IMG/VR virus record: IMGVR_UViG_3300006176_000004
Coordinates: 1 to 64,000 of that record
Strand: one strand, 5' to 3'
DNA: 64,000 nucleotides
From: a virus
Under the pieces are notes generated by a model. The model made no database searches. It saw only the letters and a list, made by a program, of their open reading frames with translations, and was not told the origin of the DNA. Of this stretch, positions 1-64,000 are shown piece after piece. The position numbers and the translations under genes are program-made. The first letter of the stretch is position 1. Every line of letters begins with the position of its first letter.

Positions 1-1
1 A

Positions 2-46
2 GTGGAATGGGCCAGAGATAATCTGCTCAAGAGCAATAAGACATAG
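2..46 (+). CDS. C-terminal end of an upstream gene (partial)
   Basis: Fourteen codons are open from the window edge to a TAG at 44-46, ending VEWARDNLLKSNKT. The TAG is fused to the ribosome binding site of the next gene (TAGGAGG), the same arrangement seen at 62977. That supports a real gene end. No function can be inferred from so short a tail. Confidence 0.5.
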   Translation: MEWARDNLLKSNKT

Positions 47-58
47 GAGGCGGATATT
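45..58 (+). promoter_or_regulatory. Ribosome binding site deciding an ATT start
   Basis: AGGAGG at 45-50 lies five bases before ATT at 56. The frame is open from just after the TAG at 44-46, and the next in-frame ordinary start is GTG at 119, which has no good binding site. The identical spacing before CTG at 62989 supports a non-standard start here. Confidence 0.5.
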
Positions 59-1207
59 CCATTCGTAGGAAATCAATACATCCCGGTCGCAGGTGCCATC
101 ACAGCCGCCCCAGGTCAGGTGCTGCAGTCGGCAATTTGGGATAATATCAACACAGATATTGCGGCGGCTCTAACGCAATTAGCAACGCAAGCCAATACGA
201 CGCCAACATGGTCGAATATTCTGGCCCCGAACGGCGGATTTGCGATTTGGCAGCGCGGGGCGGGAGCGAATGCGAGTTTTTCGGTTAACGCCTCGACGAC
301 GCAATACACGGCGGATCGTTGGTACATCATCACGGGGGCAAATCAGGCTACCGTTGTAGCGGCGGCAACCGGATTGACTGGTGCTGCTCCACCAGCACAT
401 GCCTGCAAGATTACGCGGACCGCAGCGCAAACCGGAATTACGGCTTACACATTCGGCTATCCATTGACTGCCGATGAAGTCTACCGCCTGAGAGGACAAC
501 AGGTATCATTCAGTGGTGCGGCCAAATCTGGGGCGAATTGGTCGCCGGCACTCGGCGCTTTCACCATCAGCCTTTTGGTCGGAACCGGAACGGCTCAGAA
601 GGCCGGCGTGGCTGGCGCTAACTTCTCTGGTTTGTCTACCCCGCTCACAATCACAACCGATCTTGCGGCAGGCGCGACCAATACTTCGATCACAGGGACA
701 AGCGCGGCAATAGTTCCAATCACGTCAACACAAGGCGAAATTCAGGTAACGTGGACTCCAGTAGGAACGGCTGGAACCGATGACAGCCTGACGCTCGATC
801 AGTTCTGCCTCGTGGCAGGCGCGATCGTGCAATCATTCGAGGATTTGCCGTTCGATACTTGCTTGCGGGAATGCAAAAAGTTTTTCCGAAAATCGTTCAA
901 CTACAATGTTGCACCGGCTCAGAATGCGGGGAATGGGGGTGCCATTGGCGCATGGTCTCAAGCAGTAGCTAGACTTGGAATATATGTTAATCTGGAACCT
1001 ATCGAAATGTATGTAACGGCTGCGGTCACAACATATCAACCTAATGGCGCATCAGCCAATTGGTCCAATGCAACTAGTGGCGCAAGTTCAGCACCGACAC
1101 TTGATGGTACAGTTTCGTCAGGCAAAGGGTTTACGATATTGACGGCAACAGTTAGCAATGTAGATAATTACCTGTTCATCCACTACACGGCTGACGCGCC
1201 TTTGTAG
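56..1207 (+). CDS. Tail-fibre / receptor-binding-like protein
   Basis: A 383-residue protein if ATT is the start (GTG at 119 gives 362). The N-terminus (VAGAITAAPGQVLQSAIWDN) resembles phage fibre proteins that begin with a short attachment segment. NGGFAIWQRG followed by YTADRWY is the typical opening of a beta-sandwich carbohydrate-binding domain in distal tail fibres, and the C-terminal half keeps the LRECKKFFRKSF and FIHYTADAPL elements of such fibres. It probably binds host surface sugars. It converges tail to tail with the minus-strand sugar operon, the two stop codons lying only 2 bp apart. The fibre role is inferred from composition and motifs. Confidence 0.7.
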   Translation: MPFVGNQYIPVAGAITAAPGQVLQSAIWDNINTDIAAALTQLATQANTTPTWSNILAPNGGFAIWQRGAGANASFSVNASTTQYTADRWYIITGANQATVVAAATGLTGAAPPAHACKITRTAAQTGITAYTFGYPLTADEVYRLRGQQVSFSGAAKSGANWSPALGAFTISLLVGTGTAQKAGVAGANFSGLSTPLTITTDLAAGATNTSITGTSAAIVPITSTQGEIQVTWTPVGTAGTDDSLTLDQFCLVAGAIVQSFEDLPFDTCLRECKKFFRKSFNYNVAPAQNAGNGGAIGAWSQAVARLGIYVNLEPIEMYVTAAVTTYQPNGASANWSNATSGASSAPTLDGTVSSGKGFTILTATVSNVDNYLFIHYTADAPL

Positions 1208-1209
1208 AT

Positions 1210-1500
1210 TCAGATCATCTCGTGCGCGATGCTGGCCCATTCCAGCCACCCAGCAAGGTTGATCTGGCTATAATATTCTGAGCGGCGATCGATGCCTTCA
1301 TGAGGACAATAGATTTCCTCTGCTAGAAGAGCATCTACCATGAAGTCTTCGAACATGGGCGAATAGGCTTGATTACCGGAGATTTTCAAAGCATCCCATT
1401 TCGCGACGATATTTTCGACTGCATTGGGCGTAAAAACGCAGTCTTTCGGATGATTGCGGATAGTGGTTCTGGCAATCTCAGCGACGTAGGGATGATTCAT
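1210..1500 (-). CDS. Hypothetical protein, last gene of the sugar operon
   Basis: 96 residues starting MNHPYVAEIARTT. The ATG at 1500 overlaps the TGA of the methyltransferase gene (ATGA), so translation is coupled; an upstream in-frame ATG at 1524 would overlap more and is less likely. It is a soluble, acidic, alpha-helical-looking protein with no motif I recognise. Its position at the end of the nonulosonic-acid operon does not by itself prove a sugar role. Confidence 0.65.
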   Translation of the reverse strand: MNHPYVAEIARTTIRNHPKDCVFTPNAVENIVAKWDALKISGNQAYSPMFEDFMVDALLAEEIYCPHEGIDRRSEYYSQINLAGWLEWASIAHEMI

Positions 1501-2210
1501 GCTTGCGCCTTTTCGAAAAGCCAAAGCGTAACGTCATCGAGCCCAGTCGTTCGCCTCCACGCGAACTGACATGCAAGGATTTTGAGCGTCGGAAACTGCG
1601 CCAACCAAGCTTCACCCCAGTCCCGACGCCAGAGCATCCCGGATTGCCCGCGATACGTTATTTCCTCCGGAACATGGTTGAAATACTCGATCGACAGTAT
1701 CCAGCGCTTGGACACGCGGTAAATCTCCGACAGTGCGCGAGGCAAATCAGCCGGCGAAACGTGAATCAGCACCCCGGACGTAAACACCATATCGGCAGCA
1801 TCGTCCGCATAGGGCAATTGGGATAGATCGCCTGGCAGTACGGTCGCAACATCGGCCATAGCCTTGCGGGCAGCCTCGTTCGGATCGCAGGACATGAGCT
1901 TGATTGGCTGGCGTGACCTCTCATAGATCATATCGATGGCGCGGAGGTTATCCCCGCATCCACCGCCAACCTCAATCACCGATGCCGGGAAGGGCTGTGC
2001 AGACGGACTAGCCTTGTTTGCATTCTCCATGGCTTGGAAAATGTCGCCGAATAGACGGGAGCGGTTCTTGATGGATTCCCAATTGCTGGCGCATCGCTGC
2101 TGATAGGCGTCGCCGAACGCCCCAGACCATTCATCAATGGGAACGCCGCCGACGTACATTTTGACTTTCGTATCCGGAGTAACTATCGAGGCCTTAGTGC
2201 CGCGTGGCAT
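1497..2210 (-). CDS. SAM methyltransferase, pseudaminic-acid-associated type
   Basis: 237 residues. The class I SAM-binding motif is EVGGGCGDNLRAI (about residues 80-92), followed by the GVLIHVSPADLP and SIEYFNHVPEEITYRGQ segments typical of the methylases found beside pseudaminic acid genes (the family described by TIGR03587). It probably methylates the sugar or a precursor. The start overlaps the cytidylyltransferase gene by 17 bp. Family assignment rests on remembered motifs. It is among the last genes of the operon, consistent with a tailoring step. Confidence 0.8.
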   Translation of the reverse strand: MPRGTKASIVTPDTKVKMYVGGVPIDEWSGAFGDAYQQRCASNWESIKNRSRLFGDIFQAMENANKASPSAQPFPASVIEVGGGCGDNLRAIDMIYERSRQPIKLMSCDPNEAARKAMADVATVLPGDLSQLPYADDAADMVFTSGVLIHVSPADLPRALSEIYRVSKRWILSIEYFNHVPEEITYRGQSGMLWRRDWGEAWLAQFPTLKILACQFAWRRTTGLDDVTLWLFEKAQA

Positions 2211-2901
2211 TGTTCGGAATCTCCATGAGTTCGGCCTTGGCCAGCATCTTCTCTAATCGCTCAATATCCGAAGGTACGTCGACGCAAAGGTTCAATCCGG
2301 AACGATCAACCTTTTGCTGAACATTTGCACGCCTAATGCCTCGTGTTTTTTGCATCCAGATTGTAGTATGCTCACGATAATGGGGTGCCTTGGCCTTGAT
2401 ATGCGCGGCCTCAAGACAATCATACGAGAATGCCTCGACATCGAAGCCCTTCGGATATGTCCGTTTCGGAAACACGTTGGAGCAATAGTCCAGATTTTCG
2501 GCCTTGAGTAGCGCTAGCACCTCGCCAGCTACGACCGGATCAACAAATGGGCTGTCGCCTGTAATCCTGACGATAGTATCAACACCATACATCGTGGCCG
2601 CGTCGAAATAGCGGCCTAAAACATCGTCCTCTGAGCCGCTGGCGCATGCTATTCCGAGTGAGTTGCAAAGCTGATAGATCGGGATTGAGGAATCATTGGC
2701 TGGGAAGGCTACAACGATGGTGTCCACGAATGGTACAAGCTTTGCCCGCTCTATGACGCGCTCAAGCACTGGCTTGCCGGCGAGCGGCATCAGGACTTTG
2801 CCGGGCAATCGTTTGCTCGTCATTCTCGCCTGGATAATTATGCCGGTTGTGATCAGAACCTCCCCTTGAATGGCATCGTCGGTATCGGTCTGTTTAGCCA
2901 T
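2194..2901 (-). CDS. SpsF-type cytidylyltransferase (CMP-sugar synthase)
   Basis: 235 residues from the ATG at 2901. IIIQARMTSKRLPGKVL is the nucleotide-binding signature of the SpsF/NeuA/KdsB group, and RITGDSPFVDP carries the metal-binding Asp region. Enzymes of this group activate nonulosonic acids with CTP to the CMP-sugar. The ATG start overlaps the preceding gene by 49 bp with its binding site almost touching the ATG. A CTG at 2856, overlapping the preceding TGA as CTGA and behind AAGGGGAGG, would begin the protein five residues before the signature, as is usual in the family, giving 220 residues. Confidence 0.8.
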   Translation of the reverse strand: MAKQTDTDDAIQGEVLITTGIIIQARMTSKRLPGKVLMPLAGKPVLERVIERAKLVPFVDTIVVAFPANDSSIPIYQLCNSLGIACASGSEDDVLGRYFDAATMYGVDTIVRITGDSPFVDPVVAGEVLALLKAENLDYCSNVFPKRTYPKGFDVEAFSYDCLEAAHIKAKAPHYREHTTIWMQKTRGIRRANVQQKVDRSGLNLCVDVPSDIERLEKMLAKAELMEIPNNATRH

Positions 2902-3029
2902 TCCTCGCGTTCTATCTTCTGTCGCTCTATGATGCGCCGTGCTCTATCTCGTGTGCTGTGATCTTCTTGGCCAAGTCGATAGCCCCATGTCTGGACGAGA
3001 TGATCAATTTCTTTTTCAATATCGTTCAT
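2853..3029 (-). CDS. Small hypothetical protein
   Basis: 58 residues starting MNDIEKEIDHLV. The ATG shares one base with the preceding TGA (TGATG). The protein is charged and helical with a basic middle (RDRARRIIERQKIEREE). An in-frame ATG at 3089 is less likely because it would overlap the upstream gene by 60 bp. Function unknown. Confidence 0.6.
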   Translation of the reverse strand: MNDIEKEIDHLVQTWGYRLGQEDHSTRDRARRIIERQKIEREEWLNRPIPTMPFKGRF

Positions 3030-3265
3030 CACGTCACCGCATATGCAAATGGACAGTTCGGCGCATGCAATATCGCGAACTTTCCGCACGTGCAGCGCGT
3101 TTCATTCGGGTGCAGCATTCGATCAAGCTTATCCAATTCAGCCTGTAGATTGAACGGACATGGCTTCTCAACCAGCGCTCCGAGCGGAGTATCGTGAGCA
3201 TCCATGCCAGTTAGGCGAGTAATTGTTTCGGCGGCAGCATCCGTTACTAAGAGATATTTTTTCAT
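3029..3265 (-). CDS. Small protein with a Cys cluster
   Basis: 78 residues. The C-terminal part contains CTCGK followed ten residues later by CPF, a possible zinc or metal site. Start and stop overlap both neighbours by a few bases, so it is translated within the operon. I do not recognise the family. Confidence 0.6.
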   Translation of the reverse strand: MKKYLLVTDAAAETITRLTGMDAHDTPLGALVEKPCPFNLQAELDKLDRMLHPNETRCTCGKFAILHAPNCPFAYAVT

Positions 3266-3711
3266 CCGTTATCTCCCATGATCTTGTGACGAAGCGCTTT
3301 TGCATCCCAAAGCGCGTTATGCTGGATCGCCCCAGGTAGCGTCGTCGGATAAGCGTCAACTCGGTGCAATTCGAATCGTAAGAATCGGATATTGACCATC
3401 TGACCGGGACCAACAACGATCGCTTTGCAGAAATAGGCGATATCGTCGGGCCAATCAGCGATGATCTCCGGACAGCCATCGCCATCCAGAAATGCAGCGA
3501 TCATGTTGCAGAAATTTTTGGTCGCACTTACGAATGGTCTTGCTCCAGGGCATTTAATGATAGGAATGACGTTCTCAGCTATCCATGGCAGCGGATTTGT
3601 TACAAAAGGAGTTGCCATGTAGAGTTCGCGACCATCCTCGCAAACTAGCGCGAGGCTGATCAGGTCGCCGCCCATGCCGTTGAACTCGGTGTCAAGAAAA
3701 TATCGCGTCAT
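3262..3711 (-). CDS. DEDD-type 3'-5' exonuclease-like protein
   Basis: 149 residues from the ATG at 3711, which overlaps the previous stop as ATGA. YFLDTEFNG near the N-terminus is the first acidic motif of RNase H-fold 3'-5' exonucleases; D in EIIADWPDD (middle) and HNALWDAKALR near the C-terminus fit motifs II and III of the Rv2179c-like group. It would act on RNA or DNA 3' ends using two metal ions. It sits inside the sugar operon, a context that does not suggest a sugar role. Confidence 0.7.
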   Translation of the reverse strand: MTRYFLDTEFNGMGGDLISLALVCEDGRELYMATPFVTNPLPWIAENVIPIIKCPGARPFVSATKNFCNMIAAFLDGDGCPEIIADWPDDIAYFCKAIVVGPGQMVNIRFLRFELHRVDAYPTTLPGAIQHNALWDAKALRHKIMGDNG

Positions 3712-3977
3712 CCAATATCTGCCTTTCCGGTCAAAACAAGCCATGCTTCAGAAATCCGATAACGATAGACCGCAATTCGATCCATAAACTGCTTCCATCG
3801 CGAATGATAAATGGGATCATATGGCCGATCGGAATATAGGCTAGCGTTCAAGTTGCGAGCCATCTGCTCGACCGATTCATCCATTCTTTTTTGCAATAAA
3901 TCAGTCATCTCATGCGAAACGTTCATTGGTATCCACCAATCAGCACCGCTCCGATCGATCTTGTAATCCTCGCTCAT
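3708..3977 (-). CDS. Hypothetical protein
   Basis: 89 residues, helical and charged, no recognised motif. Start and stop overlap both neighbouring genes as ATGA. The sequence contains Trp-rich patches (DWWIPM, SRWKQF) but no membrane segment or cysteines. Confidence 0.6.
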   Translation of the reverse strand: MSEDYKIDRSGADWWIPMNVSHEMTDLLQKRMDESVEQMARNLNASLYSDRPYDPIYHSRWKQFMDRIAVYRYRISEAWLVLTGKADIG

Positions 3978-4297
3978 GCTTCAAACTTCCTCTGCACGTT
4001 GCACAAAACCCATCCCCCGTTCGGTCCTTTGATGACCCACGGCAGACCGCAGACATGGCACGGCGCGACCTTGCCACCATATTCCGGAACCGGTGCATCG
4101 CCGATCACTTCGAACATCTTGGATTCCATCACGGAACCGGGAACGACATCGGCTAGCAGTTTGTAGAGGCCATGGTGATTCACACACTTCACGATATCGC
4201 CAGCACGACCGGCGGAAACGTATTTCACTGGTTTAACTCCAATGTCCTCAAGCTGCTGCTCGCGGACTCGATTTATATACTCGTCCCAGGCTATCAT
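3974..4297 (-). CDS. Hypothetical zinc-ribbon-like protein
   Basis: 107 residues starting MIAWDEYINRV; the ATG at 4297 overlaps the TGA of the HisF-like gene. CHVCGLPW at about residue 81 with a later Cys (WVLCNV) is a plausible metal site. The middle, VSAGRAGDIVKCVNHHGLYK, resembles a small beta domain. Function unknown. Confidence 0.6.
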   Translation of the reverse strand: MIAWDEYINRVREQQLEDIGVKPVKYVSAGRAGDIVKCVNHHGLYKLLADVVPGSVMESKMFEVIGDAPVPEYGGKVAPCHVCGLPWVIKGPNGGWVLCNVQRKFEA

Positions 4298-5010
4298 GTT
4301 TCGATCCTCACAGGAACGCCGTGAACTGAAAGATACTCCTTGCAATGTTGAGGAGTGGTGTTTGTGAAAAGGAACATAGACGAAGCCGCGACCGCATGCG
4401 CGCCAGCCTGTATTGCCATCAGCATGTCAGTTGGTGTTCTGCATCCACCATTGGCGATAACCGGGATGTTGACTGCGCCGCATACTTTCGTGAGGGTGTT
4501 AATTTCATATCCGCACTGCACGCCATCACCATCCATGTTGGTCAAGATGATCTCGCCAGCCCCAGCCTGCTCTACATTTCTTGCAAGTTCCGGAATTATG
4601 TCGCGGAGTCTCAATCCATAGTCCATTGCGATAGTGATGCATTGCGCCCCGAACTTCTTCGAAGCCTCTGATATGAAAGCTCGCGATGCTCCAGTGCGCA
4701 AAACAACCTTATCGGCTCCAGCATTGAGCAGCCCACGGATATCATCCAGAGATCGGATACCACCGCCGACTGTCACTGGGCAGAACAACTTGGACGTGAA
4801 TTGCTTGATCTCCTCGAAACGTGGTCCACGGCCATGCGGTGTCGCATCGATATCCAGCAAGATCAGCTCGTCACAGGTACGGTTCTCATAGAGCAGAGCG
4901 GCGGACATCAACGAGCCGACGAAACGGCCGGGGCGCTGGAAGGCGATCGGCTTAACGAGGCCTCTGGTGTCCCAGAGCAAAATGGGTATGATTCTTGTTT
5001 TCAACGGCAT
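4294..5010 (-). CDS. HisF-like synthase subunit (WbuZ / HisF2 type)
   Basis: 238 residues, close to full length for the HisF TIM barrel. RIIPILLWDTRGLVK replaces the histidine-pathway signature in the way seen in the sugar-pathway paralogues; LILLDIDAT, VTVGGGIRS and VIANGGCRT are the phosphate-binding loops. In known systems a HisH2/HisF2 pair delivers ammonia to an amidotransferase that turns an N-acetyl group into an acetamidino group. The amidotransferase is present at 6087-7223, but I see no HisH glutaminase in the window. Confidence 0.85.
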   Translation of the reverse strand: MPLKTRIIPILLWDTRGLVKPIAFQRPGRFVGSLMSAALLYENRTCDELILLDIDATPHGRGPRFEEIKQFTSKLFCPVTVGGGIRSLDDIRGLLNAGADKVVLRTGASRAFISEASKKFGAQCITIAMDYGLRLRDIIPELARNVEQAGAGEIILTNMDGDGVQCGYEINTLTKVCGAVNIPVIANGGCRTPTDMLMAIQAGAHAVAASSMFLFTNTTPQHCKEYLSVHGVPVRIET

Positions 5011-5011
5011 A

Positions 5012-5431
5012 TTAAAACAACTTCACCAATATTCGGCGCCACCATGGCTGTCGTCGATTCCAAGTAGACTTGATGAGAAGTGACGTTAATAAAGGAGAAC
5101 GATACCAGGCTTTCCGATATTGTGCCCGCTTCTCGATAATCTGCCAATTCGAGCGGAGAGCTACGCGTTGATTATGGATGCGCTTGTCAAGCTTTAGGCG
5201 CTCCTGTTTTAATTGTTCGACTTTGGCGGTCAGAGCTTTGCATGTATGCGCAGCAGATTCCATCAATTGGAGCGCTCGGTCGCAACCGGATTCATTGATG
5301 GCAGATACTTCTCTCAGGTCTCCGATTGCCCGATAAGAACGTGCTAGAACATCCTGCCACCAAGCATTAATTCCAGCTTGGTGACGGGCCTTATTGATAT
5401 CGGACAAAAGTTCATCCAAATCCGGTGTCAC
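5012..5431 (-). CDS. Coiled-coil hypothetical protein
   Basis: 139 residues from a GTG start overlapping the acetyltransferase stop (GTGA). The middle (ALTAKVEQLKQERLKLDKRI) is a likely coiled coil and the C-terminus is strongly basic and Trp-rich (WNRRQPWWRRILVKLF), which may contact membranes or nucleic acid. No family recognised. Confidence 0.65.
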   Translation of the reverse strand: MTPDLDELLSDINKARHQAGINAWWQDVLARSYRAIGDLREVSAINESGCDRALQLMESAAHTCKALTAKVEQLKQERLKLDKRIHNQRVALRSNWQIIEKRAQYRKAWYRSPLLTSLLIKSTWNRRQPWWRRILVKLF

Positions 5432-5865
5432 TTTGGTCTCTTGATATAGCTTATCTGCAGAAGCTCAAATCCAAGCGTTTCGAACACGTCAATTGATCGC
5501 GCATTTAGCGGATTGATGTTGGCTAGGAAGCATTCGCCGGGGTGCCGATTCATCAGAAGGCATATTGCAGTCTTGCCGTAGCCTTTGCCATGGTATTCCT
5601 TTGCGATGAAGATGCCGATCTCGTTCTGCTTCGATAGGTAGATCGCGCCGATCGGTCCCATTTCTACGGTCCCCCATTCATCGAAAATGACAAACCATTC
5701 CCGGTACGGGCGCGAATCCACGAAGGCGCAGTGTTGCTCAAATGAGGGCATCTCGCGGTGGCTTATGTTCTGGTGCGGCTCGCGCTCTTTCAGCATCTCA
5801 TATAGGAACTTCGTCGCTACCCGCGTCTCTGCTATCTCGGTGTAGACATCGATAAGTTTGATCAC
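5428..5865 (-). CDS. GNAT N-acetyltransferase (PseH-like role possible)
   Basis: 145 residues from GTG at 5865, behind AAAGG. EIGIFIAKEYHGKGYGKTA is the acetyl-CoA-binding motif A of the GNAT fold, with NPLNARSIDVFETLGF as motif B. In nonulosonic-acid pathways an enzyme of this type (PseH or LegH) acetylates the 4-amino sugar made by the aminotransferase. That role is inferred from the neighbours; a longer reading from 5934 is open but has no better start. Confidence 0.75.
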   Translation of the reverse strand: MIKLIDVYTEIAETRVATKFLYEMLKEREPHQNISHREMPSFEQHCAFVDSRPYREWFVIFDEWGTVEMGPIGAIYLSKQNEIGIFIAKEYHGKGYGKTAICLLMNRHPGECFLANINPLNARSIDVFETLGFELLQISYIKRPK

Positions 5866-5876
5866 GGTTGCGCCTT

Positions 5877-6083
5877 TTATTTTGAGGTACAAAAAGCTCG
5901 AAGCTTGCGATGATAACCATATTCCCTCTCCCAACCTTGGGTTTGATCTTGTATCTCTTTGATTGCACCAGCGCAGCGTTCCATCGTCGAATACTCTTGT
6001 GTAGTAATAGCAACGCCTTCACTATCGCCAAAACTTCCAGCGGAAACCCAAGACACTATGATAATCATAATAGCTGTATTCAT
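5877..6083 (-). CDS. Small membrane-anchored phage protein
   Basis: 68 residues. A hydrophobic N-terminus (MNTAIMIIIVSWVSAG) is followed by TTQEYSTMERCAGAIKEI and a C-terminal Cys, a layout common in small exported phage proteins with a disulphide. The start lies 3 bp after the amidotransferase stop. Function unknown. Confidence 0.65.
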   Translation of the reverse strand: MNTAIMIIIVSWVSAGSFGDSEGVAITTQEYSTMERCAGAIKEIQDQTQGWEREYGYHRKLRAFCTSK

Positions 6084-6086
6084 ATC

Positions 6087-7223
6087 TCAATCTTTCTCAT
6101 TGACGGGACTGAACAGCGGTTGAATATCGCCCCTCACATGCGAGCCCGCGAATAGATCGCGGTTAGTGAAGGTGTCGCAGCCCTCAAGGAACTCATGCAC
6201 GGTCATGCCTAGAGGTTTCAGGACTTCTCTGAGCGGCACGTCAAGATAAGTGGCGGGGAACATGGCGTCACGTTCCGCAGCGATCGGAGCAGCGTCTCTC
6301 CGGCTGATAAGCCCTCGACGAATGTGGTTAGAGAGAAGATCAGTGGCCCGCCCATAGCCATATTTGATGTAACGGAGCCAGTCGTGGGCCCCGACCTGGA
6401 TATTGTCTAAATTTTCATATCCCCAGTAAGAACCCTCAATATGCTTTGGCCAGATTTCAAATCCATGCTGTACAGCTAGTTCGGCATTCGCCAATCCGGA
6501 CCAAGGGAAAAACTGGCCCAAGAAGATTCCCTGCGGCGGCTCGTTTCCTAACTCCGGATACTGATACAACTCACCGATAGGACCAAGTGTAGCCTCCACA
6601 TCGGCGACGCGGAGACCGTTCAATCCGCCGAATTCGTTTAACCAGTCCTGCGTGAGCTTCGTCGCTAATTGGGCCTCCTTCGGTCCTCCATATTCCGCTT
6701 GTGGATTCTCTGCCCAAATAATCAGCGGAATCTTCATCATCGACGCAACACGGACCGGGATTGAAAATATAGTGATATGCTCTGCCCATGAAATATCTCC
6801 AATGGTCTCCAGAGTGAAACGGTTGATCTTACGCCTGATTACGGGATTCGTCTTTACCTCAATGTGGTCGCAGCCAAGTTTGCTGATGTTGTCTAAGTTG
6901 CGCCGGCCAATTGCGGAGAGATGATCCGTCTCGGCAGTGACGGCTAGGACGCGCAAGCCGTAGTCCAATGCTTTTATCACTTGGTAATGACTGTCTTTTC
7001 CGCCCGATACTGGCACGACGCAATCATAGGCCGCGCCATTGTGCCGAGCCTCGCGCCGCGTTTCCACCACCAGATGCTGAAATTGCTTCTCTCTATCGGC
7101 CCAATCGATCAGAGAGCGGGCATCGAATGCCTGGCAGGCTGAGCATAGGCCATCCTCATTCCATGTTAGATCAGGTTTGGAACCGAGTGGATAAAGACAT
7201 TTGCAACAATAAATTCGGCTCAT
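6087..7223 (-). CDS. N-acetyl sugar amidotransferase (WbpG/PseA family)
   Basis: 378 residues, full length. An N-terminal zinc motif (YCCKC ... GLCSAC) is followed by the PP-loop SGGKDS at about residue 72, which binds ATP for adenylation. Known members (WbpG, PseA, LegF-like, TIGR03573) use ammonia from HisH2/HisF2 to convert an acetamido into an acetamidino group on a nonulosonic acid or its precursor. It lies between the DHH phosphoesterase gene (ATGA overlap) and the acetyltransferase. The HisF-like partner is present, the glutaminase is not. Confidence 0.88.
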   Translation of the reverse strand: MSRIYCCKCLYPLGSKPDLTWNEDGLCSACQAFDARSLIDWADREKQFQHLVVETRREARHNGAAYDCVVPVSGGKDSHYQVIKALDYGLRVLAVTAETDHLSAIGRRNLDNISKLGCDHIEVKTNPVIRRKINRFTLETIGDISWAEHITIFSIPVRVASMMKIPLIIWAENPQAEYGGPKEAQLATKLTQDWLNEFGGLNGLRVADVEATLGPIGELYQYPELGNEPPQGIFLGQFFPWSGLANAELAVQHGFEIWPKHIEGSYWGYENLDNIQVGAHDWLRYIKYGYGRATDLLSNHIRRGLISRRDAAPIAAERDAMFPATYLDVPLREVLKPLGMTVHEFLEGCDTFTNRDLFAGSHVRGDIQPLFSPVNEKD

Positions 7224-8026
7224 GGACGCGGTACCGTGAATCCGGCTGCGTTCTTATGGCCACCTCCACCGAAGCGCCGAGCTATCTCACTCACATCGAA
7301 GTCGCCACGAGAACGAAGCGACCAAATCACGTCAGTTCCAGTTTCGGCATACATAGCCGCGAACGGATAACCTTCCGCAGCCAGTTCGCCGCAGACTTCG
7401 GATGACATGAACAGAGAAGCATTGACGACCGGGACCTTGTGACCCGCGATATATCGCAAGAAAGCGTGCTTCTTGGTTTGTTCGACTAAGATGCGGTAAT
7501 AGCGCTGGATGGCGTGCCCTTCCTGAACGAGATAGCCAACGCCCCTGGTCACCAGCCTATCCCACGTGGTGAAATCTTGCGGATACGAGCGTAGCGCGGC
7601 CGTGAACTCATCGACGAAGGCTAGCTTCTTGGTCCACAGATCGCGGTCCTGCAGATAAAGGAAAAACTCAGGGACTTCCTCGTCTGGATGGAAAAATTCC
7701 CATGCCATAACCGCACCGCTGCGGCTCATATCAAAATGGACATCAACGTTTCGACATTCATCCGATAAGCCAGCGAGATCGGCCTCAGCCGTCTTGTGGT
7801 GGTCAAGAACCAAGATCGATTTTGCTTTTGCAGCAAGTTCAATCATGACGTGACATTTGTATGAGAAATCTACGATCGCAACATCAAGGCCTGTTACATC
7901 TGGAGGCTCTTTGCCATAGACGCCAGCGTGATAGGTCACGCAATCGCCATCACGTTTCCACACGGCGAACGCTGCTCCAAAACCATCGTCACATGATCCA
8001 TGGTAAATGCAAAGGTCTGGCGTCAT
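7220..8026 (-). CDS. DHH-family phosphoesterase
   Basis: 268 residues. YHGSCDDGFGAAFAV is DHH motif I, VDFSY motif II, LDHHK motif III, and GGGGHKNAAGF near the C-terminus is the DHHA1 substrate-binding signature. Relatives cleave short oligonucleotides, cyclic dinucleotides or pAp. Both ends overlap sugar genes by 4 bp, so it is made with them. Whether it serves the sugar pathway (for example by removing a nucleotide product) or signalling is unknown. Confidence 0.85.
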   Translation of the reverse strand: MTPDLCIYHGSCDDGFGAAFAVWKRDGDCVTYHAGVYGKEPPDVTGLDVAIVDFSYKCHVMIELAAKAKSILVLDHHKTAEADLAGLSDECRNVDVHFDMSRSGAVMAWEFFHPDEEVPEFFLYLQDRDLWTKKLAFVDEFTAALRSYPQDFTTWDRLVTRGVGYLVQEGHAIQRYYRILVEQTKKHAFLRYIAGHKVPVVNASLFMSSEVCGELAAEGYPFAAMYAETGTDVIWSLRSRGDFDVSEIARRFGGGGHKNAAGFTVPRP

Positions 8027-8676
8027 TTCATATTCCTTATCGATTTGACATATTCCCGAAATTCATCCGGCGTCGATGAAAACGCCTCGTCGTGGCACGG
8101 CACATCCGGCAACCGCAGATGCCGCTCAACCATTGGACATCGATAGCTGACAAACCGCATATTTGCCGAATGATCGGATACCCCGAGCGCGCCGTCTTCC
8201 TTGTCGTCATATTCCGTTGCGCGTAGAATCGTCACGCCATCAACGGGACGCACCGATATGATGATTGGCTTTCCGGTCGCGACTACGGCGTTAATCAAGT
8301 CGCCGTCCAGCATCTCGAATGCGCTTATCTTGTAGCGGGGGCAGTTGAGCATTTCGAGGAAGGCAACATCATCGGGGGAAAAGACCGACGAGAACCAAGG
8401 AATATCAACCGATTTAGCATGCTCAATCATCGGCTCAAACCACTCGCGCGGTGTGTATGTTTCGCGGTACAGGTCAAGTAGAGAGCGTCCGTGGAAATCC
8501 TTGGCGAGTGCTACGACACGAGGATTCTTGGCGCGTTTGGCAGCAAGACGTTCTGGCATGAACGCCTGCCACTTGATTGCATCTGCGCCAGAGGATTTAG
8601 CCTCCGAGATCAAGCGCAGAGCATTGAGATATGAGCCGCCGTGAGTTGAGCCGATCTCTGCTACGATTTCTGTCAT
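8023..8676 (-). CDS. neuB: NeuB-family nonulosonic acid synthase, short form
   Basis: 217 residues from the ATG at 8676. Usual NeuB, PseI and LegI enzymes are about 330-350 residues. The TIM-barrel start EIGSTHGG, DAIKWQAF, YKISAFEM, GVSDHS and MVERH are conserved, so the phosphoenolpyruvate-condensing core is recognisable, but the C-terminal antifreeze-like domain is missing and the barrel is shortened. It would join PEP to a 6-deoxy hexosamine to make a nine-carbon sugar acid. The shortening makes activity uncertain. Confidence 0.82.
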   Translation of the reverse strand: MTEIVAEIGSTHGGSYLNALRLISEAKSSGADAIKWQAFMPERLAAKRAKNPRVVALAKDFHGRSLLDLYRETYTPREWFEPMIEHAKSVDIPWFSSVFSPDDVAFLEMLNCPRYKISAFEMLDGDLINAVVATGKPIIISVRPVDGVTILRATEYDDKEDGALGVSDHSANMRFVSYRCPMVERHLRLPDVPCHDEAFSSTPDEFREYVKSIRNMK

Positions 8677-9335
8677 CGAAAGCACCTAAATGTACTCAAA
8701 TCAGGATAATCGTCCCAAGGAAGATCAGCATTGTGCTTCGGCAGCAAACGAAGTTTGGTAAGCCCGTGCGCCGCCAATTCGGGGGAAAGATATGCGTGCC
8801 AGCCGACCATATCGATGTTGTCGTTCTTGGGTGCGATTCCTTCAGTTCTCCCGTCGAAGCGGGCCTTCCTTAGCCACTCGTCGGCATATGGATTATCGTG
8901 GAGTATGGCTCCAGCCTGAGAAATGCTGAGAATCTTGCCCCAGTGAAACGAAACGCATTGCATTTGTCCCGGCACAAACATTCCGGATGTAAAGCGGCGC
9001 GCAAAATCCCAGACCGGGGTCGGCTTGAGCTGATATCCGCCGACCCAACTCTCGTCACGGAACGCAACCTTGCATCCGGCATGTATGATAGATTGCGGGA
9101 CGCTTATGTACGTATATCGTGGTATCTCCACGATCATAGGATCAAATTCGATCTGGATGCCATCCAGCGTGAGACCAGCGGGCTTGCGCATAATGACCTG
9201 ATCGCAACACGCGACTGCTAGCAATATCGCCATCGTGCATGATGTGGTAGACACAGCGTACCGAGCGCCCGTGTAATCGCACAGCGCGGCCTCAAACTGG
9301 CGTACAACATCGAAAGGATTGAGGGAGACAGTCAC
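8673..9335 (-). CDS. DegT/DnrJ/EryC1 aminotransferase, short form
   Basis: 220 residues from GTG at 9335 overlapping the dehydratase stop (GTGA). Usual members are about 370 residues. ALCDYTGARYAVSTTSCTMA is the family N-terminus, and SFHWGKILSISQAGAIL contains the PLP-binding Lys. The usual C-terminal small domain is mostly gone. It would transfer an amino group to the 4-keto sugar made by the dehydratase (PseC-like step). An in-frame start at 9425 would only add a segment inside the previous gene. Confidence 0.78.
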   Translation of the reverse strand: MTVSLNPFDVVRQFEAALCDYTGARYAVSTTSCTMAILLAVACCDQVIMRKPAGLTLDGIQIEFDPMIVEIPRYTYISVPQSIIHAGCKVAFRDESWVGGYQLKPTPVWDFARRFTSGMFVPGQMQCVSFHWGKILSISQAGAILHDNPYADEWLRKARFDGRTEGIAPKNDNIDMVGWHAYLSPELAAHGLTKLRLLPKHNADLPWDDYPDLSTFRCFR

Positions 9336-10186
9336 CGCAGCATCTCTCGCAACTCGGCAACCGACATCCGCCGTGCTTTGTCGCTCGAATTGCCTTCTGC
9401 CATCGATTCGTGCTGCTTTTCCCATTTTGGGAGCCCGATGATTCGCATCTTCGCCCCCATAGCCTCAGCGAGGTCGCCTAGGCGATAGGCCGGCAGAGTA
9501 GGGATTACGATCTCGCCTCCCCGCATCGTCTCAGCCGTATTCAGGACCAGATCGACGGCCTCTTCTATTGTCATGAAGAAGCGCGTGCAGTCCGGATCGG
9601 TAACCGGAACAGTATCCGCACCTTCGGCCAGCATTTTGCGCCAAGTCGGAACAACCGAACCAGTAGATGAAAAAATATTTCCGTAGCGGCAAACGACGAA
9701 GATCGGGCCGCGTTTTCCACGCATATTATTTGCAGCCAGAAATAATGATTCAGCAAATGCCTTGCTAGTTCCGTAGGGGGAAACCGGCTGAAAAACCTTG
9801 TCGGTTGATAACGCAACAACTTTGGACACATGCGCATCATGCGCAGCCTCAATGACATTACTCGCCCCGCCAATGTTCGTTTTTGAAATTTCAATCGGAT
9901 TGTAGAAAGCTGTCTCGATTCGTTTCAAGGCAGCGGCATGAAATACTACCTCCACGTCTTCCATAGCTCGCCGCAGTCTATCCCTATCTCTTACGTCACC
10001 GATGAACATCCGAAGGCGTTCATGCGGATCAAGCGACGTAAGTTCACGCGCCATCTCGGCTTGGCGGTGCTCTCCCCTGGAATAGACAACGATGCGGTGT
10101 GGGTTGTCCTGTTTCATGGTGAGCAAGCGCTTGACGAGCGCAGTCCCAAAAAATCCTGTCGCTCCCGTCACCAGCACACTTTTCAT
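9332..10186 (-). CDS. pseB: Nucleotide-sugar 4,6-dehydratase (PseB-like SDR)
   Basis: 284 residues. VLVTGATGFFGTALV is the NAD(P)-binding GxxGxxG motif; ALSTDKVFQPVSPYGTSKAF carries the TDK and YxxxK catalytic elements that mark the inverting UDP-GlcNAc 4,6-dehydratase group. This is normally the first committed step toward pseudaminic or legionaminic acid. It is transcribed first among the sugar genes, and its start overlaps the upstream small gene. Slightly shorter than the usual 330 residues at the C-terminus. Confidence 0.85.
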   Translation of the reverse strand: MKSVLVTGATGFFGTALVKRLLTMKQDNPHRIVVYSRGEHRQAEMARELTSLDPHERLRMFIGDVRDRDRLRRAMEDVEVVFHAAALKRIETAFYNPIEISKTNIGGASNVIEAAHDAHVSKVVALSTDKVFQPVSPYGTSKAFAESLFLAANNMRGKRGPIFVVCRYGNIFSSTGSVVPTWRKMLAEGADTVPVTDPDCTRFFMTIEEAVDLVLNTAETMRGGEIVIPTLPAYRLGDLAEAMGAKMRIIGLPKWEKQHESMAEGNSSDKARRMSVAELREMLR

Positions 10187-10452
10187 TGACGTGTCTTCCC
10201 AGAAAATTCGATAATCTCAGAAGACTCGCGGCCGTGATCATTCGCGTGATGCTTTTGGCCCTCGAAATCCACGTGAATGATATTCATCTCACATCGTTTG
10301 CACCAAACTTGAAGTCCTAGCTCGGTCCAGCCTGCTTCAAGGCTGACCCAAGCGCGCGGCGATATCCCAATGGGCTTGTCTTTCAGGCAATGCGCACAAT
10401 GAAAGAACATCTTGATTTCGTTTGTGGCAGGTATCTTGCGAGGTGGTTTCAC
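10183..10452 (-). CDS. Zinc-ribbon hypothetical protein
   Basis: 89 residues from GTG at 10452 overlapping the stop of the upstream tiny gene (GTGA). FHCAHC and WCKRC, about 30 residues apart, form a CxxC-CxxC zinc ribbon. The C-terminal third is His-rich and polar. Function unknown. Confidence 0.65.
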   Translation of the reverse strand: MKPPRKIPATNEIKMFFHCAHCLKDKPIGISPRAWVSLEAGWTELGLQVWCKRCEMNIIHVDFEGQKHHANDHGRESSEIIEFSGKTRQ

Positions 10453-10535
10453 GCAAGCACCCACGTCAGAACCCCGAGGAGTACGAGCGATGCGAGGCAT
10501 ACGGCGGAAAACGAATAGAACACAGGTGCGGTCAT
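10449..10535 (-). CDS. 28-residue single-helix membrane protein
   Basis: MTAPVFYSFSAVCLAS opens a protein that is one transmembrane helix ending WVLA. The ATG is preceded by AAAGGGA about nine bases upstream, and the stop overlaps the next gene as GTGA. Too short for a family call. Confidence 0.5.
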   Translation of the reverse strand: MTAPVFYSFSAVCLASLVLLGVLTWVLA

Positions 10536-10555
10536 TTGTAGGTCAGTCCCTTTAG

Positions 10556-10696
10556 TTATAGTGGCGAAACGCCGTGTAGCGCGCCGTAGATCAGCGTAAT
10601 GACCGCCACAGTGGCAATGATGGCGATGGCAGCGAGAATGGCGCATCCGTACAGCGGAGCATCATCCGACATGCGGTAGTTGGCGTCGTGCTTCAT
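10556..10696 (-). CDS. Small membrane protein
   Basis: 46 residues starting MKHDANYRMSDD; the ATG overlaps the previous stop (ATGA). One transmembrane helix (about residues 17-38) with a short N-terminal cytoplasmic part. Function unknown. Confidence 0.55.
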   Translation of the reverse strand: MKHDANYRMSDDAPLYGCAILAAIAIIATVAVITLIYGALHGVSPL

Positions 10697-10821
10697 TGCA
10701 GGGATGTCCCTTCGATAGTGGTATGTTGCATTGTCAGCGATGCCATTGAACATGCAAAAACGAAGGTCAGCGCGGCGTACAAAACCAGCAATGAGAAAAG
10801 ATAAATCTTGAAATGCTTCAT
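10693..10821 (-). CDS. Small membrane or exported protein
   Basis: 42 residues (MKHFKIYLFSLLVLY...). A hydrophobic helix ends near a Cys (FVFACSM), which could be a weak lipobox. Both ends overlap neighbours as ATGA, strong support for translation despite the small size. Confidence 0.55.
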   Translation of the reverse strand: MKHFKIYLFSLLVLYAALTFVFACSMASLTMQHTTIEGTSLQ

Positions 10822-11108
10822 TTTATAGCCTCGTCCATTGCGGCTTTGTAGCCCTCGGACATGCAGTGATAGGTGCTCATATGCGCTTCGTATCGCTCAG
10901 CAGCCTTGGTCGCGGCGTCCCGCATTGCGTCGGTAGGTTCTCGCATCGCCGAGATCGCAGCACGAGCAGCATCAATGCCAAATCCGCGCTCATCGCCGTC
11001 AAGATCATCAAATGACAGCGGACCTTTGCCAGTTTGGCCATCCTCGTCCATCTGCTTGCGCCACGATGCGAAAATAGCCCGCGCCACCCGATCAATCATT
11101 TCGCTCAT
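10818..11108 (-). CDS. Conserved small phage-type protein
   Basis: 96 residues starting MSEMIDRVARAIFASW, behind a GGAGG. The pattern of MIDRVARAI, then ARAAISAMREPTDAM, is one I associate with small proteins widespread in alphaproteobacterial phages and prophages. Helical, no catalytic motif. Function unknown. Confidence 0.7.
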   Translation of the reverse strand: MSEMIDRVARAIFASWRKQMDEDGQTGKGPLSFDDLDGDERGFGIDAARAAISAMREPTDAMRDAATKAAERYEAHMSTYHCMSEGYKAAMDEAIK

Positions 11109-11805
11109 GCTGGAATGCCTCCGATATACCATGTTGATATAGATTTATTCCTTCATCAGAAAGTTCATTTCGAGCAATAGTAGAAATTTCTTCCCATGTT
11201 TTCATAATTTTTGATGCTAGAAGTTTTCCATTTTCTTCATCTGCTGGTGGAATACTTATGCGTATATTTACTCGGCAGTTGAATTCTACTCCACCTAAGA
11301 TTTGCCTTGCAGTTCTTCGTATTTCCTTAAAAAAATCAATGGACGCACGCTCTAATCCAATTGTTTTCATTCTGCTCTTGCGTGCGGTGCGTGAGACCCG
11401 GATAAGAGCTTTCCGAATTATATTTAAAACATTATCATGATCTGAGCGCGATAGTATAATATCGAAAGCATATCCATCGTGTTGGATAATTTCATCTCCA
11501 ACCTCGTAAATGGCACTCAAAAATGTTGCGGTAATGCATTCAATATTTTTTTGATCAATATCGTTCTGAATACGGTTCTTCAGCAATTTTGCCTTGTTGT
11601 ATTTTGGAGATTCAGATTGAATAGCTAAAGTTTCCATGGCCAAAGCTTCTTCGCGATCGGCGCATTGCTGGATTTCAACCTTTTTGATCAGGTCAAACCA
11701 AGATGAAGCTTTATGTTGGGAAAGCCTAATAATTGGGCGCAACGAAATTCCAACATAGAGAAGAACTCCGTCTGCATCAAAATGGCGATAGAGGTGGCAA
11801 GTCAT
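11092..11805 (-). CDS. GIY-YIG domain protein
   Basis: 237 residues. The first 80 residues fit a GIY-YIG nuclease: HLYRHFDADGVLLYVGIS, an Arg in RLSQH, and METLAIQSESPKYNKAK with the catalytic Glu. The rest is helical and unrecognised and may bind DNA. It could be a homing endonuclease or a DNA-processing enzyme. It is AT-richer than its neighbours, a hint of separate origin. Confidence 0.7.
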   Translation of the reverse strand: MTCHLYRHFDADGVLLYVGISLRPIIRLSQHKASSWFDLIKKVEIQQCADREEALAMETLAIQSESPKYNKAKLLKNRIQNDIDQKNIECITATFLSAIYEVGDEIIQHDGYAFDIILSRSDHDNVLNIIRKALIRVSRTARKSRMKTIGLERASIDFFKEIRRTARQILGGVEFNCRVNIRISIPPADEENGKLLASKIMKTWEEISTIARNELSDEGINLYQHGISEAFQHERND

Positions 11806-12140
11806 TTCTTATTCCTTCGCCGATACCAAGTGCGGCGACTCATCCCGAGTTTTTCCCATGGTTTAGTGCGGCTCAGCGCCTTATCGGCATCGCGAGCCAG
11901 CGGACGGCCACCACGGTTTGAATTGGTTGGACCGCTTGATTCGGCGGCGGTCCTCTCGCCGTTGAGCGCTACTCGCTCCATATCCAAAAACTCTGATTTT
12001 CTCTCATGAACAGGTTGAGGTAACGGGGCGGTTACTTCATGATGGCCTCCCTTTTTGCGGACCCGATTTGAAGGCACAGGAGCAGCAAACCGCGCCTGTT
12101 TTTTTGCCTTCAATCGATTTAGATTATCCTGTTTGCTCAC
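11802..12140 (-). CDS. Probable DNA-binding protein with RTWYRRR C-terminus
   Basis: 112 residues from GTG at 12140 (an ATG at 12188 is also in frame). It is basic and disordered-looking except for the C-terminus GRPLARDADKALSRTKPW followed by MSRRTWYRRR, which resembles a helix-turn-helix recognition segment. The protein at 41884-42303 ends in the same motif. If 12140 is the start, three TGGCAC repeats sit immediately upstream, making self-regulation possible. First gene of the leftward operon. Confidence 0.55.
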   Translation of the reverse strand: MSKQDNLNRLKAKKQARFAAPVPSNRVRKKGGHHEVTAPLPQPVHERKSEFLDMERVALNGERTAAESSGPTNSNRGGRPLARDADKALSRTKPWEKLGMSRRTWYRRRNKK

Positions 12141-12166
12141 TGGCACTGATTGGCACAGTTTGGCAC
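12141..12166. repeat. Three TGGCAC direct repeats, 10-bp period (possible operator)
   Basis: TGGCAC occurs at 12141, 12151 and 12161, exactly one helical turn apart, in the gap between the leftward operon and the rightward lysis operon. Such phasing suits cooperative binding of a repressor on one face of DNA. If the 11802 gene instead starts at 12188 the repeats would be inside it. Confidence 0.5.
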
Positions 12167-12234
12167 GGACCGCAAGTCCTATTTTCACGACGCTAGAAAC
12201 CTGCTAGGTTGCACCAAATCCATAGGGACAACCG

Positions 12235-12885
12235 ATGAGCAATTTTGCCGATGCGCTGATCAAACTCTGGCCGCACGCTGATTCGCATGTTCCGGGACTG
12301 ATTGAGGGTATGATTGCATCGGCTCCGACCGTATTCCCGAAATATGGGCTCGATTCGGACCTGACGATTGCCCACGCGATGGCCCAGTTTTCCGAAGAGT
12401 GTGGTTGCGGTGCCGAGATGCAGGAAAACATGAACTATTCGGCCGCCCGACTCCTGCAAGTCTTTCCCACCCATTTTTCACACGATCAAGCCATTGCGAT
12501 GCAGCATAATCCCCGTGCGATCGCGGATCAGGCATATGGGTCGAGAATGGGCAATCATCCCGGAACGGATGACGGCTGGAACTTTCGGGGCCAAGGATTG
12601 TCACAGGTGACCGGTAGGCAGGGTTACGCCGCACTGGCTGCAAAGACTGGTCTGGACCTTTTAACGCATCCTGAGCTGATTGTGGCCCCGGCAACCACCC
12701 TTGAATGCGGAGTGGGGGATTTCGTGCTCTGCGGCTGCCTGCCCTATGCCGAGAAGGATAGCCTGTTGGGCGTCTCATCCATGCTCAATGTCGGCCATTT
12801 CGTTGGAAATCCGAATCAGATCAACGGATATGCGATGCGAAAGAGTTGGTTGTCGCTCTGGAAGCATGCGATGGGCCTTTTATGA
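12235..12885 (+). CDS. GH19 endolysin (chitinase-like peptidoglycan hydrolase)
   Basis: 216 residues. AQFSEECGCGAEMQENMNYS contains the GH19 catalytic Glu pair region, and GWNFRGQGLSQVTGRQGY is the conserved substrate-groove segment. Phage members cleave peptidoglycan for lysis. There is no signal peptide, so a holin is needed. It starts the rightward lysis block, 46 bp from the longest reading of the divergent gene, and its stop overlaps the next start as ATGA. Confidence 0.9.
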   Translation: MSNFADALIKLWPHADSHVPGLIEGMIASAPTVFPKYGLDSDLTIAHAMAQFSEECGCGAEMQENMNYSAARLLQVFPTHFSHDQAIAMQHNPRAIADQAYGSRMGNHPGTDDGWNFRGQGLSQVTGRQGYAALAAKTGLDLLTHPELIVAPATTLECGVGDFVLCGCLPYAEKDSLLGVSSMLNVGHFVGNPNQINGYAMRKSWLSLWKHAMGLL

Positions 12886-13091
12886 ACAAAGACGACACCC
12901 TCAAAGCGGTAGATGCTGCCTTTCTGGCCGGGGTGAATCGGCTGTACGAGGTGTTCGTCCAGGGATTACAGATTGGCACTACCTCGGACGTGCTGGAAGC
13001 ACGATTTCAGCGCGGGTTGGCATCAAATTTGGATGCATACGGCAGGATCAGGATAGTCGTGGAAGATTATTTCAAGGGAAAAGGGAACTAG
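12882..13091 (+). CDS. Hypothetical protein of the lysis operon
   Basis: 69 residues starting MNKDDTLKAVDAAF, ATG overlapping the endolysin stop. Soluble and helical with a basic C-terminus (DYFKGKGN). No recognised domain. Coupled translation with the endolysin suggests a lysis accessory, which is inference. Confidence 0.65.
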   Translation: MNKDDTLKAVDAAFLAGVNRLYEVFVQGLQIGTTSDVLEARFQRGLASNLDAYGRIRIVVEDYFKGKGN

Positions 13092-13093
13092 AT

Positions 13094-13636
13094 ATGGCCG
13101 AACAGCAGCCGCAGCCGACTTTGACCTCCTATGTGAAGTTTCTTTTCAGCCCGACGACCTTGGCGGCTCTCCGGTATGCGCTGGCTGCCGTTGCACCTCT
13201 GGTCGCGCTATTTGGCGTCAGCGGGTTCACACCGGACCGAATCAATAGCTGGGTCTCCTATGCCCAGACATTCGGAACGGCAGCGCTGGCCATATTGGCT
13301 CTGTTGGGCATCATTGTTCCAGTGATTGTTGCTATTTTGGGCATTCTGAGCGCGACCATCAAGACGCAGATCGCCCGCGTTCGGGAGTTGGCGAATAACC
13401 CGCAGTTGGCCACCCAAGAGGCCGCAAAGGCTCTGACCGATGCAACGTCCCAATTGGCAAAATCAGGTGACGTGCAGCAATCAGCATCGGCCGTTAATGC
13501 GCTGGTAGCCGCCACGATCGGGCTCAACAAGGTTCAGACAATCATCACCGATAAGGCCACGGCTGATGCCTCGCCGTCGCCTTCTGTTATTGCCGCAACT
13601 GATAACGTGGCACCGATCGCAAAGGTTGCGGGCTGA
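13094..13636 (+). CDS. Holin-like membrane protein
   Basis: 180 residues. Two hydrophobic segments (about residues 23-45 and 58-85, rich in Ala, Leu, Ile) with a short loop, then a long helical soluble tail. Position directly after the endolysin fits a holin or holin-related protein. The tail is longer than in typical small holins, so the call is tentative. Confidence 0.55.
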   Translation: MAEQQPQPTLTSYVKFLFSPTTLAALRYALAAVAPLVALFGVSGFTPDRINSWVSYAQTFGTAALAILALLGIIVPVIVAILGILSATIKTQIARVRELANNPQLATQEAAKALTDATSQLAKSGDVQQSASAVNALVAATIGLNKVQTIITDKATADASPSPSVIAATDNVAPIAKVAG

Positions 13637-13709
13637 TACATTTCGGCAACAGCCAAGACTGCCGTTAGGGGATATGCTGCGCCCTTCAATTAAACAGGGG
13701 AATGGCAAA

Positions 13710-14420
13710 ATGAAGAATATCTCTTGCGCGTTGGCTCTCGGTGCGGCGCTGCTCGCTGGGCCTGCATTGGCGGCTGATCTGCCGACCAAGGCGGCACCTT
13801 TTACAGGGTTTTCAGCTTATCCTACGAAATGTGGCCTCTATTACGGTGTAGGCACAATGGGATCAAGCGGATCGGTCGCCAGCCCAGTTATAGGCACACA
13901 AGTTGTGCAGGGTGCGATCGGCCTAAACGTCGGTTATACTTGTCCGGTTGGGGCAAGCGGCGGCTATTGGTTTGCTGACGGATTGGCTGCGTTCGCAAAC
14001 CTCAATGGGACAACGAACGGATTCAATCCAACGGGGCCGGCTCAGTTCATGGAGCGTTTCGGGTTTGGTGCTCCCGTTAACATGATCATGTCATTGATTC
14101 CCGGACTCAGTTCGTTGCAGAATGCAGTGCCGGCCTTGATCCCGCTTCCCGCTGGCACAAGCATTGTAACGACTAGTCCGTATATCGCTGGCGCGTTTCA
14201 CCAAGACGACACAGGCGTGAGCGTTGGGCTAGCTTCCAACAAGACGTACCTATTCTCTGGCGGGTTCCAAGTTGGTACCAAAACGAGAATTTCTAACGGC
14301 TTGGTGTTGGATAACTTCGCTGAATACACATTGCCGAGTACTGAGGTTTGCCTCGGCGTATTGCCAGGATGCGTCAAGCGAGGTGCAGAAGTGCGTGTCG
14401 GTGCTCTTCTTCAGTGGTAA
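13710..14420 (+). CDS. Exported outer-membrane-like protein
   Basis: 236 residues with a clear signal peptide (MKNISCALALGAALLAG) cleaved before AADLPTKAAPF. That mature start is typical of Omp25/Omp31-like and porin-like proteins of Hyphomicrobiales hosts. The rest is Gly-, Thr- and aromatic-rich and ends RVGALLQW, consistent with beta strands closing at an aromatic residue. A host-derived outer membrane protein carried by the phage could alter the surface or help lysis. Both roles are inference. Confidence 0.65.
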   Translation: MKNISCALALGAALLAGPALAADLPTKAAPFTGFSAYPTKCGLYYGVGTMGSSGSVASPVIGTQVVQGAIGLNVGYTCPVGASGGYWFADGLAAFANLNGTTNGFNPTGPAQFMERFGFGAPVNMIMSLIPGLSSLQNAVPALIPLPAGTSIVTTSPYIAGAFHQDDTGVSVGLASNKTYLFSGGFQVGTKTRISNGLVLDNFAEYTLPSTEVCLGVLPGCVKRGAEVRVGALLQW

Positions 14421-14473
14421 TCTGATTTTCGGCGCGGCTCTCACGGGTCGCGCCGATCTCATAGGAGGGTTCC

Positions 14474-14836
14474 GTGACCATTAGCAAATCTGCCGCAGAT
14501 GGGCTGTTACGAGCAGTTGCGTTTCTCCACCCTGGATATGCACCTCTGATTGATTTCCTGGAGGCTCATGAGGACGCATTGGTTGCGGCTGGTCCTGTCA
14601 TCAATGAAGCGGCCAAGGAAGGTCCTGGTGCCCTTGCTGCCGCTGAGACGGCCGCTCCCGGCCTTACCCAAGCAATCAAGCATTTCATCGAATCCTCGCC
14701 AGTTGCGACTTATCAGCCAAAATTGGCGACAATGCATGCTGAGAACATTACTCGGCGGATTGTCGGCGCCCCTGTATTGACCGAGGACCAAGAACACGAT
14801 TTTCTGAGCGAGGACAGCCGCAGCGGGAGCGGCTAG
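14474..14836 (+). CDS. Hypothetical protein
   Basis: 120 residues from GTG at 14474 behind GGAGGG. Ala-rich and helical (NEAAKEGPGALAAAETAAPG), no signal peptide or membrane helix. Function unknown; it lies in the lysis block. Confidence 0.65.
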   Translation: MTISKSAADGLLRAVAFLHPGYAPLIDFLEAHEDALVAAGPVINEAAKEGPGALAAAETAAPGLTQAIKHFIESSPVATYQPKLATMHAENITRRIVGAPVLTEDQEHDFLSEDSRSGSG

Positions 14837-14905
14837 AGCCCAATACCACCTTGACGCGAAGCCATTTTGTTGGGCATTGTCAGGCTCTCAAGAGATGAGG
14901 GCTTT

Positions 14906-15412
14906 ATGATAAATATCAATATCCGATTCGTTCGGAACAAGAGCATTGCAGAGGGCCTGATCTCCTGGCGCGAAGGGGTATGCATGCCATTCCCACCAAC
15001 TCATTCCGAGTGCGTGACGCCGGATGGGAAATGGCTCGGGCAACACGGATTTGGCGGGATGCAAGCCCGCGAGGCTGGCTATGACCATGACGAAGTAGAC
15101 CTGATGCCGGACGGTCGTCGGTGCGAGATAATCGTACCACTGCCGGTAACCGAAGCGCAACATGACGCATTCTATGCCTATATGCATAGTAAGATCGGTA
15201 TGCCCTACGATTGGGTGTCAATTCTCGGATTCCTGGCCACCGAGCAGCATTTGCATACTGAGGGTTCGCTGGTCTGCTCGGCGATCGTTGCCGCCGGCCT
15301 TCGGACTGAGGGATGCGAATATTTCAAATGGCCCATGACCAAGCCGTTTCATCAGATCGATCCGGCCACTTTGATGCTGATTCTGTCTACACACGTTGAA
15401 ATTCCGCATTAG
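14906..15412 (+). CDS. NlpC/P60-like papain-fold amidase
   Basis: 168 residues starting MININIRFVRNK. GMPYDWVSILGF then SLVCSAIVAAGLR match the permuted papain-fold (YebB/NlpC-like) layout with a catalytic Cys in LVCS and an early His (near PTHSECV). Such proteins hydrolyse peptide or amide bonds in cell wall or lipids. An in-frame start at 14867 is weaker. It could assist host lysis or entry. Confidence 0.65.
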   Translation: MININIRFVRNKSIAEGLISWREGVCMPFPPTHSECVTPDGKWLGQHGFGGMQAREAGYDHDEVDLMPDGRRCEIIVPLPVTEAQHDAFYAYMHSKIGMPYDWVSILGFLATEQHLHTEGSLVCSAIVAAGLRTEGCEYFKWPMTKPFHQIDPATLMLILSTHVEIPH

Positions 15413-15422
15413 GTGCAATCCG

Positions 15423-15749
15423 ATGTCAGATGCAGATACGCCATGGATCACTTGGGCCTATGATCTAGGCGCTGTTCCTGGCGTGTTTCTCGTCATTTCG
15501 ACGATGATATATACCGTTCACGATGAAATCAACCGTGTTGCGTCTCGGTGGCTGCGCTGGACCCGCCAAGGATCATTTACCCTAATGGCGGTGCTTCTCG
15601 TCAACGGAATGATGAGCGATGCTTCCCGGCTATCATTGGTTTTGGTTTTTTGGTCTGGAATCATGGCTCTCATCATAAATCAACTCGCGCTCCGGGAGCG
15701 GGCGAAAACCGGAGAGCAGGTCGCTCATGCAGAATCTCAACTTGATTGA
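15423..15749 (+). CDS. Membrane protein, possible holin
   Basis: 108 residues starting MSDADTPWITWAYD with three hydrophobic stretches (about 12-30, 50-65, 70-88) and a charged C-terminus. Size and topology are compatible with a class I holin. No family recognised. Confidence 0.55.
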   Translation: MSDADTPWITWAYDLGAVPGVFLVISTMIYTVHDEINRVASRWLRWTRQGSFTLMAVLLVNGMMSDASRLSLVLVFWSGIMALIINQLALRERAKTGEQVAHAESQLD

Positions 15750-15778
15750 TACTAGAACCGACATTATGAGGGGCGAGG

Positions 15779-15991
15779 GTGGGCAGTGCAGGCTTCGATT
15801 GGCTTGGGTATCTTCGGGAAGGAAGCCCGTATGCTCTTCTGCTTGGTGCGGTTTACTGGCTGAATGCCGATCGTGTCCGGCTCTTGTCGGAATTGAAAGA
15901 CCGGGACGCCAAGATAGAAGCACTGGCAGAGCGGGTTCTGACTCTGACGGCAGAAATAAAAACCTTCCTCTTCACCGAGCGCAAGGCATGA
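15779..15991 (+). CDS. Small membrane protein with coiled coil (i-spanin-like)
   Basis: 70 residues from GTG at 15779. One transmembrane helix (SPYALLLGAVYWLNA) is followed by a heptad-patterned segment (LLSELKDRDAKIEALAERVL). Inner-membrane helix plus coiled coil is the layout of phage i-spanins, though no partner lipoprotein is obvious beside it. Confidence 0.5.
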   Translation: MGSAGFDWLGYLREGSPYALLLGAVYWLNADRVRLLSELKDRDAKIEALAERVLTLTAEIKTFLFTERKA

Positions 15992-16251
15992 CGATCAGTT
16001 GGCTCAGGCGTTTGTTTGGACATAGAGAACCTTCCCATGCGGATTCCGTCTTTGGTACCGCAATGCGAGAGAGTGGCGAACTCATCAATAACATGCGAGA
16101 GGCCTCTAATTCGACTGATGTTTTTCGTGCCATGATGGCGGATATCTGGGCACAGCATCGCAACGTTCCTTTTATGACAACCGTCTACGAATCGGTGCAG
16201 GAAATTAAATCAGGAACGGACCAGCAAGATGGCCATAACCAGGGTTCTTGA
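15988..16251 (+). CDS. Hypothetical protein
   Basis: 87 residues; ATG overlaps the previous stop. Starts MTISWLRRLFGHREPS, then a helical region (NNMREASNSTDVFRAMMADI). Could associate with membrane through the amphipathic start. Function unknown. Confidence 0.55.
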   Translation: MTISWLRRLFGHREPSHADSVFGTAMRESGELINNMREASNSTDVFRAMMADIWAQHRNVPFMTTVYESVQEIKSGTDQQDGHNQGS

Positions 16252-16630
16252 AATCCTCAACGGGGCGGCACTACTGCCGGTCATGATCTGCCTTTTCTTG
16301 CTGGGGTTTTATATTTCTCGGGAAGCGGTCCGTCGCGGACTTCACGCGCTTGATTGGTGGCATTTGCCGCCCAGCATGAGCCTGGCGCTCGCAATGTTCA
16401 TTTTCGTATTATTTGTGGGAATGAGGTATCTGGCAACGGTGGTTTTCTATTCGAACGGACAGCGTGTTGCGCCCTTGGCGGTGCTGTTCGGATTTGCAAT
16501 TGTCGGGATGATTATTGGTTTGCTGTGTACAATCAAGGCGATTACCGAGCCGGATTATGGCAAATTGCCATGGATGGCATCGACGATGGCGACGATATGC
16601 TTCGTGGCTATATTATTTTTTATGGGCTGA
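16229..16630 (+). CDS. Four-helix membrane protein
   Basis: 133 residues with about four transmembrane helices (around 12-32, 48-68, 80-102, 112-132). Overlaps the previous gene by 23 bp. May be part of the lysis apparatus; no family recognised. Confidence 0.6.
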   Translation: MAITRVLEILNGAALLPVMICLFLLGFYISREAVRRGLHALDWWHLPPSMSLALAMFIFVLFVGMRYLATVVFYSNGQRVAPLAVLFGFAIVGMIIGLLCTIKAITEPDYGKLPWMASTMATICFVAILFFMG

Positions 16631-16634
16631 CCAA

Positions 16635-16820
16635 ATGACCTTGGCCGAAAAATGTGCAGTAGCGGCCTTATATGGCGACGTAACCCGTGAAGCACGCGAT
16701 CGGCTGCTATCGTTCGCCGAGGTGCCCGAATCAGGCGTTCTGATCGGCGGTGCGCTTTCCGGTAAGTTCCAAGACGGAAGACTTGCGATTCGGGTGAAGC
16801 CGTCACTTTTGGACAACTGA
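16635..16820 (+). CDS. Small hypothetical protein
   Basis: 61 residues starting MTLAEKCAVAALYG, soluble, with a Gly-rich middle (GVLIGGALSGKFQDG). The ATG lies 4 bp after the previous stop. Function unknown. Confidence 0.5.
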   Translation: MTLAEKCAVAALYGDVTREARDRLLSFAEVPESGVLIGGALSGKFQDGRLAIRVKPSLLDN

Positions 16821-16838
16821 GAAGGTTCACGGTATTGT

Positions 16839-16866
16839 GCTGATCTCGCCGGGATGGGGGATCAGC
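16839..16866 (+). promoter_or_regulatory. Hairpin over a ribosome binding site
   Basis: GCTGATC (16839-16845) and GATCAGC (16860-16866) form a perfect 7-bp stem. The purine-rich binding site GGGGGAT of the next gene runs into the 3' arm just before the GTG at 16868, so folding could limit its translation. Confidence 0.4.
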
Positions 16867-16867
16867 G

Positions 16868-17461
16868 GTGGCAAATCAAAAATTAGATCAAGAAGCAATT
16901 GATCGCTCTGTAAGCAACGCGGCGGTTGTCATCAATGCCCGCATAGACGGCATGGCGCTTGCTGTTCAGGTTTTTCAAGCGGATTTGACCCGTGTTCCTA
17001 CAGCTATGGATAGAGCTGTTCTCAGCCTGAGAGAATTGCTGGAATCTCAGTTGGAGCAATTATCTGCAGTTACGCGTGAACGCTTTGCGGGTGTTGCGGC
17101 GCAGTTTTCTGAACGAGATACTCGTACTGATCAGCGCGCTGGAGATACCAAACTAGCAGTAGATGCAGCATTTGCTGCCGCGAAAGAAGCTACCGCGAAA
17201 ATTGAGGACGGTTTCCGGCGCCAGATCGATGCTATGACCGTCAATATCGATACTAAGACGGCAAACCTTGCTGGCGGTCTTGGCGATCTTAAGGAAAGAC
17301 TTACGGTTATTGAGGCTCGCACCCAAGGAATCAGCGCTGCCAACCAAGATAATCGCCATGCAACCGTTGATAATCGAGGACTGATGTTCGGAATCTTCGG
17401 TGCCATCATGGCAATGGCGGCTGTTATGATATCTGCAGCGGCATTTCTCCATGGTCACTGA
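16868..17461 (+). CDS. Coiled-coil protein with C-terminal membrane anchor
   Basis: 197 residues from GTG at 16868. Residues 30-165 are a long heptad-like helix (for example SLRELLESQLEQLSAV), followed by one transmembrane helix near the C-terminus (IFGAIMAMAAVMISAAAF). A tail-anchored coiled coil in the lysis block could be an accessory spanin or a structural spacer. Confidence 0.6.
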   Translation: MANQKLDQEAIDRSVSNAAVVINARIDGMALAVQVFQADLTRVPTAMDRAVLSLRELLESQLEQLSAVTRERFAGVAAQFSERDTRTDQRAGDTKLAVDAAFAAAKEATAKIEDGFRRQIDAMTVNIDTKTANLAGGLGDLKERLTVIEARTQGISAANQDNRHATVDNRGLMFGIFGAIMAMAAVMISAAAFLHGH

Positions 17462-17462
17462 G

Positions 17463-17669
17463 ATGTCGCGCCGTGTTTCGCAATCGATCGATGTCCATTG
17501 TGAGGCCGACCAGGACATGCCGAGCGGAGTGACAAACTGCTTTCTAACGGTGCATCCAGGATCATCGTTCAAGGAATATGTTCTTACTGCGCTGCGAAGG
17601 AGCACCGTTGATCTAGAGCACGGCGCATACTATCGGGTAACGTTCCAGAAGATCGATCCGCCGAAATAG
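17463..17669 (+). CDS. Small hypothetical protein
   Basis: 68 residues starting MSRRVSQSIDVHCE, 1 bp after the previous stop. Predicted mostly beta (TNCFLTVHPGSSFKEYV). No family recognised. Confidence 0.55.
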   Translation: MSRRVSQSIDVHCEADQDMPSGVTNCFLTVHPGSSFKEYVLTALRRSTVDLEHGAYYRVTFQKIDPPK

Positions 17670-17677
17670 GTGAAAAG

Positions 17678-18400
17678 TTGTTTATTAACAATAAATATAG
17701 GGTGTGGTACTTTCAGATTATCGAGAGATCAAAAACTCGAAATCTGGAACGGAGAGGAACCGAAGGTCATCATATCATTCCGAAATGCTTCGGTGGCTCC
17801 AACGATTCGGATAATATTGCTCGTTTGACATACCGCGAGCACTTTATCTGTCATCAACTTTTGACGCGAATGACCGAAGGTATCCAACGCCGAAAAATGT
17901 GGTACGCCCTTTGGACAATGGGTTGGTCCATGAGGGATCGTATCGTCTCTCCGCGTCAATATTCAATAGCTAAAAAGGCGCGATATGAAGGGCAAAAATT
18001 ATTACTGGCTGATCCAGATTATCTCGCTGGTCTTCGCGCTAGGTCGGCTGGAGTCAATAACCCGCGTTATGGAAAGTCTCTTTCTCCAGAACTGAGATCA
18101 AGGATATCAGCCGCATGTAAGATGACACACAATCTTCCAGACGTTTTGGAAAGATGTTCAATCTCTAAAAAACTTGCGTGGGCCAATCCAGAATTGCGAG
18201 CAAGGGCCTCATTAGCTGCAAAAAATCGTCCGCCTGTTTCGGCAGAAACGAGAGCCAAATTATCTGAATCTGGTAAGAGAAGGCCTCCTCAATCTATAGA
18301 AGATCGCGCTAAAAAATCAGAGGCAGCTAAACGCAGACCTCCGATCTCAGAGGAAACGCGGGCTAAGTTGCGACTTCCGAAATCATATAAATCACGATAG
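17678..18400 (+). CDS. HNH homing endonuclease with NUMOD3 repeats
   Basis: 240 residues from TTG at 17678. EGHHIIPKCFGGSNDSDNI is the HNH/His-Me core; NPRYGKSLSPELRSRIS and two later copies around RPPVSAETRAKLSE and RPPISEETRAKL are NUMOD3 DNA-binding motifs of T4-type free-standing homing endonucleases. Such genes cut related phage DNA and spread themselves. It is AT-richer than its neighbours and interrupts the lysis block, consistent with insertion. Confidence 0.85.
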   Translation: MFINNKYRVWYFQIIERSKTRNLERRGTEGHHIIPKCFGGSNDSDNIARLTYREHFICHQLLTRMTEGIQRRKMWYALWTMGWSMRDRIVSPRQYSIAKKARYEGQKLLLADPDYLAGLRARSAGVNNPRYGKSLSPELRSRISAACKMTHNLPDVLERCSISKKLAWANPELRARASLAAKNRPPVSAETRAKLSESGKRRPPQSIEDRAKKSEAAKRRPPISEETRAKLRLPKSYKSR

Positions 18401-18455
18401 CGCTGGAACCTTTGTCTCTCCACGGAATTGCCATATTCAACGGAGGACTACCCCT

Positions 18456-18701
18456 ATGAGCTGCTTCAGTTTATCCTTCTGGGAAAATGTGTGCGTGCTC
18501 ATCGTCATAATCATCGCTCTATGGTCGCTGATTCAATTACTACTTCCCTATTTGACCCAATTTCTGCCGGCGCTCGTCATCGCCATTATCCGAATCATCG
18601 TTTGGGCTGTGATAGCGATAATCTGTATCTACGTAATTTTCGGATTGCTCTCATGCTTGCTGAGCGCTGGAGGTGGGCTCGGTTTGCACGGCTTTCACTG
18701 A
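18456..18701 (+). CDS. Small membrane protein
   Basis: 81 residues, two or three transmembrane helices (VLIVIIIALWSLIQLL and IIRIIVWAVIAIICIYVIF), Gly-rich tail. No family recognised; probably continues the lysis-region membrane gene series split by the homing endonuclease. Confidence 0.6.
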   Translation: MSCFSLSFWENVCVLIVIIIALWSLIQLLLPYLTQFLPALVIAIIRIIVWAVIAIICIYVIFGLLSCLLSAGGGLGLHGFH

Positions 18702-18843
18702 CAGCCAGACGCAAAACTGCCCGATTGAGGATCAGAACGATTCCGGCGAGTGCCCAAAGCCAGACCGGAATCGGCCATCAAATATAGACCAATTGCCGCC
18801 AGTACCGCGCGGTCCACGAAGCATATGTAGGAATTGTTGAGCT

Positions 18844-18966
18844 ATGAAACCGATGAAGTTCATCGAGAACAAGCTACGCGATTACGGTATCTGGATCGTG
18901 GTTGGGGTCGTGGTCCTGATTGCCGTTGCGCTCGTTTGGTTCAATCCGGGTGTTCCAGTTGGCTGA
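18844..18966 (+). CDS. 40-residue membrane protein
   Basis: Starts MKPMKFIENKLRDYG, then one helix (IWIVVGVVVLIAVALVWF). A charged N-terminus with a single helix is common among phage micro-proteins. The 142 bp before it (18702-18843) contain no convincing gene on either strand. Confidence 0.5.
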   Translation: MKPMKFIENKLRDYGIWIVVGVVVLIAVALVWFNPGVPVG

Positions 18967-19192
18967 TTATTCCGCGCAAATCGCCGATCTCCTCGCAGCG
19001 GCCGAAATATGCCAGCGGCACACCATCACAACGGCCGTGAACGGAATATATCCGGAGTATCCGCGATGGCCTCAAGCTTGGGCTGCTTGCGAGATCGTAT
19101 GGCGGAACTACCTCGACGCTCAAACGATGGCTGGCGTTGACGATGAGGCTGAGCGGGAGACGGTTCTCAAAGAGGCACGTAAACTGCGATAA
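18950..19192 (+). CDS. Small hypothetical protein
   Basis: 80 residues if GTG at 18950 is used; TTG at 18959 is an alternative. Soluble, with a Trp-rich middle (YPEYPRWPQAWAACEIVW) and a helical acidic end. Overlaps the previous small gene by 17 bp. Last gene of the rightward block before the strand switch. Confidence 0.5.
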   Translation: MFQLADYSAQIADLLAAAEICQRHTITTAVNGIYPEYPRWPQAWAACEIVWRNYLDAQTMAGVDDEAERETVLKEARKLR

Positions 19193-19227
19193 TGTGCGAT
19201 GTTGCTTGTATGTGATGCAAAGGAAAG

Positions 19228-19350
19228 TCAGCACTTAGAAAAGTAACCAGAAGCACCACACCATATTGTTTTCTCTTGCGGATCGGGATTAGACCAGATC
19301 CACCAAAACAATGTGCCGAGTACGATGAAGAAGACAGCAACCCGTATCAT
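19228..19350 (-). CDS. 40-residue exported or membrane protein ending WCGASGYFSKC
   Basis: One hydrophobic helix (VAVFFIVLGTLFWWIW) then NPDPQEKT and the ending WCGASGYFSKC. The same ending occurs in the plus-strand gene at 37639-37779 after a similar SPPNPKDKA spacer. Conservation of two Cys in a tiny protein across two distant loci makes this a real gene. Confidence 0.6.
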   Translation of the reverse strand: MIRVAVFFIVLGTLFWWIWSNPDPQEKTIWCGASGYFSKC

Positions 19351-19377
19351 GTTTTCGTTTCCTGCTGATGACCGCAA

Positions 19378-19869
19378 CTAGCGGCCGGCGTGTGATGGCC
19401 AGCGCTCTTTGCCGTGAAGATGATACTGGACGCAACTGAGCGAAACTCCAAACCTCTTTGCGATCGAGGTCTTGGGCATCGTTCCCTTGAGAGATTTTAT
19501 CTCCGCTATCTGATCTGGCAGAAGTTCCCGCTTCCCGGCTCGACCTTGAGAGCGGCCATGAAGGGACTTGTCTTGGCAATTCCCTTGGTTGTTCTTCCAT
19601 TCGAGATGGCGCGGGTTGCAGCATCCGAGGTGTCCGTTGCCGCAATTGTGCGCGGCCTGGGGCCTTTCTGCTGGCGCTTGGCCATGGACCAATTCGCACA
19701 TGAAGCGGTGCGCCCAATATAGCTTACCGCGATATCCAAGAACTCCGCGGCCGACGCGCTTGTCAGTAGAAAATGGCCACTTCAGGCAATCATCGCCCGC
19801 ATAGTTGACGTGAGCGAAAACCCACTTCGCCGCTTTGCCATTACCTTTGTTGTGTACGCCGCTCGGCAT
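19378..19869 (-). CDS. HNH endonuclease with C-terminal helix-turn-helix
   Basis: 163 residues. AHRFMCELVHGQAP then AAHNCGNGHLGCCNPRHLEW is the HNH core used by phage homing endonucleases; LLPDQIAEIKSLKGTMPKTS and AKRFGVSLSCVQYHLHG form a DNA-binding helix-turn-helix. It is the terminal gene of the leftward early block, a typical place for a selfish insertion. Confidence 0.85.
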   Translation of the reverse strand: MPSGVHNKGNGKAAKWVFAHVNYAGDDCLKWPFSTDKRVGRGVLGYRGKLYWAHRFMCELVHGQAPAERPQAAHNCGNGHLGCCNPRHLEWKNNQGNCQDKSLHGRSQGRAGKRELLPDQIAEIKSLKGTMPKTSIAKRFGVSLSCVQYHLHGKERWPSHAGR

Positions 19870-19887
19870 AGTTTCCCAATCTACCTA

Positions 19888-20307
19888 TTAAGAAACTTTT
19901 GGTCCGATGTTGGCGAGCACGCCAAGCGCTTGCGTCGCCTGAAGCCGGTCTGCGGAATTGGCTGCGATGACCTCCAGCGTCTTTCGCATCAGTTCGTGCT
20001 CATTTATCAATCGATCGTTGTCCGTATCTTTCGGCTCATTCTCCCACGGGATAAGGGAGGCAAAGACCTCTGACGCGTGGTCTAATTCCCGGATTGCTTC
20101 GGCGCTCCGATCCTCAAATGCTACTTTCCGGGCGGCGATAACGAGTCGGCTCAGGCCAATTATTGGGCGTTTGTTCCACAACTCCACAGTATCAGCCGTA
20201 CCGGCGCAATCATCACATGCGGGTCCCGCGCGATCGGTCGATGCCCAACCTTCTGGGTCAATATTCTGGGAACCGCAAAATGGGCATGGTATAAGTTGCA
20301 TCTTCAT
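19888..20307 (-). CDS. Lar-like zinc-ribbon protein
   Basis: 139 residues. The first 45 residues, with PCPFCGSQ, CDDCAG and VELWNKRP, match the Lar restriction-alleviation family, in which a zinc ribbon precedes the A..WN.R ending. Lar proteins soften type I restriction of incoming DNA. The remaining 90 residues are an added helical domain. Function in alleviation is inferred from the family. Confidence 0.7.
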   Translation of the reverse strand: MKMQLIPCPFCGSQNIDPEGWASTDRAGPACDDCAGTADTVELWNKRPIIGLSRLVIAARKVAFEDRSAEAIRELDHASEVFASLIPWENEPKDTDNDRLINEHELMRKTLEVIAANSADRLQATQALGVLANIGPKVS

Positions 20308-20340
20308 TTCTCCTAACGACGCGCGGCTTCGAGCCTAATA

Positions 20341-20697
20341 CTACTTCCCTTTCAGAAAGACATTCAGCATGGCCACAACCGCAACGGTATCTTTTCCCAT
20401 CGCCGAATCAACATAGTCTCCATCCGTTTGCTTCATGTTATGGTGCTTTAATAGAAGATTGCGAATTTGTTTTACGCCGCCAGTTGTTATCAGATGCTTA
20501 TCCGGACCGACCGATATTTCCGGTGCTGGCTTTTGAACTTCGGTAGGCTTTTCGTCATGATCACCGAAGTAATTGTCCAGAATCTTGGCGACTGCGAGAA
20601 TGGCAAGTAAATCAACGAAGCCGAGCGAATGTTGATCAATAGCGGCAATAATTATGCCACATGCGGTAATCCATATCGCTTTGGATCGGACTTTCAT
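20341..20697 (-). CDS. Membrane-associated hypothetical protein
   Basis: 118 residues with one or two N-terminal hydrophobic helices (IWITACGIIIAAID, LLAILAVAKIL), then a Pro/Glu spacer and a helical domain. The start overlaps the previous stop (ATGA). No family recognised. Confidence 0.6.
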   Translation of the reverse strand: MKVRSKAIWITACGIIIAAIDQHSLGFVDLLAILAVAKILDNYFGDHDEKPTEVQKPAPEISVGPDKHLITTGGVKQIRNLLLKHHNMKQTDGDYVDSAMGKDTVAVVAMLNVFLKGK

Positions 20698-21200
20698 TTT
20701 ATCCTGTGAGCGGCTTGGGCATAGTCGATGGCTTCACCAAGATCAGGCTGTTCCGTAAATTGCTCCTGTGCCAGTTCTTGCGTTACCTGCCTGCGCTCGG
20801 TTGCAGCAACCGTCAATGCCGCAACTCCGGATTCCTTGGCCTCACGATTCGCTGATTGTATCACCTCGACGATCGTTGCGAGCCTGGTATTGATGCTCGC
20901 ACTATAGGCCGCCAGCATATCATTTCGGCGCTGCAGATAACTGATCTCTTTTTGATAATATTCTCGGTCATCCATAATGGTGTTTTCCAGAGCTTCGTTC
21001 TTATGGGCAAGTTCCCGCAACATAGTCTGTGCTTCCATGAGTTGGTCACACGTGTTGACGTAGTTCCCGCGCATTGTCTCATAGTCATTTAAAGCAACTT
21101 CGATCGGATTTGGCCCCTGAGGTGGCGGTTCTGGCGGAACTTGGCGTTGCAGGACGCGGAGCCATGATGGCGCGGTTTGGCGTAGGGCTTTCTCAGACAT
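20694..21200 (-). CDS. Coiled-coil hypothetical protein
   Basis: 168 residues. A Pro-rich start (VPPEPPPQGPNP) leads to a long helical coiled coil (residues 35-140). Downstream partner of the Rieske gene and coupled to the following membrane gene; all three could form one complex, which is speculation. Confidence 0.6.
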   Translation of the reverse strand: MSEKALRQTAPSWLRVLQRQVPPEPPPQGPNPIEVALNDYETMRGNYVNTCDQLMEAQTMLRELAHKNEALENTIMDDREYYQKEISYLQRRNDMLAAYSASINTRLATIVEVIQSANREAKESGVAALTVAATERRQVTQELAQEQFTEQPDLGEAIDYAQAAHRIK

Positions 21201-21208
21201 GTGGGTTC

Positions 21209-21775
21209 CTAACTATATCGTTTTGCGTAATATTCTGCTCTTGAAATCATGGATGCTCCAAGAATCATGCCTGTATCGGCATTAACTTTGAGTCCATGAA
21301 GTGGGCAGGTGATTATGCCATTGATCGCTGGAGTTGATCCGAGCGGGAATTGTTGGTGGGGACAGACGAATCCGCGCTTTCCTTTCCAGCAAATGCGGCC
21401 CTTAAATCCATCATTCAGTTTTTGCATATTTCCGCCATCTGGACCGACGAATATGTGCTGCTTTCTGAGGCATTTGCGACGGCCGTAGAAGAGTTTTCCG
21501 AGCGGCTGCCAATCAACGTGGCGATTAACGGTTTCTGCGCCATGAAGTGGATTGCTATGAACGTCGTATAAAAGAGCTTTCCGAAGTCTCACAAACCGGT
21601 AATCCAAGTGGTAGTGCTTCAATTGAAAATTTAGAAACTCCTCGTCATCATGCTTGAGACCGATTACCGGCCAATCGCGAACGATATGGTTCCATTCGCC
21701 ATGAACAAGCGGAACCAAATAGTGCTGCCCGACGATCGGCGGTTCCTTGAGGCGGTCCACACGTTGCAATTTCAT
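21209..21775 (-). CDS. Rieske [2Fe-2S] domain protein
   Basis: 188 residues. Near the C-terminus, VCPHQQFPLGS is followed after 16 residues by TCPLHGL, giving C-x-H-x16-C-x2-H, the exact ligand pattern of Rieske iron-sulphur centres. The N-terminal 120 residues do not resemble known oxygenase or cytochrome partners and are rich in His and Tyr. A redox or iron-sulphur structural role in a phage protein is unusual. The assignment is by motif only. Confidence 0.75.
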   Translation of the reverse strand: MKLQRVDRLKEPPIVGQHYLVPLVHGEWNHIVRDWPVIGLKHDDEEFLNFQLKHYHLDYRFVRLRKALLYDVHSNPLHGAETVNRHVDWQPLGKLFYGRRKCLRKQHIFVGPDGGNMQKLNDGFKGRICWKGKRGFVCPHQQFPLGSTPAINGIITCPLHGLKVNADTGMILGASMISRAEYYAKRYS

Positions 21776-22257
21776 GTCCGGAACTTTCTGCCCTTGGGGA
21801 ACGATCGGCTCGGAATCCGTTTCTTTGGCTCCTGCGGCCGTTTTCTGTGCGGTTTGGCAGCTTTCTTGGGCTTGCGGGGCCGGGACTGCTTTGGTGCATC
21901 GGTGGCTTCGGCTGGCTTACTGGAGCGATACCGAGCATAGTTCCATGCCGCTATCACAAATGGGTCCATCCCGGCCCTATCCCAAAAATCACGTTCATTC
22001 ATGGCGTGCTGCTCGGCGTGGCATCCGATCACGGCCGGATATCGTCCAAGACGCGGCCCGCACAGAGGTGTGCACCACATATCGCTTGGCTTTTCTCGCA
22101 TCCCGGTCGGTAATTTCTTCAGTGAAGCGTTTGCCATCCGGATATGAGCGGCCTGAGACATGCCGATTGTTCCGCAAACGCAGCACGGCAGAGTTTTGGT
22201 AAAAGCCAAGAATCCAGGATCGAGGATTCTTGGCTGCCGTTGTCGGAGTTCGGTCAA
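21772..22257 (-). CDS. HNH-type nuclease related to Ref/DUF968
   Basis: 161 residues. LPCCVCG, AAHIRMAN, CTPLCGP and GCHAEQH reproduce the metal-binding spacing of the phage HNH/Ref-like nucleases found in recombination modules. The C-terminal third is very basic (RPRKPKKAAKPHRKRP) and probably binds DNA. It lies a few genes downstream of bet, fitting a role in recombination. Confidence 0.65.
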   Translation of the reverse strand: MTELRQRQPRILDPGFLAFTKTLPCCVCGTIGMSQAAHIRMANASLKKLPTGMREKPSDMWCTPLCGPRLGRYPAVIGCHAEQHAMNERDFWDRAGMDPFVIAAWNYARYRSSKPAEATDAPKQSRPRKPKKAAKPHRKRPQEPKKRIPSRSFPKGRKFRT

Positions 22258-22258
22258 T

Positions 22259-22960
22259 TTACTTACTTCCTAAAGTCTTGCCGACCCAATCGCTGATGCT
22301 GGACGGCAACCACCACAATGAGACGCTTGAAGGAACGACGCCATTCCATTTGTTGGCGACAGTACGGGTACCCTCTGCCGTAGCTAGAGCTTGCAGAGTT
22401 ACGGTATGCGGTGCCAAGGCCTGAGCGACCGCCAAATCTTGCGATGCGATATACCGACGATCAATGCCAGCCTGCACGGCGGGAGCAAATTCGAAAGTAT
22501 CAGCCCAACCGATGAAATCGAGTGTGATTCCAACCGATGTCATATAGGCTTCTACCTTCTTCTGGATATCGGTCATAATCGCCGATGCCTGCTTGTTGTT
22601 GTCATCCAGCGTCCGGGACGTCATTTCGTCACAGACGAGGGATTGAACCCGAGACCTAACTGGACCATCCATCACTTGGGCAAGCGACTTTCTGTAATAG
22701 ACCGAAGTAAATATTACGTTCGGATCGGCACGATCGCCAGTCGGCGGATTGACGCCAAATCTGAATAGAAATTTGGCGGCATTTTCTTCGAAAACTGACG
22801 CGCCGATCGCGATTCCGACCGTGATATCTAGGCCTTCCGATGACTGGCACGGAAACGAGGGATTCTTAACTTCTTCTCGCAATGTTTCCTCAGACTTTTG
22901 AGGAAAACTGCCTTCGCGGATGTCTCTGGCAATTTGATCCATTAGAGATTTCTCGCTCAT
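22259..22960 (-). CDS. SPFH/Band-7-like protein
   Basis: 233 residues from the ATG at 22960. SFPCQSSEGLDITVGIAIG and the later segment VRSRVQSLVCDEMTSRTL plus SVGITLDFIGWADTFEFA follow the SPFH (stomatin/prohibitin/flotillin) fold order. SPFH proteins scaffold membranes. No N-terminal membrane helix is present; a Trp-rich amphipathic C-terminus (SLWWLPSSISDWVG) might bind membrane. Confidence 0.6.
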   Translation of the reverse strand: MSEKSLMDQIARDIREGSFPQKSEETLREEVKNPSFPCQSSEGLDITVGIAIGASVFEENAAKFLFRFGVNPPTGDRADPNVIFTSVYYRKSLAQVMDGPVRSRVQSLVCDEMTSRTLDDNNKQASAIMTDIQKKVEAYMTSVGITLDFIGWADTFEFAPAVQAGIDRRYIASQDLAVAQALAPHTVTLQALATAEGTRTVANKWNGVVPSSVSLWWLPSSISDWVGKTLGSK

Positions 22961-22962
22961 GC

Positions 22963-23175
22963 CTATAACCTTTCGATCAGATGCTGCACACGCGGACCGC
23001 GCACGATCTTGCATTGGAAAGCTTCATCCGGCGCATTGAGTATCTTCTCAGCGCGTTCTTTTTCGAATGCGGCCCATTCACGGGTTTTCTGTATGATCTC
23101 GGCACGCGTGAGCCGTCCCCAGTCTTGGTATCCGCCTGCGCCTTTGAGGCTGCAGACCGTCATGATTTCGCTCAT
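22963..23175 (-). CDS. Small hypothetical protein
   Basis: 70 residues, soluble and helical (REWAAFEKERAEKILNAP), ending RVQHLIERL. ATG overlaps the previous stop. Function unknown. Confidence 0.6.
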   Translation of the reverse strand: MSEIMTVCSLKGAGGYQDWGRLTRAEIIQKTREWAAFEKERAEKILNAPDEAFQCKIVRGPRVQHLIERL

Positions 23176-23330
23176 GCCACTTTCCGATCACCACGAATTT
23201 CCTGTTTCATCTGCTTGAGCACGAGCCATACTAGCCTTTCCTCAAGCACGGTGCGGCGGCGAGCGCGCGGCTTGAGGGTTTTCGATTGGAGTTCGTCGCG
23301 CGTGACGGTGATTTGCGCGGAAAGGATCAT
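23172..23330 (-). CDS. Small basic protein
   Basis: 52 residues starting MILSAQITVTRDELQS, basic (KPRARRRTVLEERLVW), with both ends in ATGA overlaps. Might bind nucleic acid. Not recognised. Confidence 0.55.
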   Translation of the reverse strand: MILSAQITVTRDELQSKTLKPRARRRTVLEERLVWLVLKQMKQEIRGDRKVA

Positions 23331-23566
23331 TTCGGTGGTTCCAGCATCGGCATCCAGTGCGTGAAAGCATCATCAGGCCAAACCGTGCAGAGCGTCTTTT
23401 CTAGCCACGGACAATCCTCGCGGACATTCAGTTTATAGCTAACTGAAACGGGGCATTTCCAAACCCTGTGCCAAACTAAGATCGTTGTGCCATCCCTCGG
23501 TGCCGCTTCGATCGGTTGCCACTGAGGCAAGACGCCGACCTCAAACTGAACTGATTCGTCGGTCAT
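23327..23566 (-). CDS. DUF551-like small phage protein
   Basis: 79 residues. QWQPIEAAPRDGTTILVW near the start and FTHWMPMLEPP at the end match the pattern of DUF551-type phage proteins (WxPIExAPRDGT ... THWxPLPEPP). Function of the family is unknown. Confidence 0.7.
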   Translation of the reverse strand: MTDESVQFEVGVLPQWQPIEAAPRDGTTILVWHRVWKCPVSVSYKLNVREDCPWLEKTLCTVWPDDAFTHWMPMLEPPK

Positions 23567-23655
23567 TTAGATTCCTCAGAATTGGTTGGCCCGCGCCTTC
23601 GAAGGCGGCTCCGTTAGCGCGGGCGTGCCGGGCCTATTTGGAACATCACCGGCGT

Positions 23656-23820
23656 TTACCGGCTCAATGGCCCGGAATCGGGGCTTTCGTCTTGAAAGTT
23701 TTTCTTCTTTCCGTTATAGCAGTCGAGGTCGTCATTCCCGGCAAGGAACGACGACCTCTGATTGTCGGGGCGGAATGTCGCCCTCTCGCTGGAGAAATCC
23801 CTATTATTTTGGGATGACAT
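23656..23820 (-). CDS. Possible 54-residue gene in a structured intergenic stretch
   Basis: The ATG shares a base with the upstream TAA (TAATG), and the frame gives MSSQNNRDFSSERATF... ending SGPLSR. Two other frames here also stay open for long stretches, so the coding call is weak. The stretch contains the 9-bp stem at 23725-23758. The 85 bp from 23567 to 23655 hold GC-rich dyads but no gene I can support. Confidence 0.3.
   Translation of the reverse strand: MSSQNNRDFSSERATFRPDNQRSSFLAGNDDLDCYNGKKKNFQDESPDSGPLSR
23725..23758. repeat. Inverted repeat, 9-bp stem
   Basis: GAGGTCGTC (23725-23733) is the exact reverse complement of GACGACCTC (23750-23758) with a 16-base loop. No T-run follows on the transcribed (minus) strand, so it is not a classic terminator; it may be a regulatory or processed RNA hairpin between two leftward gene groups. 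Confidence 0.45.
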
Positions 23821-24326
23821 TAATGGCCGGAATTTTGTTGTAGTTCATCGGGCGAAACCTTAATCATGTTGCTTACGATCTGGAGAATAGCATCCTTGGA
23901 TTCCTGAAAGTCTTTCTTGTTCATTTTCCTGCGTGATTGGCTCTTTGCGGTACGGCGAACCACGAGAGGACCACGAACGATCACGAGGGCAAAATCACCC
24001 AAACCTTGAAATGCTGCCGCGACGCGCAGTGCGGCAGCATTTGATCCAGCGTCGATAATAGTTTCATTAAAATAACCAGCGTCAATGAGGGCTCGTTTTC
24101 TAAGATGCTCTGGCGTCGGGTAGATGTCGGCTAAGTCCTCTGAAAGATGCTTCCATGCCTCACGCAAAAAAGCGAACTCATGACGGTGACTGGCTTCCGA
24201 TCGTTCTTCTATCGGCGCAAGAAAATATTCCTCTCCGACTGTGTAGATTTTGTCGGCATACTTTGGGCGTAGAGGGCGCATAACATCCCCCTCCCAAACA
24301 AAGGCCAGAGGTGGCTCACCACTCAT
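23820..24326 (-). CDS. Conserved phage protein downstream of bet
   Basis: 168 residues. RPKYADKIYTVGEEYFLAPI, then EERSEASHRHEFAFLREAW and PTPEHLRKRALIDAGY, is a pattern I recognise from phage proteins next to recombination genes in alphaproteobacteria, but I cannot name the function. Soluble. Overlaps the bet stop as ATGA. Confidence 0.65.
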   Translation of the reverse strand: MSGEPPLAFVWEGDVMRPLRPKYADKIYTVGEEYFLAPIEERSEASHRHEFAFLREAWKHLSEDLADIYPTPEHLRKRALIDAGYFNETIIDAGSNAAALRVAAAFQGLGDFALVIVRGPLVVRRTAKSQSRRKMNKKDFQESKDAILQIVSNMIKVSPDELQQNSGH

Positions 24327-25309
24327 TTAGATGTCCTCAGTACTCCTGCGATCTTGTCCAATTCCTGGCGTACCTGCAGCGCATCATCTTTGTGTTTGGC
24401 CCAATAGCGTTGCAGTCCCTCTCGGTTGCGAACCATCATGCTTTCCAACTCTTCCGGTTTGGTGCATTTGTGTGCCGCGATCAGGATATCATCCCCGTAA
24501 CGACCGGCCGAAATAAACTTGAGCGTGCCTTCTGCATCGACGAAGGGATATTCGTCATCAAGCATGGAAATCGTTTTCTTGCGGCGTTCCTCGCGCTCCT
24601 GTTCGACCATCTCGGAGGCGGTCAAATCCTGGGCGATGGCGCGGTCCATTTCTTCCGGTGCATAGACACCTGAGAATGTTTCGGGCCAGCCGCCGCGAAG
24701 CGCCTGCATCCTAGCGCATTTGTCGATTTGATTGCGGCCCATCTTGGCCCATAGGCCACTCGAATCTACCGCGAGCCCAGCATCTGCGCCCTCACGCAGA
24801 ACCTTCTTTTTCTTCGGCTTCCCGCTGTCTTTCCACGTCTCGCCGGTATCGATCCAGTCGAACGCATCTGGATTGGTTTTTAGAGGAACAAATTCATCCC
24901 AATAGGCAGTTCCGTTGACGGGATGCCATATTGCCGAGCTGTCTTGCTTCCATAGCGTTACCGTCGATTTTATGATGCCAAGCGGATTTGTCGGACCCTT
25001 CAAAGTCGGATCGTATTCCTTGACTGGTTCGGTTTCCTCAGGGCGATAATCGCGGCAGCGTGCCGCAAGCACTCGGCAACCATCCTGCGTCGTGATGATC
25101 GTCATCTGCCGCTTGGCTTCATCGTTCTTCGAAAAGACGATCGCAATCACCTGTTTCGAGAATGGATCAAGTTGCTTGACCCGCGCATACTCCAAAAAAA
25201 GATTGAATTCGTCATCGTTCGTATCCTTGGCGACGGTACGCTTGATCGTATCAAGCTGGCGACCGGTCCATGGCATTGCCGATTGAGCGATGGAAACTAG
25301 ATTATTCAT
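24323..25309 (-). CDS. bet: Bet/RecT single-strand annealing protein
   Basis: 328 residues. LFLEYARVKQLDPFSKQVIA, MTIITTQDGCRVLAARC and RNQIDKCARMQALRGGWPE are the hallmark blocks of the lambda Bet / RecT family. It anneals complementary strands during recombination and replication. The basic insertion KPKKKKVLRE in the middle is a surface loop. No matching 5'-3' exonuclease (Exo/YqaJ) is seen nearby, so the partner nuclease may lie outside the window. Confidence 0.9.
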   Translation of the reverse strand: MNNLVSIAQSAMPWTGRQLDTIKRTVAKDTNDDEFNLFLEYARVKQLDPFSKQVIAIVFSKNDEAKRQMTIITTQDGCRVLAARCRDYRPEETEPVKEYDPTLKGPTNPLGIIKSTVTLWKQDSSAIWHPVNGTAYWDEFVPLKTNPDAFDWIDTGETWKDSGKPKKKKVLREGADAGLAVDSSGLWAKMGRNQIDKCARMQALRGGWPETFSGVYAPEEMDRAIAQDLTASEMVEQEREERRKKTISMLDDEYPFVDAEGTLKFISAGRYGDDILIAAHKCTKPEELESMMVRNREGLQRYWAKHKDDALQVRQELDKIAGVLRTSK

Positions 25310-25310
25310 G

Positions 25311-25913
25311 TCAGGCTCTCCGAATCGTTAGTGAAACGCCACCGGTTTCCAAGTGGCACCCTGGTATCGCTGGCATTTCCCGATCTAGTGCCGCCATAGC
25401 CTCGCGGCGAGCGTCGATGTTTTTGATCTTATTGATGGCATCGATCTTTTTCTGCCGCTCGCGTAGGACTTTTACGAGGCCAGCCTTATCCAGGCTAGGG
25501 TCCTCGCGGCGCCAAAACTGAGTTGGAATCTCGCTTTCGTTATCGACCTCAACCCGTGGCGTTGCTTTGCCAAGTGAGACTGTACCGATATCGTACTCCT
25601 TGGAAGGCCATTCGGCGATGGTCATAGCCTGCTCAATTAGGCCACGTGTTGCCTCGATTCGCTTCTCCAATCGTGAGCGCCGGCTTTTCAATTCGGCCTC
25701 GCGTGCTCTGCAGCCAGCGATCATGATTTCGTCATCCTCGATCGCAAGGAGCGCCTTACGGATTTCGACATCAAGCGTCGTCTCGCCCTCAAAGGTATCG
25801 GCGAAAGCTTCATGATCGATCTCGCCATCGGCGCCGGTGAGCAACCGAGCCAATTCAAGGCGCAAACTCTTTGCTGCCTCAATAGACCGATGCAGGGTAT
25901 TCGGTTCAGTCAT
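25311..25913 (-). CDS. Gp157-family protein
   Basis: 200 residues starting MTEPNTLHRSIEAAKS. The coiled-coil centre (EAELKSRRSRLEKRIEATRG) and ending DIGTVSLGKATPRVEVDNES ... PGCHLETGGVSLTIRRA are typical of phage Gp157, a family near annealing proteins linked to phage resistance in streptococci. It probably works with Bet. An in-frame start at 26033 is unlikely because it lies inside the next gene. Confidence 0.75.
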   Translation of the reverse strand: MTEPNTLHRSIEAAKSLRLELARLLTGADGEIDHEAFADTFEGETTLDVEIRKALLAIEDDEIMIAGCRAREAELKSRRSRLEKRIEATRGLIEQAMTIAEWPSKEYDIGTVSLGKATPRVEVDNESEIPTQFWRREDPSLDKAGLVKVLRERQKKIDAINKIKNIDARREAMAALDREMPAIPGCHLETGGVSLTIRRA

Positions 25914-25923
25914 AAATTCACCT

Positions 25924-27162
25924 TCAAAATGGAATGGTATCGTCGTCAGCAACGGGAGCACGAACGATCGGAGTGTGCTCAATATGTATCTTGTCCGATC
26001 TGTCCATGACGTGCAGGCGTTCGACCACCGCAAATAACTTCTCGAATAGGAGATTTTGCATATCTCGGCAACAATCAGCTAAGCCTTCGTTCTTGTGCAA
26101 CCATTCCTCGTATAGGGTACTGGCAATGAACCGATGGCCCATATCCAAGGAACGGTGGGCAAGCAAAATGCGCTGATCCCGGACAGTGCCAAACACGCCC
26201 TCTCCAAGGCCATCAACGATCGTGAAATCCTGCCGTGACAGTTTGACTCCTAGCCTCGCGATTAGAGCAATGGCTCGGTCAATCATCTCATTTTCGAACT
26301 CATCCGGTTCGATTTCATTGTACGCCATCTTGATATCAGCGTACTTTTCCCAAAGCTTGATTGCGGCCTGGTTGCAATGGATATTGGCCCGCAGACGGAA
26401 AGCAACCGACATGAAAGCCTCTGACGGCTTCTCGTAAACGCCTGCGAAGTCGAATCCGTTTTCGAACGTACCTTTTGGCGCCATCAAAACGGCCTGGATC
26501 AAGCTTTCATCGTCGCAGCCCGCTACGGCAATCTCCGCATTGTGCTCAAGCACAAATGGATATTTGACGGTGCGGTCTTCCGTCAGTTCCATTTTTGCCG
26601 TCACATTATAGGTAAACAGCGAATGGTTTCCGTGCTTATGGGCACGAACGCCGCGATAGAAAGCCTTGTCACCACTTCCAGCATGGATTTCGCAACCCGT
26701 ACTAGCCGAGATCGGCTTCGTTGCGAGGAAGGTATCATGCCGATTGCGATGGCATTGTTCGATGCCTTCACCGTCAACAGCAAAGACGGTGCCATACTCG
26801 ACTTCTGGCGCGAAATCGTTGATGCTGCCTTCCTCATCAATGCAGTTGCAGTATAGTTCTCGATAGGCCTGCCAGACTTCCCAGTTACGTCCCAACTTCG
26901 TCGTGAAGCCTAATCGTTCGGCACCCATGCAGATGCGGTCGAACGATTCTCCGCGAATGTTCTCGGTCGCAACGGAAAATGGTATCGTCTCGCCATTACG
27001 GATCAGCGTGACCTTGTGTCCGGTCCGCAGAAGCGTGGCGATTGAGAATTTCAGGCCAGTGCCAAAGAACCCGATAGGACTAGCACCGACCTTCACCGAA
27101 ACGCCCATGAGGGCAATCGCGTTGAGATCAATCGGCTCGGCGTTGCAAAAATAGATGGTCAT
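25924..27162 (-). CDS. GHKL-like ATP-binding protein
   Basis: 412 residues. GFFGTGLKFSIATLLRTGH resembles the glycine-rich ATP lid of GHKL ATPases (GxFGxGLK). About residues 340-370 contain LYEEWLHKNEGLADCC, a conserved EExxH-like metal motif. The combination suggests an ATP-driven enzyme that remodels or cuts. It sits between Gp157 and small genes in the recombination module. No exact family name is claimed. Confidence 0.65.
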   Translation of the reverse strand: MTIYFCNAEPIDLNAIALMGVSVKVGASPIGFFGTGLKFSIATLLRTGHKVTLIRNGETIPFSVATENIRGESFDRICMGAERLGFTTKLGRNWEVWQAYRELYCNCIDEEGSINDFAPEVEYGTVFAVDGEGIEQCHRNRHDTFLATKPISASTGCEIHAGSGDKAFYRGVRAHKHGNHSLFTYNVTAKMELTEDRTVKYPFVLEHNAEIAVAGCDDESLIQAVLMAPKGTFENGFDFAGVYEKPSEAFMSVAFRLRANIHCNQAAIKLWEKYADIKMAYNEIEPDEFENEMIDRAIALIARLGVKLSRQDFTIVDGLGEGVFGTVRDQRILLAHRSLDMGHRFIASTLYEEWLHKNEGLADCCRDMQNLLFEKLFAVVERLHVMDRSDKIHIEHTPIVRAPVADDDTIPF

Positions 27163-27467
27163 GCCTTCACCTTTTGCTTGCTAGCTTCCATCATCTCGAC
27201 TTTCTCCGCATCCGTCTCAAAGAAAGTCGGGCGCCGATCGTCCTCATTCTTCCAAACCGCGAGTGCGTGCTTCATACGCTTGCAGTTTGGACCAGCGATC
27301 TCGCGCGCAAAGGCATCACGAATGTGCTGTTCGGCGTATTCTCGGCTATAATCAACGCCGATAAACATGCCATGTGTCGGATTGGCGTAGTTATGGACAA
27401 TCTCGCCTGCAGCCAAAAGGCTGATAGCTTCCTCTGGAGTGAGAATGATTGGCGCATCGTCGGTCAT
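27159..27467 (-). CDS. Hypothetical protein
   Basis: 102 residues starting MTDDAPIILTPEEAISLL; the ATG overlaps the stop of the tiny gene upstream. A HNYANPTHGMFIGVDYS core looks enzymatic but matches nothing I know. An in-frame ATG at 27509 would overlap that tiny gene. Confidence 0.6.
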   Translation of the reverse strand: MTDDAPIILTPEEAISLLAAGEIVHNYANPTHGMFIGVDYSREYAEQHIRDAFAREIAGPNCKRMKHALAVWKNEDDRRPTFFETDAEKVEMMEASKQKVKA

Positions 27468-27544
27468 ATCGGCAACTCGACCCAAAGCGTGACGAAGATA
27501 GCGAGCCATACGGATATGGCGAGAAGGTTCGCGGCGGTTCTCAT
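27464..27544 (-). CDS. 26-residue membrane peptide
   Basis: Starts MRTAANLLAISVWLAI and ends LWVELPI: a single helix. Both its start and stop lie in ATGA overlaps with flanking genes, the main support. Confidence 0.45.
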   Translation of the reverse strand: MRTAANLLAISVWLAIFVTLWVELPI

Positions 27545-27963
27545 TTCTGCTCCGATATCGGTTTGACGGCGAGAACAACGATTTGAAGCTGATCCAGCAC
27601 CTCATCGGTCACCAAATCGGAGAACCTCTGCACGCTCAATTGCTGGCAAAGTTTCTTGAATTTATGATAGCGATTATAGGTTCCAATAGCAGCGGCGATT
27701 TCAGCATCGTTTGTATCATCCCATATACGCAGAGTTCTGCTGGCACCCCAGCCACGATCTCCAGTTTGAGTCGCGGTCCAATAGTCTTGACCCTTCCAGC
27801 CTTTGAAGGGACTCCATTGCTGTTTCGGCTCGCTCTTTAGCGTAAAACGTCCGCTCTTATGAACTTTAAGAACAAAGTCCTCGCGGTATCCCATTGCAGA
27901 ATGACGATCACCGATATGGATCGCGACGCGTGCGCCTTCTTTGAAGGGAGAAATATCGCTCAT
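27541..27963 (-). CDS. Hypothetical protein
   Basis: 140 residues from ATG at 27963 (MSDISPFKEGARVAIH). The N-terminal half looks like a small beta-barrel (KSGRFTLKSEPKQQWSPFKG), possibly SH3-like; the C-terminal half is helical. Function unknown. Confidence 0.6.
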   Translation of the reverse strand: MSDISPFKEGARVAIHIGDRHSAMGYREDFVLKVHKSGRFTLKSEPKQQWSPFKGWKGQDYWTATQTGDRGWGASRTLRIWDDTNDAEIAAAIGTYNRYHKFKKLCQQLSVQRFSDLVTDEVLDQLQIVVLAVKPISEQK

Positions 27964-27965
27964 GG

Positions 27966-28097
27966 CTAATTCCACCCTATCAGGTCAATTCCAGTTGCGA
28001 GACTGACGGTTAGAGCAAATGCCGCGATCATGGCACCAGCGCCCGCTGTTGCGAACCACTGCACGCGCTCAAGGATTTGGATCGTGCGGACGGTCAT
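27966..28097 (-). CDS. Small membrane protein
   Basis: 43 residues starting MTVRTIQILERVQWFA with one transmembrane helix (AGAMIAAFALTVSLATG). ATG overlaps the previous stop. Function unknown. Confidence 0.5.
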   Translation of the reverse strand: MTVRTIQILERVQWFATAGAGAMIAAFALTVSLATGIDLIGWN

Positions 28098-28309
28098 TGG
28101 CCGCGCTCCAAAACGCCGACAATCGTATGGCGTCCCCAAATAGATGATCTCCGGAGGCTGTCATACTTATCGAGTACAACGACCATCTTGCCAGGAGGCG
28201 TTCCGATGCCAGCCGAAACGCGAACGACAACTTCGCGGGTACCGGATAAAATATCGCCAGGCTGAAGGGCATAAACTGGGATTCTCTTAATCTGTGTGGT
28301 TGATGTCAT
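28094..28309 (-). CDS. Small beta-rich protein, first gene of the leftward early block
   Basis: 71 residues. ALQPGDILSGTREVVVRVSA and GRHTIVGVLERGQ suggest a compact beta barrel. It is the first leftward gene, transcribed from the divergent control region at 28310-28415. Confidence 0.6.
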   Translation of the reverse strand: MTSTTQIKRIPVYALQPGDILSGTREVVVRVSAGIGTPPGKMVVVLDKYDSLRRSSIWGRHTIVGVLERGQ

Positions 28310-28380
28310 GGCATCTCTCCTGCTGCCCGTCCCTATTAATCGATCTCCACAGGCCAGTCAAGGGAAATTCCCGCAGCCTC

Positions 28381-28409
28381 TTGCGATTTTTTACGCGACG
28401 TGGCATAAA
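28381..28409 (+). promoter_or_regulatory. Possible promoter of the regulator gene
   Basis: TTGCGA (28381) and CATAAA (28404) are spaced by 17 bp, ending only 6 bp before the ATG at 28416, and there is no ribosome binding site. The transcript would be nearly leaderless, as in lambda cI. Weak match to consensus. Confidence 0.35.
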
Positions 28410-28415
28410 GTTGAT

Positions 28416-28826
28416 ATGCAACCATCCAAAATCGAACGTCGAACGCAATGGAACCTGATCCAGATAGCAGAGGCGTGGTGTACAGTCACAGGCGGTAATC
28501 TATCGTCGGCAGGGCGCCAGGCGGTGGGTGATTCACGCTTTTTCACCAAATTGATAGAACGGTATGCGGCTGGAGAACGTGAGCCCGGAGACCGCGAGGG
28601 TTCTATTACGACACGGGTTTACGATGAAACTATTTCATGGTTCTGTGATCGCAAGAACTGGCCGGATGGCAAAGTAAGACTTCCGGATATTGACGATCCA
28701 TTCAGCAAACCGAAAGGAAAGAAAAATGGCAGGTCGGCCAAAAGGCTCGAAGAACAAGAATCCACGCAAATCCAAGCAGGAAGCGGCCTCGCCAGCGACC
28801 TCCTCGCAAAGCTTCGGGGCGGCTGA
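28416..28826 (+). CDS. Putative phage transcription regulator
   Basis: 136 residues starting MQPSKIERRTQWNLIQ. WNLIQIAEAWCTVTGGNLS and SAGRQAVGDSRFFTKLIE fit a helix-turn-helix of a family I know from alphaproteobacterial phages and plasmids, followed by TRVYDETISWFCDRKNWPDG. It probably controls the divergent early promoters. The end overlaps the next gene by 101 bp. Confidence 0.6.
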   Translation: MQPSKIERRTQWNLIQIAEAWCTVTGGNLSSAGRQAVGDSRFFTKLIERYAAGEREPGDREGSITTRVYDETISWFCDRKNWPDGKVRLPDIDDPFSKPKGKKNGRSAKRLEEQESTQIQAGSGLASDLLAKLRGG

Positions 28827-29226
28827 GTTTAAGAAGCCCATTCCGTCTGAGATTGTATCTCTTACTGCTGCACTGGATGAGTTAGACGGCGACAAGAAAG
28901 CCCTCACGGACAGCGGCAAGGATTGGATTGATTCGCTTTCAGAAACAAAGGGACTCGACAAAAAAGCCTTTGGTTGGGTTCGGACAATCTGGAAATACGT
29001 GCAGAAGGAACCCGAGAAATCCGCGATATCCATTCCTCATTTCCTGTCCTACATGGCGGATTTGAAAATCGCGGAGACGGCCGATGCGAATCGGGGCATG
29101 GAGATCAACGGCGAGCCAAATGAGCCCGATATCTCGCAGGAAACCACTGGCGCCGAGACAGCATGGCCAGACGATCAGCAAATCAGATCGAGGCTGTCGA
29201 TTGTTCCGGGCAGCGACGCGGCGTGA
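28726..29226 (+). CDS. AT-hook protein with GapR-like segment
   Basis: 166 residues starting MAGRPKGSKNKNPRK, an AT-hook. A segment around LDELDGDKKALTDSGKDWID and ETKGLDKKAFGWVRTIW resembles the spacing of GapR/DUF2312 (EEKKALxxDIKDVYxEAKGxGFDxKAxRxIVRL), chromosome-structuring proteins of alphaproteobacteria. The similarity is loose. The large overlap with the previous gene is unusual for this window. Confidence 0.5.
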   Translation: MAGRPKGSKNKNPRKSKQEAASPATSSQSFGAAEFKKPIPSEIVSLTAALDELDGDKKALTDSGKDWIDSLSETKGLDKKAFGWVRTIWKYVQKEPEKSAISIPHFLSYMADLKIAETADANRGMEINGEPNEPDISQETTGAETAWPDDQQIRSRLSIVPGSDAA

Positions 29227-29573
29227 CCGTCATCTGCCTTCCTATGTGCCCATCTACGAACGGGCTATTCGCCGGCAACGGCAAGCGCCGCTACAAGACC
29301 AAGGAATACGCCGCTTGGATTGAGGAAGCCGGATATGCGCTCAATCGGCAGAGACCGGAACCGATTCGCGGAAAGGTCCGTCTTTTGATTGAGATTGCTG
29401 AGCCAAAAGACGCAAAATATCGTGATTGCAGTAACTTAATTAAGGCCCCAGAGGATTTATTAGTTCGGCATGGCATCATCGAAGGCGACGACCAACGATA
29501 CGTCCGATCGGTTACCGCCGAATGGTCCCGGCATATCGAAGGCGTGCGAATCACCATCAGTCCGGTCGTCTGA
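29223..29573 (+). CDS. rusA: RusA-type Holliday junction endonuclease
   Basis: 116 residues from GTG at 29223 (GTGA overlap). The entry PMCPSTNGLFAG, then KYRDCSNLIKAPEDLL and IIEGDDQRYV provide the conserved Asp, Asn, Lys and second Asp residues of RusA. It resolves four-way junctions formed by recombination or replication. Confidence 0.85.
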   Translation: MTVICLPMCPSTNGLFAGNGKRRYKTKEYAAWIEEAGYALNRQRPEPIRGKVRLLIEIAEPKDAKYRDCSNLIKAPEDLLVRHGIIEGDDQRYVRSVTAEWSRHIEGVRITISPVV

Positions 29574-29636
29574 TCTCCTAGCCCAGCTTCGCAGCAAAAT
29601 ACGGCCAATGAATATCCCGAAATTGGAAAGCGGCAA

Positions 29637-30251
29637 ATGAGCCAATTAGCGTCAGGATCGGGCGATAAGCGGCATGCGCTGAAAGTGCGGAAGGATGATC
29701 TTTATCAAACCCCGCCAGAAGCGGTTACGGCGCTCCTGCGCGCGGAGAATCTACCCGAGGTGGTTTGGGAGCCGGCCTGCGGTCCGGGCTCAATCGTGCG
29801 CGTCCTGAGAGAGTCCGGGCGACAAGTCTACGCGACCGATCTTGTGGACTACGATTCGCCCGATCAGGATTGCGCCGGGTGGGACTTTTTAATGGAAAAG
29901 CAGGTTCCAATCGGGGTTGAGGCGATTATTACGAATCCTCCTTTTAAAAATGCTGCTGATTTTGTCCGGAAAGGGCTTGAGCTTTGTCCATTGGTAATCA
30001 TGCTCATGCGGCTTGCTTTCCTAGAAGGTGTAGGCCGCTCTGACATTCTCGATGGAGGCTCGCTCGCCAGAGTTCATGTCTTTAAAAACCGCCTCCCTTT
30101 AATGCATAGAGAGGGATGGACAGGAAACGTATCGACCAACACCATAGCTTTTGCATGGTTTGTTTTTAATAGGTCTCATACTGGACCCACAGAGATACAT
30201 CGAATCGCTTGGCGTCGTGAGGTTGACTCCTGTTCTGATTCAGACCTATAA
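29637..30251 (+). CDS. DNA N6-adenine methyltransferase
   Basis: 204 residues. VVWEPACGPGSIVRVL is the SAM-binding motif and IITNPPFKNAADFV the NPPF catalytic motif. FLEGVGRSDILDGG and STNTIAFAWFVFNR match phage adenine methylases. It may protect phage DNA from restriction. No cognate nuclease is adjacent, so it looks like an orphan. Confidence 0.85.
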   Translation: MSQLASGSGDKRHALKVRKDDLYQTPPEAVTALLRAENLPEVVWEPACGPGSIVRVLRESGRQVYATDLVDYDSPDQDCAGWDFLMEKQVPIGVEAIITNPPFKNAADFVRKGLELCPLVIMLMRLAFLEGVGRSDILDGGSLARVHVFKNRLPLMHREGWTGNVSTNTIAFAWFVFNRSHTGPTEIHRIAWRREVDSCSDSDL

Positions 30252-30258
30252 AACGAAA

Positions 30259-30284
30259 CAACCCGCCGGGGCTTGGGCGGGTTG
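30259..30284. terminator. Possible terminator hairpin
   Basis: CAACCCGCC and GGGCGGGTTG form a stem with a 7-base loop. The plus side has no long T-run; the minus side reads into TTTCGTTTT. It may act weakly in either direction after the methylase gene. Confidence 0.45.
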
Positions 30285-30301
30285 CACGTAGCTTAAGTCC
30301 G

Positions 30302-30418
30302 ATGGTTGCTGCCAGGCGATTTCGGACAGGAATTGATTTAGGGCGTTATCCGTCCCCCGTCAACCCTGTATCCCAACCCCGCCCAAGTGCCATCGGTTCC
30401 TATAGGGGAATCGAATGA
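30302..30418 (+). CDS. Possible 38-residue leader gene
   Basis: MVAARRFRTGIDLGRYPSP... ends with a TGA overlapping the ATG of the next gene. Pro- and Ser-rich. Support is only the overlap; it may be chance. Confidence 0.25.
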   Translation: MVAARRFRTGIDLGRYPSPVNPVSQPRPSAIGSYRGIE

Positions 30419-30768
30419 GCCGCTGGTTTCGAATTTATGACGATTTGGTCCACGACAGGAAGGTGCAAGACCTTCCTGGGCCAACGTTCAAAGGTTGGAT
30501 AAACATTCTCTGTCTTGCCTCGAAGCACGAGGGCGTTCTTCCTCCGCTCAGAGATATCGCCTTTGCCCTTCGGCTTCCTGAAGAAAAAGCTTCCAAACTA
30601 ATCGACGCTCTCACCGACGCATGTCTGCTAGATAGATTGCAGGATGGCAATCTAGCGCCGCACAATTGGGATTCCCGTCAGCATAAAAGCGATAGCTCAA
30701 CCGAGCGCGTAAAAGCATTCCGGGAACGGCAGAAGAATGTTTCATTGAAACTAATTGAAACATCATGA
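30415..30768 (+). CDS. Replication-type winged-helix protein (truncated?)
   Basis: 117 residues. MSRWFRIYDDLVHDRKVQDL, KGWINILCLASKHEGVLPP and LAPHNWDSRQHKSD followed by ERVKAFRERQKNV are features of a phage replication-protein family with a winged-helix N-terminus. Related proteins as I recall them continue with a Ser/Thr/Glu repeat and a C-terminal domain; here a stop follows quickly and repetitive sequence continues in other frames, suggesting truncation. Confidence 0.7.
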   Translation: MSRWFRIYDDLVHDRKVQDLPGPTFKGWINILCLASKHEGVLPPLRDIAFALRLPEEKASKLIDALTDACLLDRLQDGNLAPHNWDSRQHKSDSSTERVKAFRERQKNVSLKLIETS

Positions 30769-30802
30769 AACAGTTTCGTAACCGTTTACGTAGCGGTTTC
30801 CC

Positions 30803-30845
30803 TCTGAGTCTGTTTCTGAGTCTGAGTCTGTATCTGCTTCTGTAT
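30803..30845. repeat. CTGAGTCTGT-type tandem repeat
   Basis: Short degenerate repeats of CTGAGTCTGT and related units follow the replication-type gene. Slippage in such a repeat could explain the shortened reading frame before it. The stretch from 30769 to 30930 has no other gene I can support. Confidence 0.45.
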
Positions 30846-30930
30846 AGAGGCTATCCAGTAAAGATTCTTAGTAAGGGTACGTATGTGACCGACCGACGAA
30901 AGTACTATTATACCACAAGGAAATCAGACG

Positions 30931-31317
30931 ATGAAACTGACGCTGGATGAGATCGAGGCAGGCAAATCCGAACGAGGGGGGTGGACTAGGACGACATTAG
31001 CGGGCTGGGGAGTGCCATGGCCGCCTCCGAAGGGGTGGAAGGACCAACTACTAGCTGGAACCGCACCAGCGCCCTCGCCAGCCTCACTGGAGGCCCATCT
31101 ATTGCGCGAGGTAGTCATGGCGGTGATCAATGCGGGGCAAAATGACATCCTGAAGGGCTTGGAGGGCATGAATGCTTACTACGGAAGTTCCCTTCCGACC
31201 GTGGCGGATATCGTCGGCGGCCGACCCAAGACGGCGATCATTGAAGGCGGCATCACGTGGGAGGACAAAGTTTATCGATTTTCGGTCGCACGGACGATCG
31301 GGGGAGACGGCCGATGA
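30931..31317 (+). CDS. Hypothetical protein
   Basis: 128 residues starting MKLTLDEIEAGKSERG. The N-terminal part (WTRTTLAGWGVPWPPPKGW) is a short basic-aromatic motif common before replication helicases in phages. The stop overlaps the helicase start (ATGA). Possibly a helicase loader or resolvase accessory; not established. Confidence 0.6.
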   Translation: MKLTLDEIEAGKSERGGWTRTTLAGWGVPWPPPKGWKDQLLAGTAPAPSPASLEAHLLREVVMAVINAGQNDILKGLEGMNAYYGSSLPTVADIVGGRPKTAIIEGGITWEDKVYRFSVARTIGGDGR

Positions 31318-32840
31318 TCTCGGAACTTCGTCCGTACCAACTGCAGGCCCTAGCTGACATTCGGGATTCGGTCAGGTCTGGGGTGAAAAGGCTGGTGGTC
31401 CAAGCGGCCACAGGCGCCGGAAAAACTAAGTTAGCCGCAGCGATCGTGGAAGGAGCACGCGAAAAACGTAATCGGGTAGCGTTCGTGTGCCCAGCAATTA
31501 GCCTGATCGACCAAACAGTCGAAAGTTTTTACGCAGAAGGCATTCACGATATCGGTGTGGTGCAGAGCAACCACGAAATGACTGATTCTGCTCAGCCGGT
31601 CCAGGTCTGTTCCATCCAGACAGTGCAGAGACGTGGATTTCCCCATTCTAATGTCGTGATATTCGATGAGATTCATCGGCTTCATGATGCGCATAAGACG
31701 TGGATCAAACATCCCGATTGGCAAGCTATACCGATGATAGGACTGTCGGCAACGCCGTGGACGAAAGGGCTTGGTAAATACTTTGATAGCCTCTTGATTG
31801 CTGCAACGACACAGGAATTGATTGAACAAGGATATCTTTCGCCATTCAGAGTTTTTAGCACGGGTCACCCTGATCTTTCTGGGGTTAAGATAGTTGCGGG
31901 TGACTATCAAGAAAATCAGCTTAGCGCTGCGATGCAAGGTGGCGAGTTAACAGCGGATATTATCCGGACGTGGCAGGAAAAATGGGGGAAAGACAAAACG
32001 CTGTGCTTTGGCGTCGATAAAGCCCACGCGAAATCGATCCAAGAACGATTCGAACATGCGGGTATCACTTGTGGCTATCAGGATGCTGAGACCACGGCTG
32101 ATGAACGTCGTGAGATCAAACGCAAGTTCCACAACGGAGAATATCGGGTAGTTTCTAATATCCAGACGCTAACAACTGGCGTGGATTGGGACTGTCGGTG
32201 CTTGATCTTGGCGCGGCCGACCCGATCGGAAATGCTTTTCGTTCAAATTATTGGGAGAGCATTGAGGACAGCGCCAGGAAAATTGGAAGCGTTGATTCTC
32301 GATCATTCCGACACCACGGCAAAGCTTGGTTTTGTTACTGACATTCATCACGAGCATCTTGATTCCGGGAAGGCAAATACGAAAGCTGCACCGCAGGAAC
32401 GCAAAGAGCCTTTGCCAAAGGAATGTGAATCCTGCACCTATCTCATGCCGCCGAGGGTACCGATCTGTCCTAATTGCGGGCATCAGAGAAAGCCGGTCTG
32501 TTCGATTATGGAGCAAGACGGTGAATTGGTTGAGATCGTGCCAGGCCAACTTGGCAAGATCGGTAAAAAGAAGGATTGGACGTATAAAGAAAAGCACATC
32601 TTTTTGGCTGAGTTGAAGGGATATGCTCGTCAGCACGGGTATAAACCTGGGTGGGCCGGAATGAAATTCCGCGAAAAGTTTGGCGAATTTCCACCCCGTT
32701 ATATGGATAAGATCGAACCTGCCACTGAGCTTTCACCCGGTGTTGCCCTGTGGATTAGAAGCCGAAATATTGCTTTTCATAAAGCCAGAGCAAAACAGAA
32801 TGCCACGGTTGAACATTCGGTAAATACCGATGAGCAATGA
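31314..32840 (+). CDS. SF2 DEAD/DEAH-type helicase
   Basis: 508 residues from ATG at 31314. ELRPYQLQALADIR (Q motif), ATGAGKT (motif I), VVIFDEIHRL (motif II, DEIH), GLSATPW (III) and FVQIIGRALR (VI) are all present. A zinc ribbon CESCTYLMPP ... CPNCGHQ follows the helicase core at about residue 380. It probably unwinds DNA in replication or recombination. Confidence 0.9.
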   Translation: MISELRPYQLQALADIRDSVRSGVKRLVVQAATGAGKTKLAAAIVEGAREKRNRVAFVCPAISLIDQTVESFYAEGIHDIGVVQSNHEMTDSAQPVQVCSIQTVQRRGFPHSNVVIFDEIHRLHDAHKTWIKHPDWQAIPMIGLSATPWTKGLGKYFDSLLIAATTQELIEQGYLSPFRVFSTGHPDLSGVKIVAGDYQENQLSAAMQGGELTADIIRTWQEKWGKDKTLCFGVDKAHAKSIQERFEHAGITCGYQDAETTADERREIKRKFHNGEYRVVSNIQTLTTGVDWDCRCLILARPTRSEMLFVQIIGRALRTAPGKLEALILDHSDTTAKLGFVTDIHHEHLDSGKANTKAAPQERKEPLPKECESCTYLMPPRVPICPNCGHQRKPVCSIMEQDGELVEIVPGQLGKIGKKKDWTYKEKHIFLAELKGYARQHGYKPGWAGMKFREKFGEFPPRYMDKIEPATELSPGVALWIRSRNIAFHKARAKQNATVEHSVNTDEQ

Positions 32841-33060
32841 CGACGACCACAAGGATTTTGTGCTCTCGGCTCTCCGATCGGCAAGCCTGCGGGCAAGAAT
32901 GTACGAGATCGAAATACAGAGCATCGGCATAGCGCTGAAAGGTGATATGGTTTCGGTAATTGAGGCTCTGAAATGGATAAAGGATATCGGAGCGTGGGAA
33001 TTGATTGGTAAAATACCGGATGAAATCGTGGAGACGGCCGAAAAAAATGCCGGTGGATAG
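32830..33060 (+). CDS. Small hypothetical protein
   Basis: 76 residues, start overlapping the helicase gene by 11 bp. Helical (DFVLSALRSASLRARMYEIE), no motif. First of the dense small-gene array. Confidence 0.6.
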   Translation: MSNDDDHKDFVLSALRSASLRARMYEIEIQSIGIALKGDMVSVIEALKWIKDIGAWELIGKIPDEIVETAEKNAGG

Positions 33061-33131
33061 CGCGGAACCATATTTTTGTCGGCTAATAAGGCTGATACAC
33101 ACGGAGGAACTGATTCCCTGGGATAACGGCT

Positions 33132-33332
33132 ATGTGCGACAGCGATCTATTCGACGCGACGATTCATTCTGGCATTGCGATGGGAACATGCGTCATGCTG
33201 GAAAATAACGATCTGGTTTATGCTGGACCGCTATGCGATGCGAGGCGCCCTGATCCGGCTGGCAAAATGACGCTGTTGCACCCAGACGATTTTGCGCAAT
33301 TGAAGCAGCATGTGGATTCGCGGAGGCATTAG
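33132..33332 (+). CDS. Small hypothetical protein
   Basis: 66 residues starting MCDSDLFDATIHSG. An alternative frame at 33047-33208 (starting MPVDSAEPYFCRL, overlapping the previous stop) overlaps it by 77 bp; only one is likely to be real and the choice is uncertain. Confidence 0.5.
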   Translation: MCDSDLFDATIHSGIAMGTCVMLENNDLVYAGPLCDARRPDPAGKMTLLHPDDFAQLKQHVDSRRH

Positions 33333-33334
33333 CC

Positions 33335-33544
33335 GTGGCGCTGATTCTATCGCAATTGGATAAACTATCGCTTATGCGAAAAACTGGATGCATGCATGTC
33401 TGCGAGGAATGTGGCCAACGCTTTCGTCGGATGTCCGATCCGAGGTATACCACCCCGATTTGTGGTGGGTGTTTCCCGCCGCCGAGCATTGCATTTCGGT
33501 GCGCGATCCCCTATTCTACGCAAACGTCCTCCAAGGGCGATTGA
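33335..33544 (+). CDS. Small zinc-ribbon protein
   Basis: 69 residues from GTG at 33335, 2 bp after the previous stop. CEECGQRF and CGGC are 17 residues apart, a CxxC-CxxC ribbon. The C-terminus is less convincing. Confidence 0.55.
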   Translation: MALILSQLDKLSLMRKTGCMHVCEECGQRFRRMSDPRYTTPICGGCFPPPSIAFRCAIPYSTQTSSKGD

Positions 33545-33559
33545 TCCTCCCTGGTCAAC

Positions 33560-33604
33560 AGGGGTGCCCGATGCCCTGCTGCAACTCGGTTTCCGGGCAC
33601 CCCT
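33560..33604. repeat. 11-bp inverted repeat
   Basis: AGGGGTGCCCG (33560-33570) pairs perfectly with CGGGCACCCCT (33594-33604), loop 23 bases. No T-run follows. It lies in the gap before 33689 and may stop, stabilise or regulate the transcript. Confidence 0.5.
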
Positions 33605-33688
33605 CATCATCCTGAAAATAATTCAAAATAGGGCTTGCGGGTTTTCCCGCTTCGTGTCATGATCTCTTTGCAGCAGGAGATACCGATC

Positions 33689-33862
33689 ATGCCCCTAACC
33701 AAATCGCAACTTTTCTCGCACGTCCATTCGATTTGCCGTACCAAGAACGTCGCCTATTTCGGCGGCTATCAGAAGGCGTTCGGCCACTACCTGCGCATTT
33801 GCGCATCTGAGAAGCTGGGCTATGGTTTCCAGGTCGTCGAACCGGCGCGGGTGTGGGCATGA
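33689..33862 (+). CDS. Small hypothetical protein
   Basis: 57 residues starting MPLTKSQLFSHVHSIC, with GGAG eight bases upstream. Basic and aromatic (YFGGYQKAFGHYLRIC). Not recognised. Confidence 0.6.
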   Translation: MPLTKSQLFSHVHSICRTKNVAYFGGYQKAFGHYLRICASEKLGYGFQVVEPARVWA

Positions 33863-34056
33863 AGACAGCATCAATTGAGTTTGAAAAGGCGCTTTCATTT
33901 CGTCCGCAAATCGCCCGGGAACGATATGGAAAAGAACCATGTATTCGTGATTTGATTTTCCAATACTATCGGAATCAATTCAGGGCAGAAACTGCGGACG
34001 AATTGACCAAGGCATATACTGATCAGATATTTCAGATGCTTGGAATTGAGTCATGA
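33859..34056 (+). CDS. Small hypothetical protein
   Basis: 65 residues; ATG overlaps the previous stop. Helical (CIRDLIFQYYRNQFRAETAD). Not recognised. Confidence 0.55.
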   Translation: MKTASIEFEKALSFRPQIARERYGKEPCIRDLIFQYYRNQFRAETADELTKAYTDQIFQMLGIES

Positions 34057-34196
34057 CCGATCTCCGCACAGCGCTACAATCTCGCCTAGACCGCTACCGA
34101 GCGCAATACCGAGACGGGGCGATCTCGGCGGCAGAGTTTCGGCGGCGGCTGGTGATGCTGCCTTATGTGAAACTGGATGAGGAGATCGCTGAGTGA
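34053..34196 (+). CDS. 47-residue helical protein
   Basis: MTDLRTALQSRLDRYRAQYR... with a second helix (SAAEFRRRLVMLP). Both ends overlap neighbours (ATGA, GTGA), so it is very likely translated. Shape suggests a small helical hairpin. Confidence 0.6.
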   Translation: MTDLRTALQSRLDRYRAQYRDGAISAAEFRRRLVMLPYVKLDEEIAE

Positions 34197-34435
34197 GCGA
34201 TAAGATCAAGGCCATGGAGATGCGCCATGCGATTGACCAAATCGAATTGGCGGTGATGGGACTTGGTGAATTTGTCGCACTTCCCAAGATTTTCGATGGC
34301 GCGTCGGATGATCTTATCGTGATGCCAAAACTCAAACTGGCTGAGGTGCGGCGTGTCTGCAGAGCGTTGACGGAATGTACCAGAATTATAAATTCTCCGG
34401 AGTTTGATAAATTTATCGCCATCCAAAAGGTCTAG
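34193..34435 (+). CDS. Small hypothetical protein
   Basis: 80 residues from GTG (GTGA overlap). Helical and amphipathic, one Cys pair in the second half (VCRALTEC). Not recognised. Confidence 0.6.
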   Translation: MSDKIKAMEMRHAIDQIELAVMGLGEFVALPKIFDGASDDLIVMPKLKLAEVRRVCRALTECTRIINSPEFDKFIAIQKV

Positions 34436-34437
34436 CC

Positions 34438-34713
34438 ATGACGCGCGCTGCAATTCTCGCTCTCGCCCTGATCTCGATCGCCGCACCAGCAATGGCCGAT
34501 CACACGACACAGCGGCCAATTCAAGAATGCGTGGTGATTCACCAAGTCGGCATGGTTCGAAACGCCACACCGGCCGAGGTGGCTAGTGGAATCAAGGTTC
34601 CATGCTATCTCAATGATGATGACGCGGTGCGATATTATTTCCGTAAGCTACAAGAGCGAGAGGAAGAGTTTTGTCAGCGCTGTTGCTGCGCTGTTGGATG
34701 GGAGGAACGATAA
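34438..34713 (+). CDS. Exported Cys-rich protein
   Basis: 91 residues. A signal peptide (MTRAAILALALISIAAPAMA) precedes a mature part with several Cys, ending CQRCCCAVGWEER. Probably periplasmic with disulphides. Function unknown. Confidence 0.6.
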   Translation: MTRAAILALALISIAAPAMADHTTQRPIQECVVIHQVGMVRNATPAEVASGIKVPCYLNDDDAVRYYFRKLQEREEEFCQRCCCAVGWEER

Positions 34714-34832
34714 TGCTGACATTAGCTCTGATCGGAGCCGCTACGGTCGCCGTCATTGTGATCCGTGAGGCGCGCTATCAGTGGAAAACACGCAACTGGA
34801 AGCCTACGCCCTGGCTTTGTTTGCCGCGATGA
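34713..34832 (+). CDS. 39-residue membrane protein
   Basis: MLTLALIGAATVAVIVIRE... single N-terminal helix then a basic tail ending CLPR. Start shares a base with the preceding TAA; stop overlaps the next ATG. Confidence 0.5.
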   Translation: MLTLALIGAATVAVIVIREARYQWKTRNWKPTPWLCLPR

Positions 34833-35125
34833 CCAGCACCTTCTTCCTCATCGCCGCTCTCGGCGCGTTGATTATGCCGGCTGAAGCGCACGATTGGTAT
34901 CCGCTTGAATGCTGTGGCGGCCATGAATGCCATCCTATCCCTTGTGAGGAAATCAAATCGGATGGCCCCGATATTGTCTGGAAGGGTTTCAGAACCAGGA
35001 GAGAATTTGCGTGGCATTCGCAGGACGATAAATGCCATATCTGTCTCATTGATGAGAGCGACACTCGCACTCTTCCGCGATGTTGGTTTATGCCTCGCGA
35101 TAAAACCCCGGACCCCACATCATGA
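34829..35125 (+). CDS. Exported Cys-rich protein (HDWYPLECC type)
   Basis: 98 residues from ATG at 34829. Signal peptide MTSTFFLIAALGALIMPAEA then HDWYPLECCGGHECHPI, a pattern of small periplasmic proteins in Hyphomicrobiales with four or more Cys. The first 45 bp are identical to those of the unrelated gene at 37639. Confidence 0.65.
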   Translation: MTSTFFLIAALGALIMPAEAHDWYPLECCGGHECHPIPCEEIKSDGPDIVWKGFRTRREFAWHSQDDKCHICLIDESDTRTLPRCWFMPRDKTPDPTS

Positions 35126-35277
35126 TCAGAACAATCCTTCTTTTTATCGCTCTCGGCGCGTTCCTGGTCGGCACCGTGATCCCGCTCGGCAGGATATTCT
35201 ACATGTACAACATCGAGTAGCATCCGCAGATGTGCGGAGTGCCAGGCGATTATCGGCCGTGCGAGGTGATGCCGTGA
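35122..35277 (+). pseudogene. Small membrane protein gene interrupted by an in-frame TAG
   Basis: MIRTILLFIALGAFLVG ... FYMYNIE stops at TAG 35218-35220 (32 residues). Past the TAG the frame continues HPQMCGVPGDYRPCEVMP to a TGA at 35275-35277. The gene at 37791-37958 has the same layout uninterrupted (YYVYNIQPHPW ... CGWTPGGETKPCKDMP), and the next gene has a GTG overlapping the distal TGA. The TAG is therefore probably a recent nonsense mutation, or is read through. Confidence 0.6.
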
Positions 35278-35279
35278 AA

Positions 35280-35534
35280 ATGTCCGAACTGATAGCAGCT
35301 GTCGGCGATGAGAACGTGCGGTTTCAAAACTTGGACCAGGATGCGCACACCGTGGACAAGACCAAGCATGGTACGAAAATATCGTTCTACACCGACGCCA
35401 TCCAGGCCGAAGAACTGCTCGGTGGTGGCAAGACGGAGAAGATCGGATTGGTGTTGTGGCTGCCACGAGATCGTGTTGATGCGGCAATCGCAGCGGCAAA
35501 GGCCGGAACAACTGCTTATCGAAAGGACGAGTGA
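35280..35534 (+). CDS. Hypothetical protein
   Basis: 84 residues from ATG at 35280; GTG at 35274 overlapping the distal TGA of the interrupted gene is an alternative. Alpha/beta mixture (IGLVLWLPRDRVDAAIAAAK). Not recognised. Confidence 0.55.
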   Translation: MSELIAAVGDENVRFQNLDQDAHTVDKTKHGTKISFYTDAIQAEELLGGGKTEKIGLVLWLPRDRVDAAIAAAKAGTTAYRKDE

Positions 35535-35538
35535 TCCC

Positions 35539-35799
35539 GTGGATAGATTATCTAGCGCGCATCGCGATTTGCTCAATCCGTACGGCGAGATTTTCGGGCA
35601 AATGAACGAGAAGGTTTTTGATCTGCCCGACGCTGATTTGAAGGCGCTCGGCGAGGCTGTCGATGCTGTCGATAGCGGGAACTGTTGGTGCATGATCTAT
35701 GACGCCGCGAAATGGCTCCGCGTTCAGATCGACGAAGAACTCGCCCGCCGGATCGATAGGGATACAGCGTTAAAGGCCTCACAGGGAAAAGTCAGATGA
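35539..35799 (+). CDS. Small hypothetical protein
   Basis: 86 residues from GTG at 35539. DLPDADLKALGEAVDAVD and CMIYDAAKWLRVQIDEEL are helical. The C-terminal ALKASQGKVR is encoded by a repeated element shared with two following genes. Confidence 0.6.
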   Translation: MDRLSSAHRDLLNPYGEIFGQMNEKVFDLPDADLKALGEAVDAVDSGNCWCMIYDAAKWLRVQIDEELARRIDRDTALKASQGKVR

Positions 35800-35975
35800 C
35801 TAAGTTTAGCATTGGCGATTGTCGCTATGAAATCCGAGAGGACTTGAACGGCGCCTTCCACGTTCTTGATCTCGTAAACCATAGACGGCTAGCCACCTTC
35901 AATCAGTTCAAGGATGCCATGACGTTCGCGAAACAAGCAGCGTTAAAGACCGCACAGGGAAAATCCGATGAGTGA
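35796..35975 (+). CDS. Small hypothetical protein
   Basis: 59 residues; ATG overlaps the previous stop. Starts MTKFSIGDCRYEIRED and ends ALKTAQGKSDE, from the same repeated gene-end element as its neighbours. Compact alpha/beta appearance. Confidence 0.55.
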   Translation: MTKFSIGDCRYEIREDLNGAFHVLDLVNHRRLATFNQFKDAMTFAKQAALKTAQGKSDE

Positions 35976-36141
35976 TCTCGCTCAAGCCTTCTTCGCGCTC
36001 ATCGGCCTCGTGATTGCGGTCGGTTGTTGCGGCGGCTCATTCGCGTTCGGTGCCTGCCTGGTCTGCCGATGGATGGAGTGGTCACCGGTCAATACCACGA
36101 TCAACGTCTTCACCGAGACCGCACAGGGAGAACAGAAGTGA
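35968..36141 (+). CDS. Small membrane protein
   Basis: 57 residues; one Gly/Cys-rich transmembrane segment (LIGLVIAVGCCGGSFAFGAC), cytoplasmic or periplasmic tail ending TAQGEQK. Both ends overlap neighbours. Confidence 0.55.
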   Translation: MSDLAQAFFALIGLVIAVGCCGGSFAFGACLVCRWMEWSPVNTTINVFTETAQGEQK

Positions 36142-36404
36142 CTCCGGTTCAACGAAGAATGGTGCGCCATGCCCTTGGCCTCGGAGAGGATCGCAAGCGA
36201 TCTTATCGCAATCGGTACGTCGCGGCCCTGGGCGGCCCTCAGGAAGATGAATGGAATGCGCTTTGCCGGGATGGGCTTGCGATGCGCGGTAGGGACCGCG
36301 CCGCCTCCGTCGGATTTTGTCTGACTGAGGCCGGCGCTCTTGAGGCGCTTGACCCCGGAGAAATCCTTGATTTCGAGGATTTTCCAGCTTTGTACACCAC
36401 TTAA
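36138..36404 (+). CDS. Conserved small phage protein
   Basis: 88 residues from GTG at 36138 (GTGA overlap). VTPVQRRMVRHALGLGED ... SYRNRYVAAL and CLTEAGALEALDPGE match a small family I have seen in alphaproteobacterial phages; probably a winged-helix-like fold. Function unknown. Confidence 0.65.
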   Translation: MTPVQRRMVRHALGLGEDRKRSYRNRYVAALGGPQEDEWNALCRDGLAMRGRDRAASVGFCLTEAGALEALDPGEILDFEDFPALYTT

Positions 36405-36414
36405 GGAATATCTC

Positions 36415-36690
36415 ATGAGCACCAAACTTGATGCAAAGTTCTCCGGCGTGATATTCAAAATCAAAAATGGTGCAATCGTTCCGGACGACGAATACATGGT
36501 GTTCCTCGCCAAGGACGCGGCTTTCTGGAACACGATCAACTTTTACTATGAGGAATGCAAGCGGCTTGGCTCCGATGAGGAACAGCTCGCGGCGGTTAGC
36601 CGCGCGATCGAGCGGGTTCGCACATGGCGAGATGTGAATCACAATCGCATCAAGGTACCTGACGCCAAAGGCGAGCGATTGGTCGGATGA
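36415..36690 (+). CDS. Conserved small phage protein
   Basis: 91 residues starting MSTKLDAKFSGVIFKI. DDEYMVFLAKDAAFWNTINF then YYEECKRLGSDEEQLAAVSR is typical of small proteins of unknown role near replication modules of phages in this host group. Confidence 0.65.
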   Translation: MSTKLDAKFSGVIFKIKNGAIVPDDEYMVFLAKDAAFWNTINFYYEECKRLGSDEEQLAAVSRAIERVRTWRDVNHNRIKVPDAKGERLVG

Positions 36691-36715
36691 TTGCTCTAAC
36701 GAGTTGTTAAAGCAC

Positions 36716-37141
36716 ATGACCAACGACGTTTTGATGACCGTTGATCGCGCGACGAGGCGCTCTCTTCTAAGGTCGGAAGAGTGCAACCGCGCGGCCGGCA
36801 AGTGGGGACCGTGGGAGATGTTGACGTTCCCTAAGGGAACGATCGGAACAGGCTGGACCTATGGCTTTGCAACCGCGCACAAGAATATGGTTTTCTCAGT
36901 TCTAGATCGCACGCTTGAGAATGGCATTCGACATTTGGCTGTTTCGAGCTTGTCTGGAATCCGTCCGACCTGGCGCGAAATGCAGCGGATCAAGGACGAG
37001 CTTGCTGGCTGCGATAAGACTGCGGTCGAGGTTTATCCACCCGCTACACAGATCGTCGATGAGGCCGACATGTTTCATATTTGGGTGCTCACCGAATCTC
37101 TGCCATTCGGCTTGCACAAATCAGCTTTAACCATCGGATAA
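36716..37141 (+). CDS. DUF7694-like protein
   Basis: 141 residues from ATG at 36716 (TTG at 36704 also possible). HLAVSSLSGIRPTWREMQRI, AVEVYPPATQIVDEADMFH and IWVL are the pattern of the DUF7694 domain, common in phages. Role unknown. Confidence 0.7.
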   Translation: MTNDVLMTVDRATRRSLLRSEECNRAAGKWGPWEMLTFPKGTIGTGWTYGFATAHKNMVFSVLDRTLENGIRHLAVSSLSGIRPTWREMQRIKDELAGCDKTAVEVYPPATQIVDEADMFHIWVLTESLPFGLHKSALTIG

Positions 37142-37146
37142 CGAAA

Positions 37147-37362
37147 ATGACCCTTACGTGCCACGCCTGCGGTGAAGACTATTACGATCCTCTTCCGATC
37201 GAGACCACGGAACAGCAGGCGCGAAACGCGCTGCGAGCCGTCCTCCACTGGTATGCTGAGTGCCCTATTCGAGAAATCCAAATGGCTAACGCCGCCTGTG
37301 GTATCCGATTCCCTATCGATAAAATCGAAGCAGCGTTAACCTCGGGCAAAAGCAACTCATGA
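37147..37362 (+). CDS. Small Cys-containing protein
   Basis: 71 residues starting MTLTCHACGEDYYDPL. One CxxC near the start and two later Cys could bind zinc. Not recognised. Confidence 0.6.
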   Translation: MTLTCHACGEDYYDPLPIETTEQQARNALRAVLHWYAECPIREIQMANAACGIRFPIDKIEAALTSGKSNS

Positions 37363-37604
37363 GCCCTAAGTGGAAATGTGACGAATGCGGGTGGTGCGGA
37401 AGCGATGAGCAATTGCTTCGCGAACAAAATCCGTTCGCTGACGACATTGATACGATGGTGGGTTGTCCCGAGTGTCGCGAACCCAACAGCATGAGCAGAG
37501 CATGCGATCACGAAAGCTGTTGGCAGATTGCTGGCAATGGCACCTCGACGCCAGAGGGGTACAAGTGGACCTGTTTTAAGCATAGGCCAGATGCTGCGAA
37601 ATGA
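37359..37604 (+). CDS. Zinc-ribbon protein
   Basis: 81 residues, ATGA overlap. CDECGWCG and GCPECREP form a CxxC pair, with three more Cys in CDHESCWQIA and WTCFKH. Probably a structural zinc protein. Confidence 0.65.
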   Translation: MSPKWKCDECGWCGSDEQLLREQNPFADDIDTMVGCPECREPNSMSRACDHESCWQIAGNGTSTPEGYKWTCFKHRPDAAK

Positions 37605-37638
37605 CCGACACTCTCGACCATGACACCCGCGAAACGCG

Positions 37639-37779
37639 ATGACCAGCACCTTCTTCCTCATCGCCGCTCTCGGCGCGTTCGTCAGTCTCAGCGCGCTGTT
37701 TTGGTGGGCCGGATCACCGCCTAATCCCAAGGATAAGGCGTCTTGGTGTGGCGCGTCCGGATATTTTTCGAAATGTTGA
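37639..37779 (+). CDS. Small membrane protein ending WCGASGYFSKC
   Basis: 46 residues. MTSTFFLIAALGAFVSLSAL is the signal or anchor, encoded by 45 bp identical to 34825-34869; the ending WCGASGYFSKC matches the minus-strand gene at 19228-19350. It looks like a hybrid of two modules. A 13-codon frame at 37601-37642 precedes it. Confidence 0.6.
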   Translation: MTSTFFLIAALGAFVSLSALFWWAGSPPNPKDKASWCGASGYFSKC

Positions 37780-37790
37780 AGGATCAAGCC

Positions 37791-37958
37791 ATGTGCCGAA
37801 CCTTTATCATCGTTGCCGCTCTATGCGCATTTGCTTATGTCAAGATCGTTCCGTTCGCCGAGCTATACTATGTGTACAATATCCAGCCACATCCATGGTC
37901 CGACTTCTGCGGCTGGACGCCTGGTGGAGAGACCAAACCGTGCAAGGATATGCCATGA
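37791..37958 (+). CDS. Small membrane-anchored protein, intact homologue of 35122
   Basis: 55 residues from ATG at 37791 behind AAGGA; ATG at 37773 is also in frame. A hydrophobic anchor (TFIIVAALCAFAYVKIV) is followed by YYVYNIQPHPW and a Cys pair (CGW ... KPCKDMP). Shows what the interrupted gene at 35122 would encode. Confidence 0.6.
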   Translation: MCRTFIIVAALCAFAYVKIVPFAELYYVYNIQPHPWSDFCGWTPGGETKPCKDMP

Positions 37959-38122
37959 ATATCCTCGATCTTTTCTTTGCGTTACGGCCAGAAAATCGCC
38001 CAGCTGTGCTTGATTCAGAGTATATTCCGAGGGGCGAGAAATTGCGGATTTCTGTGGCGAAACCTACAATAATTGAGCCAGAAAGACTCCCAGTGAGTTG
38101 GAATATCGGAGACCCGTTTTAA
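37955..38122 (+). CDS. Small hypothetical protein
   Basis: 55 residues (MNILDLFFALRPENRP...), ATGA overlap, mostly beta and Pro-rich. Not recognised. Confidence 0.55.
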   Translation: MNILDLFFALRPENRPAVLDSEYIPRGEKLRISVAKPTIIEPERLPVSWNIGDPF

Positions 38123-38137
38123 CTGGAGGAATATGGA

Positions 38138-38299
38138 ATGTTTTATTGCGATAAATGCGCAAAGAAATATGATTGGCCCGAAGGATTTAGCCGGTCAAGG
38201 GGGCCGTGTGAGATGTGCGGTCGTCATGCCACATGCTACAATGTTCCGTCAAGCGCTTTGCCTGATCGGAAAGAAAAAATTAGATCGAAAGAACAATAA
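38138..38299 (+). CDS. Small zinc-ribbon protein
   Basis: 53 residues starting MFYCDKCAKKYDWPEG, with CEMCGRH giving two CxxC pairs. GGAGG lies about nine bases upstream of ATG 38138. A longer frame overlapping at 38133 has far worse composition and is rejected. Confidence 0.65.
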   Translation: MFYCDKCAKKYDWPEGFSRSRGPCEMCGRHATCYNVPSSALPDRKEKIRSKEQ

Positions 38300-38302
38300 G
38301 TT

Positions 38303-38401
38303 ATGCATTGGCGCAAGACAGAACGGCTAATGCCCGCTGCATGGCAGCCTTGGCTGATCGTGATTGCGCTATGGGTGCTAGCGGCGTGGTGGTTCTGGTG
38401 A
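38303..38401 (+). CDS. 32-residue membrane protein
   Basis: MHWRKTERLMPAAWQPW, then a helix (LIVIALWVLAAWWF). Stop overlaps the next GTG. Typical phage micro-protein. Confidence 0.5.
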   Translation: MHWRKTERLMPAAWQPWLIVIALWVLAAWWFW

Positions 38402-38649
38402 GCAACTTGCACGATCGACGGAACTCGCCGCAGCGCCGAATCAGGGGCGGCATTCATCCAGGATGGGCTTGCTTCCTGCTCGCATGGGGAAGCGGGATGT
38501 TTACGTTTGCTGGCGGATTGGCGACCATTCAGTATGGTCTTGGCCGAGCGACCGAGGGAGCTGCAATTATTTCCTTTGTGCTTGCTGCATTCTTATTTAT
38601 TCTCGGCGGTAATAAAGCTGAAGGCCTGACCGACCGCGAGGGGAAATGA
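38398..38649 (+). CDS. Two-helix membrane protein
   Basis: 83 residues from GTG (GTGA overlap). Basic start, then two transmembrane helices (ACFLLAWGSGMFTFAGGLAT; AAIISFVLAAFLFILGG). Not recognised. Confidence 0.55.
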   Translation: MSNLHDRRNSPQRRIRGGIHPGWACFLLAWGSGMFTFAGGLATIQYGLGRATEGAAIISFVLAAFLFILGGNKAEGLTDREGK

Positions 38650-38879
38650 TAACGATACTAGCTTTGGTCTGTAAGCTCAGCGTGGCTGATGAGCCAGAAG
38701 TGTGCTACGAAAGGGTTGTAGCGCGGCAAGATTCGATGGTGACTGTAATGGTCGCGTGCGAGCTACCTCAGGCTGCGATAGCCAAATGGAAATCTGAATC
38801 AATTTATTCCGGTCCGGAGTGGTATATTTCTCGCATAACATGCCGATCGGGCGATTATCAGCCAAAGGACACGATTTAG
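38646..38879 (+). CDS. Small exported-type protein
   Basis: 77 residues. A short hydrophobic start (MITILALVCKLSVA) then CYERVVARQD, ACELPQAAIAKW and a late Cys, resembling the small exported phage protein at 5877-6083. Function unknown. Confidence 0.6.
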   Translation: MITILALVCKLSVADEPEVCYERVVARQDSMVTVMVACELPQAAIAKWKSESIYSGPEWYISRITCRSGDYQPKDTI

Positions 38880-38882
38880 CTC

Positions 38883-39092
38883 ATGTGCCGCCCCTGCATT
38901 CATTTTGTCGGTTTCCGTGGCAACGAATATTGGTCCGCCGTCAAGGTATGGGGCAAGCCTGATTTCTTTCATCGCGGCTGGGACCATCGAGCGCAACGTG
39001 AGATTTATCATAGTGATACCGTGGTTTTTGCCAAGGGCGAATGGACGCAAGAACCGAGTAAATATAATTTCGACGACAGTTCCGTAATGTGA
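38883..39092 (+). CDS. Conserved small phage protein
   Basis: 69 residues. CIHFVGFRGNEYWSAVKVW and DFFHRGWDHRAQREI form a recognisable small-protein pattern I recall from alphaproteobacterial phages; Trp-rich. Function unknown. Confidence 0.6.
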   Translation: MCRPCIHFVGFRGNEYWSAVKVWGKPDFFHRGWDHRAQREIYHSDTVVFAKGEWTQEPSKYNFDDSSVM

Positions 39093-39102
39093 GGATAAAT
39101 TA

Positions 39103-39279
39103 ATGCCTGCTCAGATAATTGCATTTCCGAAATCAGAAGGAAACGGAGCCCGCGAGGCGCTGATTGAGATATTGGCCGCCTCGGAGCAGCGCAATCCGGA
39201 GGGCAGAGCCGATAGCTTGTTGACGTTGCTATGGTTTCACGGGTTTAAGGTGGTTCCATTGGACGGAACGGAAGAGTAA
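39103..39279 (+). CDS. Small hypothetical protein
   Basis: 58 residues (MPAQIIAFPKSEG...), with a helical middle (LIEILAASEQRNPEG). GAGG about nine bases upstream. Not recognised. Confidence 0.55.
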   Translation: MPAQIIAFPKSEGNGAREALIEILAASEQRNPEGRADSLLTLLWFHGFKVVPLDGTEE

Positions 39280-39301
39280 ACTTAACAAAGGAAATATCGG
39301 A

Positions 39302-39568
39302 ATGAATGGATCAAATCAGTTATTTGGTGCCGTAAAATCCAACTCAAGGATTGAGAACGATGTTGAGTTGGTCAAAACCATGACGAATCAAGTCGAATCG
39401 ACTACTGATCGAATTATTCGTCATGCCCGTTCTCTTGGTTATTTCGAGCCCCCATCTGATACGAAGGCATCCGCTCCAACGCCAGTTATTACGACATTAG
39501 CTGATGCTTTACTGGCTCTTAGCCGAGCGATTGACCATTGCTCGGGATCGCTCAACGTTTTCGATTGA
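39302..39568 (+). CDS. Small hypothetical protein
   Basis: 88 residues, helical, low in Cys, acidic-polar composition (RIENDVELVKTMTNQVESTT). Not recognised. Confidence 0.6.
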   Translation: MNGSNQLFGAVKSNSRIENDVELVKTMTNQVESTTDRIIRHARSLGYFEPPSDTKASAPTPVITTLADALLALSRAIDHCSGSLNVFD

Positions 39569-39603
39569 GCTTCGGATATCCCCTACCGGCGGATATTCTG
39601 AGG

Positions 39604-39650
39604 GCATCCGGGGCCGGGATGGACCCCAGAATCTTGAAGGTCCCGGATGC
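39604..39650. repeat. Inverted repeat, 9-bp stem
   Basis: GCATCCGGG (39604-39612) and CCCGGATGC (39642-39650) are exact complements, with GGGG/CCCC pairing inside. It fills the gap between small genes and may end or process a transcript. Confidence 0.45.
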
Positions 39651-39669
39651 AACCTTTCGAGGAACCCAG

Positions 39670-39900
39670 ATGAAGCTTGGCAAAAAGAACAAAATCTATC
39701 TCCGTGAGGCTAGGCGCCGCACCAAAGACGATGCTTCCGACATGGGCAAATTCGATATGCGACCCCGCGATCCCTACGAAATTCTCGGCTTGATCAGACC
39801 CAAGCGGGTGATGCCCGCAATAGGAGAAGGTCATGCGCAATCGAGCATTTCGCCGAGCCAAAGCCGACAGCAAGATGTGGCGGCGGCTAAAAGAGGATAG
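39670..39900 (+). CDS. Possible small basic protein
   Basis: 76 residues starting MKLGKKNKIYLREARR. Basic N-terminus, then GKFDMRPRDPYEILGLIRPK. It overlaps the next gene by 68 bp, which lowers confidence, but without it the stretch would be empty. Confidence 0.35.
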   Translation: MKLGKKNKIYLREARRRTKDDASDMGKFDMRPRDPYEILGLIRPKRVMPAIGEGHAQSSISPSQSRQQDVAAAKRG

Positions 39901-40075
39901 AAATCAGCACTATAACGACCTGTCTTGCCCATGCTGGACCGACAAGAAGGCGATGGCGCGGTTTAAGGAGCAGCCCAAGCGCGATATGCGCTGTATTTGC
40001 TGCGTAAATCAGCGTGCTCTATACGGTCCGACGATCGCCGAACTTCGTCAGTTCCAATGCGAGTTTGACGAATGA
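39833..40075 (+). CDS. Small basic Cys-containing protein
   Basis: 80 residues starting MRNRAFRRAKADSKMW, with AGGAG seven bases upstream. Very basic N-terminus; Cys at CPCW and CICC. May bind nucleic acid. Not recognised. Confidence 0.55.
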   Translation: MRNRAFRRAKADSKMWRRLKEDRNQHYNDLSCPCWTDKKAMARFKEQPKRDMRCICCVNQRALYGPTIAELRQFQCEFDE

Positions 40076-40128
40076 CAGGATTATTCATATCGTCCGGATA
40101 GAAAACGATAGATAGGAAATGTTCCATA

Positions 40129-40755
40129 ATGCCGCGCCCGGCTGGATTGCCAAAGACCGGTGGTCGCCGTAAAGGCTCGGCAAATCGGCCAAAACCCGTG
40201 ATTCTATCGCCAGATGAGGCAGCCCAAAGCCGTGCGATGACGATCGTGACGCCAGCAGAAGTGCGGACTCCGAAGGCGGTTATGCTCGATGCGATGATGT
40301 TCTTTGATCGAATGGCGCGTCAGAGTGCTGAGCAGCTTGATTACGGAGCGGCGACCAAGTACATGGTGTCTGCGGTGCAAGTGGCTGAAAAGGTTGCACC
40401 TTTCATCCATGCGCGGCTATTAGCGGTCGAATCACGCACCGAAGACAAAGCCGCACCGTTTGTCGTGCGTGCGCCTGCGGTGATGGCGGACAGCTCGGCC
40501 TGGCAGGCTGCGGTAGGGGCGGCAGTGATTGACATGGAGGCAGCGCAATCGCCCAGCGCGGGCCGCACAGAGGTTTCGGCACATCCGGCGCAGCAACATG
40601 CCCCTGAGCCTCAAAACGCACCAGCGGCCACGGCTGTTGCCCTGATGAACGACCCGAAGACGAACCGGATTACGGTCATGCCGCCTGGGCCGAGGGTGGT
40701 GCAGCCGTCTGGCACGGAGCAGTGGCTCGCTAGCATTCAGAAAAAGGTTGGCTGA
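40129..40755 (+). CDS. AT-hook protein, possible small-terminase-like
   Basis: 208 residues. GLPKTGGRRKGSANRPKP is an AT-hook-like basic start, followed by a helical domain (MLDAMMFFDRMARQS; GAATKYMVSAVQVAEKVAPF), an arrangement seen in small proteins near phage packaging genes, and a long Pro/Ala-rich tail. The large terminase lies 17 kb away, so the packaging role is uncertain. Confidence 0.5.
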   Translation: MPRPAGLPKTGGRRKGSANRPKPVILSPDEAAQSRAMTIVTPAEVRTPKAVMLDAMMFFDRMARQSAEQLDYGAATKYMVSAVQVAEKVAPFIHARLLAVESRTEDKAAPFVVRAPAVMADSSAWQAAVGAAVIDMEAAQSPSAGRTEVSAHPAQQHAPEPQNAPAATAVALMNDPKTNRITVMPPGPRVVQPSGTEQWLASIQKKVG

Positions 40756-40958
40756 TGGACAAGCAGCAACGAGCGATTCGTTCATGGCATGAAGGTCTGT
40801 GCGTTTGCCATAAGTGCTTGAAAGAACGCGATGAAGTCCGCGCTTTCATGATAGTATGTCCCGAATGTGGTAACAAGCGCTGTCCGAAGGCATCAGATCA
40901 CGATTTGTCCTGCACTGGCAGCAACAAACCTGGGCAGTATGGGAGCGTCTACGCCTAA
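40755..40958 (+). CDS. Conserved zinc-ribbon phage protein
   Basis: 67 residues; start overlaps the previous stop (TGATG). CVCHKCLKERD, then VCPECGNKRCPKASDHDLSC and TGSNKPGQYGSVY, is a very common small phage protein pattern. Binds zinc by inference; role unknown. Confidence 0.7.
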   Translation: MDKQQRAIRSWHEGLCVCHKCLKERDEVRAFMIVCPECGNKRCPKASDHDLSCTGSNKPGQYGSVYA

Positions 40959-41060
40959 GGATGATTGCTGGACTGAAAATAATTGTGCCAAGGCTCTTGT
41001 AATCCGGTCAAAATCCTGCCAATAAGCGGACACCGTAATTATGCAGCAGGAGATACTCCA

Positions 41061-41882
<822 letters not shown>

Positions 41883-41883
41883 A

Positions 41884-42303
41884 ATGGTTCTGAAATGTCC
41901 CGATTGCGGCGTGAGCGTCATGAGTTTGATGACGCATGTCTGCGGTCGGGCCAACAGTTCGCCGAAATCGGAGCGCATTTCCGATAGCGGCGTTCAACCC
42001 CGAGCGAAAGGAGGCAATCACAAACCAACCAAACCTTCCGCCAAAGATGAAGCAGCAAGAGTGGCTGATATTGATAATGCGAAGAATGTGATCAATGGAC
42101 CGACAATGGAGAGCGGTGTCGGCCCCGCCGGTCGTGGCCCCGAGATCGTAAATGAAAGTATCGGGGCACCTAATTCAAGGCGCGGACGCCCCCGAATCGG
42201 CGAGACCCGCGATAAGCCATGGCTGAGTTGCGAGCCTCCGATGAGTGAACGAACATGGCGGCGCCGGCTATCCGAGCAGCGATCTAAAGAGGGTGGGAAA
42301 TGA
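41884..42303 (+). CDS. Zinc-finger protein with RTWRRR C-terminus
   Basis: 139 residues starting MVLKCPDCGVSVMSL with a CxxC and a later HVC, a possible zinc finger. After a disordered linker the C-terminus (RRGRPRIGETRDKPW, MSERTWRRRL) matches that of the 11802-12140 protein. Both look like small DNA-binding proteins sharing a recognition motif. Confidence 0.6.
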   Translation: MVLKCPDCGVSVMSLMTHVCGRANSSPKSERISDSGVQPRAKGGNHKPTKPSAKDEAARVADIDNAKNVINGPTMESGVGPAGRGPEIVNESIGAPNSRRGRPRIGETRDKPWLSCEPPMSERTWRRRLSEQRSKEGGK

Positions 42304-42470
42304 GCAAGCATCACGAAGAACATCCGGACTATGGCGCTCTCGGCATCTTTGCTGGGTATGGTGAATGCGATGATCCAGTCCCGGGTGAAATGTCTGATCT
42401 TGAAATTGAGCAGTTGAAGGCTCAAGCCAAGCGTCATAGGGCAGAGCAGCGATCGAAGGAGCAGAAATGA
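42300..42470 (+). CDS. Small hypothetical protein
   Basis: 56 residues (MSKHHEEHPDYGALGI...), ATGA overlap. Ends AEQRSKEQK, encoded by a 29-bp element repeated at 42716-42744. Helical C-terminus. Confidence 0.55.
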   Translation: MSKHHEEHPDYGALGIFAGYGECDDPVPGEMSDLEIEQLKAQAKRHRAEQRSKEQK

Positions 42471-42688
42471 GCGAGCGGCCGGCGAATGACGAAATGGTCC
42501 AAGGCTTTCTGGACGGCTATGATCTGACAGCACCTGAACCTTCCGCAAATCGCTCGGCCTCCTATCGTCATGGGTTTATGTGCGCTCGCATAGACAAAGG
42601 CGTCGTGCCATATCAAGGACCGGCCGATCAACTTAGGCGATTGGCGGATCAGGCGATGAATGAGGATGATATCCGCGCGATTCAGTGA
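42467..42688 (+). CDS. Conserved small phage protein
   Basis: 73 residues. NDEMVQGFLDGYDLTAPEPS and SASYRHGFMCARIDKGVVP is a small-protein pattern repeated in phages of this host group (a Gly-Tyr-Asp 'FLDGYD' start). Function unknown. Confidence 0.65.
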   Translation: MSERPANDEMVQGFLDGYDLTAPEPSANRSASYRHGFMCARIDKGVVPYQGPADQLRRLADQAMNEDDIRAIQ

Positions 42689-42715
42689 TGTCGATAGTAC
42701 CGACATCGTGTCCCT

Positions 42716-42744
42716 GAGCAGCGACCGAAGGAGCAGAAATGAGC
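42716..42744 (+). repeat. Repeated 29-bp gene-start element
   Basis: GAGCAGCGACCGAAGGAGCA continuing to GAAATGAGC differs by one base from 42444-42472; a shorter variant is at 42274-42305. Each copy carries a GGAG-type ribosome binding site and the ATG of the gene that follows, so the unit moves a translation start. Confidence 0.75.
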
Positions 42745-42921
42745 ACAGTCAAGCTTCTGGCGCGGAGACGTTTCAATTACATTGATGTTACTGGGGTCTT
42801 GGCGCTGGTTGGATGTGTTTCGGGCGGAAAATATCTGATAGGAACAGCTATTTGGCTTCTATCCATATTGTTATCGCTCGTGGCGGAAGGCTTGGCCGAT
42901 CGGAAGGAAAAGAGCGCGTGA
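42739..42921 (+). CDS. Small membrane protein
   Basis: 60 residues. Starts MSTVKLLARRRFNYID; two weak transmembrane segments (VTGVLALVGCVSGG, LIGTAIWLLSILLSLVA). Start supplied by the repeated 29-bp element. Confidence 0.55.
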   Translation: MSTVKLLARRRFNYIDVTGVLALVGCVSGGKYLIGTAIWLLSILLSLVAEGLADRKEKSA

Positions 42922-43103
42922 CCGACAAACTGACGAGCTTCGGCAACCAGGCCCCGATGAAGGTGCAGTGCGCGACGTGCCACTGGCTGGGGACGGCTGC
43001 CGATCTCGTAGGGCGTGATGAGAAACTGTGCTGCCCGATCTGCAACACGCCGTTTGCGCGGTATCCACAGCGGATCGAGCATCTGTGGAGCGACCCGTAC
43101 TGA
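42918..43103 (+). CDS. Zinc-ribbon protein
   Basis: 61 residues from GTG (GTGA overlap). CATCHWLG and CCPICNTPF are CxxC pairs 27 residues apart. Structural zinc by inference. Confidence 0.65.
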   Translation: MTDKLTSFGNQAPMKVQCATCHWLGTAADLVGRDEKLCCPICNTPFARYPQRIEHLWSDPY

Positions 43104-43104
43104 T

Positions 43105-43344
43105 ATGGCAAAGCAAGCCGCAGTCTTGTTCCGTAGAAAGGTCTTCGTGGTCGGGCCGAATCACAAAGACGCGATCGACGCTGCTTTCGCTAAGTTCACC
43201 GAGCATCAGGCGCATCGCGTGACGCTTCGGATCATGGACGGCAAAGAGGATATCGTATTCGGGTTTGCCTACATCGACGGAACGGACTTCAAACCATCCG
43301 ATATGCAATCGGCACGCAAGCGAATGTACGGGTTTAATCCATGA
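43105..43344 (+). CDS. Hypothetical protein
   Basis: 79 residues starting MAKQAAVLFRRKVFVVG. Compact alpha/beta (DAIDAAFAKFTEHQAHRVTL, IMDGKEDIVFGFAYI). Not recognised. Confidence 0.6.
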   Translation: MAKQAAVLFRRKVFVVGPNHKDAIDAAFAKFTEHQAHRVTLRIMDGKEDIVFGFAYIDGTDFKPSDMQSARKRMYGFNP

Positions 43345-43532
43345 TGGCCTTATCTAATCCGCCCCTTCCTGAACGCCACTGGAACGGTGAGCAGTGGATT
43401 TATCCGCAAGATATTGACGACGCGCTGAACCAAGCGCTACTTGTGATAGACGAATATTATAACGGCGACCGAGCATGGGCTGAGGCGTGGCTGCTCAAGG
43501 CGCACGAGGCGAATCAGGAGAAGCCGAAGTGA
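43341..43532 (+). CDS. Small hypothetical protein
   Basis: 63 residues, ATGA overlap, Trp- and Asp-rich (ERHWNGEQWIYPQDIDDAL). Helical second half. Not recognised. Confidence 0.6.
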   Translation: MMALSNPPLPERHWNGEQWIYPQDIDDALNQALLVIDEYYNGDRAWAEAWLLKAHEANQEKPK

Positions 43533-43732
43533 CCGACGATGAGTTTATTTTCGCCATCAATAGGTTTGGCGTTGATATTCTATCTCGGAAGGCTGCGGAG
43601 TTGGTGAAGCGTCCGGCGACGCAAGCTCAGGTGACGGCCTATTATAAGGCGCTGAGTTTGCAGCGGGAGTGGAACCGAAACCACCGGAGGCTGATCGCGA
43701 AGGATCGAATGCAGGAGAAGGCGAGTAAGTGA
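43529..43732 (+). CDS. Small hypothetical protein
   Basis: 67 residues from GTG (GTGA overlap), helical and basic at the C-terminus (REWNRNHRRLIAKDRMQEKA). Not recognised. Confidence 0.6.
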   Translation: MTDDEFIFAINRFGVDILSRKAAELVKRPATQAQVTAYYKALSLQREWNRNHRRLIAKDRMQEKASK

Positions 43733-43908
43733 GATTCATATTTATTTTGTTGCTATTGACTGGTTGCGATAAAGTTGAAGTTACCACCACAAACACAGAG
43801 ATTGAGTCGCCCATACAAAATACGTGCCAATCTGGTGATTTACTGCCTGATTTTCCGAGATGCGGGTTTGTGGTGCCTGAGGTGAAGATAGCGAGGGGAG
43901 GAAGTTAG
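43729..43908 (+). CDS. Small lipoprotein
   Basis: 59 residues from GTG (GTGA overlap). The start RFIFILLLLTGCDKVE has a clear lipobox (LLTGC), so the mature protein would be lipid-anchored at Cys 14 or so. Two later Cys (NTCQSG, RCGF). A lipoprotein could serve as the outer-membrane partner of a spanin pair, though it is far from the lysis genes. Confidence 0.65.
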   Translation: MRFIFILLLLTGCDKVEVTTTNTEIESPIQNTCQSGDLLPDFPRCGFVVPEVKIARGGS

Positions 43909-44076
43909 ATGAGAGTATTTGTAGCCATTGGAGGATACGATTACGAAGGCTATGCCGCGCCGATCGGGGTGTATTCAACTAAAGAATTGGCAGAGGAAGC
44001 CATTAAGAAGGCGTCGAGAGGATACGATGATCGAGAAATCTTTGAATATGAAATAGACGATGAGCCACGGACGTGA
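43909..44076 (+). CDS. Small hypothetical protein
   Basis: 55 residues (MRVFVAIGGYDYEGYA...), acidic, beta-alpha-beta appearance. 0 bp gap before it, GTGA overlap after it. Function unknown. Confidence 0.6.
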   Translation: MRVFVAIGGYDYEGYAAPIGVYSTKELAEEAIKKASRGYDDREIFEYEIDDEPRT

Positions 44077-44456
44077 GGATAGTTATAGCTCTTATCGTGA
44101 CGCTACTAGCGGCCTTCCCCGCCCTAGCCTTCCCTGGTTGTATGACGCATAGCGAGGCAAAGCACGCATACGGCCGCGACACCTATTTGCATTGGCATGG
44201 CAATCATTGCTGGGGTATCCACCATGCAGCGTCTCGGCGATCGAAGGAATCAGCCCCAGTGCTTGTAGTCTCTCACAATCACGGTGAGAAACTACCTAAC
44301 CGTGAGGCGGCAGGAACTGGGGCTGATACTGCTTCCATCTGGCCCGATACCCCGAGCGACTTCACCTGGGCAGATCGATGGCCGAATCAGGATAGGATAT
44401 CGCCGGATAGGTGGCTGATGGAGTTGGTGCAGTTTGGAAGCAGCGGTAATAGGTAG
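44073..44456 (+). CDS. Exported protein with His/Cys cluster
   Basis: 127 residues from GTG. Signal peptide (RIVIALIVTLLAAFPALA) then GCMTHSEAKHAYGRDTYL and HWHGNHCWGIHH. The clustered His and two Cys suggest metal or haem binding in the periplasm. I recall this N-terminal motif from small exported proteins in Hyphomicrobiales, function unknown. Confidence 0.65.
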   Translation: MRIVIALIVTLLAAFPALAFPGCMTHSEAKHAYGRDTYLHWHGNHCWGIHHAASRRSKESAPVLVVSHNHGEKLPNREAAGTGADTASIWPDTPSDFTWADRWPNQDRISPDRWLMELVQFGSSGNR

Positions 44457-44470
44457 TCAGGGAAAACATA

Positions 44471-44779
44471 ATGAAACGAAGCATCAAAGTTGACGATGTC
44501 ATGCTAGGCATGGGCTTCGCCGTTGCTGATATCGGTCCAAATGTCACCAAACTACGTTCCTTGATTGCGGGTCAGATCGAGAAAGGCTTGCGCTATCATA
44601 GTGCCGGCACATGGGCGCCGGAACATGGTCCTGCTGGAATGAAGCTATCGCCAGAAGAACGCGCCTCTTCCTTTATTGAAGTTCAGGAAGCGATCGATGC
44701 TGGCAACTATACTGAGTTGGACTTTGTCGATAGCTACCGAACGAAAAACAGCGTTGGTCAGCAGATAAGGACGGAATGA
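44471..44779 (+). CDS. Hypothetical protein
   Basis: 102 residues (MKRSIKVDDVMLGMGF...), soluble, one helical domain (EERASSFIEVQEAIDAGN). Not recognised. Confidence 0.6.
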   Translation: MKRSIKVDDVMLGMGFAVADIGPNVTKLRSLIAGQIEKGLRYHSAGTWAPEHGPAGMKLSPEERASSFIEVQEAIDAGNYTELDFVDSYRTKNSVGQQIRTE

Positions 44780-44985
44780 TGCCGACCGAACAGGAAATTC
44801 AAACACTCGCAGAGGCGATGGATCAGCTCCTGGACGATATGGGCATAGCCGGGACCAACGTTTGCGTTGCTGCGAAAGCGCAAGCCCGTATCGCGTGGGA
44901 ACCATTTCGAGACAAGGACGATCCGGCCCGTTGCTTGATGTCGCTTGAAGATGCCAAGCGCATCCTTAAAGAATGCGACGGCTAG
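44776..44985 (+). CDS. Small hypothetical protein
   Basis: 69 residues, ATGA overlap. Helical (EQEIQTLAEAMDQLLDDMG), two Cys. Not recognised. Confidence 0.6.
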   Translation: MMPTEQEIQTLAEAMDQLLDDMGIAGTNVCVAAKAQARIAWEPFRDKDDPARCLMSLEDAKRILKECDG

Positions 44986-45029
44986 TTTCCTTTGCGTCAC
45001 ATTATCGCATATTTTACAGGTATTTTACC

Positions 45030-45206
45030 ATGCGACTAGCCCATTGCTTATTGAACGAATATGGACCGCCAGCGACGTATATTCATGTAGAGGGCCACAG
45101 GTACGTGCTAGTGTCGCATGCGGCGGATCAGATGCTGGCGGCGATCGAGAGCGCTGAGATAGCGGAACGAGCGAGATATGTCGAAGAAACCGAAAGACGC
45201 TCCTGA
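45030..45206 (+). CDS. Small hypothetical protein
   Basis: 58 residues starting MRLAHCLLNEYGPPAT; an ATG at 44973 is also in frame. Beta start then helix (QMLAAIESAEIAERARYVEE). Overlaps the next gene by 29 bp. Confidence 0.5.
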   Translation: MRLAHCLLNEYGPPATYIHVEGHRYVLVSHAADQMLAAIESAEIAERARYVEETERRS

Positions 45207-45351
45207 GATCGGCGACCGCGTAGAGCGGCGCGGCTTTGGCGAGCGCGGGACGCTGGTGCAGGTGGATACGGACGATCTCTGGAGTTGTGTGAAGTGGGAC
45301 CGCACTGGTCCGGTACTGATCCATCTTTATGAACTGAGGAAGATATCATGA
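45178..45351 (+). CDS. Small SH3-like protein
   Basis: 57 residues (MSKKPKDAPEIGDRVERRGF...). GERGTLVQVDTDDLWSCVKW suggests a small SH3-like barrel. Stop overlaps the next ATG. Confidence 0.55.
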   Translation: MSKKPKDAPEIGDRVERRGFGERGTLVQVDTDDLWSCVKWDRTGPVLIHLYELRKIS

Positions 45352-45590
45352 TCTCGAACATCCCGTCGTTCGCGGTGCACCAGGACTACCAGGCGCGGCA
45401 TAGCGATATGCTGGTGGCGGCTCGGGGAGAAGTGTTTCCGGATTGGTATGAGGGCCATCAGCGACCATCCGTAGTACGACCTGGCTGGTCTGTATGGCGT
45501 TCTTGTGCGCCAGCAGAGTTCTTCAACGAAACCAAAATAAGATGGATTGGCTGGGACCTTGCATCTCCTTGGGAAATATCGCAAGGATAG
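45348..45590 (+). CDS. Hypothetical protein, last gene of the small-gene array
   Basis: 80 residues (MISNIPSFAVHQDYQARHS...), Trp-rich (PDWYEGH, RPGWSVWRS, IGWDLASPW). Followed after 50 bp by a strong terminator. Not recognised. Confidence 0.6.
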   Translation: MISNIPSFAVHQDYQARHSDMLVAARGEVFPDWYEGHQRPSVVRPGWSVWRSCAPAEFFNETKIRWIGWDLASPWEISQG

Positions 45591-45639
45591 CGCGCCTGGC
45601 GGTTCTCCGCTGAGCATTCCTCAGAACTCCCTAGACTTC

Positions 45640-45670
45640 GGCCGCTCGGTAACACGGGCGGCCTTTTTAT
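45640..45670 (+). terminator. Rho-independent terminator
   Basis: GGCCGC (45640-45645) pairs with GCGGCC (45658-45663), directly followed by TTTTTATTATTT. It ends the long rightward small-gene operon. Confidence 0.9.
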
Positions 45671-45693
45671 TATTTAAAGTTTAAAAATAAAAG

Positions 45694-45721
45694 TTGACAT
45701 CCTTAGATTGAGTGCTATTCT
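45694..45721 (+). promoter_or_regulatory. Sigma-70-type promoter
   Basis: Perfect TTGACA (45694-45699), 16-bp spacer, TATTCT (45716-45721). It follows the terminator in an AT-rich gap and points at the structured RNA, giving an expected start near 45728. Confidence 0.75.
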
Positions 45722-45727
45722 ACGGAC

Positions 45728-46010
45728 ATCATAGCAGAGTTGGGAATGCCCAAGACCCGGGTGAGACACGACCGGGGAGTGGCACAGAAAGAACTCCGGA
45801 AGGATTCAGTTCAGAGGGAGCCCCTCCAAGGCCAACTGGCCCGGCCCATGAAAACCTACTCGGCCTCTACCGAGAGACTGCATCGAGCAACGAAACGGAT
45901 GCAGGTGGCGGTAACCTAAGTGAGACTTGCGATGCTCCCTCTGAACTGAATCCTTCCGCTCTCTTTGTGGCCCAAACACAGACAAGCCCCGCCCCTCAAA
46001 AGGCCGGGTT
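45728..46010 (+). ncRNA. Structured non-coding RNA with a perfect 25-bp helix
   Basis: Downstream of a strong promoter. 45797-45821 and 45934-45958 are exact 25-base reverse complements. Inside lie three hairpins: GGCC-AACT-GGCC (45830-45841), CTCGG/CCGAG (45859-45874) and CTGCATC/GATGCAG (45878-45904). Upstream, GAGTT (45737) pairs with AACTC (45792) around TTGGG/CCCAA and CCCGG/CCGGG hairpins. An imperfect GC hairpin followed by TTT near 45987-46012 may end it. It does not look like tmRNA, RNase P, or a group I or II intron. Ends are estimated. Confidence 0.65.
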
Positions 46011-46077
46011 TCTGCTGCTGTTGATTCGTTCTGCGATCTCGGCTAAAAACGCGAAACCCGCCGCAGGGATGAATAAA

Positions 46078-46566
46078 ATGGCAAAAGGCCGACCTGGGCG
46101 ACAATGGCATCGAAAGAGAGTCGCGAACGGCCATTATGAAAATGGTGGTTTGGGCACCCTACTGCCAAGGCTTCGTGCCCTGGGTTTTAAGAAATATTCA
46201 GAATATCTTTCTTCGGCGCACTGGCAAAATTTGCGATCCGAATTGATGATTTTGCGCAGTGCACAATGTGAAATATGTTTGGCAACCGGAGTAAGGATTT
46301 CCCTCCATCACAGGACATATGAACGGCTCGGAAGTGAAAGACATGAGGATATTATCCTTGTATGTCCCGAATGCCACGATCGAATCCACGCTAGCGAGCG
46401 GATGGGTGGGAAAGGAGGCTTAGAAGGTGCTCTGAAGCGCGTTCGTCGTCATATTCTCAAAAAACAAGGTCGTATGGAAGAGCTTAGGATTGATCGAATA
46501 GCCTCGAAATTGGCCGCCAGAAGATCCAAAGACGAGTGCGTTGCCAAGGGGCGCGAAACCGCGTAG
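46078..46566 (+). CDS. HNH endonuclease
   Basis: 162 residues starting MAKGRPGRQWHRKRV. CEICLATGVRISLHHRTYER and DIILVCPECHDRIHA are the HNH core with its zinc-binding CxxC pairs. The frame is open upstream to 45712 through the structured RNA, but that part has poor protein character. It may be a homing or packaging-associated nuclease; its closeness to the RNA could mean a mobile unit. Confidence 0.8.
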   Translation: MAKGRPGRQWHRKRVANGHYENGGLGTLLPRLRALGFKKYSEYLSSAHWQNLRSELMILRSAQCEICLATGVRISLHHRTYERLGSERHEDIILVCPECHDRIHASERMGGKGGLEGALKRVRRHILKKQGRMEELRIDRIASKLAARRSKDECVAKGRETA

Positions 46567-46575
46567 GTTCCTCTT

Positions 46576-46668
46576 GATCTCGGCGAGCAAACAGCGCGCC
46601 AGAGTACGGAATGGGGGCGCTGCCTTAACCATCCGTCGCTTTATGCCGGTTGGGCCGGTGCCGAGATC
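46576..46668. repeat. Inverted repeat between HNH and exported genes
   Basis: GATCTCGGC (46576-46584) and GCCGAGATC (46660-46668) are exact complements flanking 75 bp that also stay open in one plus frame without a usual start codon. Possibly a leader structure for the following operon. Confidence 0.4.
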
Positions 46669-46697
46669 GCGGGAATGATCGATCGGGGGTTTAGCCT

Positions 46698-47042
46698 ATG
46701 CGCAGAGTTTTGATGGCTTTGGCTGCGCTGCTGTGCAGCACGGCATTGGCGCACGCCAACTCATTCGATCAGACAGCATGCATCAATTCGCTCGGCTATC
46801 AGCAGATCACGAATCTATCGTCGGCGGTGGGATTTACGAGCGTTCCGAGTGGAACGAATTATGCCGTGATTACGGTAGAGACGGCCGGAATCAGATGGCG
46901 AGATGATGGAACGGCACCAACGGCGTCGGTAGGGATGCCAGTCAGTTCTGGCCAGTCTTTTTCATACACGACTAGTTTCAGCAAATTTCAGGCTATCCAA
47001 CAGACATCTGGGGCTATCCTAGATGTTTATTTTTGCAGATAG
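46698..47042 (+). CDS. Exported protein (virion decoration-like)
   Basis: 114 residues with a signal peptide (MRRVLMALAALLCSTALAHA). The mature part, with GTNYAVITVETAGIRWRDDG and TAPTASVGMPVSSGQSF, is a beta sandwich pattern shared with small phage structural or fibre-associated proteins. The signal peptide is unusual for that role. Confidence 0.6.
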   Translation: MRRVLMALAALLCSTALAHANSFDQTACINSLGYQQITNLSSAVGFTSVPSGTNYAVITVETAGIRWRDDGTAPTASVGMPVSSGQSFSYTTSFSKFQAIQQTSGAILDVYFCR

Positions 47043-47051
47043 GTGATGGCC

Positions 47052-47939
47052 ATGAAAACCCTCCTCGCAACCGTCCTCTCGTGGCTTGCGCTGTCGGGCG
47101 CTGTGATGGCGCAGGGACCGATAGTGCCGAATGGGGCAGCGTATCAGCCGACGCAGCAATCGTTCTTTTGCACCACAAATGGTATTACGGTTACTTGCGG
47201 TGGTTCAGGTAATTTTACTTGCGTAGCTGGGTTTCCCGCGACCTGCACGGCCCCTCCATCAATAACGGGTCTCATTCAAGTTGATGGGTGCGCCGCCGGT
47301 GGTGGCAATGGCCTCGGTCAAGCCTCGGCGAGTACGGCTGGCGGTGGTGGTGGCGGTGCGGGTGAATGCATAGCGCCTCCTTACCCCATCTCAGTTGCTC
47401 CAGGTCAATCGCTCAGCATCACCGTTGGAGCCGGAATCGCTAATGCGAATGGTGGCAATACCGCGATGTCAGGTGCTTCAACTCCAATGAAAACTCTTGT
47501 GGGCGGTCTAGTAGGCGCGCCCGGAGTGACAGCTGTCGGCGGTACTGGAGGCAGCGGGCGAGGTCCCTCGACTTCAGGGTCAAATGCCGGCGGAACAGCC
47601 GGCAATCCAGGACTCCCGGCTGTTCTAAATACTCCATATGCATGTGCTGGTTCAGGTGGCGGCGGCGGTGCATCAACGGCGGGTGCCGCTGGCAGCGGTG
47701 GTTCCCCGGGCAATTCGGCTGGCGCTGGCCCGATGACCGGTGGCACTCAAGGTGGAACGGATGGCGGCGGCGGTGGCGGAGCTTCCTGCTTTGGCAATGG
47801 TGGGGCAGGCGGAGCTAACGGTGCTGCTGGAAGTACGCCAACCATAGGCTTTGGTGGGGGTGCTGGAGGGAATGGCAGCAATAGCGCGACGACCGTTCCC
47901 GGCGCGAATGGCTTCCTTCGGATTACCGGATATTGGTAA
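47052..47939 (+). CDS. Exported glycine-rich adhesin-like protein
   Basis: 295 residues from ATG at 47052 (47046 possible). Signal peptide MKTLLATVLSWLALSG then a compact Cys-containing start and a very Gly-rich region with repeated GGGGGA, GGTGGSG and GAGG blocks, ending ANGFLRITGYW. The Gly-rich tip resembles phage adhesins that wrap as polyglycine helices and define host range. Export signal and adhesin role are inferred separately. Confidence 0.65.
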   Translation: MKTLLATVLSWLALSGAVMAQGPIVPNGAAYQPTQQSFFCTTNGITVTCGGSGNFTCVAGFPATCTAPPSITGLIQVDGCAAGGGNGLGQASASTAGGGGGGAGECIAPPYPISVAPGQSLSITVGAGIANANGGNTAMSGASTPMKTLVGGLVGAPGVTAVGGTGGSGRGPSTSGSNAGGTAGNPGLPAVLNTPYACAGSGGGGGASTAGAAGSGGSPGNSAGAGPMTGGTQGGTDGGGGGGASCFGNGGAGGANGAAGSTPTIGFGGGAGGNGSNSATTVPGANGFLRITGYW

Positions 47940-49357
47940 TGCGGAAAATTGGAATCGCTCTCGTCCTGGCTCTTGCCGCCTCCAATGCATACGCGCAGAG
48001 TCCGCTGCGTCGATCTTCGCAGGTCTATGCCAATCTGTCCGCGACCGGCTATACGATCCCATCTGGATTTGTAGGATTCAGTGCTGAAGCCGGTGATCTC
48101 ATAGCCGGATTTTACCAAGGCGCGACTGGGGCCAATGGTTCATGGCTCGGTGTTGCAAATCTGCTTGGAAGCAATGGTGTATTGAGGATCGGAGGAAACT
48201 CATCCGATCAAGCGGCAACCGCCCCAGCGTTGACTGCTGGCATAGCGAGCGGCCTCGCAACCTTCGTGGCTGGCCTCGGGGCAGGATGGAAGCTGGTCTA
48301 TGGACTAAATCTTCAGATCAACAACAGTGCGACAGCTGCGACACAAGCTGGATTGATCGCAACAGCCATGGGCGGCGGAGCGAACGCTGTCTTTCAGTTT
48401 GGCAACGAAGCCATCGGCAATTATGTCACGAAGTCCCAATACGAAACCAACTGGAACGCCTATTACACAGCAGTTTCTGGAACGGTGTCGGGGCTAAAGG
48501 TAGCAGCCACCGACACGGAAGATTTCGGAGACACTCAAGCTGTCATCGCGGCTCTCACGCCCGGTGCAGCGGGAATGACCTATGTCACCCAACACTGGTA
48601 CGGCTCGCTGAACGGCGCGCCGTATACGGTCGCAAGTGCATCGCAGATGGTTTCGACCGTCGCGATAAATTATTATTTGAATTCAGGCACGGGAAACGCA
48701 GCACTCCCCTATTCAGGGTACGAGATAAATAACAACTGGGCCGCTGCCAATGGCATTAAACTACGTCTCTCCGAGAGCAATAACATCAACAATCTCGGAT
48801 TGTTGACCTACAGCGACCGAATGATGAGCGCGACGTGGTATATTAATGAGGCTATCGCGTTCTCGAACATGGGGTGGGACGGGATCAACACTCATGTTGC
48901 CTATGGCAATGGAGCGGGAAACGGCATAGGCAAATACAATCCAATCGTCAGCAAGGACGGCGGAACGACTTATCAGGCTGCGCCAGAGTTCTATGGTCAA
49001 TATCTGTTCGCAAAGATTGAGGGACAACAGACGGTCGAAGTGTCGATAGGTGGCAACGCAAACCTCAACGCCATCGCGACGAAGGGCACTAACGGAAACG
49101 CAAATATCCTTGTTGTAAATAATGATCCGAATAATGTGGCTTACGTCTCATTCGGGCAATCATTAGCATGGACAACGGCGAATGTTCTGCCGCTGTCGGG
49201 AACGAGTTGTTCAGATACTGCCCCAACGCTGGGGGGCTCGATCATCGGTCCAGGAGGTTCGTGGTCAGGATCGTCTACTGCCGTAAATAGCGTCGGAGGC
49301 ATTGGCAGTACAGCCATTCTGCCCTGCGGCATAGTCCTGATCCAGATACAGCCATGA
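47939..49357 (+). CDS. Exported GH79-like glycosidase
   Basis: 472 residues; ATG shares a base with the previous TAA. Signal peptide MRKIGIALVLALAASNAYA. GFVGFSAEAGDLIAG, GVLRIGGNSSDQ, AVFQFGNEAIGNYV (probable acid/base Glu), THWYGSL-like (QHWYGSLNG) and KLRLSESNNINN (probable nucleophile Glu) follow the (beta/alpha)8 order of GH79 heparanase/beta-glucuronidase enzymes, with a beta domain at the C-terminus. It could cleave uronic-acid-containing host polysaccharide. Confidence 0.7.
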   Translation: MRKIGIALVLALAASNAYAQSPLRRSSQVYANLSATGYTIPSGFVGFSAEAGDLIAGFYQGATGANGSWLGVANLLGSNGVLRIGGNSSDQAATAPALTAGIASGLATFVAGLGAGWKLVYGLNLQINNSATAATQAGLIATAMGGGANAVFQFGNEAIGNYVTKSQYETNWNAYYTAVSGTVSGLKVAATDTEDFGDTQAVIAALTPGAAGMTYVTQHWYGSLNGAPYTVASASQMVSTVAINYYLNSGTGNAALPYSGYEINNNWAAANGIKLRLSESNNINNLGLLTYSDRMMSATWYINEAIAFSNMGWDGINTHVAYGNGAGNGIGKYNPIVSKDGGTTYQAAPEFYGQYLFAKIEGQQTVEVSIGGNANLNAIATKGTNGNANILVVNNDPNNVAYVSFGQSLAWTTANVLPLSGTSCSDTAPTLGGSIIGPGGSWSGSSTAVNSVGGIGSTAILPCGIVLIQIQP

Positions 49358-49372
49358 TTGAAAGATAGCCTG

Positions 49373-49567
49373 ATGCCAGTTCAATCCGCCAAACTCAAAT
49401 CCTCATGGCTTACCGATGCGACCTATGACGACGCGACACAGACGCTAACGGTGACAACGGCGAGCGGGACGAAGCACGCGCACCAGGTTCCCCCGCACGT
49501 GTTTGCTGAACTGATGGCGGCGCCGAGTCCCGGTAAATTTTATAATGCTGTGCTGAGGCAGAAATGA
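49373..49567 (+). CDS. KTSC-domain protein
   Basis: 64 residues from ATG at 49373 (TTG at 49358 in frame). SSWLTDATYDDATQTLTVTT and VPPHVFAELMAAPSPGKFYN match the KTSC domain, a small fold found in phage and bacterial proteins linked to DNA or RNA enzymes. Function unknown. Confidence 0.75.
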   Translation: MPVQSAKLKSSWLTDATYDDATQTLTVTTASGTKHAHQVPPHVFAELMAAPSPGKFYNAVLRQK

Positions 49568-49911
49568 CGGACGACGCCAAGCCAGCGAGCGATATAATCC
49601 CGCCCGGGCAGGCGATCGAATCTTCGCGCCGGCTGGATACGCATCTAACCAAGGCGATCCGTGACACGCGGCGCGGGAGCCTTGCCGGCAAGATCGCAGA
49701 TATTACCGAGCAGATGGGCGATTTTGCTCAGGAAACCCACGTCGTTCTTGATGGTATTTCCGACAAGATCGCAACTGCCAGAATGAAGCGTGATGAGGCG
49801 GCAGAGGCACAGCACGCACACTTCGACGGCTTGATTGGCGATTTCCAAGATACGATCGACGCGGTCGATAGGCTCTCAAATTTTCCTTTAGACAGAGGTG
49901 GCGAGAAATGA
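49564..49911 (+). CDS. Helical hypothetical protein
   Basis: 115 residues, ATGA overlap at both ends. Long amphipathic helices (IADITEQMGDFAQETHVVLD). Probably a coiled-coil virion or accessory protein. Not recognised. Confidence 0.6.
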   Translation: MTDDAKPASDIIPPGQAIESSRRLDTHLTKAIRDTRRGSLAGKIADITEQMGDFAQETHVVLDGISDKIATARMKRDEAAEAQHAHFDGLIGDFQDTIDAVDRLSNFPLDRGGEK

Positions 49912-50240
49912 ATCCTCCTATTATTGACCGCCTGAACGCGCGGATTGCCGCCGAGCCGGCGCTGACCAGCCTCGACACGCTGTTTGTGGACTTGCAGGAT
50001 GCCCGGGATGAGATCACGAGCCTGGACGCCAAGGTAACGACACTGGCGACCGCAGCGCTGAAGCCTATGACCATCCAGGCTGCACCACAACCGACTACAG
50101 CCACCGCTAGCGTAACCGAGGTCTATGCGCTAATGGTTGACGCCAAGGAACGGCTGGCGGTCCATGCGTTATCAACGGTCGCGGACTATATTGACCGAGC
50201 CATCAAGCTTTTGGAGCCAACTCCCAAGGAGACGACATGA
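49908..50240 (+). CDS. Helical protein, tandem paralogue 1
   Basis: 110 residues. The C-terminal VDAKERLAVHALSTVADYID followed by RAIKLL is shared with the next gene (QDAKERLAVNSLSDVGYFIG, RAITLL). The N-terminus is different. A small helical domain duplicated in tandem. Confidence 0.6.
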   Translation: MNPPIIDRLNARIAAEPALTSLDTLFVDLQDARDEITSLDAKVTTLATAALKPMTIQAAPQPTTATASVTEVYALMVDAKERLAVHALSTVADYIDRAIKLLEPTPKETT

Positions 50241-50509
50241 CCGACGAAACACAGCCGACCGTAGCAGCCACTCTGACGCCAGCGCCAACCACGACATTGG
50301 GACTATCTCCGTTCGCATCCAATAATCCGACCGCACTCGGCAATCAGCCGAAAGCCGCAAAGCAGCCAGCGGCAGGCGATGTTGCGGAAGCAATCACGCT
50401 CCTGCAGGACGCGAAGGAGCGGCTGGCCGTCAACTCGTTGTCCGATGTCGGGTATTTCATTGGGCGGGCGATTACCCTCCTCGGAGGTCCGAACGATGCC
50501 GGGCTTTGA
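50237..50509 (+). CDS. Helical protein, tandem paralogue 2
   Basis: 90 residues. A Pro/Thr-rich start (TPAPTTTLGLSPFAS) precedes the same C-terminal helical domain as the previous gene. Overlaps it by 4 bp and the next by 14 bp. Confidence 0.6.
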   Translation: MTDETQPTVAATLTPAPTTTLGLSPFASNNPTALGNQPKAAKQPAAGDVAEAITLLQDAKERLAVNSLSDVGYFIGRAITLLGGPNDAGL

Positions 50510-50795
50510 TGATCTGGTAGATTGTGCCCGAGTCGCTTCTAGCGACAAATTCAGTTGCGAGAAGTATTTGCGCCAGAAGGCAAAGGAAGCTAACTGCCGA
50601 TTGATCGGACCTGACTTTAAGGTCAATCAAGATGCCCTTGTGTTCGTCCTCAAAAAGGATGGCATTAACGGTCATGCGGTGGTCTCACTGTCTGGATTGG
50701 AAATGCTCCAGAATGCGACTGAGGAGTCGATCAAGGATTTGATCAAAACTCGCTTTGGCAATGCACTCAAGACACTGCTCAAGATAGGAGACTGA
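50496..50795 (+). CDS. Hypothetical protein
   Basis: 99 residues starting MPGFDDLVDCARVASS. Alpha/beta, with FKVNQDALVFVLKKDGINGH in the middle. Starts inside the end of the previous gene. Not recognised. Confidence 0.55.
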   Translation: MPGFDDLVDCARVASSDKFSCEKYLRQKAKEANCRLIGPDFKVNQDALVFVLKKDGINGHAVVSLSGLEMLQNATEESIKDLIKTRFGNALKTLLKIGD

Positions 50796-50796
50796 T

Positions 50797-51411
50797 TTGC
50801 CTGGCATCAAAGGTACGGTTAAGGAATTCGAGGCCGGAAAATTGCATAGCGGATCGAAACATGGTCCAGTCGTGAAGTCACTAGCGCAGGCCCGCGCCAT
50901 TGGGCTGTCCGAAGAACGCAAGGAGGGCCATAAAGTGGCTAAGAAGCACGAACCGCACCACGAAGCTACCGCCCCTGGTCATATGGGAAAAGTTCACAAC
51001 CACCATGAGGAGCAAGGTCATATGACCAAAGCTCCGAGGCACGCTGAGCGCGACGGCGCCGGCCGTGGGGGCCATGACATGGACTACCATTCGGCAAGTG
51101 AGCACAAGGCTCCGCATCACCCTTCGAGGGGTGAGGCTGCAACGAACATGTCCCCGGGCTCGTTCGGCTATCCCGGCCAGAGCATGCGCCTCAATGAGGG
51201 CGACAAAGATCATGTGCTTGTCGGCGGGAACTACGACCAGTCGATGCACGAACCGGCTAAACTGACGAACGTCAAGGGGCCTGCGGGCGGCATTGGCATG
51301 ACGGCTGGCATGGGCAAGACGCCATCGGGATACGGGCACAAAGCATCGCAACGCGACGGGGTGCATAGACTTTCTGGCCATAGTGGCGCGCATCGCCTCG
51401 GGAAAAGGTAA
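50797..51411 (+). CDS. DUF6496-domain, His-rich protein
   Basis: 204 residues from TTG at 50797. VKEFEAGKLHSGSKHGPVVK then QARAIGLSEERK match DUF6496, frequent in phage structural regions. Residues 50-110 are rich in His, Gly and Lys (HEPHHEATAPGHMGKVHNHH) and likely disordered or metal-binding. Possibly an internal virion or DNA-associated protein. Confidence 0.7.
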   Translation: MPGIKGTVKEFEAGKLHSGSKHGPVVKSLAQARAIGLSEERKEGHKVAKKHEPHHEATAPGHMGKVHNHHEEQGHMTKAPRHAERDGAGRGGHDMDYHSASEHKAPHHPSRGEAATNMSPGSFGYPGQSMRLNEGDKDHVLVGGNYDQSMHEPAKLTNVKGPAGGIGMTAGMGKTPSGYGHKASQRDGVHRLSGHSGAHRLGKR

Positions 51412-51413
51412 CG

Positions 51414-51599
51414 ATGTCAGACGGTTACGCGCCATGTATCTACCAACTGATGGATGGCCGTTTCACCAAATGGTTCTGCCGTTCGCACAAGCGAGAAGCG
51501 GACCATATCTGTCTCAATCCTCGCGGTCGGATTACTGTCTCATGCTCGCCTAATCTCGGTGGGATAACTATTCCATGTCAGTGCGAACGGATTAAATAA
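51414..51599 (+). CDS. Small Cys-containing protein
   Basis: 61 residues starting MSDGYAPCIYQLMDGR with Cys at about 8, 22, 33, 45, 55 and 57. Possibly metal-binding. Not recognised. Confidence 0.55.
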   Translation: MSDGYAPCIYQLMDGRFTKWFCRSHKREADHICLNPRGRITVSCSPNLGGITIPCQCERIK

Positions 51600-51643
51600 C
51601 CGCGCTGGACGGCATCCAGCATAGCAGAAGTAGGAAGAAGCAG

Positions 51644-52048
51644 ATGTTTACGATAAAGTTCTATAGCGGAGACGGTTGCCGGCAGATAATCCGAGAGGCC
51701 GAAAGCTTCACGATTTTGCGGTGTCCTCCCAGGCCTGACGATGATGGCTCGGCGGAAATCACGCTTCATCAGAAGGTTGGTTTTGAATCATGTCGGATTG
51801 ATATTGGGGACGATAGCAAAGCTTCATTGCCAGAGGGATTTCCACCCCGATTTGCCAAGGCCATCATCGAGAACTCGGCTGGCCGAACTACGGAAATCAT
51901 CCAGATTAAGCCGAGCAGTCCAAAGGTTTCACAGCAAATCAAACAAGCCCTTGATACGATGAAGAAACAGCCCCTGAGGCAACCACAGCAATATTTCGAA
52001 CAAGAGAAGGGCTATGCCAATCAGCCTGCTCAGGCTCAAGAATCATGA
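51644..52048 (+). CDS. Hypothetical protein
   Basis: 134 residues (MFTIKFYSGDGCRQII...), beta-rich first half, Gln/Pro-rich helical tail (PLRQPQQYFEQEKGYANQP). Stop overlaps the next ATG. Not recognised. Confidence 0.6.
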   Translation: MFTIKFYSGDGCRQIIREAESFTILRCPPRPDDDGSAEITLHQKVGFESCRIDIGDDSKASLPEGFPPRFAKAIIENSAGRTTEIIQIKPSSPKVSQQIKQALDTMKKQPLRQPQQYFEQEKGYANQPAQAQES

Positions 52049-52767
52049 AGAAACCTGAAGCCCGTTCATTGCGCGAGATCATTGAGGACGCCATCACGGG
52101 CGAGAGTTCTATCTATTTGGTCCGCCACGGATCGACCACCCTGAACCGTGGCGGCGCTGGCAAAGATTTGATTCGCGGATGGCGGGATGTTCCGCTTTCA
52201 AGCGAGGGAATCTCCCAAGCGCATCGCATCGCCAACGATCTCGAAGATTGTGACTTTCGCATCATCCGTACCTCAGACCTGATTCGCGCCGAGAAGACGG
52301 CGGACATCATCGCTGATGCAACCGGAGCAGAGGTCGAATCACTGCCTGAACTGCGGTCATGGAACCTTGGACCTAAATTCGAGGGCAAGCTGACGAACGC
52401 CAAGATAGTCGATGAGATCAAAGACCTCGTGGAGAACGACGACAAGACGCCAGAGGGTGGAGAATCATTCAACGACTTTGTGCAGCGCGTCATTGATTGC
52501 GCAATGCCGATATTCGAGGATGCCAAGGGCGAGACGGCGATCGTGACGCATGGTCGCTGCGTGCAGATAATTTCGCTGTGGATCGCGGCGGATTGCGATC
52601 TGGACTGCATGCGGCGGGAATATGCGACTGAACTGGCGTCGGAGCCTGATTCGATCTCGCCTGGCGGGTATCTGGAATTGAAGAAGATTGACGGCCGCTG
52701 GCGGTGTCTCCAGGAGGAAAATTACTCCGAGGATGGCGAGAAGCCTAAGGCTATAGTTGGATCGTGA
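52045..52767 (+). CDS. Histidine phosphatase (phosphoglycerate-mutase-like)
   Basis: 240 residues. IYLVRHGSTTLN carries the RHG catalytic motif, IRTSDLIRAEKTADII the Arg, GESFNDFVQRV the substrate part and AIVTHGRCVQII the second His. Phage copies occur near structural genes. Substrate unknown; possible phosphosugar or phosphoprotein target. Confidence 0.85.
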   Translation: MKKPEARSLREIIEDAITGESSIYLVRHGSTTLNRGGAGKDLIRGWRDVPLSSEGISQAHRIANDLEDCDFRIIRTSDLIRAEKTADIIADATGAEVESLPELRSWNLGPKFEGKLTNAKIVDEIKDLVENDDKTPEGGESFNDFVQRVIDCAMPIFEDAKGETAIVTHGRCVQIISLWIAADCDLDCMRREYATELASEPDSISPGGYLELKKIDGRWRCLQEENYSEDGEKPKAIVGS

Positions 52768-52768
52768 T

Positions 52769-53203
52769 ATGGCCGCGCAACCACCATTTGCCGTACAGCC
52801 ATCACAGAATACCCAGCTTCCCACGCTGCAGGAAATGCAGTTCCTCAATTGGCTCAAACAAAATAACGTCCCATTCAATCCAAACGCCCAGCAGTCCGAT
52901 TATGATATGAGGGGATTCTATCGAGGTATGCAGCAGGGAAACCCGATGGCGACGACCGGGATAAACCCGAATGACAACCTCATGCATTACACGGACTATT
53001 GGAAAACGCCATCGCATCAGTCTTTCTCTGCAGGTTCCCAGTGGGCAACCCCGAGCACTCCAGATTGGATCAATGATAGTCAGTTGGCGGCACCGAGCGG
53101 GAAAATCGTGTTTGACGAGAAGCTTGCGAATGCACCTACCACTCCCGATAATCTGATGGACAAAGCCATGATGGGCCTAATGCAGTCTCCGACTGGACAA
53201 TGA
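52769..53203 (+). CDS. Probable internal virion or structural protein
   Basis: 144 residues from ATG at 52769. LNWLKQNNVPFNPN, DYDMRGFYRGM, TGINPNDNLMHYTDYWKTPS and GKIVFDEKLA reproduce a pattern I know from phage structural regions across podovirus-like genomes. Position between virion-associated genes fits. No enzymatic motif. Confidence 0.65.
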   Translation: MAAQPPFAVQPSQNTQLPTLQEMQFLNWLKQNNVPFNPNAQQSDYDMRGFYRGMQQGNPMATTGINPNDNLMHYTDYWKTPSHQSFSAGSQWATPSTPDWINDSQLAAPSGKIVFDEKLANAPTTPDNLMDKAMMGLMQSPTGQ

Positions 53204-53207
53204 TTAG

Positions 53208-53456
53208 ATGAGAACGGGAACGGCGATATTCATCCTCGGGATTATATTCCTAGCCATGAATTCGGCGGGGTTCCGGAATGCGCTGTTCGGGCTTGTGGTG
53301 ATTGTCGGCGTCGCGGTTGAGGTGCTGATAGTTTACGGCTCCGACAAGCCGCAGACGATATTCTATGATCATGACGCGCATCCTGCATTTCTGCTGCGGG
53401 TGGGTGATTCGTGCCCGGGCGATCGGCATGTGTGGAATGGATGGTGTGTGAAATGA
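53208..53456 (+). CDS. Small membrane protein
   Basis: 82 residues. Two adjacent hydrophobic helices (IFILGIIFLAMNSAGF; ALFGLVVIVGVAVEVLIVY) then a soluble Cys-containing tail ending GWCVK. Directly precedes the tRNA genes. Confidence 0.6.
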   Translation: MRTGTAIFILGIIFLAMNSAGFRNALFGLVVIVGVAVEVLIVYGSDKPQTIFYDHDAHPAFLLRVGDSCPGDRHVWNGWCVK

Positions 53457-53460
53457 CTAT

Positions 53461-53537
53461 ACCTCGGTAGCTCAGTGGGTAGAGCGTCCGTTTGTTTAAC
53501 GGAAGGTCGATGGTTCGAGCCCATTCCCGAGGTGCCA
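53461..53537 (+). tRNA. tRNA-Asn (GUU) with encoded CCA
   Basis: 7-bp acceptor ACCTCGG/CCGAGGT, D-arm GCTC/GAGC, 5-bp anticodon stem TCCGT/ACGGA, loop TTGTTTA with anticodon GTT, T-arm GATGG-TTCGAGC-CCATT, then G-CCA. Pyrimidine at position 37 is unusual, otherwise canonical. Confidence 0.85.
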
Positions 53538-53622
53538 CGCTCTTGCTAATACCGGCCCATTGATCTAGAAACCTCCCATGAACGCGAACCGCCATATTTC
53601 CCCCGATCGACCGCGCCCATCT

Positions 53623-53698
53623 CAGGGCGTGGGGAAAATGGTATCCCGCCGCATCTGGAGTGCGGAGATTGTCGGTTCGAGCCCGACCGCCCTGACCA
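53623..53698 (+). tRNA. tRNA-Pro-like (UGG) with encoded CCA
   Basis: Acceptor CAGGGCG/CGCCCTG with C1-G72 and discriminator A, as expected of bacterial tRNA-Pro. D-stem GGGA/TCCC, anticodon stem CCGCA/TGCGG, loop TCTGGAG (anticodon TGG), T-arm GTCGG/CCGAC, CCA. Position 33 is C instead of the near-universal U, so function is less certain. Confidence 0.75.
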
Positions 53699-53720
53699 TA
53701 ACGACCACACGCTAGCTTTT

Positions 53721-53797
53721 GCTGGCGTAGCTCAGATGGGAGAGCATCCGTTTTGTACTCGGAAGGTCGGGAGTTCGAATCTACCCCGCCAGCCCCA
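53721..53797 (+). tRNA. tRNA-Thr-like (UGU), slightly degenerate
   Basis: Acceptor GCTGGCG/CGCCAGC, D-arm GCTC/GAGC, anticodon stem TCCGT with one mismatch, loop containing TTTGTAC (anticodon TGT), T-arm with one mismatch and an extra base, then C-CCA. The last 17 bases overlap the antisense gene at 53781-53909. Confidence 0.65.
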
Positions 53798-53909
53798 AGT
53801 TTACCGCAGGGTCGCCAAGTCTGGTTACGGGTGCGATTCCCCGGAATGCGATGACTATGAGACAAACCGCGATTACGGTTAAAATGGCTTTCGTATATCG
53901 ATCAACCAT
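53781..53909 (-). CDS. Small membrane protein
   Basis: 42 residues starting MVDRYTKAILTVIAVC with one transmembrane helix (LTVIAVCLIVIAFRG). This N-terminus (short charged start then LTVIAVCL) is common in small conserved membrane proteins of alphaproteobacteria. AAGAGG lies nine bases upstream. The last codons run antisense into the tRNA-Thr gene. Confidence 0.65.
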   Translation of the reverse strand: MVDRYTKAILTVIAVCLIVIAFRGIAPVTRLGDPAVNLGLAG

Positions 53910-53956
53910 AGAAAAACCTCTTCTGCTATTATGGCCGCCTCAGTTGGCGACCTCTT

Positions 53957-54784
53957 TCATTTGGCCTGTCCGCTTCGGTCACGTTGATTGGCGTCAGCAA
54001 TATCGTCATCGGAGGGAGCGCCGTCTTCGTCGGCCAAAATCTCTTTATCGATTTCGAGCTTCTGAATCAGCCGCTCGATTTCTTTCACGCCAATGTTGCC
54101 GCTCACGATCAAGCGGAAACTGGCATCTTTCGCCAGCATCCCCGTAGTTAACTCTCGTTCTCCGGCCATAACCTTTACCTTTCCGCCAAGAGGGGGCGGC
54201 GGCGGCGGATTTTGCTCTTCCTGCGCCTCTCCTCCGGCATCCTCTTCCTCTGGCTGGCGGGCGCCAGCGATAGGGTCAGGTTTATCAGAACTAGTGAGTC
54301 CTGCATAGGATATAGTGGCGTCATAAACCTTCAAAAAGTCGCGCGCTCCAGCCTCTCCGAACTTGTGCTTAAACATCAGATCATCAAGACAGGCAGCGTC
54401 GGCGGGACGGTCAGTTCCCCACTGGCTCCAGAAAAAGGCGATTTGCTTCGGGAGTAGCGCCGCTTTCTTTATGACCGTTTGCTTGGTCTCCTCCTGCGCC
54501 GATCGCAGATATGCCTTTCCCCAATCGGACGTGACGATATAGCGATCTTTGCCGCCCCCTTGGTATTCTAACAATCCATAATAGCGCAGTGCCGCAGTGG
54601 TGCGATCAACGTATGCCTTCCCCTTGATACCCCAAGCCTCCCCGATCTTTTCAGGACGGGCCGGGCTTCGTTTGAAATGGGCATCAAACTCGACGAGCCG
54701 CTCAATAGCAGCCTTTAGCGGGATATTCGGATATGCCGGGCTTCGATCCCGTTGAACTGATGGTGGCGGCACTGCATCCGTCAT
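53957..54784 (-). CDS. Winged-helix domain protein
   Basis: 275 residues. PAYPNIPLKAAIERLVEFDA, KIGEAWGIKGKAYVDRTTAA, LRYYGLLEYQGGGKDRYIVT is a winged-helix DNA-binding arrangement found in a family on phages and plasmids of alphaproteobacteria. A disordered acidic and Pro-rich linker (residues 175-205) leads to a C-terminal helical part. Likely a transcription factor. It is isolated on the minus strand. Confidence 0.65.
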   Translation of the reverse strand: MTDAVPPPSVQRDRSPAYPNIPLKAAIERLVEFDAHFKRSPARPEKIGEAWGIKGKAYVDRTTAALRYYGLLEYQGGGKDRYIVTSDWGKAYLRSAQEETKQTVIKKAALLPKQIAFFWSQWGTDRPADAACLDDLMFKHKFGEAGARDFLKVYDATISYAGLTSSDKPDPIAGARQPEEEDAGGEAQEEQNPPPPPPLGGKVKVMAGERELTTGMLAKDASFRLIVSGNIGVKEIERLIQKLEIDKEILADEDGAPSDDDIADANQRDRSGQAK

Positions 54785-54991
54785 GGCTTTGCCCTCCTAT
54801 GGCAAAGCGTATATGGAACCGAGGCGGATAAATGTCAACGACAATTTTATTTTTATCAGTTTTTTATCACAGATAGGCTTGACGGATAGATAGATAGTCC
54901 TCATGGTGGCTTCGGAACGGAGGTCGTCATGTTTAGGAGGGTTTGAGCCTTTCGGCGCGCTGGCCGAGCACCGAAGGGCAAGGAAAAAGGA

Positions 54992-55034
54992 AGGGCCGCT
55001 GCGTCAAACCTCGGGGGAGGAACGCAACGGCCCT
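54992..55034 (+). repeat. Long hairpin
   Basis: AGGGCCG (54992-54998) pairs with CGGCCCT (55028-55034), GCGT with ACGC inside it and CCTC with GAGG at the top. A second hairpin just upstream (54950-54978) pairs CCTTTCGG with CCGAAGGG. Both would be in the same transcript as the tRNA-like element. Confidence 0.5.
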
Positions 55035-55052
55035 GCAATCGGCTCTAGCTTC

Positions 55053-55129
55053 TCAGGGATCGTCTAATTGGCAGGACACCCGCCCCTACAAGTGTGGAGA
55101 TGTCGGTCCGAACCCGGCTCCCTGAACCA
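55053..55129 (+). tRNA. tRNA-like element of uncertain identity
   Basis: Perfect 7-bp acceptor TCAGGGA/TCCCTGA with A-CCA, D-arm GTCT/GGAC and T-arm GTCGG-TCCGAAC-CCGGC are good. The anticodon arm is irregular: CCGCC against GTGTGG with a bulge and a loop containing CCTACAA, giving UAC, or CUA if shifted. No U at position 33. Body resembles Gln- or Glu-type tRNAs. Could be a degenerate tRNA or a tRNA mimic. Confidence 0.5.
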
Positions 55130-55220
55130 TCGAACTAGTGGGACCGACCGCGTTGGAGCGCTGCCGATCCCGAGTTACCAACCCCGGGATTGCGCCCCGA
55201 AGCGATAACCAGCCTGAATA

Positions 55221-55245
55221 TACGCCTTGGAGGGCGTCTTTTCTA
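55221..55245 (+). terminator. Rho-independent terminator
   Basis: ACGCC (55222-55226) pairs with GGCGT (55233-55237), followed by CTTTTCT. It would end the transcript containing the tRNA-like element, before the transposase gene. Confidence 0.65.
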
Positions 55246-55287
55246 GGGTCGCTGACGGGCCATCCTTAACCAGAGGATTGCGCCCTC

Positions 55288-56190
55288 ATGAACGTTCTTT
55301 CCCGCGAAAAGCAAATCGAAGTCATCGCCGCCCTCTGTGAAGGCGTCGGCATCCGCACTGCCTCCCGCCTAACTGGCGTCAACCGTGGCACCGTTGGCAG
55401 CCTCGCCCTACGCGTCGGTCTTGGCTGCATGGAATTGCACGACCGAATCATGGTCGGCGTTCGCACAGAGCGTCTAGAACTGGATGAGGCGTGGTCGTTC
55501 GTCGCGAAGAAGCAAAAGAACGTGCAGCGCCATGAAATCCACGCCAAGGGCAATCAGTACGTTTTCATCGCAATGGCCGGGACGCAAAAGGCCATCATCA
55601 GTTGGGGGGTCGGCAAGCGTAATGCCGAAAGCACCATGGATTTCCTGCACGACTTGCGCGGGCGCGTCATCGGCCAACCCGAGATCAGCACGGACGGCTT
55701 TCACCCGTACCGCGTAGCGATCCGGGATGCCTTCGGCGATAGCGCATCGCATGGCGTCATCGTAAAGACGTACAGCGTAACGCATCTGGTAAAGGAAGCG
55801 CAGGGCCGGTACTCGCCCGCCGCCGTAGTAGCTGTAAGCAAGGAAGTAGTAACAGGCGATCCCGACCAATACATTTCGACCAGCTACGTCGAACGGCAGA
55901 ACCTTTCGCTTCGCATGGGCAGCCGGCGCTTTACCCGGCTCACTAACGGCTTTTCAAAGAAGCTGGATAACCACGTTGCGGCGGTCGCGCTGTACGTCGC
56001 TCACTACAATCTCTGCCGGGTTCACGAAGCCCTGCGCACGACGCCAGCGAAGGCGCTGGGCATTGCCGATCGGACTTGGAGCATTGCGCAGCTTGTGGAC
56101 GCGGCGCTTGCCGTTGCCCCTGCTACGCCCACCGAGACCCCGCCAGATCGACGGCGAAAATTCACGGTAATTCAGGGGGGACGGGAGTGA
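55288..56190 (+). CDS. IS1-type transposase
   Basis: 300 residues. MNVLSREKQIEVIAALCEGV opens a helix-turn-helix; LELDEAWSFV, STDGFHPYRVAIRD and STSYVERQNLSLRM carry the DDE residues, and FSKKLDNHVAAVALYVAHYN the C-terminal block. It resembles IS1-family transposases common in Bradyrhizobium-like genomes. I could not find matching terminal inverted repeats in the flanks, so it may be a domesticated or solitary copy. Confidence 0.85.
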   Translation: MNVLSREKQIEVIAALCEGVGIRTASRLTGVNRGTVGSLALRVGLGCMELHDRIMVGVRTERLELDEAWSFVAKKQKNVQRHEIHAKGNQYVFIAMAGTQKAIISWGVGKRNAESTMDFLHDLRGRVIGQPEISTDGFHPYRVAIRDAFGDSASHGVIVKTYSVTHLVKEAQGRYSPAAVVAVSKEVVTGDPDQYISTSYVERQNLSLRMGSRRFTRLTNGFSKKLDNHVAAVALYVAHYNLCRVHEALRTTPAKALGIADRTWSIAQLVDAALAVAPATPTETPPDRRRKFTVIQGGRE

Positions 56191-56517
56191 ACCAAGTCCC
56201 TCGGAGCGGGACTAACTGCTGAGTCTTAGGTGCAACAGTCAAAAAAATAGGAACCGAACCGCTTGACACGCATTGACTCGCATGGGTCAGCACAAGCATA
56301 GATTGAATATGGCGAGTTTGCGATTCCACCTGAAATTTCAGCAGGATCAAAGATTCGTTAACTGTCAAGGGCTTTCTTGTTGACCATCTGTTAAATACCT
56401 ATATCCTGACGGAAGCGGCTTGACAGGCGCGGATGGGCATCCGCGTCACAATTAGTCGCGAATCAAACGTTAATACTTTTTTGCGAAGATAATAATGGCG
56501 AGAAACTGGAGCGTCCT
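56191..56517. other. Intergenic stretch with a hairpin and promoter-like sites
   Basis: AGTCCC/GGGACT (56195-56213) is a 6-bp stem just after the transposase. Several TTGACA-like boxes occur (near 56263 and 56422), and GCGGAT/ATCCGC forms a small stem near 56433. No protein gene is supported. It probably carries the promoter of the packaging block. Confidence 0.45.
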
Positions 56518-56676
56518 ATGGCAAAAACATCGGAAAAGACAACGGCGCCGACCCGGACGGGCGACGACTTCGTCCGTATGTATCCCTGTAACCGCCTAAA
56601 TGAGCAAATCCGCGACCCGAAAGAAGGCCTGAGCGCCTTCACCGTGCTCAAAGAGACGTTTTTCGCGGAAAAATAA
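56518..56676 (+). CDS. Small hypothetical protein
   Basis: 52 residues (MAKTSEKTTAPTRTGDDFVR...), with GGAG about eight bases upstream. It ends FTVLKETFFAEK and is followed by a strong terminator, so it is a short self-contained transcription unit. Not recognised. Confidence 0.65.
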   Translation: MAKTSEKTTAPTRTGDDFVRMYPCNRLNEQIRDPKEGLSAFTVLKETFFAEK

Positions 56677-56703
56677 GCGGTTCCCTAGCAAATAGTTAAC
56701 GGA

Positions 56704-56732
56704 AGGCCTTGCTAATTGCAGGGCCTTTTTTT
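56704..56732 (+). terminator. Rho-independent terminator
   Basis: AGGCCTTGC (56704-56712) pairs with GCAGGGCCT (56718-56726) across TAATT, followed by six T. Strong. Confidence 0.92.
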
Positions 56733-56788
56733 ATGGCTGAACGCTTGGTTTTTTGCAACTCCGCCGCGAATCGCGGCAAGGTAGTAAA

Positions 56789-57343
56789 ATGAACGGTATT
56801 TTCAAATCTCTCGAAGATCCGGCTTTTTTCAAAAAGTATGTAACGGAAAGCTTCGAGACTGCACCATCGGCCGTGATCGAGGATTTCCCCTGTGAGCACA
56901 CGATCGATCCCGAGCGTGTTCAATTTTCGCATGGCGAATATGTCCAAAACATCAAACAGTATGAGGTACTGCTCCATTCCGAGAACCCAGATCACTACAA
57001 GCGATCTGGCGCTATGCTGCACGCGCTTTACAAAAGCGACATCGTGACATCGGTAGAATTTCATGCAAGCCAATACGGCTCGCTGGAAGACGTCGAATGC
57101 GGTCATGTCTTGGGCGTTGATTATTCTCAGGCCCAGCAAATGATCCGCTTCCCCCTCTTTTATCAGTCATTTCACAATCAGATTTTGGCATTCAACTTGG
57201 CGTATCAATTGTGCTCTGCTTATGAGCCGTCTCCGCGCGGATATGATTTTGGGTATCTTTATAATGTGGCTCATTACCTGAGGAAGAACAGAGACACGAC
57301 CGTCGATTCTCTGTCCATGCTCTTCAGGTCTCTCATGCATTGA
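56789..57343 (+). CDS. Hypothetical protein
   Basis: 184 residues starting MNGIFKSLEDPAFFKK. Aromatic-rich soluble protein (FPLFYQSFHNQILAFNLAYQ) with a few Cys. It lies just before the packaging genes. Not recognised. Confidence 0.65.
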   Translation: MNGIFKSLEDPAFFKKYVTESFETAPSAVIEDFPCEHTIDPERVQFSHGEYVQNIKQYEVLLHSENPDHYKRSGAMLHALYKSDIVTSVEFHASQYGSLEDVECGHVLGVDYSQAQQMIRFPLFYQSFHNQILAFNLAYQLCSAYEPSPRGYDFGYLYNVAHYLRKNRDTTVDSLSMLFRSLMH

Positions 57344-57414
57344 AAGCCATTAGTGGCCTATTTCGCATCTGCGAGTGGCCTATTTCGGCCAGTACCCACG
57401 GAGGCAAACCGGAA

Positions 57415-57753
57415 ATGCGCGAGGACATGACAAAAATCGGAAGCGGCCTTAACAAAATCGCGAATCTTGCCTATCGGGGCCAATTCACCGTCTGGGCGAT
57501 GAAAATCACCGGTCAGTTCAATCCGGTTGTTCTTACGGCGGAAGCGCTTTCGTTCCTCGTGCAGGAATCTGGCCTCGCTAGTGGTTTGGGCGAATGGCGA
57601 AATGAACGTCGCGGCGTTTTCGGCGCGTTCCATCTCGCTACCGCACAAGAAGAAAAAGAATGGGAATCCTATGTGAAGGGAAAGGGTCCGCTTCCCATGC
57701 CCGAAGGCTATCGGCAGCTTTGCTTGTCGCTGACAGGCAAATTCCGGTCCTGA
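57415..57753 (+). CDS. Hypothetical protein
   Basis: 112 residues starting MREDMTKIGSGLNKIA behind GGAGG. Alpha/beta composition with ALSFLVQESGLASGLGEWRN in the middle. Ends 24 bp before a terminator. Not recognised. Confidence 0.65.
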   Translation: MREDMTKIGSGLNKIANLAYRGQFTVWAMKITGQFNPVVLTAEALSFLVQESGLASGLGEWRNERRGVFGAFHLATAQEEKEWESYVKGKGPLPMPEGYRQLCLSLTGKFRS

Positions 57754-57776
57754 TCGGAACGGTAATAAAAGGAAAG

Positions 57777-57808
57777 CCTCCTCAGGAAAAATCTTGGGGA
57801 GGTTTTTC
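57777..57808 (+). terminator. Rho-independent terminator
   Basis: CCTCCTCA (57777-57784) pairs with TTGGGGAGG (57794-57802, one wobble and one unpaired base), followed by TTTTTCTTAT. It separates the small genes from the terminase. Confidence 0.85.
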
Positions 57809-57837
57809 TTATGGTTATTCGTGCTAGTTAAGAGTGC

Positions 57838-59436
57838 ATGAATGCTCGTACTGAAGCCGCCGCTTATCGTATTATATGGGAAGCATTGCCTGGCCCTCAG
57901 ACGTGGCTTTTGTCGTGTCCGATATTTGAAGTATTTTTCGGAGGTGCTAGAGGTGGTGGAAAATCAGACGGAATGCTTGGAGATTTTGCATCGCATGCCG
58001 ATGAATTCGGAGAGGATGCAATCGGTCTGATTCTCAGAAGAGAATTGACCCAACTTCGTGAACTTATTGAACGATCTAAACAAATTTATCGGCCGCTCGG
58101 CGCCGAATGGAATGTTCAAGAAAAGATGTGGCGTTTCCCGAATGGAGCGCGTCTCACATTTGCGTATATGGACAACGACGATGATGCTGACCGGTACCAA
58201 GGCAGCGCTTTTTCCAGAATATACATCGAGGAATTAGGCGGCTTTCCCGATCCGAAACCCATTTTCAAACTCATGGCGTGTATTCGTTCACCCAACCCCA
58301 AAGTACGTTGCGGGTTCAGAGCGACTGGCAACCCAGGCGGTAGCGGTCACCAGTGGATTCGACAACGCTATATTTCTCCTGCTCCGGGCGGGATGAAAGT
58401 CATAAAATCGAAGTTTGTCAATCCGTTCACGAAAGAGGAATTTGAACAAGAAAGGGTATATATTCCTAGCAAGATAACGGACAATAAGTATAATAATACC
58501 CCTCAATATGTTGCCCGTCTGCAGATGGTTGGTAATGCCAATCTGGTTAAGGCATGGCTGGAGGGAAGTTGGGACATCATCGAAGGTGCCTATTTTGATG
58601 AATGGAACGAGCACCGCCATGTGATTCCGCAGTTTATAATCCCTGCACATTGGACGCGATACGTATCGATGGATTGGGGGAGCGCTAGACCCTCTGCGGT
58701 GCAATGGTGGGCCGTCGTTCCAGATAAATTCGATCCGATGCCAGATCATTTGCCCAGTACCTTTGACCCGCGATATGCTTATAAAAATAATCTGCCTCGG
58801 GGAGCGCTCGTCTGTTATCGAGAATGGTATACTTGTGCCACAGATGAAAATGGCCAGAGTTTGCACAACAATACCGGTCAAAAGTTAACGGCTGAGCAAT
58901 TCGCAAGCGGGGTGGCGGAACGAGAAAAGCGCGAACCGCGAGACGAGAATGGGCGTCCGAGGATGGCGTATCGAGTCGCTGATCCGTCAATATTCAAGGA
59001 GGATGGTGGCCCCTCTCTCGCTGAGCGGTTTGCGGCTGAACCTTATTTTCATTTCTGGCGCCCAGCCGATAATGCTCGCGTCGCACGAAAAGGTGCTATG
59101 GGTGGCTGGGATTTGGTCCGCGCTCGGCTAATTGGGGAGGATGGCGAGCCAATGATTTACTTTTTCCCCAATTGCGTTGATACTATTAGGACATTACCAG
59201 TGCTTCAGCATGACAAAGATAATATTGAGGATGTGGAAACCGACAATGTTGAAGACCATTGCGCAGATTCCACACGCTATAGTTGCGCAAGCCGCCCCTA
59301 TTCCCGCCCGGAAGGCGATCCCGACAAAGGCCGCATCATGACGGTAGGCCCGGACAATCAGTTGCAGATCAAAGATGTCATGGGAGACTTCGAAGCACCG
59401 CGCGAGGCGAAGTTCATTCCGATTAAGAGGATTTAG
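57838..59436 (+). CDS. terL: Terminase large subunit
   Basis: 532 residues. FFGGARGGGKSDGM is the Walker A motif, RIYIEELGG the Walker B with catalytic Glu, and GFRATGNPGGSGHQWI the coupling motif. YVSMDWGSARPSAVQWW begins the RNase H-like nuclease domain with its first Asp; further acidic residues lie near DVETDNVEDHCAD. It packages DNA into the procapsid. The expected partner, the portal, follows 5 bp later; no small subunit sits directly upstream. Confidence 0.93.
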   Translation: MNARTEAAAYRIIWEALPGPQTWLLSCPIFEVFFGGARGGGKSDGMLGDFASHADEFGEDAIGLILRRELTQLRELIERSKQIYRPLGAEWNVQEKMWRFPNGARLTFAYMDNDDDADRYQGSAFSRIYIEELGGFPDPKPIFKLMACIRSPNPKVRCGFRATGNPGGSGHQWIRQRYISPAPGGMKVIKSKFVNPFTKEEFEQERVYIPSKITDNKYNNTPQYVARLQMVGNANLVKAWLEGSWDIIEGAYFDEWNEHRHVIPQFIIPAHWTRYVSMDWGSARPSAVQWWAVVPDKFDPMPDHLPSTFDPRYAYKNNLPRGALVCYREWYTCATDENGQSLHNNTGQKLTAEQFASGVAEREKREPRDENGRPRMAYRVADPSIFKEDGGPSLAERFAAEPYFHFWRPADNARVARKGAMGGWDLVRARLIGEDGEPMIYFFPNCVDTIRTLPVLQHDKDNIEDVETDNVEDHCADSTRYSCASRPYSRPEGDPDKGRIMTVGPDNQLQIKDVMGDFEAPREAKFIPIKRI

Positions 59437-59441
59437 CCTGC

Positions 59442-62054
59442 ATGTCCATGGTTGAGGACGATCGTGATCCGACAGAAGACGATGAGCCGGAAGACACTGG
59501 CCGCGATCCGATCATGGATGATCCGCAAGAATCCCAGCGGATGGCGAAGTATTGGAAGGGCGAGATACATGCGGTCGAGCAGGCCAATGAGAATTGGTAC
59601 AAGCGCGGCGAGGATATCCTAAAGCGGTACCGGGATGAGCGGAAAGCGGCTCAGAATGAACAACGACGGTTGAACCTGCTTTGGTCGTCGGTGCAGATTT
59701 TGAAACCGGCGGTTTACGCCAAGGTTCCCCAAGCAGTTTGTGAGAGGAAATTCAATGATCGTGATCCTGTCGGGCGTGTATCTGCTACTATCCTTGAGCG
59801 CGCCCTTCGGAACGAACTACAGGAAAACGGTTTTCATCCGTCTATGCGCCGCGCGCGGGATGACTACCTCCTGCCTGGACGCGGGCAACTCTGGGTAAGA
59901 TATGAGCCAGAAATCGGTGAAGGATTATCCGTCCCGACCTCAGTTGAGCCGGACGTTGCTGACGCTAGCGGAGAGATTGAGCCGCCAGACGAGAGCGAGG
60001 AGACCGAGAAACTTGAGGAGACAGGTTCCCAAATCCTGAGCGAATCGGTTCCGGTGGATTACGTCCACTGGAAAGATTTTATGATGTTTCCGAGCACGGC
60101 TCGGACGTGGGAAGAGGTTCAAGCGGTCGGCAAACGGATATTCACGTCGAAAACCTACAATATTGAGAGATTCGGCGAGGAGATCGGCCGCAAGATATTG
60201 GCTGATCCGCAGATGTCGATGCGCGATCGTATCGCAGGGGATACAGCCGCTTATACATTGGACGATCATAATACCCGGAAGCGGGTAATTTACGAGATTT
60301 GGAACAAGGCGGACCGGAAAGCCTATTGGGTTTCGACGGGGTATGATTCGCTGTGTGACTGTCGTCAGGACCCGCTAGAACTTAGGAATTTTTTCCCGTG
60401 CCCGGAGCCGCTTTCGGCCACGATGACGAACGAATCGCTGATTCCGGTCCCCGATTTCACGGAATATCAGGATCAGGCCAACCAAATCGACGAATTGACG
60501 CAGCGAATCAGCCTTTTGGCGAAGGCGTGTAAGCTTGCGGGCACCTATGATGCTTCGAATAAGGGTTTGCGTCGTCTTTTGGATGAAACGGTCGAGAATG
60601 AACTGATTCCGGTAGAGAATTGGGCGATGTCGGCGCAAAAAGGCGGTGTTGCGGGCTCGATTTCGTTCCTGCCGATTAAAGAAGTCGCGGAAGTGCTCCA
60701 AATATTGATGGGAGTCCGCGATAAGGTCATGCAGGACTTTGATCGGGTCACTGGAATGCAGGCATTGGTCAGCCAAACCGATGATGCGCGGGAAACCCTT
60801 GGCGGACAGCGATTGAAAGCTAATGGAGGGCAGACCAGGATTGAGGACCGGCGGGAGGAAGTCGGTCGATTTGCTCGTGATGTTGTCCGATTGGTGGCTG
60901 AGGTTATCGCCAAGCATTTCCAGCCGGCCACACTGATAGAAATATCCGGGATTTTGTATGAGGAAGGCATTGATCCTGCCTCAATGCAGCCAGTGGCAAC
61001 GGATGCGCCACCGATCGCGCCTCCAATGGCTCCTCCTGCTACGGGAATGGCCCCTCCGGGCGGACAGATACAGTTACCGCCGCCACAGCCCGGCGCGCCG
61101 ATGGCCCCGCCAATGGTGCCCGGGCAGCCTCCTGGCACGATGCCACCGCCCGGAACCGGAATGGTGCCGTTTCAGCCTCCGATGGGTGGCGCACCTCCCG
61201 GAATGCCGATGCCCGGCCAGATGCCATCCCCGCCTGGAATTGGCATGCCGACGCCTCCACCTGGGGCATCGCCGCTGCTGTCACCAAAGGTGATGCAGGT
61301 ATTGCAGCGCATCAAGAAGGCGATAGACCTCCTAAAGCAGGATATCCCTCGCGGCTACCGGATTGATATCGAAACCGACACGATGATTGCGGGCGATGTC
61401 CAGCAAGAGCGGCAGGACGCGACTGAATTTATCACGGCGGTGACGAAATTCCTTGAGACGGCACAGATGTTGGGCGGACAAAATCCTGCCATCGTTCCGT
61501 TACTGGCCAAAATGCTGCAATGGGGTGTGCGGAAATTCCGGACCGGTCGTGATCTGGAATCGGCGATCGACGAATATGCAGAGAAGGCGGAAAAGACGGC
61601 TACGGCCAACGCAGCGAATATGGGGGGCCATCAGAATCCGGAACAGATTAAAGCGGCAGCCGATGCGGCGCGAGGCCAAGCCGAGATACAAAAGGCCAAG
61701 ATCGATCAGCAATCCCAAGCCCAGAACGATCAGAGAGACCAAACTATTGCAGCGCAAAACCATCAATGGGATGTCGAAAAGCTCCAGATGGAAATGCAGA
61801 TGCAGCGGGAACGGCATGCATTCGAGATGCAGAAACTGGCCAGCGAGAGGATGGCGCATGCGGCGCAGACTGGTTTACCGGTCCCGTCGATGGAGACGGC
61901 GACGGCGCAAGGCCACCAAGACAACGTGATGCATTTGGCGAATGCGGCTAATCTTATCCACAAGGCAGCGACTACGAAAAAGAGGATAGTTCGCGACCCC
62001 AGCGGCCGTGCTATCGGTATTGAGCCTATTCCGGAAATAGAGAATCCACAATGA
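59442..62054 (+). CDS. Portal protein
   Basis: 870 residues (ATG at 59448 also possible). Residues 30-470, with YKRGEDILKRYRDERKA, SVQILKPAVYAKVPQAV and VPVDYVHWKDFMMFPSTART, match large phage portal proteins. Residues about 510-610 are a Pro/Met/Gly repeat (MAPP and related) and the C-terminus is a long Gln/Lys/Met coiled coil. It forms the DNA entry ring of the capsid. The Pro-rich insertion is unusually long. Confidence 0.88.
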   Translation: MSMVEDDRDPTEDDEPEDTGRDPIMDDPQESQRMAKYWKGEIHAVEQANENWYKRGEDILKRYRDERKAAQNEQRRLNLLWSSVQILKPAVYAKVPQAVCERKFNDRDPVGRVSATILERALRNELQENGFHPSMRRARDDYLLPGRGQLWVRYEPEIGEGLSVPTSVEPDVADASGEIEPPDESEETEKLEETGSQILSESVPVDYVHWKDFMMFPSTARTWEEVQAVGKRIFTSKTYNIERFGEEIGRKILADPQMSMRDRIAGDTAAYTLDDHNTRKRVIYEIWNKADRKAYWVSTGYDSLCDCRQDPLELRNFFPCPEPLSATMTNESLIPVPDFTEYQDQANQIDELTQRISLLAKACKLAGTYDASNKGLRRLLDETVENELIPVENWAMSAQKGGVAGSISFLPIKEVAEVLQILMGVRDKVMQDFDRVTGMQALVSQTDDARETLGGQRLKANGGQTRIEDRREEVGRFARDVVRLVAEVIAKHFQPATLIEISGILYEEGIDPASMQPVATDAPPIAPPMAPPATGMAPPGGQIQLPPPQPGAPMAPPMVPGQPPGTMPPPGTGMVPFQPPMGGAPPGMPMPGQMPSPPGIGMPTPPPGASPLLSPKVMQVLQRIKKAIDLLKQDIPRGYRIDIETDTMIAGDVQQERQDATEFITAVTKFLETAQMLGGQNPAIVPLLAKMLQWGVRKFRTGRDLESAIDEYAEKAEKTATANAANMGGHQNPEQIKAAADAARGQAEIQKAKIDQQSQAQNDQRDQTIAAQNHQWDVEKLQMEMQMQRERHAFEMQKLASERMAHAAQTGLPVPSMETATAQGHQDNVMHLANAANLIHKAATTKKRIVRDPSGRAIGIEPIPEIENPQ

Positions 62055-62233
62055 ATGTCGATAAGGATGGCATTGTGCACCAGCCAAGCCGGAAGTGGTA
62101 TTCCATGCGAGAGACGCTGGAAATTTATGCCAACGGCGGCCATGTTGTTTTGACATTGAAAGAACCGACGCCGCGCCAGAAGTCTTTGGCGGCGTTTAGG
62201 GCTAGAAAAGATAATGGAGATTCCAATAAATGA
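62051..62233 (+). CDS. Small phage protein
   Basis: 60 residues, ATGA overlaps at both ends (MNVDKDGIVHQPSRKWY...). EPTPRQKSLAAFRARK is a basic end. Situated between portal and the next gene; role unknown. Confidence 0.65.
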   Translation: MNVDKDGIVHQPSRKWYSMRETLEIYANGGHVVLTLKEPTPRQKSLAAFRARKDNGDSNK

Positions 62234-62979
62234 AGGTTGCCCTTGTCGGCACGTGCCCAAGCTCCCGCATGCTAGCCCCCTACGCTAACGGAGATTGGGA
62301 AATATGGGCATGTTCTCCCGGTAACGCCTATGGGTTACTGCCTCGGATAACGCGGTGGTTTGAGATACACGGCGATCTTGGCTGGGCGGAATCGGGGAGA
62401 TGGGGGGCGTCGAAATATGTGGATTGGCTGAATGAGCAAGAGTTTATGATCTATGCTCAGAGCCGAGAATATATCAAGCACGCAACGCCGTATCCGATTG
62501 ACGAGATGATCGCGAAGCACAGTCTGTATTTCTTCACCAGCACGTTCGCCTATATGATGGCGCTGGCGATTGCGGAGGGGGCAACAGAAATCGGGCTGTA
62601 CGGCATCGATATGTCCGGGTCAACGGAATATCAGGAACAGCGTCCCGCAATGCAGCATTTCATTGTCATGTGTATGGCGATGGGGATCAAGGTTGGCGCT
62701 CCGGACGAGAGCGATATCATGCGACCACCGCCACTGTATGGTTATGGCGATGCCACACCGCACGGTAGGAAAATGTATGTCTACCAGAACGAAATCGAAT
62801 CCAAGATCAAGGAAACCGAGAACTTCAAGCGGCAGTCCGAATTGGACATTGCCTTGCTCAAGGGTGTGAGTGAAGGAATCGATTATGCGCGCCGGATTTG
62901 GGGAAATGATCGGGTTCCGCTGCGACCATTGAACGTGGTAGAACCAAAACCGCTCAAGCTTGTGACGACGAACGAATAG
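62230..62979 (+). CDS. Rossmann-like protein related to MptE/Maf (DUF115) types
   Basis: 249 residues. KVALVGTCPSSRMLAPYANG, then SLYFFTSTFAYMMALAIAEG and EIGLYGIDMSGSTEYQEQRP, follows the order of the 6-hydroxymethylpterin pyrophosphokinase MptE-like fold, which also includes Maf flagellin glycosyltransferases. Phages often carry a copy next to the portal. A sugar-transfer role is speculative but would fit the nonulosonic-acid operon. C-terminus is helical. Confidence 0.6.
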   Translation: MKVALVGTCPSSRMLAPYANGDWEIWACSPGNAYGLLPRITRWFEIHGDLGWAESGRWGASKYVDWLNEQEFMIYAQSREYIKHATPYPIDEMIAKHSLYFFTSTFAYMMALAIAEGATEIGLYGIDMSGSTEYQEQRPAMQHFIVMCMAMGIKVGAPDESDIMRPPPLYGYGDATPHGRKMYVYQNEIESKIKETENFKRQSELDIALLKGVSEGIDYARRIWGNDRVPLRPLNVVEPKPLKLVTTNE

Positions 62980-62991
62980 GAGGCGACACTG
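62977..62991 (+). promoter_or_regulatory. TAGGAGG ribosome binding site deciding a CTG start
   Basis: The TAG stop of the previous gene (62977-62979) overlaps AGGAGG (62978-62983), five bases before CTG at 62989. The frame has no ATG, GTG or TTG before about 63091, inside the conserved part of the protein. Confidence 0.6.
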
Positions 62992-63453
62992 AGTTACTTT
63001 TTTATCAACGGCGCACTGACGGCATCAGCCGCGTTCAACCAATACGGTGCTCTTGTTTATGCTGGAGCGACGCCTCGACGCGGCAAGGTATATGAATTGC
63101 TGATGGGAGCGGCATCGGCACCAAGCGCGACCGATACGCCGATTCAGTATGATCTTTCCCGGGTCACCAGCTCGGCGAGCGGCGGAACATCATATGCGCC
63201 TCAGGTTCTCGATCCTGCGGATATAGCGACGCCATCAGCGGTTGCTTACATCACGGCATCGGGGGCGACGCTCACCGCATCAAGTTCGGTATTCAACGTC
63301 AACCTGAACCAGCGCAACTCGCAGCGATGGACGGCGGCGCAGGAAAGCCAGGCGCTGATTTATCCGGCTACAGCGAGCAACGGATTTGCGTTCCGGGCGC
63401 TGTCACCGTCCTACGGTGGTTCGGTTGGCACCGGATTATATTTCCAGGAGTGA
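62989..63453 (+). CDS. Virion-associated protein of the head/fibre module
   Basis: 154 residues from CTG at 62989. The start, SYFFINGALTASAAFNQYG, then RRGKVYELLMGAASAP and ATASNGFAFRALSPSYGG are recognisable from phage proteins encoded near portal genes, probably capsid decoration or fibre-linked. ATG at 63100 would remove the conserved start. Confidence 0.7.
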   Translation: MSYFFINGALTASAAFNQYGALVYAGATPRRGKVYELLMGAASAPSATDTPIQYDLSRVTSSASGGTSYAPQVLDPADIATPSAVAYITASGATLTASSSVFNVNLNQRNSQRWTAAQESQALIYPATASNGFAFRALSPSYGGSVGTGLYFQE

Positions 63454-63457
63454 TTTT

Positions 63458-63760
63458 GTGTCGCTCCGTTACGGAAAATCAACTGGGTTTTTCGAAACGA
63501 TCGGGCCAGAGGGCACGGTTCGCAAAAATACGTATAAGTGTCAACATTGCCAGTTCATTGTCAGTTTTGAACCGTTCTGCGATCCTGCGGACGCTGGCGG
63601 TCATTGCAAGCTTTGCGATGATTTGATCTGCAAGAACTGTGTCCGTCGCGGCGTGTGCATCACGGTTGAGGAGATGTTGGCCCACATGGAAGGCGGCTGG
63701 ATAGATCGCGCCAAGCTTGAGGAATGGGAGAAAACTCCTGTGATCGCGATCGGAACGTGA
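63458..63760 (+). CDS. Zinc-binding phage protein
   Basis: 100 residues from GTG at 63458 (AGGAG upstream). YKCQHCQFIVSFEPF, GHCKLCDDLICKNCV is a treble CxxC zinc pattern conserved in small phage proteins between portal and capsid genes. Role unknown. Confidence 0.7.
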   Translation: MSLRYGKSTGFFETIGPEGTVRKNTYKCQHCQFIVSFEPFCDPADAGGHCKLCDDLICKNCVRRGVCITVEEMLAHMEGGWIDRAKLEEWEKTPVIAIGT

Positions 63761-63763
63761 TGC

Positions 63764-64000
63764 ATGACATTGTTATTTGTTGATCTTGCCAGATTTAATC
63801 CGACACTTGGCGGCACAACGGATTGGGTAGTTTCATCAGCTGCTGCTGGTTGTCAGACACCAGCCTTGGGTGGAATTACGAATGGAATCACGGTTAAATA
63901 TTATGCTGTCAGTGCTGATCTGACACAATGGGAAATCGGTCAAGGAGTCTATAATACCGGTACAAGCACCCTTCCCCGCACCACAGTGCTTTATAACTCT
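63764..64000 (+). CDS. Fibre-like protein (5' part, runs off the window)
   Basis: 79 codons visible, starting MTLLFVDLARFNPTLGG. ADLTQWEIGQGVYNTG and TLPRTTVLYNS at the edge are typical of an N-terminal domain of phage tail or head fibre proteins. The rest is outside. Joining it to base 1 gives an early stop, so the window is not circular. Confidence 0.75.
   Translation, partial: MTLLFVDLARFNPTLGGTTDWVVSSAAAGCQTPALGGITNGITVKYYAVSADLTQWEIGQGVYNTGTSTLPRTTVLYNS

What the first reader, a model, noticed from the sequence alone, without database searches (positions are those of the whole stretch)
21209..21775. Rieske iron-sulphur motif in a phage early gene
The spacing C-x-H-x16-C-x2-H is exact, yet the rest of the protein does not look like a known Rieske oxygenase or ferredoxin. 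It lies a few genes downstream of bet. A redox-sensing nucleic-acid protein or an electron-transfer auxiliary gene are both possible.
Basis: partly seen in the sequence, partly recalled or inferred. Interest (0 to 1): 0.55.

Follow-up and report, generated by a model that had tools for sequence, protein, structure and literature searches.

The report
Phage Rieske protein with second site
A gene in this phage's early DNA-recombination region makes a small protein with a convincing Rieske-type iron-sulphur motif joined to another domain that carries its own strictly conserved histidine/aspartate site, and relatives of it occur in phages and plasmids of distant bacteria, suggesting an undescribed kind of small phage redox protein.

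Summary
Window 21209-21775 (minus strand) encodes 188 aa with C138-x-H140-x16-C157-x2-H160. It passes Pfam's Rieske cut-off (21.5 against 20.3 bits) and otherwise matches one unannotated phage family, phrog_10072. I assembled 43 sequences (window plus 42 relatives) from viral contigs, Rhizobium, Novosphingobium, and plasmids of Methylorubrum, Leptospira and a cyanobacterium. All four Rieske ligands are invariant in 43 of 43; 27 of 27 scanned match Pfam Rieske at E<=1. A confident AlphaFold model (pLDDT 87.9, pTM 0.83) aligns to Rieske structures over about residues 131-178 only. It is not a Rieske oxygenase (catalytic motif in 0 of 43) and not a plain Rieske ferredoxin by extent of match. Best reading: a two-site redox protein in which the Rieske cluster feeds or tunes chemistry at the His/Asp site, used near DNA recombination and modification genes. 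The cluster is strongly inferred; the second site's metal and the substrate are unknown.

The parts
21209..21775 (-). gene for the 188-aa Rieske-motif protein (phrog_10072 family)
   Evidence: 43-sequence family set
21386..21775 (-). N-terminal beta domain, residues 1-130, no solved fold matched
   Evidence: AF2 of this part alone pLDDT 83.2, pTM 0.75; Foldseek PDB none at E<=1e-3; VIA best Z 2.3
21593..21652 (-). invariant H42-x-D44-x9-H54-Y-H56-x-D58-x-R60-F61 motif (putative second site)
   Evidence: H42 D44 H54 H56 D58 R60 in 43 of 43, Y55 and F61 in 42 of 43
21242..21385 (-). Rieske-like cluster-binding subdomain, about residues 131-178
   Evidence: 42 of 43 VIA rows shown are Rieske proteins, best Z 3.9, rmsd 2.0 over 40 residues; Pfam 137-173
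21296..21364 (-). C138-x-H140-x16-C157-x2-H160 ligand motif
   Evidence: ligands in 43 of 43
21772..22257 (-). upstream ORF (TTG start), ATGA overlap, weakly HNH-endonuclease-like
   Evidence: PHROG HNH endonuclease E 4.1e-4, best match phrog_18962 of unknown function 4e-6; no Pfam match; overlap
20694..21200 (-). downstream ORF, 8 bases after the stop; no PHROG match
23820..24326 (-). NinB/Orf-like recombination mediator
   Evidence: phrog_15346 E 5.8e-43 and phrog_319 NinB E 7.1e-9
24323..25309 (-). RecT/Bet-like annealing protein
   Evidence: phrog_2780 E 3.8e-28
25311..26033 (-). Mu Gam-like end protection protein (TTG start)
   Evidence: phrog_253 E 2.5e-19

Best explanation
The gene encodes a small two-site redox protein of phages and related plasmids. 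Its C-terminal stretch of about 48 residues resembles the cluster-binding half of a Rieske domain and most probably holds a [2Fe-2S] cluster on two Cys and two His. Its N-terminal domain, a small beta sheet or barrel, presents H42, D44, H54, H56, D58 and R60, probably on one face of a beta hairpin, as a second site that most likely binds a metal or substrate. The proposed mechanism is that a host reductase or ferredoxin reduces the Rieske cluster, and the cluster delivers electrons one at a time to chemistry at the His/Asp site, as in Rieske oxygenases but on a much smaller scaffold without their catalytic domain. The likely substrate is a nucleotide, a nucleic-acid base or a nucleic-acid-bound protein, because the gene sits in early recombination and DNA-modification regions. 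Shown here: the family, the two invariant motifs, the local Rieske resemblance in sequence and predicted structure, the mobile-element context. Inferred: the cluster itself, that the second site binds metal, electron flow between the sites, and the substrate class.
For: Rieske ligands invariant in 43 of 43 sequences that form 12 linkage clusters at 40% identity. Pfam Rieske in 27 of 27 scanned at E<=1. PDB profile hits: 23 of 24 are Rieske proteins. 42 of 43 structural rows shown are Rieske, over about 131-178. H42 D44 H54 H56 D58 R60 in 43 of 43, including 10 sequences that no pattern containing this motif selected: L052-L056 and L066 do not fit HYH[VL]DYR, the only motif pattern, and L002, L004, L006, L007 came from tblastn. 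Two of these groups are weak in tblastn (Leptospira and Oscillatoria E 4e-3 to 1e-2), but a profile built without them finds both at 1.3e-25 and 2.4e-23. The polar invariants are all at even positions in strands E31-44 and E50-57 or just after, while odd positions 55 and 61 are aromatic. Full-length pTM 0.83 suggests the two parts have a defined relative placement. dN 0.26 and dS 3.2 (L010/L014), dN 0.27 and dS 2.2 (L029/L040) indicate purifying selection, with dS near saturation. Neighbour ORFs include DNA methylases, Mu Gam, YqaJ, RNA ligase.
Against: No experiment. The Rieske oxygenase iron motif D-x2-H-x4-H is in 0 of 43. No reductase partner was recognised among the 25 Pfam families shown for 69 window ORFs (21 of 46 families not shown). 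Neighbours vary from locus to locus, so no conserved partner points to a substrate. Several search patterns contained H42 or the HYH motif, so its invariance is partly selected. One pair, L042/L043, gives dN/dS 0.76, though on very few changes.
Confidence: 0.45

Rival explanations
1. A pure electron carrier: a phage Rieske-type ferredoxin that hands electrons to a phage or host enzyme; the N-terminal motif is a docking surface or structural polar network.
For: Closest structures are stand-alone Rieske ferredoxins and oxygenase Rieske domains; small size; single-gene cargo in varied contexts.
Against: A docking surface would not be expected to keep three His, two Asp and one Arg in 43 of 43 diverged sequences when no neighbour is shared by most loci. 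No oxygenase or reductase is consistently adjacent among the families shown (25 of 40 shown).
Confidence: 0.25
2. A redox- or iron-sensing nucleic-acid-binding regulator: the Rieske cluster is the sensor and the small beta domain binds DNA or RNA.
For: Lies near recombination genes; weak structural echoes of small barrels such as CAP-Gly, Tudor and ribosomal proteins (Z 2.1-2.3).
Against: Those echoes are at noise level. The invariant set is acidic and histidine-rich with a single invariant Arg, unlike a typical nucleic-acid surface (judgement). No regulator-like or DNA-binding family is matched.
Confidence: 0.15
3. A zinc protein: the Cys2His2 set holds structural zinc and the protein is a nuclease-like or scaffold protein.
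For: Rieske sites can hold zinc: a Zn form of the Rieske protein PetA from Thermochromatium tepidum has been crystallised (PMC10492824, passages read). A His/Asp-rich site could be hydrolytic. Two of 43 members have a 13-residue spacer, just under the 15-47 given for Rieske proteins in a review (PMC12445004, passages read).
Against: Sequence and structure hits are Rieske proteins, with no zinc ribbon among the PDB hits listed; spacing is 16 or 17 in 41 of 43. In that Zn form zinc is held by the two Cys and two chlorides, so invariance of both His argues for the cluster.
Confidence: 0.12

Closest known systems
Rieske-type ferredoxins (BphA3 1fqt/2yvj, CarAc 1vck, toluene dioxygenase ferredoxin 3dqy)
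   Same: Cluster-binding subdomain: Cys/His box pair, rmsd about 2 A over 40-41 residues.
   Different: The match covers only about residues 131-176; here a domain of about 130 residues with its own invariant motif precedes it.
Rieske non-heme iron oxygenases (dicamba monooxygenase 3gke, GxtA/SxtT)
   Same: Best sequence profile hits (E 1.7e-5, 3.9e-5 and 4.5e-5); a Rieske cluster accompanied by a conserved His/carboxylate site.
   Different: No oxygenase catalytic-domain Pfam match among 27 scanned, D-x2-H-x4-H in 0 of 43, length 164-276 aa, and the putative site lies before, not after, the Rieske part.
phrog_10072 (PHROGs v4, unknown function)
   Same: Same family: 25 of 27 members match at E<=0.001, nearly full length for the window protein.
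   Different: The PHROG carries no functional annotation in the library scanned.

Membership tests
Rieske [2Fe-2S] domain (PF00355) | C-x-H ... C-x2-H ligand boxes | tested here: met
   Exact in the window protein; 43 of 43 sequences; spacing 16 in 28, 17 in 13, 13 in 2
Rieske [2Fe-2S] domain (PF00355) | score above the curated profile cut-off | tested here: met
   21.5 bits against 20.3 for the window protein; 27 of 27 members match at E<=1, best 1.3e-7, cut-off not shown per member
Rieske [2Fe-2S] domain (PF00355) | complete Rieske fold, base sheet plus cluster-binding subdomain | tested here: inconclusive
   VIA aligns about 131-178 only, best Z 3.9; strands before that region did not align
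Rieske [2Fe-2S] domain (PF00355) | bound [2Fe-2S] cluster with Rieske spectrum | not testable with these tools
   needs purified protein
Rieske non-heme iron oxygenase alpha subunit | C-terminal catalytic domain with mononuclear iron motif D-x2-H-x4-H (motif recalled) | tested here: not met
   0 of 43 carry the motif; no catalytic-domain Pfam match among 27 scanned
Rieske-type ferredoxin | small stand-alone Rieske domain matching along its length | tested here: inconclusive
   local match only; protein is 188 aa with an additional N-terminal domain
phrog_10072 | profile match along most of the length | tested here: met
   residues 35-174 on profile 26-168 of 178, E 6.5e-9; 25 of 27 members

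The most novel reading that the evidence does not exclude
This family is a new class of compact two-centre Rieske enzyme, in which the Rieske cluster-binding subdomain is joined to a separate small beta domain that provides a mononuclear metal site (drawn from H42, D44, H54, H56, D58). It would do oxygen-dependent chemistry in about 180 residues, independently of the Rieske oxygenase alpha subunit, and would act for phages on nucleic acids or their precursors, for example to modify or protect DNA. The named carriers (Rhizobium, Novosphingobium, Methylorubrum, Leptospira, Oscillatoria) are aerobes or oxygenic (recalled), which fits.
Probability: 0.28. Interest if true: 0.88.

Novelty: new variant of a known kind. 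Interest (0 to 1): 0.6.

Why it matters
If the protein is a redox enzyme, phages encode a Rieske chemistry that current annotation does not show, on a scaffold far smaller than the known Rieske oxygenases, and a family labelled 'unknown function' gains a testable active site. It would also point to an oxygen- or iron-dependent step in early phage DNA metabolism. Even as a plain electron carrier it would be an iron-sulphur protein that mobile elements of alphaproteobacteria, spirochaetes and cyanobacteria carry without a neighbour shared by most of them.

Tried and rejected
Chance motif: rejected (family). Rieske oxygenase: rejected on the catalytic motif and domain. Known anti-phage defence protein: PADLOC gave only weak scattered hits in 1-2 of 27 members, best E 0.0044, taken as noise. 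NCBIfam: 0 families. Single-protein scans of viral and genome contigs with the window protein found no relative; a subset alignment was needed. tblastn with the cyanobacterial member found only itself in plasmids. Named phages: no relative in INPHARED by tblastn with five different members as query (at E 1e-5, at 0.1, at 0.01; at E up to 10 gave 16 records that I take as noise). Known fold for the N-terminal part: Foldseek found no PDB match at E<=0.001 and none in BFVD (full-length model only); VIA was at noise level for this part. This does not prove a new fold. A version of the N-terminal part without Rieske: none in 385 alphaproteobacterial genomes at E<=1e-4 (at most 10 first-look candidates scored per genome; the only match is the known member L016). 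Conserved neighbour as a clue to substrate: none shared by most loci. One plasmid tblastn hit, Gloeothece (H24, E 0.3), covers 17% of the query, in the Rieske part only, and was not counted as a member; another Leptospira hit (H22) was not fetched. In print: ten library searches listed no paper on a phage Rieske protein of this kind. I saw listings only, except passages of PMC10598087 (Rieske-linked pheophorbide oxygenase domain in eukaryotic algal viruses), PMC12445004, PMC10492824 and PMC6078989. The library holds open-licence papers only.

Rows dropped before the 43-sequence count: 35 loci (L003, L005, L015, L030, L032, L033, L035-L039, L041, L044-L047, L049-L051, L057-L065, L067, L068, L071-L073, L075, L078). 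A check afterwards found both motifs in 35 of 35 and 96.6-100% identity to a kept sequence over the aligned part; L033 aligns over 152 of 176 residues because its N-terminus differs. L001 is the window itself. Kept set: window, 38 loci (37 from viral contigs and genome contigs, 1 from the genome search) and 4 plasmid loci. Start codons were chosen by eye; for several GTG or TTG starts the sequence was begun one codon later.

Full report
The finding is real. The minus-strand ORF at 21209-21775 encodes 188 aa with C138-x-H140-x16-C157-x2-H160. The motif occurs once in the six frames of the window; 30 first-order Markov controls averaged 0.17 occurrences of the loose form and none of CPH-x(13-17)-CPxH. 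Pfam Rieske is the only Pfam family matched, above its cut-off. The PHROG family phrog_10072, of unknown function, matches residues 35-174. NCBIfam gives nothing.

Context. The gene overlaps the upstream ORF (weakly HNH-like) as ATGA and is followed 8 bases later by another ORF. Further upstream, on the same strand, lie NinB/Orf-like, RecT/Bet-like and Mu Gam-like genes. The window is part of an 86,566-base virus record with terminase and portal genes. By megablast, the 24 kb around the gene has no match in the INPHARED phage collection.

Family. tblastn against plasmids found the Methylorubrum extorquens AM1 megaplasmid (3e-19), a 41-kb Rhizobium rhizoryzae plasmid with terminase and portal genes (5e-23), Leptospira interrogans plasmids including lcp3 (4e-3 to 1e-2) and a cyanobacterial plasmid (8e-3). 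The weak ones are confirmed by a profile built without them, at 1.3e-25 for the Leptospira plasmid p5 and 2.4e-23 for the cyanobacterial plasmid. lcp3 is reported to yield tailed phage particles on mitomycin C induction (PMC6078989, passages). Pattern-seeded searches gave 6, 27, 3, 20 and 11 viral loci, many shared between searches, and 5 genome loci (four Rhizobium, one Novosphingobium). A profile search found the family in 1 of 396 genomes of the Novosphingobium order, 3 of 297 of the Rhizobium family and 1 of 398 of the phylum, counting the seed genome each time (only 8-11 first-look candidates scored per genome). It is therefore a rare gene. Most of the loci come from contigs classed as viral; the plasmid carriers are phage-like in Rhizobium and Leptospira, a conjugative plasmid in Oscillatoria and a megaplasmid without listed genes in Methylorubrum. 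One 146-kb virus contig carries two diverged copies, L052 and L055.

Conservation. In 43 sequences, window included (40 clusters at 90% identity, 12 at 40%), the following are invariant: C138, P139, H140, C157, P158, H160, and also H42, D44, H54, H56, D58 and R60. Y55, F61, P36 and L162 are kept in 42. The gap from HxD to HYH is 9 in 27, 8 in 15 and 10 in 1. Near-identical loci, 35 in number, were left out; both motifs are in 35 of 35. Many loci were found with patterns that include H42 or the HYH motif, so its invariance is partly selected. But L052-L056 and L066 do not fit the HYH pattern and must have been found by the other one, and L002, L004, L006 and L007 came from tblastn: these 10 carry the motif without such selection. 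Patterns contain none of the Rieske ligands. Of seven pairs tested for substitution rates, two give dN/dS about 0.08 and 0.12 (dS 3.2 and 2.2, near saturation), one 0.27, one 0.76 on very few changes, and three had saturated dS.

Structure. AlphaFold2 with a 27-sequence alignment gave pLDDT 87.9, pTM 0.83. No PDB or BFVD entry matches at Foldseek E<=0.001. In the VIA second look 42 of the 43 rows shown are Rieske proteins, aligned over about residues 131-178, best Z 3.9, rmsd 2.0 over 40 residues; these Z values are low in absolute terms, and the argument rests on their specificity. Sequence profiles agree: 23 of 24 PDB hits at E up to 10 are Rieske proteins, including all 9 at E<=0.001, best dicamba monooxygenase at 1.7e-5; the other is a bacteriocin at E 4.9. 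The N-terminal 130 residues folded alone (38 sequences) kept the same strands (pLDDT 83.2, pTM 0.75) and gave only noise-level matches to small barrels and others. Strands E31-44 and E50-57, separated by a short turn, probably form a hairpin in which the invariant polar residues fall at even positions and the conserved aromatics at odd ones. I infer that one face carries the His/Asp set.

Mechanism. A [2Fe-2S] Rieske cluster is the best reading of the C-terminal part (about 85% in my judgement); zinc cannot be excluded, and a zinc form of one Rieske protein is known in which zinc is held by the two Cys and two chlorides (PMC10492824, passages). In Rieske oxygenases the cluster lies about 12 A from a mononuclear iron in the neighbouring subunit and is linked to it by a conserved Asp (PMC12445004, passages). 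The present family has a Rieske motif and a separate His/Asp set but lacks the oxygenase domain and motif. It may work in a similar way, as a two-site redox protein, without being a member of that family. The substrate is unknown. I scanned 113 neighbour ORFs, three from the window and 110 chosen from the 201 picked out mechanically around 36 loci. Among the 25 of 40 Pfam families shown are MT-A70, C5 and N4/N6 DNA methylases (10 matches; one ORF may count twice), Mu Gam, YqaJ, RNA ligase and PAPS reductase, with no partner common to most loci. This favours nucleic-acid metabolism only weakly.

Rivals are a plain ferredoxin-like carrier, a redox-sensing nucleic-acid binder, and a zinc protein; each is kept with a test. 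Ten literature searches listed no description of such a phage protein; the library holds open-licence papers only. A PHROG for the family exists, so the family is known as a cluster, and one member is annotated 'Rieske 2Fe-2S domain-containing protein' in its plasmid record, but the second-site anatomy appeared in nothing I searched.

Noticed in passing
window 1497-10186, minus strand: A sugar-nucleotide cluster: Polysacc_synt_2 (9332-10186), DegT aminotransferase-like (8673-9425), NeuB (8023-8685), HisF-like (4294-5010), cytidylyltransferase (2194-2901), methyltransferase (1497-2210). It resembles a pseudaminic or legionaminic acid pathway carried by a phage (pathway recalled; Pfam matches).
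   Followed up: partly
window 53461-53797: Three tRNA genes in a row: Asn(gtt), Pro(tgg), Thr(tgt).
   Followed up: no
L052 and L055 (IMGVR_UViG_3300035182_000695, 146 kb): One virus contig carries two diverged copies of the Rieske-motif gene; the L055 copy has a C-terminal extension of about 100 residues.
   Followed up: no
L009, L017, L020, L022 (also L003, L014 further away), downstream of the Rieske gene: A conserved ORF (example in L009 begins MSVYVDDMKARFG) recurs in six loci, in four of them starting within about 610 bases of the Rieske gene (cluster 3); it resembles DUF4031 (recalled, not tested).
   Followed up: no
window 25924-27162, minus strand: 412-aa protein matching phrog_8203 of unknown function very strongly (E 8.2e-82), next to the Gam/RecT genes.
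   Followed up: no
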